Below are positions 1-41,867 of a DNA stretch of 41,867 bases, piece by piece (position 1 is the stretch's first letter; each line of letters starts with the position of its first letter). A program made the position numbers and the translations under genes. Source of the DNA: an uncultured Bacteroidota bacterium (GTDB lineage Bacteria > Bacteroidota > Bacteroidia > Flavobacteriales > Flavobacteriaceae); contig CACMUP010000013.1 in the NCBI GenBank assembly GCA_902616905.1, forward strand, positions 1 through 41,867. The letters run 5' to 3'. The notes below the pieces were generated by a model. That model made no database searches and was not told the DNA's origin. It saw nothing but the letters and a program-made list of their open reading frames with translations.

Positions 1-140
1 TTAGTCACATTATATATTCTTAATGGGAGAAAAATCCTCGTACATATAAAAGGGTATAAGAGGGGGTTATCCATTATCTCTTTTTATTTATATTTGAGTG
101 CCTATTTAATAGGTGGATAGAGTACCATACTTTTAAGATT

Positions 141-183
141 TATGCAAATTTATATGCAAATGACTACCAGACCAAAGTAGTCA
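141..183. repeat. Short direct and inverted repeats upstream of the tRNA
   Basis: The first 225 bases contain no gene I can support. They include a 9-bp direct repeat TATGCAAAT at 141-149 and 153-161, followed by a 7-bp inverted repeat TGACTAC/GTAGTCA (161-167 and 177-183) and an AT-rich tail. The inverted repeat could be a weak terminator for a gene to the left or an operator for the tRNA promoter; the sequence does not decide. Confidence 0.3.
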
Positions 184-225
184 GATTTTAAAAAACCTCT
201 GTTAAATCCTATAAATAGTGACATA

Positions 226-299
226 GGTCCTATAGCTCAGTTGGTTAGAGTAGCTGACTCATAATCAGTTGGTCCCTGGTTCGAGCCCAGGTGGGACCA
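226..299 (+). tRNA. tRNA with CAT anticodon (elongator Met or lysidine-modified Ile2)
   Basis: A full cloverleaf can be folded by hand. The acceptor stem is GGTCCTA (226-232) with TGGGACC (292-298) and discriminator A299. The D stem is GCTC/GAGT, the anticodon stem GCTGA/TCAGT around loop CTCATAA with anticodon CAT, and the T arm CCTGG-TTCGAGC-CCAGG. The CCA end is not encoded. The initiator is unlikely because the anticodon stem lacks three consecutive G-C pairs. A CAT anticodon without further identity analysis fits elongator Met or the Ile2 tRNA read by lysidine. A perfect hairpin terminator follows at once. The last bases of this gene recur at 7898-7911, suggesting it served as an integration site. 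Confidence 0.95.
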
Positions 300-301
300 C
301 C
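288..301 (+). repeat. Putative attachment-site core, left copy (inside tRNA 3' end)
   Basis: The 14-mer CAGGTGGGACCACC covers the 3' strand of the T stem and the acceptor end of the tRNA, and is repeated exactly at 7898-7911. Counting from 283, 17 of 19 bases match (283-301 against 7893-7911). Tyrosine-recombinase elements commonly integrate in tRNA 3' ends and leave this arrangement: an intact gene at one end and a 3' fragment at the other. Calling it att is an inference; no integrase gene is visible between the copies. Confidence 0.6.
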
Positions 302-304
302 CTT

Positions 305-337
305 AAACCCTCTAAGTCATTGATTTAGAGGGTTTTT
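305..337 (+). terminator. Rho-independent terminator after the tRNA
   Basis: An 11-bp perfect stem, AAACCCTCTAA (305-315) and TTAGAGGGTTT (325-335), closes a 9-base loop and ends in a T run (333-337). It lies 6 bases past the tRNA. If the segment to the right is an integrated element, this terminator belongs to the element, and the terminator at 7943-7968 is the tRNA's older one. Confidence 0.85.
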
Positions 338-354
338 GTTTTAAGGAATCTTTG

Positions 355-378
355 TGGTAAACCAAATGGTAAACCAAA
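355..378 (+). repeat. Tandem TGGTAAACCAAA 12-mers
   Basis: Two copies of TGGTAAACCAAA lie head to tail (355-366 and 367-378), just before the first gene of the putative island. The core GGTAAACC and its complement recur in two palindromes at 1335-1386. Clustered motifs next to a candidate attachment site could be recombinase arm-binding sites or operators; the function is not shown. Confidence 0.6.
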
Positions 379-398
379 ATATTTATTTTTGAAAGAAG

Positions 399-797
399 AT
401 GAACAGAAAATATTTTTATTATTTTGTTTTTGGATTTACTTTTTTAACATTCGGTTTGGTTCAAGATTACATCAGACCAAATTATGAAGGAGGAAATTCC
501 CTTATAATTTATTTTCTTAGAGTAATTCCTAACTTCCTTCCAGGTATTGGTCTACCAAGTATGTTTTATGTAACCATTCCAGAAATATTTAAACATAATA
601 CATCTATTTACAGAAATAGATTAAAGTGGTCAATAACCATTTCTATGATTGGTCTAATTGGAAATGAGTTCATAACAATTTACACTCCAGGAAGAGGAGT
701 TTTTGATTGGAATGATATTGTATGGACAATTATTGGGGGAATAGTTTTTTATTTTCTACATATAATAATTCAAAACTATTCCGAACCTAAATCCTAA
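399..797 (+). CDS. Hypothetical four-helix membrane protein
   Basis: The protein has 132 residues and four likely membrane helices (about residues 5-22, 33-60 broken by a Pro-Gly turn, 76-94 and 106-124), with short polar loops and a charged C-terminus. I do not recognise a family. It starts with ATG in a clear coding frame and lies 21 bases before the DUF1569 gene on the same strand, so the two may be co-transcribed. It is the first gene inside the tRNA-flanked interval and is bracketed by TGGTAAACC-type repeats, which hints that these two genes are element cargo. No catalytic motif is visible. Confidence 0.65.
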   Translation: MNRKYFYYFVFGFTFLTFGLVQDYIRPNYEGGNSLIIYFLRVIPNFLPGIGLPSMFYVTIPEIFKHNTSIYRNRLKWSITISMIGLIGNEFITIYTPGRGVFDWNDIVWTIIGGIVFYFLHIIIQNYSEPKS

Positions 798-818
798 CCA
801 AAACCTCTAATTTGTAAT

Positions 819-1268
819 ATGATTTATGACTTTGATTCCCTTATTGATAAGTTGAATTATCTTGAAGAAGAGACATCTCCTAAATGGGGGAAAATGAATT
901 CATTTAAAATGATTAATCATTGTAACAATTTTATTGAAGTCTCAATGGGAAATCAAAAAATTAGTCTTTGGACAAGATTATTTGGTAAACTTTTTGGAAA
1001 ACTATTTTTGAAATATTTAAAGTCATTGGATTTTGATATAAATAAGTATCCAAAAAATTCAAAGACCCTAAAAGAGTTTAAACCTTTTATTTCACAAGAA
1101 TCATTTTTAAATCAAAAAAACAGACTTACGGAAAATCTCAAAATAGTTAAGGAGTTAAAATCTCATTATACTATTCACAACATTTATGGTAAAATTGAAA
1201 CTAGATTATTTAAAAAAATAGTTCATTTCCACACGTCATATCACTTTAATCAATTTGGGATTTTATAA
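819..1268 (+). CDS. DUF1569 (DinB-like fold) protein
   Basis: A 149-residue soluble protein. It resembles the DUF1569 family: an N-terminal region with a W-G-K-M-N motif near residue 23, then a His-containing helix (M-I-N-H-C-N near 31-36). It ends with the characteristic H-F-H-T-S-Y-H-F-N-Q-F-G stretch near residues 136-147, whose histidines could bind metal as in the DinB superfamily. The middle (about residues 47-70) is rich in Lys and Phe. No substrate is known for this family. The gene follows the membrane protein by 21 bases. Family assignment rests on the start and end motifs only. Confidence 0.65.
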   Translation: MIYDFDSLIDKLNYLEEETSPKWGKMNSFKMINHCNNFIEVSMGNQKISLWTRLFGKLFGKLFLKYLKSLDFDINKYPKNSKTLKEFKPFISQESFLNQKNRLTENLKIVKELKSHYTIHNIYGKIETRLFKKIVHFHTSYHFNQFGIL

Positions 1269-1334
1269 TTGGTCCTTTTTTACTTGAACTAATTTAAGGG
1301 TCAAAATTTGAACAATATTTAATAACAAAACACT

Positions 1335-1386
1335 TGGTTTACCGAGTAAACCATTTTTCTCTGTTTTGGTTTACCTAGTAAACCAA
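1335..1386 (+). repeat. Pair of GGTTTAC palindromes
   Basis: Two near-identical inverted repeats with 3-base centres: TGGTTTAC-CGA-GTAAACCA (1335-1353) and TTGGTTTAC-CTA-GTAAACCAA (1366-1386). Their half-site is the same GGTAAACC motif seen in tandem at 355-378. Such palindromes suit a dimeric DNA-binding protein or a recombinase. They are not followed by T runs, so terminators are unlikely. Confidence 0.7.
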
Positions 1387-1585
1387 ATAATTATTTTCGA
1401 TAAATATAACTACAAGTAAATCAATACATTAAGCTATTAATTATAACTTGGTGCAAGTACAGGAAGGGTTTGTGATAAGTTGGGAAGGAGTTTTGTGGGG
1501 TATGATTTGAGATTGAATTATTACAACTTTTGATTATTTATTCTCGGAATCAGGTAATAGGTGGAAACAGATGATTTGAATCACG

Positions 1586-1653
1586 AATACTGATACGTTA
1601 ATCAAATCAAAAGATTTAAATAAAATATATCAACCTTCACTTATCTTCATTAT
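1586..1653 (+). repeat. Imperfect direct repeat, left copy
   Basis: Aligned by hand with 6884-6950. Both begin AATACTGATAC, share TAATCAAAT, AAGATTTAAA and TATATCAA, and end CTTCATT. About four fifths of the positions match over roughly 66 columns with one gap. The right copy is the 3' flank and last codons of the excisionase-like gene; the left copy abuts the 3' end of the DUF4340 gene. The pair therefore brackets the ABC transporter block. Confidence 0.65.
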
Positions 1654-1657
1654 TTGA

Positions 1658-2617
1658 CTATTTCAAAAAATAACCTCGATTTACAAATAGGCGTTTGAAT
1701 AGCCCTGTCGAATCACTCTCAATAAAGACATTTGGATATTGGGATGCGTTCAGGATGTAGTTTTTTGTTGTTGTAGAATCCCTATAAGCTTTTATAATTA
1801 GGTCTTTAGTTGAATCACCTTGAATTGTCAAGGTATAATCCGCATTACCTTTAGGTTTAAATCCGTCAATAAACCGTGAGCTACTTTGATAACGTAAGGT
1901 ATTAAGATATTGAGTCACTTTGGTAGAATCTGGTGAAATCTCTCCCATAAACCAATCAGACTCTTTTTTAGAAAGAGAAAAAGTGTTGTTTTTATTAGTC
2001 TCAAATTTTAATCGTGTAATTAAATCTTTATTAAGCTTGATGAACTCTGTATTTCGCCATGTATTAAAATTCCGTTTAAACGTATTGGAAAGTCCGCCTT
2101 TTATAGCGTATGTACTGGGGGTTTCATTGATTCTAAAATATGTAGAGGCATCAACAGAAGGACGTCCTCTAAATCCAGGATTTTGGGATTGTCTATTTGT
2201 TGTTTTTCCAAAATATAGCTTTGTTGGCTTTTCCTTGCCCTGTTGGTAGATTTCAACACATAGCGCTAAAGTATCCGTTAACTCATATGTTTCCCATTTT
2301 TCTTTGGTTTTAGAGACTAACTGTTCGGTTTTTATTTGCTCTAACTGACCAAGTACACTATTAACAGTAGATTGATTCGCCAGGGTTTTTATAGTGCCTT
2401 GGGCAACTTGCCAATTATCATCATCTTTTGAAATAATAATTAGTTCCTCCTCCGAAGAAGATGGCGGACAAATAATAATTTTATTCAACGTAGAAGAATC
2501 AAACTGAATCACTTCAGCTTTAAAGATAGCACTGCTATGCTTTTTAAAATAATTTGTTGTTACAAATAGTAATACTAGACCTACTAATACTAATATTAAT
2601 ATGTTATTTTTTTTCAT
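1658..2617 (-). CDS. DUF4340 membrane-anchored protein, last gene of the GldAFG-like operon
   Basis: A 319-residue protein with one N-terminal membrane helix (about residues 5-23) and a long extracytoplasmic part. It matches the DUF4340 pattern: a repeated beta-rich module with W-x-V/W-x-x motifs (N-W-Q-V-A-Q-G near 69-75; S-D-W-F-M-G-E near 220), a Y-F-G-K-T segment near 133-138, and the sequence R-L-F-V-N-R-G-Y-F-L-K at the very C-terminus. The gene follows the gldG-like gene by 19 bases on the same strand. DUF4340 proteins are widely found beside ABC-2 permeases and GldG-like auxiliary proteins in many phyla, where they are assumed to be part of the transporter. Function is otherwise unknown. 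Confidence 0.8.
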   Translation of the reverse strand: MKKNNILILVLVGLVLLFVTTNYFKKHSSAIFKAEVIQFDSSTLNKIIICPPSSSEEELIIISKDDDNWQVAQGTIKTLANQSTVNSVLGQLEQIKTEQLVSKTKEKWETYELTDTLALCVEIYQQGKEKPTKLYFGKTTNRQSQNPGFRGRPSVDASTYFRINETPSTYAIKGGLSNTFKRNFNTWRNTEFIKLNKDLITRLKFETNKNNTFSLSKKESDWFMGEISPDSTKVTQYLNTLRYQSSSRFIDGFKPKGNADYTLTIQGDSTKDLIIKAYRDSTTTKNYILNASQYPNVFIESDSTGLFKRLFVNRGYFLK

Positions 2618-2636
2618 GAGTTAAATCTTTAGTTGA

Positions 2637-4139
2637 TTATTCATAGTTCTCTTCTATTCTTTTACTCCGCTTATTTCTGTTCATCTGCATCCTTACCACA
2701 CCATAGATGATTACTAGAATAATAGGCAGTAAAAAATTGAGATATTTCAGGGTCGTTTTAGTACTATCTTCCAAGGTGTCTATTGGGCGATATCTTATCC
2801 CTTTATTCCTTAAGTCAATTAACCCTGTATCATCGCTTAACCAATCAATAGCATTGACCATAAGATTGACATTTCCTGATTGTAACTGCTGTTGTCCACT
2901 ATTAATAGGAAAATCTCCATCCCCAACCACACAAATACGAGACTTGTTACCATTATCGTGTGTTTGTTCCAAAACCCCTGCAACTATCTGATTAGGTGCA
3001 TTAAAATCCATTTCAGTCCATTGCTTTTGAATGTCAAAAAACTGTGGAGCTTTTAATTTTGCAGAATTTTTAGATGAAAAGGCCAAAGGAGTAAATGTGG
3101 TAAGGGAATCTTTGGCAGCAAATTTTAATGAACTAACAAACTGCATCACTACGGCTTCCAGACCTTTAGTAGCTGGATGGTCTGCAAATTGACTTATGAT
3201 TGGGAAATAAGGAAAAGAAACATTGGAAGTGAAATTAAAGTATCCCTGTCGTTGTTGTACACCAACGCTAGCACATTGTGCATCTATCACAAAGTCTTCT
3301 CGGACTTCTAAACCTTTTGACTCCAGCCATTTTTCCAAACCTGTATTCTGACTAGTTCCATAGGCATTATTTAAATCACCATTTACCCTATTCAAAGCTA
3401 TAAATAGATTACCTCCTTTTTCTAGGAATTTGTCTAACTGGTCAAGACTTTCATTATTAATGGTATCCGTAGGACGAATAATAGCTAAAGTCTTTGTGTT
3501 TTCTGGAACAGGTGTTATATCATTTACTTTAGTAGAATTAAAATCGTATAAAACATCTAGAGCTGTTTTTACCTGAGAAAGTTCTGAAATGGAGGCTTGT
3601 CCATTACCTTCCATGAGCCCAACTTCAGGTTTATCGTTTACCGCTATCTTTTTTATGGATGACGACAAGAGGTATTCCAAAGGGGCTCCCGGTTGCATAA
3701 ATGGAATAACTTCTTTTTGTTCTTCCAATTCTAGAACGGCTCCTAAAAAAGATTTTTGCTGTTTCATTTGGTCCTTTTCCCTAACATTAATCATGACTGG
3801 ATTAATACCAGCTTCCAAAGCTTCTCGCTCTGTTTTCTCATTTTCGTTGGGGTCAATAAAGGTGTATACTAGATTTTCATCTGATTTTCGAGCATATTCT
3901 ATTAGGTACTCTTCAAAATTATTCTTGGTTTTTGCAATATCTGGCGGAAGGTTTTCTGAGAAATAAGCTTTGACCGTAATTGGATTTTCTAGCGACTTCA
4001 TAATATCTTCAGTTGCTTCGCTTAAAGTATATTGCTTATCTTCGGTTAAATCTATTCTAAAAAAATATTCCTCGGATAATAAGTTCACAAATAACAGTAT
4101 ACTTAAAATTAATAGTATGGTTACGTTTGTCTTTTTCAT
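2637..4139 (-). CDS. gldG: GldG-like ABC transporter auxiliary protein
   Basis: A 500-residue protein with an N-terminal helix (about 6-22) and a C-terminal helix (about 466-484), framing a large extracytoplasmic domain. This is the GldG/ABC_transp_aux topology. The segment E-D-K-Q-Y-T-L-S near residues 33-40 and the following 'yfS.nlP' stretch (A-Y-F-S-E-N-L-P near 59-66) are typical of the family, as is the G-D-G-D-F motif near 405. GldG works with the GldF permease and GldA ATPase; in Flavobacterium that complex is needed for gliding. The DUF4340 gene downstream and the contiguous A-F-G order are more like the general ABC_transp_aux operon than the classical split gldA / gldFG loci, so the gliding role is uncertain. 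It starts 50 bases after the permease gene. Confidence 0.85.
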   Translation of the reverse strand: MKKTNVTILLILSILLFVNLLSEEYFFRIDLTEDKQYTLSEATEDIMKSLENPITVKAYFSENLPPDIAKTKNNFEEYLIEYARKSDENLVYTFIDPNENEKTEREALEAGINPVMINVREKDQMKQQKSFLGAVLELEEQKEVIPFMQPGAPLEYLLSSSIKKIAVNDKPEVGLMEGNGQASISELSQVKTALDVLYDFNSTKVNDITPVPENTKTLAIIRPTDTINNESLDQLDKFLEKGGNLFIALNRVNGDLNNAYGTSQNTGLEKWLESKGLEVREDFVIDAQCASVGVQQRQGYFNFTSNVSFPYFPIISQFADHPATKGLEAVVMQFVSSLKFAAKDSLTTFTPLAFSSKNSAKLKAPQFFDIQKQWTEMDFNAPNQIVAGVLEQTHDNGNKSRICVVGDGDFPINSGQQQLQSGNVNLMVNAIDWLSDDTGLIDLRNKGIRYRPIDTLEDSTKTTLKYLNFLLPIILVIIYGVVRMQMNRNKRSKRIEENYE

Positions 4140-4189
4140 CTATGTGTTTTTATTTTTTTCAATGGTCAGATTCATGTTTTAATAATTGA

Positions 4190-4912
4190 TTAAGAAGAAT
4201 GTCTTTTTGATAATGACGACTCTCCAAGATAAAGCCCCAAAACTGTTATAGATAGAAAATAAACCAGGTCTTTAGAATCTATAACGCCTCTGGAAATGGA
4301 TTCAAAATGGGATTGAAGATTTAAGGTTTCAAAAATCTGTCCTATACTTCCCGTAAAGTTCTGGGCCAAAACGCCAAAAATGATATGGAAAAATAACCCG
4401 ATAAAAAGGGCAGTCATAAATGCCACAATTTGATTTGTGGTTATACTACTTGCAAAAATTCCAATTGCAGTATATGTGATGCTCATTAGCAGTAAGCCAA
4501 AATAGCCACAAATAGTTCCACCATTATCTAAATTACCAATACTGGAAACTGTTATAACATAAGGTAAGGTCGCCAATAGGGCTATACAGACTAACAAGAC
4601 CGACCCTAAGAATTTTCCAAGAATCAATTGTCGGTCTGATACCGACTTGGTAAGCAAAAGTTCCAATGTTCCTGTTTTTCTCTCCTCAGCCAACATTTTC
4701 ATGGTTATGGCAGGAATGAAAAAGAAAAGACTCCATGAAGCAATGCTAAAGAATACGCGCAAATTGGCTTGACCTACTAGAAAAATATCATTGCCATACA
4801 ACCAAGTAAAAAAGCCGCTAAATCCTAAAAAAAGTCCTAAGATAATATAGGCTATAAGGGAGTCGAAAAAAATTTCCAATTCTCGTTTGGCTATTATCCA
4901 AATTGTTTTCAT
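4190..4912 (-). CDS. gldF: GldF-like ABC-2 permease
   Basis: A 240-residue integral membrane protein with six predicted helices. The ABC-2 signature region lies between helices 2 and 3: M-L-A-E-E-R-K-T-G-T-L-E-L-L-L-T (about 73-88), a coupling segment with the E-x-K-x-x-G-T-x-E-x-L-L pattern, followed by S-D-R-Q-L-I-L-G-K-F. The N-terminal K-R-E-L-E-I-F-F-D-S is also typical of the family. It forms the membrane channel of the complex with the ATPase encoded 2 bases upstream. The substrate is not known, and this branch of ABC-2 permeases is usually thought to act in export or envelope assembly. Confidence 0.88.
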   Translation of the reverse strand: MKTIWIIAKRELEIFFDSLIAYIILGLFLGFSGFFTWLYGNDIFLVGQANLRVFFSIASWSLFFFIPAITMKMLAEERKTGTLELLLTKSVSDRQLILGKFLGSVLLVCIALLATLPYVITVSSIGNLDNGGTICGYFGLLLMSITYTAIGIFASSITTNQIVAFMTALFIGLFFHIIFGVLAQNFTGSIGQIFETLNLQSHFESISRGVIDSKDLVYFLSITVLGLYLGESSLSKRHSS

Positions 4913-4914
4913 AT

Positions 4915-5844
4915 TTATTTTACTGTTAAGTTTCTGAAAATATCCTCAAGTTTCGTTTCCAATGGTGTGAGTTCCGTCAGCACCCATTTGTTTTGAACGC
5001 ACAGGTTAAATACATTTCGTTTAGAGGTCTGTTCGACAAGGCTCTGTACTTCAAATACATTTTGATTTTGTTCAATACATGCTACCGATTGGACAGTGTC
5101 CAATGTCCGTAGGGATTTTAAAATCTTATCTGCTTTACCATCCTCAATACGAAGCTTTAATTTTTCATTCCCTTGCGACTGCTTTCTAAGTGTTTCCGAT
5201 GTGCCATTAGCTACAATCTTACCTCTATTGATTATAAGAATACGGTCGCATGTAGCCTCTACCTCTGGTAGAATGTGTGTGCTGAGTATAACGGTCTTTT
5301 CTTTTCCCAAGTCACGAATTAGTTTTCTAATTTCTATAATTTGGTTGGGGTCTAACCCTGTTGTAGGTTCATCTAAAACCAGAATTTCAGGGTCGTGAAT
5401 CATGGCTTGAGCAAGGCCTACACGTTGCCTGTATCCCTTAGATAGTTCTCCTATTTTTTTATGCTTTTCGCTATTTAAGCCACAAACCCCTACCATTTCA
5501 CGAATTCTTTTATTGATATTCTGTTTTTCTATACCCTGGAGGGACGCACAAAATTCCAAATAGTCTATCACAGGCATATCATGGTATAAGGGGTTATTTT
5601 CAGGGAGATAACCAATGTGCCTTTTTAAATCATACGTAGGGTCCGTAACGCTTTTTCCTCCTATTTGAATATCCCCTTTTTCGAACCCTATATAGCCAGT
5701 AATCATTTTCATTGTGGTAGATTTTCCTGCTCCGTTAGGTCCTAAAAATCCTAAAACCTCTCCTGTTTTAACGTCAAAACTGATATCGTTTACAGCGGTT
5801 TGAGGTCCGTAGGTCTTAGTTAGTTTTTCTATTTGTATATCCAT
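4915..5844 (-). CDS. gldA: GldA-like ABC transporter ATP-binding protein
   Basis: A 309-residue cytoplasmic ATPase. Walker A GPNGAGKST is at residues 35-43, the ABC signature LSKGYRQ at about 134-140, and Walker B ILVLDEP at about 154-160, with the switch His in I-L-S-T-H just after. The C-terminal ~90 residues are the extra domain found in GldA and other ABC-2 ATPases. It is the first gene of a leftward operon (ATPase, permease, auxiliary protein, DUF4340) with 2, 50 and 19 base gaps. ATP hydrolysis here should drive the GldF/GldG-like partners. The operon lies inside the tRNA-flanked interval, which is unexpected if these were the cell's essential gliding genes. Confidence 0.9.
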   Translation of the reverse strand: MDIQIEKLTKTYGPQTAVNDISFDVKTGEVLGFLGPNGAGKSTTMKMITGYIGFEKGDIQIGGKSVTDPTYDLKRHIGYLPENNPLYHDMPVIDYLEFCASLQGIEKQNINKRIREMVGVCGLNSEKHKKIGELSKGYRQRVGLAQAMIHDPEILVLDEPTTGLDPNQIIEIRKLIRDLGKEKTVILSTHILPEVEATCDRILIINRGKIVANGTSETLRKQSQGNEKLKLRIEDGKADKILKSLRTLDTVQSVACIEQNQNVFEVQSLVEQTSKRNVFNLCVQNKWVLTELTPLETKLEDIFRNLTVK

Positions 5845-5882
5845 AGTTTATATAGCATGTGTTAATTTGATTGAATTATTAT

Positions 5883-6302
5883 TTAGATTTTATTAGTGGA
5901 TGATTTCTCTTTTTGGAGGTGGTGCCTTATGAAAATACTATCAAAAATTTTTTGTTGTCCTTTTAACCTTTGTCGCCAAATTGAATCAAGGTTTCTAAAG
6001 TTTTGATGAAACAAGTTTGGGAAACCAAAATCAAAATCATCAAATGGTTCTTTAAATGGCATAGTTCCTCGATTTGGAAAAAATTGATTCATTAAAGAGT
6101 CCATTTTTTTGGTATCCATATTGGAGTTAGTACTGGAATAACTATAAACTGAATCATATCTGATTAAATTTCCATGCTCATCAAACACCTTATTTACTTT
6201 AATTTTCTCCTCTGAAGGCTTTATGGAATCGATTTTTTGTGCATAAGTGATAATACTGAACCAAAATGAAACCGTAAGAATTACTGTGTCTAACTTTTTC
6301 AT
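5883..6302 (-). CDS. Small secreted protein, unknown family
   Basis: I place the start at the ATG of M-K-K-L-D-T (6302) rather than the in-frame ATG seven codons upstream, because it gives a clean Sec signal peptide (about residues 1-21, ending T-Y-A-Q). The mature part is about 118 residues, hydrophilic, rich in Phe, Asp, Ser and Lys, with a D-D-F-D-F-G-F-P segment and a run of F-D-S-I / L-D-S-I-W-R motifs near the C-terminus. I recognise no family. It lies 38 bases upstream of the ATPase gene on the same strand and could be the first gene of that operon. Confidence 0.55.
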   Translation of the reverse strand: MKKLDTVILTVSFWFSIITYAQKIDSIKPSEEKIKVNKVFDEHGNLIRYDSVYSYSSTNSNMDTKKMDSLMNQFFPNRGTMPFKEPFDDFDFGFPNLFHQNFRNLDSIWRQRLKGQQKIFDSIFIRHHLQKEKSSTNKI

Positions 6303-6945
6303 AATACTAAATACAAATATCAAATAGAAGTAAACATAGAGATTGATGTTAATTCCTTAGCTAACTCTTTAGTAAGATTACTGCATAAAACTTAAATTCG
6401 AAAAGTTTACTTCCTATAAGAAGTGAGTTTGGAAGAGAAGATTAACCTCGATAATTTTCGAACGAATTGCAGTTCTGTGAGCCCGATTATTATATTATCT
6501 GGTGAAAGTTTTCTGAATGTCTTTCCAATTGACCAAACAAAAACTACGGGCGAAAATCTGATTTTTTGTCTAATAAATTGCATCTTTTTTTTATTTTATA
6601 AGTTAAAATTAAAAAAAATTTGGATTTTAGGGAAACTAATTTTCAATCGTTACCCCACTTAGTTTTGTTCCAAAAAACGAGTTTGAGGAGAAACTCTATT
6701 ATTCAAAAAAAGATGAATCAAAAAAATCATAAAAATGATTCAAGAAGAGATTCAAAGATTAAAATCCTTAGATTACCCTATCATTTTCCATAGATAGAAA
6801 AAACCTAACCCCGATATAAAAACCACTCCGATTAGGGTTTAGGGGAAAAGTATTCTCTCAGTTACAAGAAACCTCAACCTGAAAATACTGATACACTAAT
6901 CAAATTATAAGATTTAAAGAAAGTATATCAAACCTTCTTATTACT
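6303..6945. other. AT-rich gap without a supported gene
   Basis: About 640 bases, very AT-rich, with poly-A and poly-T tracts near 6590-6640 and 6700-6750. The only frame of any length starts at a GTG (6423-6662) and shows no recognisable domain. Near 6801-6845 there is an imperfect inverted repeat (AAACCTAACCCC against a stretch containing ATTAGGGTTTAGGGG) that may be a terminator for the leftward helix-turn-helix gene. The right copy of the long direct repeat (6884-6950) closes the gap. It reads like decayed mobile-element DNA. Confidence 0.5.
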
Positions 6946-6950
6946 TCATT
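6884..6950 (+). repeat. Imperfect direct repeat, right copy
   Basis: This is the partner of 1586-1653, with about four fifths identity. It covers the 3' flank of the excisionase-like gene and its stop codon at 6946-6948. The TCATT at the end of both copies suggests that the left copy is a displaced piece of the same element's 3' flank. Confidence 0.65.
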
Positions 6951-7158
6951 CTGATACACTTTGATTATTTAACCTCTTAACTGAATAATTCCCTTTCAAA
7001 CTATTTTCCCACTCTAATAAATCCTTTTCTGTGATGTATTTTGAATGAGTGGATACTTCTATCATATTTAATCCTCTATTTCTTCTCCAATCTTCTATGG
7101 TTACTCTATCTACTCCGTAGAGTTCCATTAAATCCTTTTTACTCAATCTTCTTTCCAT
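6946..7158 (-). CDS. Excisionase/MerR-like helix-turn-helix protein
   Basis: A 70-residue protein. Residues about 4-52 form a winged-helix excisionase-type fold: L-S-K-K-D-L-M-E-L-Y-G-V as helix 1, D-R-V-T-I-E-D-W-R-R-N as recognition helix, a short wing, then Y-I-T-E-K-D-L-L-E-W as the last helix. The match to the helix-turn-helix (HTH_17/Xis-like) families common on Bacteroidota integrative elements is good. Its ATG lies inside the 3' end of the upstream small gene (20-base overlap), so the two are translationally linked. It sits about 750 bases from the right-hand attachment-like repeat, as excisionase genes often do. Role as excisionase is inferred. Confidence 0.7.
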   Translation of the reverse strand: MERRLSKKDLMELYGVDRVTIEDWRRNRGLNMIEVSTHSKYITEKDLLEWENSLKGNYSVKRLNNQSVSE

Positions 7159-7333
7159 ATACTTTTATCTCTTCTTTCTCTAAAAGCTCATCAAACATCT
7201 TATCATACATTTCTCTATCTCCTGAGATTCTGTATTTCTCAAGTTTATGAGAAAAGTTTTTAATTAAGACAGACTTCTTCTTTAACATATCTACCATATG
7301 TCTTGCTTGTTCATCTGTTATATTTTCTATCAT
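7139..7333 (-). CDS. Small helical protein coupled to the excisionase-like gene
   Basis: I choose the ATG at 7333 (M-I-E-N-I-T) over the one five codons upstream because AAAGGA lies just ahead of it. The 64 residues are charged and predicted all-helical, with repeated Lys/Glu (K-K-K-S-V-L-I-K-N-F and D-E-L-L-E-K-E-E). No family is recognised. It overlaps the excisionase-like gene by 20 bases. Such small charged proteins are common in control modules of mobile elements, but no function can be assigned. Confidence 0.5.
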   Translation of the reverse strand: MIENITDEQARHMVDMLKKKSVLIKNFSHKLEKYRISGDREMYDKMFDELLEKEEIKVYGKKIE

Positions 7334-7374
7334 ATTTTTTCCTTTCATAGTATTTAGTTCGAGGTTGATACTCT

Positions 7375-7545
7375 TTATTTCAATCTGATTTTCTTATCAC
7401 TATTACTATTTAATACTTTAGATATACTTCCAAAAGGGATACAATCCACCTTATAGAGAAGGTTTTTAATCTTCCCCATAAGATGTATATAATAACTCTT
7501 CCAACGAGGTATTACAATAGTGTTTATTGGATATTCACACTCAAC
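7375..7545 (-). pseudogene. Possible decayed reading frame next to the element control genes
   Basis: On the minus strand a 56-codon open frame runs from a stop at 7546-7548 to TAA at 7375-7377. It has protein-like composition (I-V-I-P-R-W-K-S-Y-Y-I-H, then L-Y-K-V-D-C-I-P-F-G) but no proper start codon. Just upstream, another frame reads V-P-D-E-R-A-L-G before a stop, so a frameshifted remnant of a longer gene is likely. No family is identified. The rest of 7546-7778 shows no gene. Confidence 0.3.
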
Positions 7546-7778
7546 CTAATGCCCTTTCATCAGGTACCACCTCCTACTTTATGTATCTCAACAAAGGCTG
7601 TTCGGTTCCTTGGTTACATTCATTATTGATAGGGATACAAGGTGTTTTCCAAAACTCTCCAACTATCAACTCCTAAAAGTTCAAACGATTGTTATAACCA
7701 ACATTTAGAATCATCACTTTTATATAAGTATACCAACTTTTAGAAAACGTAAAAAAGTATGAGAAAAAAGTAGAAAAT

Positions 7779-7846
7779 AACTTCTGTTAAATCTAACAGA
7801 AGTTGTTAGTACCCAAATTATGAACTTAGTACCCAAGAGGTACTAA
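7779..7846. repeat. Hairpin and TTAGTACC repeats near the right end of the island
   Basis: There are three signals within 70 bases: a perfect 11-bp stem AACTTCTGTTA/TAACAGAAGTT (7779-7789 and 7794-7804, 4-base loop); an 11-bp direct repeat TTAGTACCCAA at 7806-7816 and 7826-7836, spaced exactly 20 bp; and an inverted repeat TTAGTACC/GGTACTAA (7826-7833 and 7839-7846). No T run follows the hairpin. Their position 50-120 bases from the right attachment-like repeat is where recombinase arm sites would be expected. Confidence 0.6.
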
Positions 7847-7897
7847 TAATATATTTTTATATATTGTAAATGAGTAAGTTATAAATAGTTATGAGTA

Positions 7898-7911
7898 CAG
7901 GTGGGACCACC
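7898..7911 (+). repeat. Putative attachment-site core, right copy (tRNA 3' fragment)
   Basis: Exact copy of bases 288-301 of the tRNA gene, with GAG three bases upstream also matching. It is followed, 32 bases on, by a strong hairpin terminator, as expected if this is the original 3' end of the tRNA displaced by an insertion of about 7.6 kb. Confidence 0.6.
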
Positions 7912-7942
7912 AACAAAGAAAGAGCGAGAGCTCAATCAGAAC

Positions 7943-7973
7943 AAGCCCTTCGTGTAATCGAGGGGTTTTCTTT
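7943..7973 (+). terminator. Terminator, probably the original tRNA terminator
   Basis: Stem 7943-7952 with 7959-7968 (core CCCTTCG/CGAGGGG with one T-G pair, extended by outer A-T pairs), 6-base loop, then TTTTCTTT. No gene ends on the plus strand just before it. The nearest upstream feature is the tRNA 3' fragment, which supports displacement of the tRNA by an integrated element. Confidence 0.75.
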
Positions 7974-8092
7974 ACAATTAAGTTTAACTTAAAGTTAGTC
8001 AATTTCTTGGCACTTATTTTGCACTTTTATTTACTTGTCTATTAAGGGTAAATTTTTTATGTTTGGAATTACTAATCATAAATTTTATCATA

Positions 8093-8467
8093 ATGGATGC
8101 AAAAGCAATAATAGCGAAAGGTTATGAACTTTTTAGTAAAGGAGATATGGCTGGATATTTTGACACATGTGACGAAAATATTGTTTTCACATACCCAGGC
8201 AAGGACCACCCCTTGTCAGGAGTTTACAAAGGTAAAGCAGCGATGATGGAACTTTTTATGAAGATTCCTGAGTTGTGGGACAATTTCAGTGTTGAATCTG
8301 TATTCATGATTAGCGAGGGAAACAAGGTTTTCAGTAAAGCCATTGCTAAAGCAGATGGAATGGATACAATTTTTGGTCACTATTTTGAATTAAATGATGA
8401 AGGTAAAACGATAGTTTTTACGGCCCATGACGACACTTTAAGTGCATTTAATGCAATGAAAAAATAA
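8093..8467 (+). CDS. NTF2/SnoaL-like protein
   Basis: I start at the ATG of M-D-A-K-A-I-I (8093); the frame extends 10 codons upstream to a TTG, but that leader is hydrophobic and unlike the family. The 124-residue product fits the cone-shaped NTF2/SnoaL fold. It has an N-terminal helix with G-Y-E-L-F-S-K-G-D, a D-E-N-I-V-F-T-Y-P-G strand pair, a helix G-K-A-A-M-M-E-L-F, then strands ending H-D-D-T-L-S. No signal peptide. Family members are enzymes or ligand-binding proteins with very varied substrates, so the role is unknown. It is the first gene right of the island, in a single-gene unit as far as can be seen. Confidence 0.75.
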   Translation: MDAKAIIAKGYELFSKGDMAGYFDTCDENIVFTYPGKDHPLSGVYKGKAAMMELFMKIPELWDNFSVESVFMISEGNKVFSKAIAKADGMDTIFGHYFELNDEGKTIVFTAHDDTLSAFNAMKK

Positions 8468-8540
8468 TATTTTCTATTACTTTCTGATTAATGAAATTCA
8501 TTTATTTTTTAAATTTAAGTGAATGAAAGACATAATAGTT

Positions 8541-9068
8541 ATGAAAAATTACACATTACTTATTATCATTTTCTTTTCATTTGGATTTGTGCATTCTCAA
8601 AGATTCAAAGAACTTGATAAAAGCCCATTAGATATGATACAGTTTCCTGGAAATAGAGGAGAAAGTCAATGGGCAAGAATTTTATATAGCCGTCCTCAAT
8701 TAAAAGGTAGAGAAATTTCTTCAATTGTTCCAGAAGGTCAAGTTTGGAGAATGGGAGCAAATGAATCTACAGAATTGACTTTATATTTACCAATGAAAGT
8801 TTCAGGAACTATATTACCTAAAGGCTCTTACACTTTATATGCTATTCCATTTGAAAATGAAATTACTATAATAATAAACAAAGCAACTAATGTTTGGGGA
8901 GCATATAGTTATAATCGAGATTTTGATATCATTAGAGTTAAAGTTCCACTAAAGGAGGTGGAAGAATCTCTTGAGGCTTTTTCTATGATATTTGGTAAAA
9001 AAGAATCGGAGATGGTTTTACATATGGGATGGGGGAATTATAGAGCATCACTCTCTTTCACGAAATAA
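8541..9068 (+). CDS. DUF2911 secreted protein
   Basis: The start is taken at the second ATG of the frame (8541), which gives a typical signal peptide (M-K-N-Y-T-L-L-I-I-I ... F-V-H-S-Q, about 20 residues). The mature protein of about 155 residues is DUF2911. It has the N-terminal D-K-S-P-L-D-M, then I-L-Y-S-R-P-Q-L-K-G-R-E-I, then V-W-R-M-G-A-N-E-S-T-E with P-K-G-S-Y-T-L-Y-A-I-P, and W-G-A-Y-S-Y. DUF2911 proteins are common in Bacteroidota, often periplasmic, and of unknown function. The strand-rich fold suggests a binding domain. Gaps to both neighbours make it a probable single-gene transcript. Confidence 0.85.
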   Translation: MKNYTLLIIIFFSFGFVHSQRFKELDKSPLDMIQFPGNRGESQWARILYSRPQLKGREISSIVPEGQVWRMGANESTELTLYLPMKVSGTILPKGSYTLYAIPFENEITIIINKATNVWGAYSYNRDFDIIRVKVPLKEVEESLEAFSMIFGKKESEMVLHMGWGNYRASLSFTK

Positions 9069-9239
9069 TTTATCCTTAATTCAATCCAAAAGATACAATA
9101 GTAAATAATCTAAAAATATTATTTTGAATTATTGTACGGTTTAAAAGGGGGGTATTTTATAAATTTAAACTATGAATTTGCCAATACTTATAGGTTGGTT
9201 CATTTTATTAGTAATATTAATTTACTACTATACCATTAC

Positions 9240-9407
9240 ATGATTGAACACTTTTTTCAATGCCCACATTGTTGGGAAGAAATTTCGATGTTGTTAGAAA
9301 AATCAGATCAAACACAAAACTATATTGAGGACTGTGAGGTCTGTTGCCAACCAATACAAATAGAATATCAATTCAAGTACGAACTTAAAAACTTTAATGC
9401 GATGTGA
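9240..9407 (+). CDS. CPXCG-motif cysteine-rich protein
   Basis: A 55-residue protein starting at M-I-E-H-F-F. The open frame continues 36 codons upstream, but that part has no family resemblance. Cysteines are arranged as C-P-H-C near residues 8-11 and C-E-V-C-C near 33-37, with I-E-D between, matching the small CPXCG (Cys_rich_CPXG) family, a predicted zinc-ribbon-like fold. Family members are single small proteins of unknown function in many bacteria. The spacing of the two Cys pairs and the D-C-x-V-C-C-x-P-I motif make the assignment firm despite the length. Confidence 0.85.
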   Translation: MIEHFFQCPHCWEEISMLLEKSDQTQNYIEDCEVCCQPIQIEYQFKYELKNFNAM

Positions 9408-9845
9408 GTTTAATAGTAAAATTATTACTAAGTAATAATGAAATATGGATAAGTATTTATAGTAAATGGTATAATATGATTTCTTCAGAAAACAATGTTT
9501 TATTAGTTCATGTACCCGTAGTTAAATGAAAAAAGGATCGTTTGACAGAGTAAAATTTTATTTTAAAAAAGGAACATAAATTTTTTAGAATTGAAGACAA
9601 AAGAATTTTTCCATCAAAAAATAAAGAGTTAAAAAAATTAGGCTTACTAAGAAAGATCAATCTTTGAATTATTAGTCTGGACTCAAAAAAAATTAAATCT
9701 TTTTTATTTAATATCAATTAATTAAAACGAGACAAATTATTCTGTTAACACATGTAATAGTCGTAAGAATTTGTTTTAGGAATTGTTTTAAATATAACCG
9801 TTTCATTTTTGTATATTTAAGTATACTAAATATGAATCATTAATT
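9408..9845. other. AT-rich gap without a supported gene
   Basis: About 440 bases, strongly AT-rich. A plus-strand ATG at 9526 opens only 17 codons. Around 9590-9670 another frame reads as a lysine-rich peptide (E-D-K-R-I-F-P-S-K-N-K-E-L-K-K-L-G) that could be a gene remnant but has no recognisable family. The last 100 bases probably hold the promoter of the membrane protein gene at 9846. Confidence 0.5.
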
Positions 9846-10271
9846 ATGAATGAATTTCAAATCTATGAATTAGCAAATCTAAACTTTATAAACAACGCTA
9901 TCTATTTATTGTGTGTAATCATTTTGACAGTTCTTGCGTTTTACTTAATCAGAAGAACTAGAGAATTAAATATGCCAACTTATGCAAAAGGAGTAATGAC
10001 TTTATTTTGTACATGTGTCATTTTTTTCGGATTACAAGTTTCTTCTTATCTAGTTGCTACTCAGAAAAACATGTCGTTCCAACTATCTGAACTTCAAAAC
10101 GCGGGAGTTGAATTATCCTCTACAGCTATTTCGGTAATTGAAAGATATGGACATACTGCAGATATGGGACCTGCTCCATTAGCGCCAGATTTACCCTCAA
10201 TAGTAATTTGGGGAACTATTGCGTTTATGTTTATTGGGGGCATATGGTTTAAGTATCCTGATCAAAAATAA
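9846..10271 (+). CDS. Hypothetical three-helix membrane protein
   Basis: A 141-residue protein with three likely membrane helices (about 16-35, 50-70 and 118-134). An extramembrane stretch between helices 2 and 3 contains M-G-P-A-P-L-A-P-D-L-P. No family is recognised. It ends 12 bases before the stop codon of the convergent DoxX-like gene. Composition matches the neighbours. Confidence 0.6.
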   Translation: MNEFQIYELANLNFINNAIYLLCVIILTVLAFYLIRRTRELNMPTYAKGVMTLFCTCVIFFGLQVSSYLVATQKNMSFQLSELQNAGVELSSTAISVIERYGHTADMGPAPLAPDLPSIVIWGTIAFMFIGGIWFKYPDQK

Positions 10272-10283
10272 AAAAAAGAGTTT

Positions 10284-10622
10284 TTAAAAAACTGTATTTA
10301 CTAGAATTAAGAAATTTAATATTGCATAAAAAATTGCTGGAAGCATAAGAAAAAAACCATCATTTATCTTAATTCTTACACCAACAGCTGCTAACATTAA
10401 AAGCATCAATGAAGCTGAAGAAAGGGGGATTAGAGGTTTATAAATAAAACCTAGTAATATACCTATACCACCCAAGAATTGAAGGGTTCCTATAAAATAT
10501 CTTTGCTCTGGATATCCCCAACGAGCATATTGACTTTTCATTCTTTTTGATGTAAATGATGAAATACCATAAATTAAAAATGACACTCCTGAGATGAGTA
10601 TCAGAATATTTATCAGCGACAT
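10284..10622 (-). CDS. DoxX-like membrane protein (second of pair)
   Basis: A 112-residue protein with four predicted helices (about 3-22, 43-62, 67-84 and 91-110) and the DoxX-like pattern: a charged loop after helix 1 containing K-S-Q-Y-A-R-W-G-Y-P, then G-T-L-Q-F-L-G-G-I-G-I-L-L-G in helix 2. DoxX-like proteins are small quinone- or redox-linked membrane proteins of poorly defined role. It starts 3 bases after the stop of a related gene, so the pair is probably one transcription unit and a product of tandem duplication and divergence. Confidence 0.65.
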   Translation of the reverse strand: MSLINILILISGVSFLIYGISSFTSKRMKSQYARWGYPEQRYFIGTLQFLGGIGILLGFIYKPLIPLSSASLMLLMLAAVGVRIKINDGFFLMLPAIFYAILNFLILVNTVF

Positions 10623-10625
10623 ATT

Positions 10626-10970
10626 TTAAATTAAACCCTTATCTGCCGCAGCGATAAATAGTGATAAAACCAAAAGACAAAATGAAGGGACATATTTCAT
10701 GAAGGGATTTTTAACACTAATGTGTGCAATTTGTGCGCAAACCATAAGAAAGGCCATAGAAAGTGCTGATAGAAAAACAACTTCTTTATAAAATATTCCT
10801 ACAACAAGTAAAGTTGCTAATGAAATTTTTGCAGCCCCAACCATACTTCTTATTAGGTCTGACAACCCATAATGCTTGAACTCAACAACAATATTATCAA
10901 ACCTAAAGACCCAAACAATTAAAATTGAAACTGCTATTATTATTTGTGAAGTAATTACTAATGTTTCCAT
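10626..10970 (-). CDS. DoxX-like membrane protein (first of pair)
   Basis: A 114-residue, four-helix protein. The loop after helix 1 (E-F-K-H-Y-G-L-S-D-L-I-R) and the following helix beginning V-G-A-A-K-I-S-L-A-T correspond in position and spacing to the neighbouring gene, and fit the DoxX-like family. It lies 47 bases downstream of the PorP/SprF gene on the same strand, so it could be read through from the adhesin operon, although nothing in its sequence ties it to secretion. Confidence 0.65.
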   Translation of the reverse strand: METLVITSQIIIAVSILIVWVFRFDNIVVEFKHYGLSDLIRSMVGAAKISLATLLVVGIFYKEVVFLSALSMAFLMVCAQIAHISVKNPFMKYVPSFCLLVLSLFIAAADKGLI

Positions 10971-11017
10971 AGATTTAAATATAGTAATTTAATTTATATG
11001 TTAAAAGCTGGCATAAA

Positions 11018-11938
11018 TTATTCAACACCACTAGGTCCATCTTTAGATGTTTTATCAGATTCGCCTAAGTTGATTCTAAATACGAGTTCGTGTGTTCTAA
11101 GATTTAGTTGTGAGAGACCGTTATCTGTTGGGGTCTCATAGGCATACCCTACATCAAATAGTCCTAGTGACACCACTGTCATAAGCGCCATAGAACTGTT
11201 CGTTCTAATAGAGAGTCCCACATCAAATTGATTTTGCCAGCTCACCATTCCTGTAATATCCGCAGTAACAGGAAGCCCCTTTACTTTTCTTACCATAAGA
11301 GAAGGTTTTACATAGATTCCGTTAGATACAGCTAAGTCTACACCACCTCCTAGATAAGTGTGTACACGATCTTTCGCTGTTACCGCCAGATTATCGGCTT
11401 CTCGGTTTACATTAAAAAGTCTAGGAATAGAAAAGGATACCCAATAACTAGCAGCTTTATAATAAGCTCCTGCTCCTATATTTGGATTGAACTTACTTAA
11501 ACTTATCTGACTTGGATCCCCTACACTTGAATAGGTGCTTAAGTTAGTAGGGTCAGAGTTATAGAAGTTCCCCCCTGCTTTGAGTCCAAGAAAAAGGGTC
11601 GCATCTCCACTCATTTGTAGCTTGTATGAGAAGTCTATATAAGCAAAGGTTTGTTGTTCTACAAAGACTTTGTCAGAGACCAGAGAGAGTCCTAATCCTA
11701 CATTATTTTCTCTTGCGGAAGAATAGGCAAAGGCTAAAGTTCGGGGAGCGTCTTGTACGGAAGCCCATTGGCTTCTTGAAGTAAAAGAAAGCATATTCGG
11801 TGCATCAGCCCCCGCAAAAGCGGGATTGATCACGTTCATATTATAACGATACAAGGAGTAATAAGACTCCTGCTGACCATATCCAAGTAGTGGCAGAATA
11901 AACAGTAATAACAAGCTACTTTTTCTTATCATAGTCAT
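11018..11938 (-). CDS. PorP/SprF family outer-membrane protein, partner of the giant adhesin
   Basis: A 306-residue protein. I start at the ATG at 11938, which shares a base with the adhesin stop codon (TGATG); a GTG one codon upstream is also in frame. After a signal peptide (about residues 3-20, ending G-Y-G-Q) comes the family hallmark Y-Y-S-L-Y-R-Y-N-M-N-V-I-N-P-A-F-A-G and S-R-S-Q-W. Beta-strand-rich repeats follow, with L-G-L-S-L-V-S-D-K near 80, consistent with an outer-membrane barrel. PorP/SprF proteins work with T9SS; in gliding flavobacteria SprF-like proteins are needed for secretion or surface retention of type B sorting-domain proteins encoded next to them. The overlap implies coupled translation with its cargo. 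Confidence 0.92.
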   Translation of the reverse strand: MTMIRKSSLLLLFILPLLGYGQQESYYSLYRYNMNVINPAFAGADAPNMLSFTSRSQWASVQDAPRTLAFAYSSARENNVGLGLSLVSDKVFVEQQTFAYIDFSYKLQMSGDATLFLGLKAGGNFYNSDPTNLSTYSSVGDPSQISLSKFNPNIGAGAYYKAASYWVSFSIPRLFNVNREADNLAVTAKDRVHTYLGGGVDLAVSNGIYVKPSLMVRKVKGLPVTADITGMVSWQNQFDVGLSIRTNSSMALMTVVSLGLFDVGYAYETPTDNGLSQLNLRTHELVFRINLGESDKTSKDGPSGVE

Positions 11939-14900
11939 CACCTAGTAAGATAGAACCAACCTTCAAAATCTATTGTTCCATTACCATCCAGATCGATACG
12001 GTAGTAGTAACTTCCTGCAGGGAGTTCTACTCCATCTAACGTACCATTCCAGTCATTATTATACGGCTTAGCATTAAATAACTCCGCACCGGTTCTAGAA
12101 TAAATCCATACTTGATTGTCTAGATAACGATCAATCTCCCTTACCTGCCAAGTATCATTCTTACCATCCCCATTAGGAGAGAAGAAGTTAACAATCTCAA
12201 TAGACTCCCTAAGGGCAGGATTGTCAAACCCTTGTGGGAAGCTATTAGCTACCAGTGGGTCTGTACCTGCTAGGGTCTCATCTAAGTTCGGGAAGCCATC
12301 TCCATCCTGGTCGTTATACGGATCATCATCCACACTATCAAATTCATCTACCACACCATCAGCATCTACATCGAGATAACTGGATTCTAAATAATTGGCT
12401 TTACCGTCAAAGTCAGTGTCGTCATCACGAGGATCACCATTACCATTAAGATCTTCTTCTATAGTGAGCATACCATCCTGATCATCATCCGTATCTAAGT
12501 GATCGGCGATACCATCGTTATCAGTATCTAAGAAGTAGTTCTCCCCAGGCTCTGTAATCTCAAAGCTTGTAGGAACACCATCTCCATCATCATCCAGATC
12601 ATGATAATCTGGAATGTCATCTCTATCAGTATCTCTAACATAAAGCCTAGAACTAAATGAAGTACTAGTGAGCTCATACTTAGAAGGTACACCATCGTCT
12701 TCATCATCAATATCTAGATAATCCGCTACTCCATCCTTATCAAAGTCAAGCGCATCAGTAGGAACACCATCCTGGTCCGGATCCGGAGACTCGTCAATCG
12801 AGTCAATACCGTCTCCATCATCATCTGCATCGAGATAGTCAGGAGTACCGTCACGATCACTGTCTATCGCATCAGAAGGATCAAAGTCACCATTAGGATC
12901 CGTCCCTTCAAAGAGACTAAATACCGTATCATTATCATCATCAGGGTCAAGGAAGTCTTGGAAGCCATCCCCATCGGTGTCTACTGATCCAGTTGCCGCA
13001 TTGGTTCGCTCTAATAATCCTTCCACAAGGGATCCTTCAAACTCACTGTATAGATGATCTCCATCATCATCAGGATCTCTTGAGTTGATAATACCGTCTC
13101 CGTCAGTATCGGAGTTCACCAATCCTGGATCTACATCCTCTATCGGGGTGATCTCCGTGTCCAGACCAAAGATTTTTTCCTCCTCAGAGGATACGTCTAC
13201 TTCGATAAGTGCCTCTGCTTTAGGGATCGGTACATTAGGATCACCAGCAGTAGTATTTACATAAGCAATCTCTACCTCATAAACACCATCCTTGTTGGCA
13301 TCATCTGGGTTTTTAGGATCCGGTACATTAACAAAGGCCAGATACCCTTCTCCTAGGTTCTCTTGTCGTTTAGCATAAGGAGAGTAATACTTCTGCTCAC
13401 CCTTGGCAGCAGGCTCTCCTCCTATAATTTTTACTTTATCTGCATCCGCTCCCCCAACTACTTTCTTACGCACCTTCCACTTACCTACATTACGATCAGT
13501 TGTAGGGGCGTCTCCAGAGAACCTTATAGGAAGTGACTTACCAGGGCCTCCTCCTTGGAACAGACCAATACCAATAGAGATATTAAAGTCTTGGTAGAAG
13601 GTAATAAATACGTTCTCCGATACATCACTAATACCATCATTATCATCATCGATATCAGGGATGTCTCCTAGCTCATCTGAGTCGTTGTCTCCATAGACGT
13701 CTACTTCGTCTGGAATACCATCTCCATCATTATCACTACTAAAGTTTGGATCCAGTGGGAAGTCATCCTCTCCATCGATAATACCATCACCATCAGTATC
13801 AGGATTATTAGGATCAGTGCCTTTAAGCTCTTCAAGGAAGTCTGAGATACCGTCGTCGTCACTGTCTTGAGGATTACTATTAGGATCTTTAGGATCAGTG
13901 TTTTGTAAGAGCTCATCTACATCACTATAACCGTCGTTATCATCATCGGTGTCTTTGTTGTCTCCGATATCATCACCATCCGTGTCACTCCACTCTAGTG
14001 GATCCTCTGGGAAGGCATCTTCCTGGTCAGGCACACCATCATTATCATCATCAGGATCTATCTTATCTGGAATACCATCCTCATCGGTGTCTTTTGTAAA
14101 CTCCGGATCCAGTGGGAAGGGATCCTCTAGATCATTCACTCCATCACCATCGGTGTCTGGGTTCTCAGGATCAGTACCTAGGATCGCTTCCTCTATATCA
14201 GAGACGCCGTCACCGTCTAAGTCTTCTGGGAAGTCATCTTTATCTTTAGGATTAGTTCCTGCTTCAATCTCTATCACATCAGGATAACCATCATTATCAT
14301 CGTCATCATCTGCATTGTTACCAATACCATCAGAGTCCGTATCCTCACTCTCCTCTGGATCATAAGGGAAGACATCACTTCTGTCAGGCACCCCGTCATT
14401 ATCATCATCAGGATCTAATAGATCTGGAATACCATCACCATCCTGATCACTATTGTGCTCTGGATCCAGCGGGAAGGCATCAACACTATCGTTTACTCCG
14501 TCACCATCGGTGTCATATTTATTAGGATCCGTACCCAGTTCGATCTCCTCTGCATCAGAGAGCCCGTCCTTATCCGCATCCTCAGGGACACTAAATGGGT
14601 TTAATGGATCACTACCCTCTTGGATCTCAACAGCATCTGGATAGCCGTCGTTGTCATCATCCAAATCCGCATTGTCTCCTATGCCGTCATTGTCATTATC
14701 TGAAGACTCATTAGGATCAAATGGGAACAGATCATTAGAGTTATTTACTCCATCTCCGTCACGATCAGGGTCGCTATTATCTCCAATACCATCACCATCG
14801 AGATCGCTATACTCGTCAGGATCCAGTGGGAAGCGGTCTCTCCTGTCAGGTACGCCGTCATTATCATCATCAGGATCGATATCGTTAGGAATACCGTCTC

Positions 14901-17900
14901 CATCAAAGTCGTTAGAGTTGGATTCATTATTAGGTTCTAGTGGAGCAGGGTCCTCTCCATCATTAAAGCCGTCATCGTCCGTATCAGGATCGTCCGGATC
15001 GGTACCTACAATTAATTCTTGTGGATCAGAGAGGCGGTCATTGTCCCTATCGCTAGGAATACTATTAGGGTCTAAAGGATCCGAGCCTCCTAGGGTCTCC
15101 GCATAATCTGAGTACCCATCACCATCATCATCACCGTCAGCGTTATTTCCTATACCGTCACCATCGGTATCAGTAGTCTCCCTTGGATCGGTTGGGAAGG
15201 CGTCCTGACTATCAGGAGTACCATCATTATCATCATCAGTATCTTGCGCATCTGGGACGCCATCACCATCAGTATCTTTACCTCTTGTAGGATCTAGTGG
15301 GAAGTCATCTTCTCCATCAATAATACCATCTCCATCAGTATCAGGGTTATTAATATCTGTACCTAGCTCTTTCTCTTTAGCATCAGGTAAAAAGTCTCCG
15401 TCTGTGTCTTGCGGTATGATCTTAGGATCTTTAGGATCACTTCCCAGCTCAATCTCTAACAGATCGTCATAACCGTCCCCGTCATCATCTTTGTCAAAAA
15501 GATCAATAATGCCGTCTCCGTCGGTATCTATATTTAAGTCCCCTTCTAATGGTTGAGGATCATCTTTATCACTAATACCATCTCCATCGGTATCTGGGTT
15601 TTCTGGATCCGTACCCAGTTCGATCTCTTGGTTAGTGGTCAGCCCATCCCCATCAGGATCACGAGGATAGTCCAATGCGTCTTTAGGATCTGTGCCGTCC
15701 TCCAGCTCTACAGCGTCATCATACCCATCATTGTCATCATCCAGATCTGCACGATCCCCAATACCGTCTCCATCATAATCAGAAGTCTCATTAGGATCTA
15801 GTGGCAGGTCATCGTCTACGTCTTTTACTCCGTCATTATCATCATCCGGATCTTTATCGTCAGCAATACCATCCCCATCAGAGTCCAGACCCGTCTCAGC
15901 ATTTAGTGGCTCAGAGTCAAACTTATCACTCACACCATCACCATCGGTATCCGGATTATTAGGATCTGTCCCTAGAGTCTCCTCTTCTACATCAGTAAGC
16001 CCGTCTTTATCCTTATCACTAGGAACACTATTAGGATCCAGTGGGTCCGTGCCGGCTCCTATCTCCTGATTGTCAGTAAAGCCGTCGTTATCATCGTCAG
16101 GGTCAATATTATCATTAAGACCGTCCCCGTCACTATCAGGAGCGTTGTTCGGATCTAGTGGGAAGGGATCCTGATCATCTTCTAATCCGTCATTATCATC
16201 ATCCGGATCCGTTTTGTTTGGTATGCCGTCTTCATCGGTATCAGTTTGATAGTTAGGATCCGTTGGGAAGTCGTCTTCTCCGTCGATCACTCCATCTCCA
16301 TCGGTATCGGGATTAGTAGGATCACAGCCCAGACCAATCTCTAATGCATCAGGAAGCTTATCGTTATCTCTATCGCCAGGTACACTCGAAGGATCTAATG
16401 GATCACTGCCTGCCGCCTTCTCGTCACGGTCAGTAAAGCCGTCGTTATCATCATCATCATCCGCATTATCCCCTATACCATCGTTGTCGCTATCTCTAGA
16501 CTCATTAGGATCATCCGGGAAGGCATCTTGATTGTCGTTCACTCCATCGTTGTCTCTATCTTTATCCAATGCATCAGGAGTACCATCCCCATCGCTGTCT
16601 CCGGGAACAGGATCTAAGTTAGGAACCAGTGGATCCGTACCGTTTTTAATCTCGTCCTCATCACTAATACCGTCGTTATCATCATCCGTATCCGCATTAT
16701 CTCCTATACCGTCTTTATCGTTATCCGACCACTCTTTTCCATCATTAGGGAAGAAGTCTTCGTAATCAAAGAAACCGTCACCGTCGATATCCTTTTCATC
16801 ATCAATAAGAGTAATGGTAAAGTCCGCCGTGTCTTCAGCACTTAGGGCACTGTAGTTCACATCCGAAGAAGAAGGTTTACCAGTATTTATAGTCACAGTA
16901 ACATCGCCCCCTGCAGTATCGTTATTGAAGGTATTGATCAAGACCGTTTGAGGGACGTTCCAATTATCTGGAGTAAAGGTGATACTGCTAGGTGAGAGAG
17001 AACTAATCACACTATTGGTTGTAGTAAGTGGTATGGTTACCGGTCCTGTTGGAGGATAGGTAAGTACTGCCGTATAACTTCCCTGCTGCCCCTCTGAAGG
17101 AGAAGCTTCTACAGCACTGAACTCAACACCAAAGGGTACCTCCAGTACTTTTATAGTCATCGGCTTAGTTACGGTATAACCTACAATATCTGTAGCCGTT
17201 ACTTCTACCTCGTAAATACCATCCTCGTTAGCATCAGTAGGCGTATCAAAATCCGGTGCAGGACTCACACTTATCGCTCCTGTTTGTGGGTTAATAGTAA
17301 CATTACCTGCATCTGCCCCGCCAGTAATACTATAGGTAACCGTCTCGTCTGCCACAGCAGCATCTCCTGTAGTAGTACCTTCTGTAATAGTAAGCGACGA
17401 CGTTCCTGTAAACGAGGGAGCCGTGCCGTCTAAACCAAAGCTGCCGCTTAGTACACTCTGGTTAGTGGCAATCTTATTAGGGGTAGTTACCTTAGTCGAA
17501 GACACTACATCCGAAGCACTTATATTAAAGTTAAGACCACCATCTGTATAAGTGTTCGATGCTGTAAGGGTAAAGGTTGCTGTATAGGTATACGGACTGG
17601 TAGCTGTCTCTGCAAAGTTAATCGTAGGCTGGGGATTAATACCTGATAGGGTCATTGAGATTGTCGCAGGGTTAAGTGACCAGGCCTGATCTGAGACTAC
17701 CGTTACCGTAATCACATCACCTTCCTTAGCATTAGAAGAGGATATACTGTTATTAGAACTAACACTTACTGTAAGGTTAGGATCGGTAGCTTTTATCTCT
17801 ATACTGGTAGAGAGCGATACACTATTGGTTGATAAAGCCGTATCCGCATCATTATTATATAAATCTTTTATGCTGCCGCCATTAAGGTCTAATGCACCTG

Positions 17901-20900
17901 AAGAAGCAATCTGTAATCCCCCTGAGAGATCCCCGTCCTGAACCGTATAGACAAAAGTAGCTGAAGCTGTACCTGAGCCTGAGACATAGGTAGCATAAAC
18001 TTGATTGCCGTTAGCGTCAGTGATGTTGGTAAGCGGTAGTCTTGGAGTGCCCGTGATAGTAGTGAGCTCATCAAAGTTTACCGTAAAGGTGACCGTATCG
18101 GAGTTCGATGGATTAGTGTCATCATCGGTGTAAACCCCACTGGTAGTAGATGTAGTGATCGAGGTTATCTTGGGGCCAGTAAGGTCAAGATCTAGTGTTC
18201 CTGCAGATGGATTAGAGAAGTTCCCTGCAGGATCTACTACAACTACTTTATACAGACCGCCACCACTAGGTGTGGAGATCGTACCGCTGTTGCCTGTAGT
18301 TTGTTTTGTAATGTTCGTACTTAACGTAAGTGAGCTCACAGAGGATGGATCTGCTAGATACGCCTTAAGGTCAGCATTAGATATGGTGGACGGAACCAGC
18401 CATACCTGATCTGTAGCTGCAATGCCTGTAGTGGTGTAGGTAGTTGTAGAAGAAGCTGCGATCTTCTTATCAGTAGCTACCGCATTAGCTGTAGGTGCTG
18501 TGGTGTCGATCGTTAGATCCAATAATGTGGATGTAGCTGTATTACCATAGGTGTCTACAATTTCTATATAGATCTCATTTTTGATATTACTTCCATTATC
18601 GTTGCTCAGCGCAGAGGAGATTGTTGACTCAAAGAGACCGTTACCATCAGAGGTGACTGTCTCGGCTAGGGTACCGTCAACATAAATTTTTACTTGGGTG
18701 TTCGGGGATACCGTTCCTGTAAAGGTCGGTGTGTTATCACTTGTAATATTGTCTGAATCAGAGACTCCTAAATCAGTCTCTGTTTTTAAAGTAGGTCGAA
18801 CAGGGGATTGGGGGCTGGTCTGCACCGTTACACTAAGTGGGGGAGAGTTACCTGAAGTATCCCCAGCAGCATTTTCTATCCTTACATAGAAGACATAACC
18901 TCCTGAGGTAAGGGCCGACGTAGGTGATATTGCATAGCTACCGTCACTAGCAGTAGTAACTGAGGCTACAATAGAAGGTGAGCCGCCATCTTTCTCTGCA
19001 TACAGATACACAGTACCTGTGGAAGGAGTGACCGTACCGGTAAAGGTAGGGGTGGTAACATTAGTTAAGTTATCCGTATTACTAGGCCCTTTATCTGAGC
19101 TTGCCGATAGATCTGGCCCTGTTGAAGGTGTTGACGGTGGAGAGAGCAGAGTAAAGGTTATGCTATCAGCACCTATGTATGCTCTACCATTGGCATCTAC
19201 CCCTGAGACCGTAGCTGAGTATGCTGCATCTGGTAAGCTGCCCCCTGCATCTACATCCCATACATATCTAAAGGTAGAGCTACTGACTACGGTCATCACT
19301 ATATTGGTTATTACACTGCCAATGCTTATCGTAGCTGTAGGGGACATGTTTGCCGAGAAGGTAGCTGTGATAGTGACCACAGAGCTATTAAGCACATAGT
19401 TGTCCGCATCAGTATCGGTTAGAGTAACCTGTGGCGCTGGGCAGGTGCCCCATTGAGGTGATTTGGAAGCATCTTGTCGCCATGCTACATTATTTTGCTG
19501 TCCCGTCCAAGATGTCGGCTTAGTTGGTATATTTGAAACACACCAGCCAGAAATATCTTGGACAAATGCCGCAGCTTGATAAAAGACGCCAAGCATGCCA
19601 TTCAACTGTCCACCATTTAAAGAGCCTCTATAAACATTAGAAGTATTCCAATTGCCAATAGAGGGACTCCCGCCATTATTAAAATTCCTAGCACTATTGA
19701 ACATATTTCTTATGGTAATTGCACTTGAAATATCCCAGTTACCAATATCTTGGTTAAATTCATAAGCATTTCCAAACATTCTTTGGAAATTAGTAACACT
19801 AGATACATTCCAACTACCAATATTTTGATTAAAAACAGCGGCTTGATCAAACATACTTACCATTGTAGTCACTTTAGAAGTATCCCAACTGCCAATATTT
19901 TGGTTGAACGCACGGGCTTCAAAAAACATGTGACTCATATCAGTTACATTCGAAGTATCCCAAGAACCTATATTACCATTAAATACTGTATTAAATTTAA
20001 ACATGTAACTCATATCGGTTACATTTGAAGTATCCCAGCTATCAAGATTTTGATTGAATGTCTTTGCATAATAAAACATATGTTTCATATTGGTTACACT
20101 TGAAGTATCCCAGCTACCAATATTTTGATTAAAATCCTCGCATTTATAAAACATGCGAGACATATTTTCAACATTAGAGGTATCCCATGAGCTTATATCT
20201 TGATTCCAAGTATCATTAGAATTGGCAGTTTCAAATAGCCCAGATGTATCGGTAACAAGACTGGTTACTACTCTATTCCAATCATTATCATTTCTTGATT
20301 TTGAACGAATAGAAGTATTGTCATGTGCCGTATAGATTACTCCATTAACAACTCCCTGATCTCCAGCGCTACATCCTCTACATTTTACAGTCACCCCATT
20401 AGCATCTAGATAGAAAGTAGGACTTATAGTAAAGGTGATACTATCGGTTCCCGCATAAGCATTACCAATGGCGTCGGTTCCACTTACTGTCACTGAATAA
20501 GCTCCAGCGGCAAGGGTTGGAGTCGATGTATTCCAGTTATAAGTATAGCTGTTAGTGTTTCCTACTCTTGTCATCGCTACATTGGTTACTACTCCTGTAA
20601 TGTAAATCGTTGGAGTTGCAGCCATTGATTTAGAGAAACTGGCAGTGATAGTTACCGTATTAGTAGGTGATAAAGTAGTGGATATAATATTGTCTGCATC
20701 AGTATCAGTTAAAGTAACCGTAGGTGCTGTTGTATCTAAAGTAAAGGTAATGCTTTCTGTACCTGAGTAAGCACCTCCTGTGGCACTAGCAGTGCCTGAA
20801 ACAGTTGCTCTGTAGGTACCGTTAGGTGGAGCGCCTCCGCTATCTACATCCCAGACATACCTATAACCTCCTAGCTGATAAACTTCTATTGATCCTGCAT

Positions 20901-23900
20901 TATTATTACCATCAACATCTAAACTATTATCACCTATTAAAATTCTATTTCCATCACCACTGAGCTCTGAACTTCGAGCTATTGTAGTAGATTTATCACT
21001 AATTAGAGTTGCATATTCAACCCACTGGTTTGAGGAGGCATTATAGTCATAAATTGCTACTTTTCCCCTTCTAGCAGCTGCATTTTCAAAATTTCCAAAT
21101 GAAATTCTATTTCCATCTGAGCTAATTGAAACATTATAGCCTAAATATTCACCACCTGTCGAACTCGAACCTACAATTGGTAAGTTTGACCCTTTAAGTG
21201 TCCAAGTAGATGTGCCCGAATTCCAGGAGTATACAAATACATTTCCTTGAGTTGCGTTACTTTGCCCACTTCCACTACCCTGTTGTTGAACACCTATAAC
21301 AAGTGTATTACCATCATCCGAAATATCTGAACCATTCCAATAGGCTGTGAAAGGGGGAGTTAGATAACCAGGGGTCATTGTCCACGAAGCTGAACCTGAT
21401 GGTGTATAATCCCATGTAGATATTATATCTGAAGTACTTGTATTAACAATAACTCGGTTCCCATCAGAGCTTACAGACATTCCAATATTTCCCATATTTC
21501 TACCATTACTAGCAAGAGATAGAGCGTCTTTAAAGGAATATTGAGTATTCCCTAAACTATTTTTATGCATATTCCAATCAGTTCCGTCCCAATCATAAAC
21601 ATTTATATATCCACCACCAGATCTTCCCCTGGCAAAAATTCTGTTTCCATCATCAGATATATCAAGATGACTGCCCAATTCCGAACTTGTAGTATACCCC
21701 TTCATATCATTATCATCTCCTAATCGAGTCCAAGAAGAACCATTATATCGGTAGGCATATACTCTTCCAGCATTAGTAAGGTTAGTATTAATGTTATATG
21801 CCCCTATTACAATAGTATGTCCATCTCTACTTAAAGCCATAGTACTTTGTTTAGCCCCACTTACAAGGGTTTGCGGAAGATTACTAGTAATATTTGTCCA
21901 AGTACCATTTATAAGCTCATAAACAATTAATCTATAAAAATCACCGGTATTTTTATATCCACTTGCAAATGCGAAAACTTTCCCATTTTTACTTAAATGT
22001 GTGTCCCCATAACCATTACCACCTTCAGAATCTCCTCCACTACCAAATTGATCATTTACACCCGATCCATAGAGTGTCTCTCCAATTTGGACAGCTTTTT
22101 CAGCTCCTGTAAGGGCAGTCATAGTAACATTTGTAACAATCCCTGTAATAGAAATCCTAGGAGCAGGATTCATGGCCTCACTAAATGATGCAGTAATGGT
22201 TACTGTATCCGATGCGGCTAATAGATTATCTGTATCAGTATCTGTTAGAGTAACACTTACATTGGAATTACATACTCCCCACTCTGGCTGTTTGGAAGCA
22301 TCATTTCTCCAAGTAGCATTAGCATTCGTTTTAAATCCTGTAGGCTCATTATTAATTCCCGAAACACACCATCCGGAGAGATCTTGATTGAAATTAGTTG
22401 AATTAGCAAACATATTCGCCATATTATTACTACTAGTAACACTAGAGGTGTCCCAACTACCAATATTTTGATTGAAATTAGAAGCATAGAACATTTTGTT
22501 CATATTAGTTACACTAGAAGTATCCCAATTATTTATTGTGCTACTTCCACCGTTATTAAACACGGTGTAGCTGCCTATACCAAGACCTTCAAACATGCTT
22601 CTCATATTTCTAACTTTTGATGTATTCCATGCTCCTATATTTTGATTGAATGCAATTGCTCTATTAAACATATATGACATGTTTGTTACATTTGATGTAT
22701 CCCAGGACCCAATATTTTGATTGAATGCACCCGTAATACTAAACATATTATTCATATCTGTTACTTTTGACGTATCCCAGGATCCAATATTTTGATTGAA
22801 TACGTCATTATTATAAAACATAGCAGACATATCTGTTACTTCTGATGTATCCCAGGATCCAATATTTTGATTGAATGCATCAGCTGAGCTTAACATATAT
22901 GTCATATTTGTTACACTTGAAGTATCCCAGGATCCAATATTTTGATTAAATCCACTCGCAATTTGAAACATCTGTGCCATAGTTGTTACACTTGATGTAT
23001 CCCAATTATTTATGGTATTACTACCACCATTGTTAAATGAAGTAGCTCCATAGAACATACTACTCATATTAGTTACACTTGAAGTGTCCCAAAAACCAAT
23101 ATCGGTGTTAAAAGAATTTTTGTTGCCAAAAAGACTTTGCATACTAGTAACAAGAGTAGTTGCTAAGTTGTAGTTCCCTGCATTAACATAGGTTTGTATA
23201 CCATTGGTCCCACTTCCATTTTCGACAGCAGTATACAGAGTACCACTTACCATACCCGTATCCCCTGCGCTACATCCAGAGCACTTTATAGTTACCCCAT
23301 TAGAGGCCAAATAAAAAGTAGGACTTATTGTAAGGGTAAGGGAGGCATTTCCGGAGTAGGGTAAATTATTGGTATCGGTTGCAGTAGCAGTTACATTTAG
23401 TGTAGTCCCCGAAGAAATATTTGAAGGTACTTGCCAGTAGTAAGTCCATACTGCTGCAGTTGCACTTTGTGTCATAGCAACATTGGTAACCACTCCCGAT
23501 ATTGAAATCTTCGGTGTGGCATTCATGTTAATGGAGAAAGTAGCAGTTAGGGTTACCTGACCGGTAGTAATTACATTATCTGAATCATCAGATGTGATAG
23601 CCAGAGTAAAAGGATTCCCTACAGTAAATGTAATGCTCTCAGACCCTGAATATGCATTATTTACTTTATCCACAGCTGAAACACTAGCTATATAATTTCC
23701 ATTTGAAGGAGCTGATGGGCTATCAACATCCCATGAAAATTCATACCGGTCGACCCCAACAACTTTTACCTGTCCTGAAGATGCTCCTCCAGATGCATTA
23801 AATGGCGCACCGATAACCGCTATACCATTAGCAGATAATGTAACATGACCTCCAAGATAATTGTTAGTAGCTGTACCAAGAATATCAGAACCTATTTGAG

Positions 23901-26900
23901 AAGCAGTTGTTCCATCCCAATTATAAATTCGAGCATAACCTCTATTTGAGTTTGCAGTGTAAGCACCTACTATAATCTTATTTCCATTTCCATTTATTGA
24001 CGAAGAATATCCAAATCCGTCTCCACTATTACTTCCAGCAATTGTTGATTTATAAGTCCATGATGCTGTACCTGAGATAAGTTGATATGCAAAAATATGT
24101 ACTAGACCAGTATTATTTCCACTTGCTGCACCAGCAATAATCGTTTGTCCGTCATTAGATATAGAGACTGATCCTCCAAAAAGACTTCCTGAACTGTCTA
24201 CAGGATCAGTAATATCAGCTCCAACTTTTGTCCATGCAGACCCATCCCAATCATAAACTCTAACCATTCCATTATTGGATGAACGGGTTCTTAAACCAAC
24301 AACAATTCTTTTTCCATCTTTTGAAAGACTAATCCCAGGAGCTCCAGAACCCAGCAAGGACCCGTCAATATCTCCATCAATGTCACTCCCCCTTTGAACG
24401 TAATTTGAACTATTCCATTCAAATATTCTTGTATGTCCTCTATTGTTACCTCCAGCATCATTCTGCCCATGACCAAATGCGAAAAAACTTCCGTCATAAC
24501 TTAAATCTATTGACCCATGCTCAAAATTGCCCAAATCATCTGAAGCCTCACCATTTAATGTTGCTCTAAGAGACCAAGAGTTTCCATTTAAAGTATATAT
24601 TCTATAAATTCCGTTATTAGAAGGCCCTCTTCCACCAACAACAATTACCGATCCATTTCCGCTTATACCCACTGGTCTTCCCATCCGCTCATTTGATCCG
24701 CCAGTAATGTCATTTCCTAATTGTACCCACTGCTTTCCATTCCATTGGTACACCTTAGCAATACCTGCATTAGAATTATTCCCAGCCCCTCCAACAATTA
24801 ATCGATTTCCACTGTCACTTATATCTGAATAGAACCCAAACATATCTCCAGCACTTCCGTTAATTAATTGACCAATTTGACTAATTGGTGTTCTAGAAAA
24901 TTTGCTCATAGCCGTATTGGTTACTAATCCTGATATGGACAGTGTAGGTGTAGTAGAAAGTGTTTCTGAAAAATAAGCTGAAATAGACACTACATCGCTA
25001 GTTTGAATTGTAGGGCTAATTATATTTGAAACTAATAAAACCTCTGGAGGTGTGGAATCTAAAGTAATTTTTAGAGTATCTGTTCCGGTATAGCTATTTC
25101 CAGCAAGATCAGCACCTGTGACAGTAACGGTATAACTGCCTTCAGAAACTCCACTAGTATTCCATGTGTAAGACCATGTACTACTGGTAGTAGCAGTAAG
25201 AGGGACGTTATTGATTGCTGAACCTATAGTTATTCTTGGGCTTGAGGCCATATTCTCACTAAATGTAGCTGAAACGGTTAAACTATCTCCAGGTTTAATT
25301 CTATTGTCACTATCATTGGTAGTTAGAGTAACAGTTGGTGAAAGAGTATCTGAAATATAGTATTGTCTCCTAGCGGGAACCGATATGTTAACATTCTTTA
25401 TTCTGGTATAGCCAGTAGCATTCAAAGCATTGTTAAAATTCAATCTTGTTTTATTTGACTCGGTCGCATTCGTAACTTCATTTTTTACATGTTTACTACT
25501 ACCTGTTCCAAGACCGTTATTACCTCCACCAGCTTTACCATCACCCATCAACCACAAATAAGTTGCAAAATCACTTCTTTGACTTCCTGTTTTATTATTA
25601 TTGAAACTTTGAAAATTTACTGACTCAACACTTGCTATATTCGGAGCCCTAAAAGTTTCACCTTCTTTGTAACTAGCAAGCCAAGCCAAAGGGTCTTGAC
25701 TAAACATAGATATTTCATTTAGTGAAGGGTTTTCGCTTTGTTTTAATGTTGTAACAACAACCGATGCTATATAACCATTAAAATACTCTGCATCGGAATC
25801 AGAACCAACAAAAAAATTCCCATCCAATTGCATTGAATTGCTTGGTGAGCCAACGGTACTAAATGTGCCAGAATCTGTAATATCTGATGTTAAACCACTT
25901 GAAAAATCAGTTTGATAAAATTTAAATGAAGAAGATTGTGTTACATTACCCCCATTATATTTTAATGTAATCGAATACCAAACGTCTTGATTAATAAATG
26001 ATGTTTTTGACCATCTAAAATAGTTACTGCTTCTTCCGTACCTAAACATTAGGCTACTCCCATTTACTTTAATTTTAACCTTATCTGAACTACCGCCTGT
26101 TGTTTCTCTTTGAGCCCAAATTGTTTGGTTTGCTGTGGCTGTTCTTTTAAAAATTACATTTACCATCCAAGGCTGATTTCCACTTATACTCCCTCCGGGA
26201 TTTCTTCTTAAAGGATAAGATTGACCATTACCATTATCTTGAATTGCAACATAAGATGATCCGTTAAGGTGCAGCGCTTTATTCATTTGAGTTGTTGAAC
26301 CTAAACTGTTTCCGGCAAGATCTCTAGCTGAAATTGTAGCAATTACTGCTCCTTCACTGGGGCTTCCAGTAGATACATTCCAGTCATAATACCAAATAGA
26401 AGGATTAGCTCCTTGAATCATAGCAGCATTTGAAATCAAACTTCCAATATTAATTTGTGGACTTGCAGCCATATTCTCACTAAAGGTTCCGGTTATTCTT
26501 ATTGTTTGGGTATTTACAACGGTATTGCCCGAAGCATTGTCTGAAATTACTACAGTAGGAGCAGTTACATCAGCATTAGCGAATATTCCAGTTAAGTTTA
26601 TTGTTTGGTTCGGAGTCCATCCTCTAACTCCAGGAGTCCAAAGAGAGTTTCCTTCAATTGCTCCTATATCTGGAGCAGAGCCTTGACTAGTGTGAGGAAC
26701 AATTGTATTTAATTGACCAGTTGTACCCAAAGATTTAGAAACTGTGTTGGTAAGTGTAGCCCCTTTGTCTATGATATTGTTACTTGTAGGCTGATAGTCA
26801 GCTATAGTCTTACCATTTCCCGGATTATAGTTTAGGTTACTTTCTATATTGGCATTATAAGTTATCCCAGGTCTCGAAACATTAATGCCATCCATATTCG

Positions 26901-28737
26901 CAGTAGAGCTTCCAGTTCCAGTTCCTGAGTATAATGAACCATTGCCAGAGTCACATACTTCCCAGTTAGGGCTAGAACTTGAGCCTGTATTAATATAACC
27001 CTCAGTACCCATGGGCATGGGACCATAATTAGGCGTACTGAAACTAGTAGCACTTCTGTGGGATCCTATCCTTTCTGCTAAATTATTGTAGAGCCAAGTG
27101 TTAGTATTAGAACAATCCTCAGTGAGAATAATAATATCATTTCTATTACTGATTGTATTTAATACTGTATTGTGAGCAATAATCTGATTGTTTCCCTTAA
27201 TCATTAAACCAAGCGTATTATCAGCGATATTATGATGCATTACACCAAAGCTTCCCGCCTGAGCGGCATCCCCCCCAGGGGCATCATATCTAAAGGCATA
27301 TTTTTCTGTATCGTATACAAAGTTGTGGTGTACATTAGAGCCAAAAACAAGATTTTTTGTTCCTTGAAAAACGGATCCGTCAGACTGAGCGTGACCTGTT
27401 GAAGAAACTATATTATATGAAAAGATTGACTGTTCACCAGGCCAAACGGTGGCAGAAGCACCTGTATGATAAATTTCATTCTCTGTAAAAGTATTGCTCG
27501 TACCGTCAATATATATAGTAACCATGAGACCATTCAATTCTGTTGCAGACCAGTCAATATTTCTAAAGTATGAGTTTTTAATAGTGTTGTTATTTCCTCT
27601 AACAACTAAAGCTTCACCTTCCGTATTAATAAATAAACATCCACTAACTGTTGATGAGTCTACTCTAGCAGTATTTCCTGATCCTGTTCCAAATGTTGTA
27701 ACATTTGCCCCATTAAGATCTCCTAACATCCTTTTTGAATGTGAGGGATAATAAAAATTACATTCAGAAATTTCTAGATTATTACTACCACTTGCATGAA
27801 TAGTGGTTGCAAAAAACGTTAACCCCTTAATTTTTAGATATTCACTGCCAGTAATTGTAATGGAATAATCTCTAACCTTTCCCCTGATAGTAGTACTTGA
27901 AACATCAACACCACTAGCTGGTTTTAAATATAGAGCGTCATTTGTTGTGTCTAAAAACCATTCATTATCCGCATCAATAAATTCTTTTTTGCCCTCAAAG
28001 AAAAAATAGTGATGTTTATCCTTTATTTCTCCATTGTTAGTTAGACTTCCCCCTATACCACTATTACCAATTGGAGTAGTGTAGGTGATTATGTCATCAC
28101 CTGATTGTTGGGTGTGAGAATTTATTCTTCGGTTGAAAGTCCTAAACGACCCGACATTTAAAATACCTATAGAATTTGTAAGACTTAAAGACCCTGGATT
28201 TTCATAACTTTCATCAATAAGAAAAGATCCATCTGTACTTCCGGTCTCTTCTCCTTCAGCCCAATTGTCATGGTCATAAATCGACAAATCACTAAATTGA
28301 GCATTTGGCCATCTAGCCATAACCATCTGATTATTTCCTACAAAAAGTTGAGTAATTGACTCTGTGAAGCTTTCTACTTTTTTCACTTGAACTCCACCGA
28401 TAGTATCGTCACCCCAATTGTTTGTTATTCCAATTGTCCCATCAATTATTACCTGTTCATTATTATAGTTTTGAATTAGAGTTTCATTGCCATTAGTAGA
28501 ATCTAAATTATTTATCTGAATATTTTCGTGATAAGTTCCAGCTCTTATATATATAATATCTCCTGCACTTATTTGAGAAATAGCATGTGAGATTGTCAAA
28601 AATGGAGTACCTGTCGATGTACCGTTATTCGAATTACTCCCAGATTTTGAGACATAATAAGTCGTCTGAGAAAAAGAGAAAAAGCTGAATAGCAGAAAGA
28701 CTTGAAAAAACTTTCTATGGTATCTTACTTTTTCCAT
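11938..28737 (-). CDS. Giant mosaic T9SS type B surface protein (5599 residues)
   Basis: The signal peptide (about 1-24) is followed by a right-handed beta-helix (about 25-712) beginning Y-Y-V-S-K-S-G-S-N and containing R-A-G-T-Y-H-E-N. Next come an Ig-like domain (716-815), a LamG-like domain (816-1130), another Ig-like domain, and two copies of a supermodule (1228-2158 and 2158-3101). Each supermodule is an Ig-like domain split by a seven-bladed propeller, an Ig-like domain, and a BspA/DUF285 block. Further Ig/cadherin-like domains follow (to about 3978), then aspartate-rich TSP type 3 repeats (3980-5035 and 5217-5500) interrupted by a distinct domain (about 5040-5216). The type B sorting domain (about 5510-5599) has [16 protein letters not shown] and the ending G-W-F-Y-L-T-R. 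It is probably exported by T9SS with the SprF partner and held on the surface as a calcium-stiffened adhesin of SprB-like size. Catalysis by the beta-helix cannot be excluded. The ATG shares a base with the upstream stop codon. Confidence 0.95.
12240..13090 (-). repeat. TSP type 3 repeats, membrane-proximal block
   Basis: Residues about 5217-5500 of the giant protein: aspartate-rich repeats of the pattern D-x-D-x-D-G-x-x-D-x-x-D-x-D-D-D-x-D-G, as in thrombospondin type 3 calcium-binding wires. They lie between the intercalated domain and the sorting domain. Spacing is less regular than in the distal block, with longer linkers. Confidence 0.85.
13630..16800 (-). repeat. TSP type 3 repeats, long distal block
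   Basis: Residues about 3980-5035: dozens of units of the type D-T-D-G-D-G-x-x-D, D-P-D-D-D-N-D-G and x-x-F-P-L-D-P, alternating with longer units carrying E-x-E-L-G-T-D-P. Each Asp-rich loop is expected to bind Ca2+, so the block should form a long, rigid, very acidic stalk in seawater. DNA identity between units is high enough that assembly errors or unit number variation are plausible. Confidence 0.9.
19437..22265 (-). repeat. Supermodule copy 2: Ig(propeller)-Ig-BspA
   Basis: Residues about 2158-3101. An Ig-like domain starts [11 protein letters not shown] and is interrupted after I-V-T-N-V-T-M-T by a propeller (nt about 22110-20870). The propeller has seven S-x-D-G-type blade motifs (for example [11 protein letters not shown]). 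The Ig-like domain resumes at Y-R-Y-V-W-D-V-D. A complete Ig-like domain and then about nine DUF285 units ([11 protein letters not shown]) follow, capped by K-C-R-G-C-S-A-G-D and W-G-T-C. Confidence 0.8.
22266..25055 (-). repeat. Supermodule copy 1: Ig(propeller)-Ig-BspA
   Basis: Residues about 1228-2158, with the same order and almost the same length as copy 2. The Ig-like domain (P-P-E-V-L-L-V-S-N) is split after L-V-T-N-T-A-M-S by a seven-bladed propeller (nt about 24900-23755) and resumes at Y-E-F-S-W-D-V-D. A complete Ig-like domain follows, then about ten DUF285 units capped by K-C-S-G-C-S-A-G-D and W-G-V-C. The two copies are clearly paralogous but well diverged. Confidence 0.8.
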
Positions 28738-28997
28738 CAGATCAATATGACAGCATTAGTTAAACTTTGTGACCTTTTTAGACCAAGTTTGTGCCTAACA
28801 CTAGATCTTAAATTAGCTATCGTACTATCTGAAATTTTCATATAATCTTTAATCTGAGTGTTGGAATAATTCATCCTTATACACATACATATCTTTATTT
28901 CAGAGGGAGACAGATTATCTACCAAACGGACTAGGTTTTTGGTAAAATCTGGATAAATCTTAGCAAAATTAAGTTCAAAACTTTCAAATAGTTCCAA
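28737..28997 (-). CDS. Small LuxR-type HTH protein at the head of the adhesin operon
   Basis: An 86-residue protein. Residues about 29-80 form a LuxR-type [12 protein letters not shown], then [11 protein letters not shown], then recognition helix [16 protein letters not shown]. The first 28 residues ([12 protein letters not shown]) resemble the linker before the HTH at the C-terminus of much longer Bacteroidota regulators (TPR or propeller sensors), so this is either a genuine stand-alone HTH or the tail of a truncated one. The start is probably TTG at 28997, because an in-frame TAG lies about 10 codons upstream with no ATG between. The stop overlaps the adhesin ATG (TGATG), implying coupled translation and likely control of the same operon. 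Confidence 0.75.
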
Positions 28998-29061
28998 TTT
29001 ATTTGTGCTTTGCGTAGTATAAAACTATAAAAACAATATGAGTGAAAAAACAAAAAGTTGT

Positions 29062-29081
29062 AATGCAGTATAAATGCAGTA
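29062..29081. promoter_or_regulatory. Tandem AATGCAGTA motif upstream of the HTH-adhesin operon
   Basis: Two exact 9-mers AATGCAGTA at 29062-29070 and 29073-29081, 11 bp apart, that is one helical turn. They lie about 65 bp upstream of the HTH gene and 200 bp from the divergent aconitase start. The phasing and position suit a binding site for a regulator, possibly the HTH protein itself. This is inference. Confidence 0.4.
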
Positions 29082-29218
29082 CAAAAATTTAAAAAAATGA
29101 GGCGATGTTATTTAATATAATTATTGATCAATAGGTAATATAATTACATAAAAGATTTGTTTTAAAAGATATTAGACGATGTAATTACTTTTTTTAAAAT
29201 AGAACAATATTAATTAAT

Positions 29219-29249
29219 TTGTTACTTAAATTAAGGTGAATAAATTTTG
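29219..29249 (+). promoter_or_regulatory. Candidate flavobacterial promoter for the aconitase gene
   Basis: Bacteroidota promoters follow TTG, a spacer of about 17-23 bp, then TAnnTTTG. Here TTG at 29219-29221 is followed, 20 bases on, by AAATTTTG (29242-29249; one mismatch), 28 bases before the aconitase ATG. The surrounding 280-base divergent region is otherwise gene-free. Confidence 0.35.
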
Positions 29250-29276
29250 TATTTTTGGTTAAAATTAAATTGAATT

Positions 29277-31544
29277 ATGGCTTTTGATATTGAAATGATA
29301 AAGTCGGTCTACTCTAAAATAAATGAAAGAGTAAATAAGGCTAGAGAAATTAAAGGAAAACCACTTACGGCCTCAGAAAAAATTTTATATTCGCACTTGT
29401 GGGATGGGAGTCCGGAAAAAGTATTTTCTAGAGGTAAAGACTATGTAGATTTTGCACCAGATAGAATTGCTTGTCAAGACGCAACTGCTCAGATGGCTTT
29501 ACTACAATTTATGCAAGCAGGAAAATCTAAAGTAGCTGTACCAACAACCGTTCACTGCGATCATTTAATTCAAGCTAAATCAGGAGCCACTCAAGATCTT
29601 AAATCAGCAAATAGTACTTCGGCTGAGGTATTTAATTTTTTAGAGTCTGTATCCAACAAATATGGTATAGGATTTTGGAAACCCGGAGCAGGAATTATAC
29701 ATCAAGTAGTTTTAGAAAATTATGCCTTTCCAGGAGGTATGATGATAGGTACAGATTCCCATACTGTTAACGCAGGGGGTTTAGGAATGCTTGCTATTGG
29801 AGTTGGTGGTGCTGATGCAGTAGATGTAATGGCAGATATGCCTTGGGAACTAAAATTTCCAAAAATGATAGGAGTAAAACTAACAGGTAAATTAAATGGA
29901 TGGACCGCTCCAAAAGATGTTATTCTAAAAGTTGCTGGAATTCTTACTGTAAAAGGTGGAACAGGTGCTATAATAGAATATTTTGGAGAGGGTGCAGAAT
30001 CTATGTCTTGTACTGGAAAGGGAACTATATGTAATATGGGAGCAGAAGTAGGTGCTACCACTTCAACTTTTGGGTATGATCAGTCAATGGAAAGATATCT
30101 AAGAGCAACAGGGAGAGATGATGTTGCAAATGCTGCAAATGCTGTAAGAGACCATTTGACTGCTGATCTAGAGGTTTATAAAAATCCAGAAAAATATTTT
30201 GATCAGCTAATTGAGATTAATTTAGATGAGTTAACACCTCACCTTAATGGGCCTTTCACTCCTGACCTAGCGACACCAGTATCTGAAATGTCCGATGTAG
30301 CTAAACAAAATCAATGGCCACTGAAAGTAGAATGGGGTCTAATTGGTTCGTGTACTAACTCCTCATATGAGGACTTATCAAGAGCAGCATCAATTGCAAA
30401 ACAAGCAGTAGAAAAAAAATTAGTCACCAAAGCAGAATTTGGAATCAATCCAGGTTCCGAGCAAGTACGTTATACTGCAGAAAGAGATGGACTTTTAAAA
30501 ACATTTGAAGACCTAGATGCCAAAATTTTTACAAATGCATGTGGACCTTGTATAGGACAATGGGCCAGAGAAGGAGCAGATAAACAAGAAAAAAATTCGA
30601 TCATTCATTCTTTTAATAGGAATTTTTCCAAAAGAGCAGACGGTAATCCTAACACCCATGCTTTTGTGGCTTCACCTGAAATGGTAGCTGCTGTTGCCAT
30701 TTCTGGTAGATTAGATTTTAATCCTATTAATGATACTTTAATTAATCAGGATGGAGAAGAAGTAAGGCTTGATCCTCCAACGGGGATAGAACTTCCCCCA
30801 TCGGGATTTGATGTAAAAGACAATGGTTATATTGCTCCTGTTGAAGATGGATCTTTGGTTAATGTAGTTGTAAAACAAGACTCTGAAAGATTACAACTTT
30901 TAACACCTTTTAAACCATGGAATGGTGAAAATCTTATGGGTGCAAAACTTCTTATCAAAGCCCATGGAAAATGTACAACAGATCATATTTCAATGGCAGG
31001 ACCTTGGCTTCGTTATAGAGGTCATCTTGATAACATTTCTAATAACTGTTTAATTGGAGCGGTCAATGCATATAATCAAAAGACAAATTTTGTAAAAAAT
31101 CAACTCTCAGGAGAATACGCTGGGGTACCAGATACCCAAAGACAATATAAAGAAGCGGGAATTGAAACCGTAGTTGTAGGCGATCACAATTATGGAGAAG
31201 GATCCTCTAGAGAACATGCCGCTATGGAGCCTCGCTTTTTAGGAGTTAAAGTAGTACTTGTAAAATCCTTTGCTCGTATCCATGAAACAAATCTTAAAAA
31301 ACAAGGAATGTTAGGGATTACTTTTGATAAAGAATCAGACTATGATTTAATTAAAGAGGACGACACTTTTAATTTTGTTGACTTAAGAGATTTCTCTCCA
31401 GGAAAACAAATTACTATTGAAGTAGTTCATGTAGACGGATCTAAAGATTTGATTAAAGCAAATCACTCATATAATTCTCAACAGATTGAGTGGTTTAAAG
31501 AAGGGTCAGCACTAAACCTTATTAAAAAGCAAAACGCTGCATAG
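29277..31544 (+). CDS. acn: Aconitate hydratase
   Basis: A 755-residue TCA-cycle enzyme that isomerises citrate to isocitrate using a [4Fe-4S] cluster in the cytoplasm. The cluster ligands are Cys359 (in G-S-C-T-N-S), Cys422 and Cys425 (in A-C-G-P-C-I-G-Q-W), one residue off the classic mitochondrial numbering. The catalytic Ser643 and Arg645 sit in G-S-S-R-E-H-A-A. Substrate-binding motifs D-S-H-T-V-N and the swivel domain with [12 protein letters not shown] are present. The length and N-terminus (M-A-F-D-I-E-M-I) match the mitochondrial-type AcnA branch common in Flavobacteriia. It is divergent from the HTH-adhesin operon; the next gene follows after 80 bases. A housekeeping gene, so this side of the window is core chromosome. 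Confidence 0.97.
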
Positions 31545-31624
31545 TTCTATCAATAAACTTATCCATTTCAATTGAGATAAGGTGATGAAATATTTTATTG
31601 TAGCTTTGAATAAAAAGCAAACCT

Positions 31625-34123
31625 ATGAGAATTTCGACACTAGTTTTTTTCTTTTCAACTTTTTCTTTACTGAGCCAAGACTATTTCACAAAACGTTACA
31701 AGCCTTTTTTAAATTCTGTTGAATCACCTGAGAAATTTTTAGAATATGGTATCGGAGAGCAGCATACGCGTCATGATCAAATAGTAAGTTATTTTCAAAG
31801 GCTAGCATCAGTCTCTAAAAGAGCAGCAATAACTTATTATGGGAAAACACATGAGGGAAGAAAACTAACTTTTCTTATCGTAAGCAGTGAAGAAAATTTA
31901 GAAAAATTAGATGAAATTCAAAAACAGCATTTGGAATATGCTAATGGTAATCTTCAAAGTCAACCCGATATCCCAGTAATAATAAATTTGGCATACAATG
32001 TTCATGGAAATGAACCTTCTAGCTCAGAGGCAGCAATGCTCGCAGCTTATACCTTAGTTGCCTCTGAAAATTCTCAAATAAAATCTTTTCGTGATGATGC
32101 AATAATTTTTATTGACCCTACAATAAATCCAGATGGAAGAGACAGGCATACACAATGGGCTAACACCTACAAAGGTAATCCACTTGTATCAGACCCTTAT
32201 GATGCTGAGCACAATGAGATGTGGCCTAGAGGAAGAACAAACCACTATTGGTTTGATTTAAATAGAGACTGGCTTTTAGCCATAAACCCTGAGAGTCAAG
32301 GAAAACTAAATTGGTATCATAATTGGTATCCAAATGTGGTTACTGATTTTCATGAGATGGGGACTCAAAGCACATATTTTTTTGAACCTATGAAAATAAA
32401 TGGATCAAAAGATCCTATAATGCCAAAGGACAACTACATTAAATTAAATAATCTGTTTGCGAATTATTTCACAAAGGATTTGGATAGTATAGGGTCACTT
32501 TATTTCTCAAAGGAAGTTTTTGACGGGACTTATCCTGGATATGGATCTTCCTACCCCGATCTTCAAGGAGGTCTTGGTTTACTTTTCGAACAAGCTAGTT
32601 CTAGGGGGCTCAAGCAAAAAACAGCTTATGGTGAAATAACATTTCCGTTCACTATAAGAAATCAATTTGTTTCAAGTTTAGCAACAGTTCAAGCTGCTGT
32701 TGAAAACAAAAAACTCCTTAGAGATTATCAAAAAGCTTTTTTCAAAAGTGCAATTTCAAGAAGTAGCAAAAGTAAAATAAAGGCTTATGATTTTACTGAA
32801 ATTGATAAGAATAGAGCAAAAGCTTTTTTAGATAAATTGGAGCATCACCAAGTGAAGGTTATAAAAACAGGAGAGAATAGCTACAGTGTTCCAACAAAAC
32901 AGCCACAGTACAGAATGGTACAAACTTTTTTTGAAACCTATCAAACTTACAGAGACAGTGTTTATTATGATGCTTCTGCTTGGTCAGTTGCTAATTTTTA
33001 CAATATAAAATATAAAGCATCTCAAAAAATACCATCAGGAGAATTCTTAAAAGATAAATCAATAATATTAAGTCCTTTAGAAAAATCCAACTATGCATAC
33101 TTAGTTGATGCTAAAGATTATAATGTACCAGCACTGATCAACTTTTTACAAGAAAACGAAATTACTGTTGCTACTTCATTTAAGCCTTTTGAAACAAAAG
33201 AAAAAGGTGCCTTTTCATTTGGATCTTTAGTTATACCTGTAGTACCCCAAAATCTTTCTTCTGATAAGGTTTATGAAATATTAAATAAAGGACAAAATAA
33301 ATTCAACATTCAAATCAATGCTTTATCTACAGGGTATAGTATTAATGGAATAGATTTAGGTAGCAGACATGTAAAGCCACTTGAAAAACCTAAAGCTTTA
33401 ATGATAATTGGTGATGGGATTCGATCCTATGAAGCAGGGGAAGTGTGGCACCTTTTAGACACCAGAGTAGGGATGCCGATAACAAAAGTAAGACAGAATT
33501 ATTTTGAAAGAGTGCCTTTAGATGATTACAATACTTTAGTTCTAGTTTCTGGAGATTACGAATGGGATAATGAGACAATAGAAAAAATTAAATCATGGGT
33601 CTCAAAAGGGAATACAATAATTGCTCAGGGTACAGCAGTTTCCTCATTAGTTGAACATAAAATCATAAAAGAAAATCTGGTTAGTCAGAAAAAGGATTCT
33701 TTAAAAACAGTTATACCAAAGCCTTACGAAGATGCATCAGAAAATCTAGGCAGAGAACAACTCGGCGGTGTTTTTGTTAAGGGGGTTATTGATTTAACTC
33801 ATCCTTTAGGATTTGGATATACATCAAAAGAAGTTAGTTTATATAAAAATAATCTAGTTTGGATACAGCCTAGTAAAAATGAGTATGGCACACCAGTTTT
33901 ATATTCGAAAAAACCACATGTTGATGGCTATATATCTAAGAATATTCGACAGAATTTTCTTCCAAAAGCAGCACCTGTAGTGGTAAGTAGTTTGGATGAT
34001 GGACGCATAATACTTTTTGCAGAAAATCAAAATTTTAGAGGTACTGCTTATGGAACTAATCGAATGTTTTTAAATGCACTTTTTCTAGGGGAACACATAA
34101 CAGTTCCAAAAGACGAAGATTAA
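31625..34123 (+). CDS. Secreted M14-family zinc carboxypeptidase
   Basis: An 832-residue protein with a signal peptide (about 1-18, ending L-L-S-Q). The zinc-binding motif is His127-x-x-Glu130 (in N-V-H-G-N-E-P) with the third ligand His243 (in D-F-H-E-M-G). The family N-P-D-G-R-D-R motif lies between them, and the probable catalytic Glu322 is in L-L-F-E-Q-A-S-S-R-G. The C-terminal ~450 residues include a class I glutamine amidotransferase-like region (near 590-680, with D-G-I-R-S-Y-E and V-S-G-D-Y-E-W), usual in these large Bacteroidota M14 enzymes. It should trim peptides outside the inner membrane. Its stop codon overlaps the stop of the convergent acylase gene (TTAA). It might be co-transcribed with aconitase, but the 80-base gap leaves this open. 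Confidence 0.92.
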   Translation: MRISTLVFFFSTFSLLSQDYFTKRYKPFLNSVESPEKFLEYGIGEQHTRHDQIVSYFQRLASVSKRAAITYYGKTHEGRKLTFLIVSSEENLEKLDEIQKQHLEYANGNLQSQPDIPVIINLAYNVHGNEPSSSEAAMLAAYTLVASENSQIKSFRDDAIIFIDPTINPDGRDRHTQWANTYKGNPLVSDPYDAEHNEMWPRGRTNHYWFDLNRDWLLAINPESQGKLNWYHNWYPNVVTDFHEMGTQSTYFFEPMKINGSKDPIMPKDNYIKLNNLFANYFTKDLDSIGSLYFSKEVFDGTYPGYGSSYPDLQGGLGLLFEQASSRGLKQKTAYGEITFPFTIRNQFVSSLATVQAAVENKKLLRDYQKAFFKSAISRSSKSKIKAYDFTEIDKNRAKAFLDKLEHHQVKVIKTGENSYSVPTKQPQYRMVQTFFETYQTYRDSVYYDASAWSVANFYNIKYKASQKIPSGEFLKDKSIILSPLEKSNYAYLVDAKDYNVPALINFLQENEITVATSFKPFETKEKGAFSFGSLVIPVVPQNLSSDKVYEILNKGQNKFNIQINALSTGYSINGIDLGSRHVKPLEKPKALMIIGDGIRSYEAGEVWHLLDTRVGMPITKVRQNYFERVPLDDYNTLVLVSGDYEWDNETIEKIKSWVSKGNTIIAQGTAVSSLVEHKIIKENLVSQKKDSLKTVIPKPYEDASENLGREQLGGVFVKGVIDLTHPLGFGYTSKEVSLYKNNLVWIQPSKNEYGTPVLYSKKPHVDGYISKNIRQNFLPKAAPVVVSSLDDGRIILFAENQNFRGTAYGTNRMFLNALFLGEHITVPKDED

Positions 34124-36507
34124 GGAGTTAATATTGTTTTTTTGAAGGTTACTGATTTTATCTTCTCTTTTGAAAAATAAACTGGGAAATACTTGTCCTT
34201 AGCCCAATCTTTAAATAAATTCTTATAAAAAGGACTTTCTGGATCTCCAGATTGACCTGGCGTATTTGTCCCTAAAGTGCTATCCCAGTCACCAGTATTT
34301 ACAATTATTCTAAAACTACCACCGCTACTCTGATTATAGTCCCCCCCGGTGGATCCTGGAGTGTAACCGTTACCACCTCTTGGAAGAGGACCTAGATTAA
34401 GTTTATTAGCTGTTTTTTGATTAACCACTTTACCTAGTGCATGGAAAATTAAACTATGTTTGTTTTTGGGCTGACCGTATTGCCATTTACTAGGATCATC
34501 ACCCAAACGGGTTTTTAAATCAGCAATAGCTAATTCGAAAGTTTTCTTTAAAAATTTGTCTCTTTTATCAGCCCCTCTGAACATAATTTCAGGATTTATA
34601 ATCCAGTCAATAATATTTTTTAGCTGTAATGACTCGATATAGGTTTTAACGGATTTTGGAATAAACTTTTTATTAGCTTGATCTATAACGGCATTCTCCC
34701 AAGCAACATAAATGGCTGCTGAAATAGAATTTGGCTCTAATTTAAAATCCCATCCAAATAAATTTCCTTTAATAGATTCTTCAAAAGAATTAAAAGAAAT
34801 TTTTTTTAGAAGAGGAATTAAAATTTGTGCTGGGAGGGAAGTAACATCTACTTGTAAATCTCTTATATCTCTCATTATTAAATCATTTTTTTTACCCAAT
34901 ACTTGATCAATTCTTTCACCTCTGTACGGATCAGACCAAGAGTATCCTATTGCGTTCCAATGCTCATAATCTTCTGGGGTAACATTTTGATTAGCAGTTG
35001 CGATATATCCTTTTTTGGGATTCGATAAATGGGGTTTCTCCATTATAGGCAAATACCCATCCCATTCATAACTACCATCCCCTGGAATTGGTACTAATCC
35101 ACTAAAATTTTTTCTTAATGGGGCTATACCTACTGCTTGCCAACCGATATTTCCGTATTTGTCAGCCCAAACCATATTCTCTCCTGGGATATTACTGTAA
35201 GAGCAGGCAACTCGAAATTCATCCCAATTTTTTGCTTGGTCCATTCTTAAGGAAGCTAAATAAGGGGAGCCACCAGGCTCTAACCAAGCACATCTTACTG
35301 CAAATGCTTTTAAGGCTTTTTTATTTAAATAAGTAACAGGGCCATGATGACTGTAATAAAGATATACTTCTTTACTTTCTTCATCTTTTACAGTAATATT
35401 TTCTTTTATAACCGTAAAGTCTCTCCACTTGCCTTTATAACTATATTGTAGAGGGTTTTTTGGATTGAGATCATATTGATAAAGATCTTCTCCATCAGTT
35501 CTAAATACAGTTAGGCCCCAAGCTCCGTTTTCATTATGACCGATTGAAATTCCTGGAATTTCTGGTTCACCACCACCTATAACATTCCATCCTGGCGCCA
35601 CCAGGTGAGCCATATATCTAAGAGAAGGGACTGCAATTGTCCTGTGAGGATCGTTAGCCATATAAGTGTTCCCATCTGCTGTTCTCTCTTCACTTAATAC
35701 CCAATTATTACTCCCAATTGAGAGTGAGTCTTTAGGATGTTTTCTATTTGTATTAAACAAAGCGATTGTATTTGAATTTTGATAAGCTTTATTAACTTGT
35801 TCAGAAGTAAATGAAACTGGTTTTCTAAAGGCGTTGTATGGCGCCAAAATATCATCAAATAAAAGTTTTTTGTCAATTTTTGGATCAAGTCTTATTTTTG
35901 GATTCTTAGGATGAAACCAAAGCAGTTCTTTTACTTTTTTTTCACCTATCTTGGCAACAGCTCTTCCGATTTGAAGCTCTTCATTTATATTACCAAGTAA
36001 ACCTTGATGTCTTGAAATTACAACTTCAGAAGTCCATTTTTTTGGAGTAATACCAAGTATTTTAAATGGAAGAGGAAGCTTATCTGGATTTTGTAAAATT
36101 TCGTCAATATAACTGTTTACTCCTGAAACGTATGCTTCTATAATTTCTTTTCCTTGAGGATGATAATGATTAAGCTCATTATCTAAGTCACCCCTAAATT
36201 TAAAAAGGCGAGTACCAATATCTCTTTTTAACTCTTTTGAACCTAAAATTTCTGCAGTAGTACCAGTAGCTTGTCTTCTCCATATTTCAAATTGAAACAA
36301 TCTATCTTTTGCAGCAGCATATCCTTGAGTAAAAAAAAGATCCTTTTGGTTTTTTGCATATATATGATTTATACCCCAATTATCTCTATATATTTCAACA
36401 GTTTCATTAAGACCTTTTACTCTTATCTTTTCCTCATTAGAATTTTTTCCTATGCAGCATATAAGCAGAAAAGGAATTAACATTATTAAAGTAAAAACTC
36501 TTATCAT
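34120..36507 (-). CDS. Penicillin-acylase-family (S45) hydrolase
   Basis: A 795-residue N-terminal nucleophile hydrolase precursor. The N-terminal hydrophobic segment (about 3-18) ends in a Cys pair (L-L-I-C-C-I-G), so it may be a lipoprotein although the lipobox is not standard. The alpha-chain has R-D-N-W-G-I-N-H-I-Y-A and the family Q-G-Y-A-A-A-K-D-R-L-F-Q. The autocatalytic cut and nucleophile are Ser266 in I-G-S-N-N-W-V-L-S, followed by N-D-P-H-R. The beta-chain carries G-E-N-M-V-W-A-D and P-R-G-G-N-G-Y-T. These enzymes cleave amides such as acyl-amino acids, acyl-homoserine lactones or beta-lactam side chains; the substrate here is not predictable. It starts 12 bases after the M81 gene, so the two form an operon. 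Confidence 0.92.
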   Translation of the reverse strand: MIRVFTLIMLIPFLLICCIGKNSNEEKIRVKGLNETVEIYRDNWGINHIYAKNQKDLFFTQGYAAAKDRLFQFEIWRRQATGTTAEILGSKELKRDIGTRLFKFRGDLDNELNHYHPQGKEIIEAYVSGVNSYIDEILQNPDKLPLPFKILGITPKKWTSEVVISRHQGLLGNINEELQIGRAVAKIGEKKVKELLWFHPKNPKIRLDPKIDKKLLFDDILAPYNAFRKPVSFTSEQVNKAYQNSNTIALFNTNRKHPKDSLSIGSNNWVLSEERTADGNTYMANDPHRTIAVPSLRYMAHLVAPGWNVIGGGEPEIPGISIGHNENGAWGLTVFRTDGEDLYQYDLNPKNPLQYSYKGKWRDFTVIKENITVKDEESKEVYLYYSHHGPVTYLNKKALKAFAVRCAWLEPGGSPYLASLRMDQAKNWDEFRVACSYSNIPGENMVWADKYGNIGWQAVGIAPLRKNFSGLVPIPGDGSYEWDGYLPIMEKPHLSNPKKGYIATANQNVTPEDYEHWNAIGYSWSDPYRGERIDQVLGKKNDLIMRDIRDLQVDVTSLPAQILIPLLKKISFNSFEESIKGNLFGWDFKLEPNSISAAIYVAWENAVIDQANKKFIPKSVKTYIESLQLKNIIDWIINPEIMFRGADKRDKFLKKTFELAIADLKTRLGDDPSKWQYGQPKNKHSLIFHALGKVVNQKTANKLNLGPLPRGGNGYTPGSTGGDYNQSSGGSFRIIVNTGDWDSTLGTNTPGQSGDPESPFYKNLFKDWAKDKYFPVYFSKEKIKSVTFKKTILTP

Positions 36508-36519
36508 TTAAATCAAATG

Positions 36520-38097
36520 TTATAAAGCATCAGAAGCTTTTATAAAACGGGTTTTTAAATCTACATTTTCCATTTGTTTATCTAATGGGAACATAGGCCT
36601 TTTTATCCTTTTGTAACCTAGACGTTGCAAATCTTGATCAACTCCTCCAGGGGTAAGAGCCATATTCCAGTCTCCTCTAATATTGTACAATTCTGGGACT
36701 AGATACCCAATTTTAACAACTAGAATATCTGCTTTACGAGGATTTAAGTCAAGTTGAGTAAAATCTTTTTCTCTATGATATGGTTTGCGTTTTTTTGTCA
36801 CAATTATTTTGATACTTCCAACCTTTACAACAACTTCTGTTTCAGCATGAATATCCCCTTGATGAATAGCTTCTACAATTCCGTTTAAAAGAATTGGAGG
36901 GGCATAACGATCATCAACCTTTGCACCTACTTTTGCTGAAACTTTATTATTTATTCCTGCTTTTAATGCAGCCTCAATCATCTCTGGGCCAGGAATAGAG
37001 GCATAAATTAGTTCAGGCCCTGTTGGTTTTTTAAAAGCTTTATTTTTAAGCAACTCTCTTAGTGTCCATGTAACATCACCTGCACCTCCTGCTGTTGGGT
37101 TGTCACCCATATCACTAATTATATAAGGTTTTTTCTTTGACTTTAAAGCATATTTAAGACTGGTCTTTAAATCTGTTGTAGGAGCTACAAACTCAAATTC
37201 ATTTCTAACTTTCCAAAAATCTCTAGCTAGGCTTTCGGCACTTTCACTTACCTGTTTTTTGTTATCACCCGTTACCATTACAACTGCATGATTTCGCGGC
37301 TCATCAGCCCATGCATAACCAATCCAAATAGCAGCATCAATTACACCTTTTTTTTCTGTCATTGGTTTTACTTTGGCATATAGACTTTTACCTGGTTCAA
37401 TTCTTGTACTTGTTTTTTCACCAGGCAATAAAATAGGAACAGGAATCCATGCCTTATATTTTGGTTTCCCTTTACCATTGATTAATCTCTCTAATAAATT
37501 GTCAACTGCTCTTTGTTTTGATTCTAATGCATCTTCATGAGGAGCCATACGATAACATGTTATTAAATCAGTATGTTGTGCAAGCCGCTCAGAAACATTA
37601 CCATGTAAATCCATAGAGGTAGAGATAAGTGTCTTATTACCAATTAAATCTCGTATTTTTTTTATAAAATCTCCTTCAGGATCATCAATTCCTTGAACGC
37701 TCATAGCACCATGGATGTCAAAAAACAGACCATCCAAAGGCAGTTCTTTTTCTAACATTTTAAGTGTTTTTCCAACAAGAGAATCGTATGCTTTTCTTGA
37801 AACAATTCCACCAGGAAGAGAATGCCCTCTTAAAGTAGGAGCCCAATTTGCGGCTTTTCTTTGTGGTTGATCGACTTGTAAAAACGGGTAATAATCAAAA
37901 ACAGCTTCTCCTTCTCTAGCTAAAAAGGCCTCAACTTCAGTAATTGCTGGAGAAAAGGTGCTAGATTCTATTGCTAGACCAGCTATGGCAATTTTAGGTT
38001 TTTTTGATTTGGTAGAATCGCATGATACATTTATCAGAGAAACAGAAAACATTAAAATGAAATATTTGAGATATTGCGACATAAGGAAATGTTTCAT
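36520..38097 (-). CDS. M81-family metallopeptidase (MlrC-like), probable lipoprotein
   Basis: A 525-residue protein. A second ATG five codons in (38082) is an equally good start. An N-terminal hydrophobic segment ends in N-V-S-C (about residues 21-26), a lipobox-like site, so it is probably a surface or periplasmic lipoprotein. The M81/DUF1485 signature is clear: G-L-A-I-E-S-S-T-F-S-P replacing the usual H-E-T-N-T-F-S-P, D-G-L-F-F-D-I-H-G-A-M near 125, S-M-D-L-H-G-N near 163, then D-M-G-D-N-P-T-A-G-G-A-G-D near 330. MlrC acts on linearised microcystin peptides, but the family is broad. First gene of the M81-S45 operon; its promoter lies in the 139-base divergent gap shared with the sugar porter. 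Confidence 0.9.
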   Translation of the reverse strand: MKHFLMSQYLKYFILMFSVSLINVSCDSTKSKKPKIAIAGLAIESSTFSPAITEVEAFLAREGEAVFDYYPFLQVDQPQRKAANWAPTLRGHSLPGGIVSRKAYDSLVGKTLKMLEKELPLDGLFFDIHGAMSVQGIDDPEGDFIKKIRDLIGNKTLISTSMDLHGNVSERLAQHTDLITCYRMAPHEDALESKQRAVDNLLERLINGKGKPKYKAWIPVPILLPGEKTSTRIEPGKSLYAKVKPMTEKKGVIDAAIWIGYAWADEPRNHAVVMVTGDNKKQVSESAESLARDFWKVRNEFEFVAPTTDLKTSLKYALKSKKKPYIISDMGDNPTAGGAGDVTWTLRELLKNKAFKKPTGPELIYASIPGPEMIEAALKAGINNKVSAKVGAKVDDRYAPPILLNGIVEAIHQGDIHAETEVVVKVGSIKIIVTKKRKPYHREKDFTQLDLNPRKADILVVKIGYLVPELYNIRGDWNMALTPGGVDQDLQRLGYKRIKRPMFPLDKQMENVDLKTRFIKASDAL

Positions 38098-38236
38098 TAA
38101 ATATAGACTTTTAAAAATGATTAAAACAAATAAAATATTTGAGGGGGTAAATAAATGTCTTATTAAAGATTACGTTTTTTTTTAAATGGTTATCTTCAAT
38201 GCTTTAACAAATGAATTTAAACAAAGAATATTTTAA

Positions 38237-39550
38237 ATGGGGAATGTATTTTTTTGGTCTCTTGTAGCAGCTATAGCAGGGCTTTTATTTGGTTTTGATA
38301 CAGTTGTTATCTCAGGGGCAGATAAAAAACTTCAAAGTTTATGGAATTCTTCTGATGCTTTCCATGGGAGTGTTGTTATGGCGATGGCTTTATGGGGAAC
38401 AGTTTTAGGAGCTCTTTTTGGAGCTATACCAACACAAAGATTTGGAAGGAAAAATACACTTTTATGGGTAGGTGTTTTATATACTGTTTCAGCTGTTGGA
38501 TCCGCATTAGCAAATGACCCATATACATTTGCAATCTTTCGATTTCTGGGAGGGTTAGGTGTTGGTGCATCCGGAATAGCAGTTCCAGCATATATATCAG
38601 AAATAGCCCCTGCTAAAAGCAGGGGAAGGCTAGTAGGGTTATATCAAGCAAGTTTGGTTTTTGGAATATTACTAGCATTTATTTCAAATTATCTTTTAAA
38701 TGATATAGGTGAAAATGATTGGCGATGGATGATGGGTGTTGAAGCATTTCCAGCTATTGTATATACTTTGTTGTGTTTTGTAATTCCAAAAAGCCCAAGA
38801 TGGTTAATTACAAGAGGATCAGTAGATGAGGCAAAAACCATCTATAAAAAAATTGATCCACAAGGCTCTTTTGAAAAACTTGTTAAGGAAATAAATGAAA
38901 GTTCAAATCAAAATAATACAGAGGAATCTATATTTGATAAAAAATATAGCTTTCCTCTGAAATTAGCTTTTTTAGTTGCATTTTTTAATCAACTATCAGG
39001 GATAAATGCATTTCTGTATTATGCACCTAGAATATTTGAAGAGGGAGGGCTAGGTGAGAGCACTTCATTATTAAGTAGTATAGGAATTGGAGTAACTAAT
39101 TTAATTTTTACAATAGTAGGGGTCTCTTTAATCGATAAACTTGGTAGAAGGAATCTTATGTATTATGGTTCCTTTGGCTATATTATATCTTTAAGTTTGG
39201 TTGCATGTGCTTTCTTTTTTAAATGGGAGGGAATTCTAATTCCATTATTTTTATTTGTTTTTATTGCATCACATGCGATTGGCCAGGGCGCTATAATATG
39301 GGTATATATTTCTGAAATTTTTCCAAATCATTTACGTAATTCCGGACAATCTTTTGGAATAAGCGTACACTGGGTTTTAGCAGCAATTATTCCTTCATTT
39401 GTACCATTACTTTTTGCAACTATTGGGGCTGGTGTAGTTTTTTCTGTATTTGCAGGATTTATGGTCTTACAACTAATTTTTGTACATTTTATGATGACAG
39501 AAACAAAAGGAATTTCCTTAGAAGAGCTAAGTAAAAAACTCACGATATAA
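38237..39550 (+). CDS. Sugar-porter MFS transporter
   Basis: A 437-residue, 12-helix transporter of the major facilitator superfamily, sugar porter family. Motifs are G-F-D-T-V-V-I-S-G-A in helix 1, R-F-G-R-K-N between helices 2 and 3, R-F-L-G-G-L-G-V-G in helix 4, P-A-Y-I-S-E-I-A-P, P-K-S-P-R-W-L, Q-L-S-G-I-N in helix 7, and D-K-L-G-R-R-N. The C-terminal P-E-T-K motif appears as T-E-T-K-G-I-S-L-E-E. It lies one base upstream of the GH32 gene, suggesting import of fructose or small fructans released by it. The N-terminus starts directly at helix 1, and a different frame just upstream encodes M-N-L-N-K-E-Y-F-K-W-G; one extra G in the GGGG run at 38239-38242 would join the two. Confidence 0.92.
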   Translation: MGNVFFWSLVAAIAGLLFGFDTVVISGADKKLQSLWNSSDAFHGSVVMAMALWGTVLGALFGAIPTQRFGRKNTLLWVGVLYTVSAVGSALANDPYTFAIFRFLGGLGVGASGIAVPAYISEIAPAKSRGRLVGLYQASLVFGILLAFISNYLLNDIGENDWRWMMGVEAFPAIVYTLLCFVIPKSPRWLITRGSVDEAKTIYKKIDPQGSFEKLVKEINESSNQNNTEESIFDKKYSFPLKLAFLVAFFNQLSGINAFLYYAPRIFEEGGLGESTSLLSSIGIGVTNLIFTIVGVSLIDKLGRRNLMYYGSFGYIISLSLVACAFFFKWEGILIPLFLFVFIASHAIGQGAIIWVYISEIFPNHLRNSGQSFGISVHWVLAAIIPSFVPLLFATIGAGVVFSVFAGFMVLQLIFVHFMMTETKGISLEELSKKLTI

Positions 39551-39551
39551 A

Positions 39552-41138
39552 ATGAAAAATTGGAGCGCATATTCAATTCTATTTATTTCAATTTTAATAA
39601 GTTTAATTTCATGTAAATACCCAAAAGAGGCTCAAATGAAAAATAAAACTCAAGATGAAATTTTATATAGGCCTAATTTTCATTTTTCTCCAAGAAATAA
39701 TTGGATGAATGATCCTAACGGAATGTTTTTTTATAAGGGGAATTACCACTTATATTTCCAACATAATCCTTATTCTAATGTATGGGGACCAATGCATTGG
39801 GGGCATGCTATAAGTAAGGATTTAATTAATTGGGAGGAACAACCAATAGCTATATATCCTGATGATCTAGGTACAATTTTTTCTGGTAGTTCAGTGGTTG
39901 ATTTAAAAAATACATCAGGGTTTGGATCTATTGAAAACCCTCCAATTGTAGCTATTTATACAAATCATAATGCCCAAAAAGAAAAAGAGGGGTCAAAATC
40001 ATTTCAGTCGCAAAGTATAGCATACTCTTTAGATGAAGGACAAACTTGGACTAAATATAAAGGGAACCCTGTTATTGAAAATCCAGGTATTAGAGACTTT
40101 AGAGACCCAAAAGTTATTTGGTTTGATAAAGAAAAAAAATGGATATTGATTTTAGCTGCGTCTCAACTAACTAAATTTTATCAATCAAAGGACTTAAAAA
40201 ATTGGGAATATATGTCTTCTTTTGGCGAGGGGATTGGAAATCATGACGGCGTTTGGGAATGTCCTGACCTTATTGAATTATATGTTGAGGGGACATCTAA
40301 ATCAAAATGGGTACATTTAGTAAGTATTAACCCAGGAGGACCCAATGGGGGTAGTGCTACTCAATATTTTGTTGGAGAATTTGATGGCGAACGTTTTATT
40401 ATCGATTCTGATTTTGAGTTACAAATGAAAAAGGAACATAATTTTTGGACTGATTTTGGAAAGGATAATTATGCAGGAGTAACCTACAATAATTGGAGGA
40501 GTAAAAGGTTAGGAATTCTTTATCAAGGATGGATGTCTAATTGGCAATATGCAAATGTTGTACCGACTTTAAAATGGAGAAGCACAATGACACTTCCCAG
40601 AGAGCTCTCACTTTATTTATCTCAAGACTCTATTTATAGAATACGGTCAAAAGATATTACTCATTATAAAGAATCTTTTATTAAAAAAGTAGAAAAAGAA
40701 AATATTAGCTTAAACAAAAGCACAATGCTTCTAAATAAAGACGAATTAGATCTAACAAAGGCAAAAATAGAACTTGAGATTAATAACATGGAAGAAGTTA
40801 AATATACTTTTATAGTCTCTAATAACAAAGGAGATTTTCTAACCTTTGGATATGATCATAAAGAAAAACAGTTTTTTATAGACAGATCGAATTCAGGGGT
40901 AGTTGAATTTTCTGAAAATTTTGCATTGAAGCCCTCTATTGCCCCACGCTTTAGAAAAGATGATAATTTAAAAATCAATTTTATTTTAGATAAAACATCT
41001 GTAGAATTATTTTACGATGAGGGAGAAACAGTAATGACTGAAATCTTTTTTCCTAATGAACCATTTCAGACTTTATCTCTTGAAACATCTGCTAAAAAAA
41101 GTACTTTGAAGAATTTAAAGTTTCAAGAAATAAAATAA
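39552..41138 (+). CDS. GH32 fructan hydrolase lipoprotein (levanase/inulinase/invertase type)
   Basis: A 528-residue glycoside hydrolase. The lipobox L-I-S-C (Cys at about residue 22) follows a hydrophobic signal, so it is probably a membrane lipoprotein. The five-bladed propeller domain carries the GH32 catalytic triad: nucleophile Asp54 in W-M-N-D-P-N-G, transition-state stabiliser Asp185 in R-D-F-R-D-P, and acid/base Glu236 in W-E-C-P-D-L. A C-terminal beta-sandwich (about 370-528) contains S-V-E-L-F-Y-D-E-G. It should cleave beta-fructosides such as levan, inulin or sucrose. The gene follows the sugar porter by one base and precedes the epimerase by 32 bases. No SusC/SusD pair is present within the window. 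Confidence 0.94.
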   Translation: MKNWSAYSILFISILISLISCKYPKEAQMKNKTQDEILYRPNFHFSPRNNWMNDPNGMFFYKGNYHLYFQHNPYSNVWGPMHWGHAISKDLINWEEQPIAIYPDDLGTIFSGSSVVDLKNTSGFGSIENPPIVAIYTNHNAQKEKEGSKSFQSQSIAYSLDEGQTWTKYKGNPVIENPGIRDFRDPKVIWFDKEKKWILILAASQLTKFYQSKDLKNWEYMSSFGEGIGNHDGVWECPDLIELYVEGTSKSKWVHLVSINPGGPNGGSATQYFVGEFDGERFIIDSDFELQMKKEHNFWTDFGKDNYAGVTYNNWRSKRLGILYQGWMSNWQYANVVPTLKWRSTMTLPRELSLYLSQDSIYRIRSKDITHYKESFIKKVEKENISLNKSTMLLNKDELDLTKAKIELEINNMEEVKYTFIVSNNKGDFLTFGYDHKEKQFFIDRSNSGVVEFSENFALKPSIAPRFRKDDNLKINFILDKTSVELFYDEGETVMTEIFFPNEPFQTLSLETSAKKSTLKNLKFQEIK

Positions 41139-41170
41139 ATTAGCATGTCTTTATTTAAAGAAGATAAAGA

Positions 41171-41867
41171 ATGAAAATCAACTATTATAAAGTAAAACTC
41201 AAAAAAAGATTTCCTTTAGCCATAAGTAGGGGAGTGAGATACGATTCTATGAATCTTTTCATGAGATATGAAAAAGATGGGATTATTGGATGGGGTGAGG
41301 CAGCACCTGGAGAAACAGAAGGTGCAAGCACTACAGAAGAGGTTCAAAAAGAATTAGAAAAATTTGTAGCTACAGGTATTGAAGGAGAATCTCTCCAAGA
41401 CCTTTATGATAGATCAAAAGAATTAAAAATTCCACCTTGTGCATATGCAGCATTAGATATTGCACTTTGGGATTGGACAGCGAAAAAAGCAGGTTTACCC
41501 CTTTATCAAATTTTAGGTTTTCAAAGACCTCACATACCAACTTCTGTAACAATTGGGATTAATACACCTGATGTAATTAAAAAAAGGATTCCACTCTTAT
41601 TGGATGGCACTACTGTCAAATCTTTGAAAATTAAATTAGGATCACCAAAGGGAATAAGTGCTGATAAAATCATGTATGAACAAGTTGTTGAAAGTACAAA
41701 GGATTATAATGTAAAAATTAGAGTTGATGCAAACGGAGGATGGAATGTAAAAGACGCTAAATATATGATGCAATGGTTAGCTGAAAGGGGAGTTGATTAT
41801 ATAGAACAACCTTTAAAGGAAGGAGAAGAAAATGAGTTAGAAAAGATTTATAATGATCGTCCCTTAC
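41171..41867 (+). CDS. Dipeptide-epimerase-like enolase-superfamily enzyme, partial
   Basis: The frame opens at ATG 41171 and runs off the window end after 232 codons without a stop. It belongs to the enolase superfamily, muconate-lactonising/dipeptide epimerase branch. It has an N-terminal capping domain with G-W-G-E-A-A-P, the P-P-C-A-Y-A-A-L-D-I-A-L-W-D segment, catalytic Lys pair K153-I-K155, and metal ligands Asp186 in R-V-D-A-N-G-G-W and Glu212 in I-E-Q-P-L. About one third of the protein, including the third metal ligand and the second catalytic Lys, is missing. L-Ala-D/L-Glu or related dipeptide epimerases act on peptides, for example from cell-wall recycling, which fits the nearby peptidases better than the GH32. 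Probably in one operon with the sugar porter and GH32. Confidence 0.85.
   Translation, partial: MKINYYKVKLKKRFPLAISRGVRYDSMNLFMRYEKDGIIGWGEAAPGETEGASTTEEVQKELEKFVATGIEGESLQDLYDRSKELKIPPCAYAALDIALWDWTAKKAGLPLYQILGFQRPHIPTSVTIGINTPDVIKKRIPLLLDGTTVKSLKIKLGSPKGISADKIMYEQVVESTKDYNVKIRVDANGGWNVKDAKYMMQWLAERGVDYIEQPLKEGEENELEKIYNDRPL

Follow-up and report, generated by a model that had tools for sequence, protein, structure and literature searches.

A tRNA-bounded interval of a marine flavobacterium, probably an immobile composite of stacked integrative elements

Does a stretch of chromosome enclosed by a tRNA gene and a copy of that gene's 3' end represent one mobile island? The question is raised by positions 288-7911 of a 41,867-nt contig (the window) from an uncultured member of the Flavobacteriaceae, for which the original prediction proposed a single island inserted at the tRNA gene. 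Our analysis does not support one island. Instead, the interval is best explained, with a probability of about 0.8, as a composite remnant, probably immobile, left by at least two small site-specific integrative elements that became stacked at a single tRNA gene.

The window contains a single tRNA gene, called as Met by ARAGORN, and its 3' end is present as a direct repeat at both borders of the interval:

226-301, plus strand: tRNA gene, the integration target, anticodon CAT (called Met, Ile2 is possible too)
288-301, plus strand: attL core, comprising the 3' side of the T stem, the acceptor stem and the 3' end of the tRNA
305-335, plus strand: terminator-like hairpin belonging to the left unit and directly following the att core (terminator scan)
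7898-7911, plus strand: attR core, placed by the 14-mer match and by comparison with the right flanks of relatives

A pattern search of window and assembly bore out that the 14-mer CAGGTGGGACCACC recurs exactly at 7898-7911, and the wider match claimed around it is real (17 of 19 positions, or 89%, between 283-301 and 7893-7911). The two copies are the sole matches in the 41,867 bases at up to two mismatches (chance mean 0.09) and the only ones at up to one mismatch in the 1.56-Mb assembly, which is 68% complete. A terminator had been claimed after each copy; the scan identified the left one, with 14 pairs, and no plus-strand terminator at the right. By eye, CCCTTCG..CGAGGGG-TTTTC can be read at 7947-7970, and hairpin-like sequences trail many att copies in relatives. 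Neither the list of open reading frames (ORFs) nor Pfam profiles revealed an integrase between the repeats, in agreement with the prediction.

Integrase-bearing elements do occur in related genomes, and the right end of the interval carries their hallmarks:

6946-7158, minus strand: excisionase-like HTH gene (70 aa; HTH_17, PHROG), a backbone gene of the integrase-bearing elements
7139-7348, minus strand: small backbone ORF of 69 aa that overlaps the excisionase-like gene, 77% identical in amino acids to its G021 homologue
7806-7846: right repeats, TTAGTACCC twice and GGTACTAA, a word shared with integrase-bearing tRNA-Met elements, of putative function

The excisionase-like gene predicted near the right copy was supported by a match to the PHROG family "excisionase and transcriptional regulator" (E 2.6e-5) and by an HTH_17 match (E 1.7e-5) that falls short of the Pfam threshold (25.4 against 27). 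In relatives, the elements are 5.2-8.5 kb long and consist of an integrase gene starting just after the tRNA, a ParB-methyltransferase gene, variable cargo and, at the right end, the excisionase-like and the small gene. A tRNA gene was found just upstream of all 19 integrase loci (tRNA-Met in 10, tRNA-Phe in 9), some of which are cut by contig ends. Where both att sites were found, integrase, excisionase-like gene and small ORF were present in 7 of 7 loci and the methyltransferase gene was whole in five; the 69-aa ORF has a homologue in each of the seven element loci examined. One such element is located at locus L051 of genome G021, and its integrase has no match in the window's own assembly (G000, 68% complete). 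This integrase matches 21 phage records, all at less than 60% identity and two of them covering 80% of its length, and gives two weak partial matches in viral contigs, while none of the 175 plasmid records that match the element methyltransferase reaches 80% coverage. No relaxase, phage, replication, conjugation or mobilisation gene was recognised when the ORFs of the parent-like elements were read by eye, and a PADLOC defence search covered the proteins of G021 and G028. The gene labels PorP, DoxX, aconitase, transporter, sulfatase, ArsR-like, MerT-like and giant ORF are presumptive, having been assigned from the translations.

The left end has a different composition:

355-378, plus strand: left direct repeat, TGGTAAACCAAA twice with a period of 12, putative integrase arm-type sites
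399-797, plus strand: gene for a small VanZ-like membrane protein (132 aa), cargo
819-1268, plus strand: DUF1569-like gene (149 aa), cargo
1335-1387: two GGTTTACC/GGTAAACC palindromes that are the right-end counterparts of the repeat at 355-378
1450-1463, plus strand: GGTGCAAGTACAGG, possible left half of the lost right att of this unit, adjoining a methyltransferase remnant; the exact junction is ambiguous

Positions 302 to about 1460 constitute a separate, integrase-free unit of 1.2 kb with its own repeats, and the palindromes mark its old right end. The Pfam assignments of its two genes score below cut-off (VanZ, E 0.0016, 19.5 against 30.1; DUF1569, E 4.9e-4, 20.7 against 21). The VanZ-like protein is 86-90% identical in G031, G017 and G010, and the DUF1569-like protein 89-91% identical in G031, G017 and G030. 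A sharp att-att junction near 1462, with a half-att fused at ACAGG, was considered and is weakened because TACAGG is also read there in the methyltransferase genes of some relatives; the junction is placed within about 1450-1463 and is not sharply defined.

Directly beyond this junction lie scraps of the integrase-bearing family:

1462-1514, plus strand: remnant of the 3' end of a ParB-N6/N4 DNA methyltransferase gene, 92.6% identical to G021 L051 5607-5554
1509-1582, plus strand: remnant of the 5' part of this methyltransferase gene, 82% identical to L051 6819-6746, with similar matches in other element loci
1586-1651: duplicate of the stretch lying 3' of the excisionase-like gene, repeating 6884-6931 at 88% and 88% identical to locus L108 of G001 (8765-8831)

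The order of the two methyltransferase remnants is reversed relative to the gene, which points to another copy or a rearrangement for the second of them. By sequence comparison, the right end, the excisionase-like gene and the methyltransferase scraps all match the integrase-bearing family.

The two ends can be weighed against each other by their repeats. When the left and right repeats of 12 units were scored for concordance, nine scored at least 4 on their own right end, and the summed score was not reached in 20,000 permutations; the units of G017 and G010 failed. Some scored units are related, and the boundaries of three (Wsub, G023bc and G014x) were set by hand. The left repeats of the window (GGTAAACC) find their partners at 1335-1387, with a score of 5, and not at the right end of the interval, where the score is 1; the right repeats (AGTACCC) score 3-5 with the integrase-bearing elements of relatives. 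Among seven further units, the five with an integrase were concordant, though their repeats are confined to the two words known from G021 and G001, while the two without one failed (L119b has no left repeat and L126b scores 1). Under a laxer count, in which sharing any word suffices, all units including the window come out as concordant (11/11, p 2.5e-4), so that the contrast shown by the window rests on the size of the score.

These scores bear on a rival reading, a single integrase-free island that entered in one event, already in its present form, with the help of an integrase acting in trans, and is still mobile that way. An exact 14-bp att at both ends and a retained excisionase-like gene would fit such an island, as would the att-flanked units without a recognised integrase in G031, G017, G010, G011, G023 and G028. 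However, each end of the interval is better matched elsewhere than by the other end, and the methyltransferase scraps and the duplicated segment from 3' of the excisionase-like gene reveal internal rearrangement. Because the end repeats disagree, we reject this reading as the main explanation and regard it as unlikely; for the same reason, a single integrase is predicted to be unable to excise 288-7911 as a whole. In the composite reading, a tyrosine integrase would bind the arm repeats that are specific to its element at either end and recombine at the tRNA core, one element would have entered beside another already resident at the tRNA, and a deletion would then have joined the right end of the 1.2-kb unit to the methyltransferase gene, with loss of the integrase and the middle att. 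An assembly error in this metagenome-derived contig may alternatively account for the composite structure.

The largest part of the interval is occupied by a transporter module, and the ABC transporter operon of the prediction was recovered by profile search:

1645-6675: horizontally moved ABC module, 97.4% identical in nucleotides in an island of G010
1658-2617, minus strand: DUF4340 protein of the ABC operon (Pfam, E 1.1e-22)
2637-4139, minus strand: GldG-like auxiliary protein (ABC_transp_aux, E 6.1e-54)
4190-4912, minus strand: GldF-like ABC-2 permease (profile searches)
4915-5844, minus strand: GldA-like ABC ATPase (ABC_tran, E 3.3e-30)
5883-6323, minus strand: ORF (146 aa) moving with the operon, 91% identical in amino acids in G010

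An assignment to the gliding-motility transporter GldA/GldF/GldG was rejected, as all three genes missed the NCBIfam equivalog cut-offs (GldA 369.8 against 402.6, GldF 239.8 against 288.5, GldG 225.7 against 389.85); the cargo genes are GldAFG-like paralogues. Conservation of the ABC genes at this position across the family, which would speak against insertion, was not what was found: among the 37 same-genus genomes compared, the ATPase has a close relative (98%) only in G010, and the next match by E-value has 46% identity, with partial matches of up to 61%. At fourfold sites, five genes of the module diverge from G010 by 0.02-0.09 and six chromosomal genes by 0.56-0.72, and this difference of 2-9% against 56-72% shows a recent transfer of the cargo between species.

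Ordinary homologous recombination between conserved flanking sequences could also have exchanged the tRNA region, with site-specific recombination being ancient. The 225 bp upstream in the window are 98% identical to G031, while chromosomal genes reach 70-80%, so that homologous recombination may have played a part, and the 97% identity of the ABC module to G010 points the same way. Yet the surroundings of the module differ between G000 and G010, each having its own att and its own following sequence, and as an explanation of the whole interval we consider such an exchange quite improbable.

Searching the 38 genomes of the genus set, G000 included, for the 14-mer at up to one mismatch yielded 39 matches in 26 genomes, compared to three for a reversed control pattern. 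By context, 23 are tRNA 3' ends and 16 lie elsewhere; 15 of the latter, in 12 of the 38 genomes, read as element borders (the G020 copy being the least clear) and one, in G008, reads as chance. A 14-bp repeat alone is short, but a chance repeat beside ordinary chromosomal genes is refuted by these border-like copies and by shuffled sequences, none of which contained two matches. In G026 and G025, the sequence found from 7912 onward in the window directly follows the tRNA (90% over 129 bp and 83% over 78 bp, respectively), as expected of empty sites, although the left flank of the window is not common to them. That flank is common to G031, G017 and G010, whose right contexts differ. Relatives consequently exhibit empty or alternative alleles, and no genome examined combines both window flanks with an empty site. 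The right flank of the window also varies, and an older element might begin there. G017 and G028 illustrate the alternative alleles: their identity is 96.6% across 1,664 bp on the left side (1.2-1.6 kb ahead of the tRNA) and 93.9-95.7% on the right side, yet despite near-identical chromosomes their inserts at the tRNA measure 1,170 bp and 7,129 bp. Within the genus, integration thus has a hot spot at the tRNA 3' end, and inserts are bordered on the right by copies of that end. Together, the att copies, empty sites and alternative inserts of relatives support the predicted site-specific insertion by a tyrosine-recombinase system.

A wider model can be put forward tentatively, and we would sooner doubt it than rely on it: marine flavobacteria might keep a cassette-like platform at the 3' ends of tRNA-Met and tRNA-Phe. 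Its units, made up of one or a few genes and lacking an integrase, would each bring a tRNA terminator of their own and a private end repeat (GGTAAACC, CGAACC, AGAGTGA, GTGTACC, GAGTTCC), and would be matched to different integrases that act in trans and have the tRNA core in common. The repeat would track the integrase and the core the tRNA, and this lock-and-key network would reshuffle cargo between species.

Tyrosine integrases of Bacteroidota that use a short core at a tRNA 3' end are familiar from the NBU1-type mobilizable elements of Bacteroides. NBU1 is mobilised with a relaxase (PMC5704250), whereas none was recognised by eye here. The same account describes cis-mobilizable elements (CIMEs) and tandem accretion for ICEs and IMEs. 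Like a CIME, the interval retains attL and attR, has lost its integration genes, and is a remnant left by decay and accreted beside another element at one gene end; it differs in that reading its parent-like elements by eye brought up neither conjugation nor mobilisation genes, its internal att is lost and its two ends derive from different elements. Tycheposons (PMC10872708; PMC11389934) occur in small-genome aquatic bacteria and combine a tRNA border, Met among them, with a tyrosine recombinase and variable cargo. The window shares border, cargo and type of host and has no recognised recombinase or integrase of its own, whereas its integrase-bearing relatives, compared by description only, are distinguished by their length of 5.2-8.5 kb, the ParB-methyltransferase and the excisionase-like gene. 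Arrays of tRNA ends in aquatic bacteria are already in print: in an additive island of Methylophilaceae, the final 20 bp of a tRNA-Lys gene occur repeatedly (PMC10872708), and these copies likewise mark the island, in another phylum and at another tRNA; the likeness is one of description. Integron cassettes and CALIN (PMC11389934) likewise consist of small gene units arranged in arrays, whose mobilising integrase may be located elsewhere, while the site here is a copy of a tRNA end. Within open-access papers, loosely matched, no title or abstract beginning describes the element family.

These findings suggest that small-genome marine bacteria may swap small cargo via a tRNA end, on elements of about 1-9 kb of which many lack an integrase, the cargo being a transporter operon here and, for example, a DNA-modification cluster in relatives. 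Stacking followed by deletion would be one way of building composite islands, and repeat-bounded "islands" can be composites whose two ends never belonged to one element. The association of end repeat with integrase type provides a directly testable means of pairing orphan islands with their helpers.

The tRNA gene of the window (226-301) is real, as is the 14-bp repeat, whose exact copies at 288-301 and 7898-7911 are beyond chance expectation and are the only two in the window's own assembly (G000, 68% complete). Allowing one mismatch, 39 matches were found in 26 of the 38 genus genomes (G000 included); their context marks 23 of these as tRNA ends and one as an apparent chance match, and the other 15, spread over 12 genomes, are read as element borders (att copies), with three matches for the reversed pattern used as a control in the same genomes. 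As the original prediction stated, the interval has an excisionase-like ORF and an ABC operon; of the terminators proposed after each copy, a scan supported the left and gave no support for the right.

As expected for an insertion, two relatives (G026 and G025) carry the tRNA followed directly by the sequence found 3' of the window's right copy, and in G023 and G028 this sequence stands after a right att. Among the comparators, no genome seen combines both window flanks with an empty site. Between G017 and G028, identity is 96.6% over 1,664 bp located 1.2-1.6 kb ahead of the tRNA and 93.9-95.7% across more than 10 kb on the right side, yet the inserts at this tRNA measure 1,170 bp and 7,129 bp, respectively; G028 has a further ~2.1 kb of unshared DNA 3' of its right att. 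Genomes also differ in the length of DNA separating the right att from the DoxX-PorP-giant gene-aconitase block. In the window, an ORF of 5,599 aa (11938-28737) with long Asp-rich repeats (by eye) lies beside a PorP-like gene, between the hot spot and aconitase.

The window interval itself is built from several pieces:

226-301, tRNA gene with CAT anticodon
355-378, left repeat word GGTAAACC
1462-1514, methyltransferase 3' remnant
1509-1582, methyltransferase 5' remnant
1586-1651, second copy of the 3' flank of the excisionase-like gene

Since the partners of the left word sit at 1335-1387, a first unit was delimited from 302 to about 1460, carrying VanZ-like and DUF1569-like genes whose order is swapped in G031 and G017. 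After the second flank copy follow the ABC module, the excisionase-like gene and a small ORF, and the right end shows AGTACCC repeats and an att, both of the integrase-bearing type. The favored account, to which we assign a probability of roughly 80%, is that two or more elements would have accreted at one tRNA, and that a deletion would then have left a composite unable to leave as one piece.

In G021, an integrase-bearing element of this type stands after the same tRNA. It encodes, in order, a tyrosine recombinase of 533 aa (Arm-DNA-bind_5, SAM_5, Phage_integrase) and a ParB-N6/N4 methyltransferase of 454 aa; then come cargo, an excisionase-like gene that shares 90% identity with that of the window, and the small ORF, and its right att has two mismatches. 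R309, H433, R436, H459 and Y468, which we take to be the catalytic set, are invariant across three aligned integrases. When named genomes were searched by pattern with these integrases, 19 loci emerged, and all 19 have a tRNA just upstream (10 Met, 9 Phe). Contig ends truncate several of them, with L134-L136 retaining only the first 61-80 integrase residues; L124, L125 and L129 were taken as the same contigs as G021:C6, G007:C12 and G001:C1, respectively. Both att copies could be located in seven loci, all of which carry the integrase, the small ORF and the excisionase-like gene, the last being shortened in L120 and L131. Five of the seven have an intact methyltransferase; L126 has a truncated version and L131 a frame-broken one. 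Near-full-length G021-type integrases occur in three of the 38 genus genomes, G021 (tRNA-Met), G007 and G001 (both tRNA-Phe), and none was found in the 68% complete G000. A 213-aa frame there (G000:C3:82143-82583) has a phage integrase family match, but none to the G021 integrase.

In many left ends, the att and a hairpin-like stretch precede a direct repeat with a period of 11-13, and the right ends of such units carry inverted copies of the left word. With hand-chosen unit boundaries (G014x pairs two contigs), nine of 12 units in the discovery matrix scored at least 4 against their own right end (G031, G023a, G023bc, G011, G021, G028, G001phe, G014x and Wsub, a sub-unit of the window). The remaining three, namely the complete window interval, G017 and G010, scored 1, their right ends being better fitted by the left word of another element. 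The summed own-end score was reached in none of 20,000 permutations for each of three selections (10-11 units). A laxer count of any shared word does not set these three mosaics apart, because all units come out concordant under it. In seven further units, all five with an integrase agree, but via just two words known from G021 and G001, and both without one disagree (L119b lacks a left repeat, and the score of L126b is 1). By eye, GGTACT-type repeats mark the 10 tRNA-Met loci and L125-L126 (tRNA-Phe, integrase 57-58% identical), and TTGTTCC repeats mark L127-L133 (tRNA-Phe, 35-37%). On these sequence comparisons, the repeat word follows the integrase and not the tRNA, and the end repeats are putative arm-type sites.

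Tandem accretion does happen, as three successive att copies stand in L119 and again in L126, a locus on a chromosome record of 2.03 Mb. L119b, an integrase-free unit with a methyltransferase remnant, cargo, the excisionase-like gene and a right end as in the window, looks like a parallel case. At tRNA-Phe of Candidatus Arcticimaribacter forsetii (NZ_OU342399.1; L126 8852-16717), the tandem comprises an integrase element of 6.1 kb and a unit of 1.4 kb with a single 343-aa ORF, after which come a further att and a methyltransferase 3' remnant. In G023 (L046 344-2480), att intervals of 980, 111 and 1,032 bp succeed one another, the 111-bp interval holding little beyond hairpin-like sequence and a repeat. 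A second methyltransferase 3' remnant within the cargo region of G001 (L108 6894-6945) precedes ORFs labelled by eye as ArsR-like and MerT-like, which L118 has too; this suggests cargo stacking after tandem insertion. The att-flanked 7.1-kb unit of G028 (L053 3291-10433), in which no integrase was recognized, encodes a C5 DNA methyltransferase, two DNA-glycosylase-like proteins, MazG-like and DUF2779 proteins, and a GIY-YIG protein matching PD-T4-3 in PADLOC.

Over 1645-6675, the ABC module shares 97.4% identity with the island of G010. Fourfold-site differences to G010 are 0.02-0.09 in five ABC-module genes and 0.56-0.72 in six chromosomal genes; the VanZ-like and DUF1569-like genes differ by 0.12-0.18 from G010, G031 and G017. 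Of the 37 same-genus genomes compared, G010 alone holds a 98% relative of the ABC ATPase, the next by E-value being 46% identical and partial matches reaching at most 61%. The ABC cargo has thus evidently moved, as read from sequence divergence. Separately, positions 1-225, 5' of the tRNA, are 98% identical to G031, where compared chromosomal genes reach just 70-80%; a recent transfer may therefore reach past the tRNA on its left side and beyond the contig end.

The composite works like a CIME-type remnant (PMC5704250), and an ICE or IME may have been its parent; arrays of tRNA ends have already been reported for another aquatic group (PMC10872708). More than this one copy, it is the element family and the link between repeat and integrase that are of interest.
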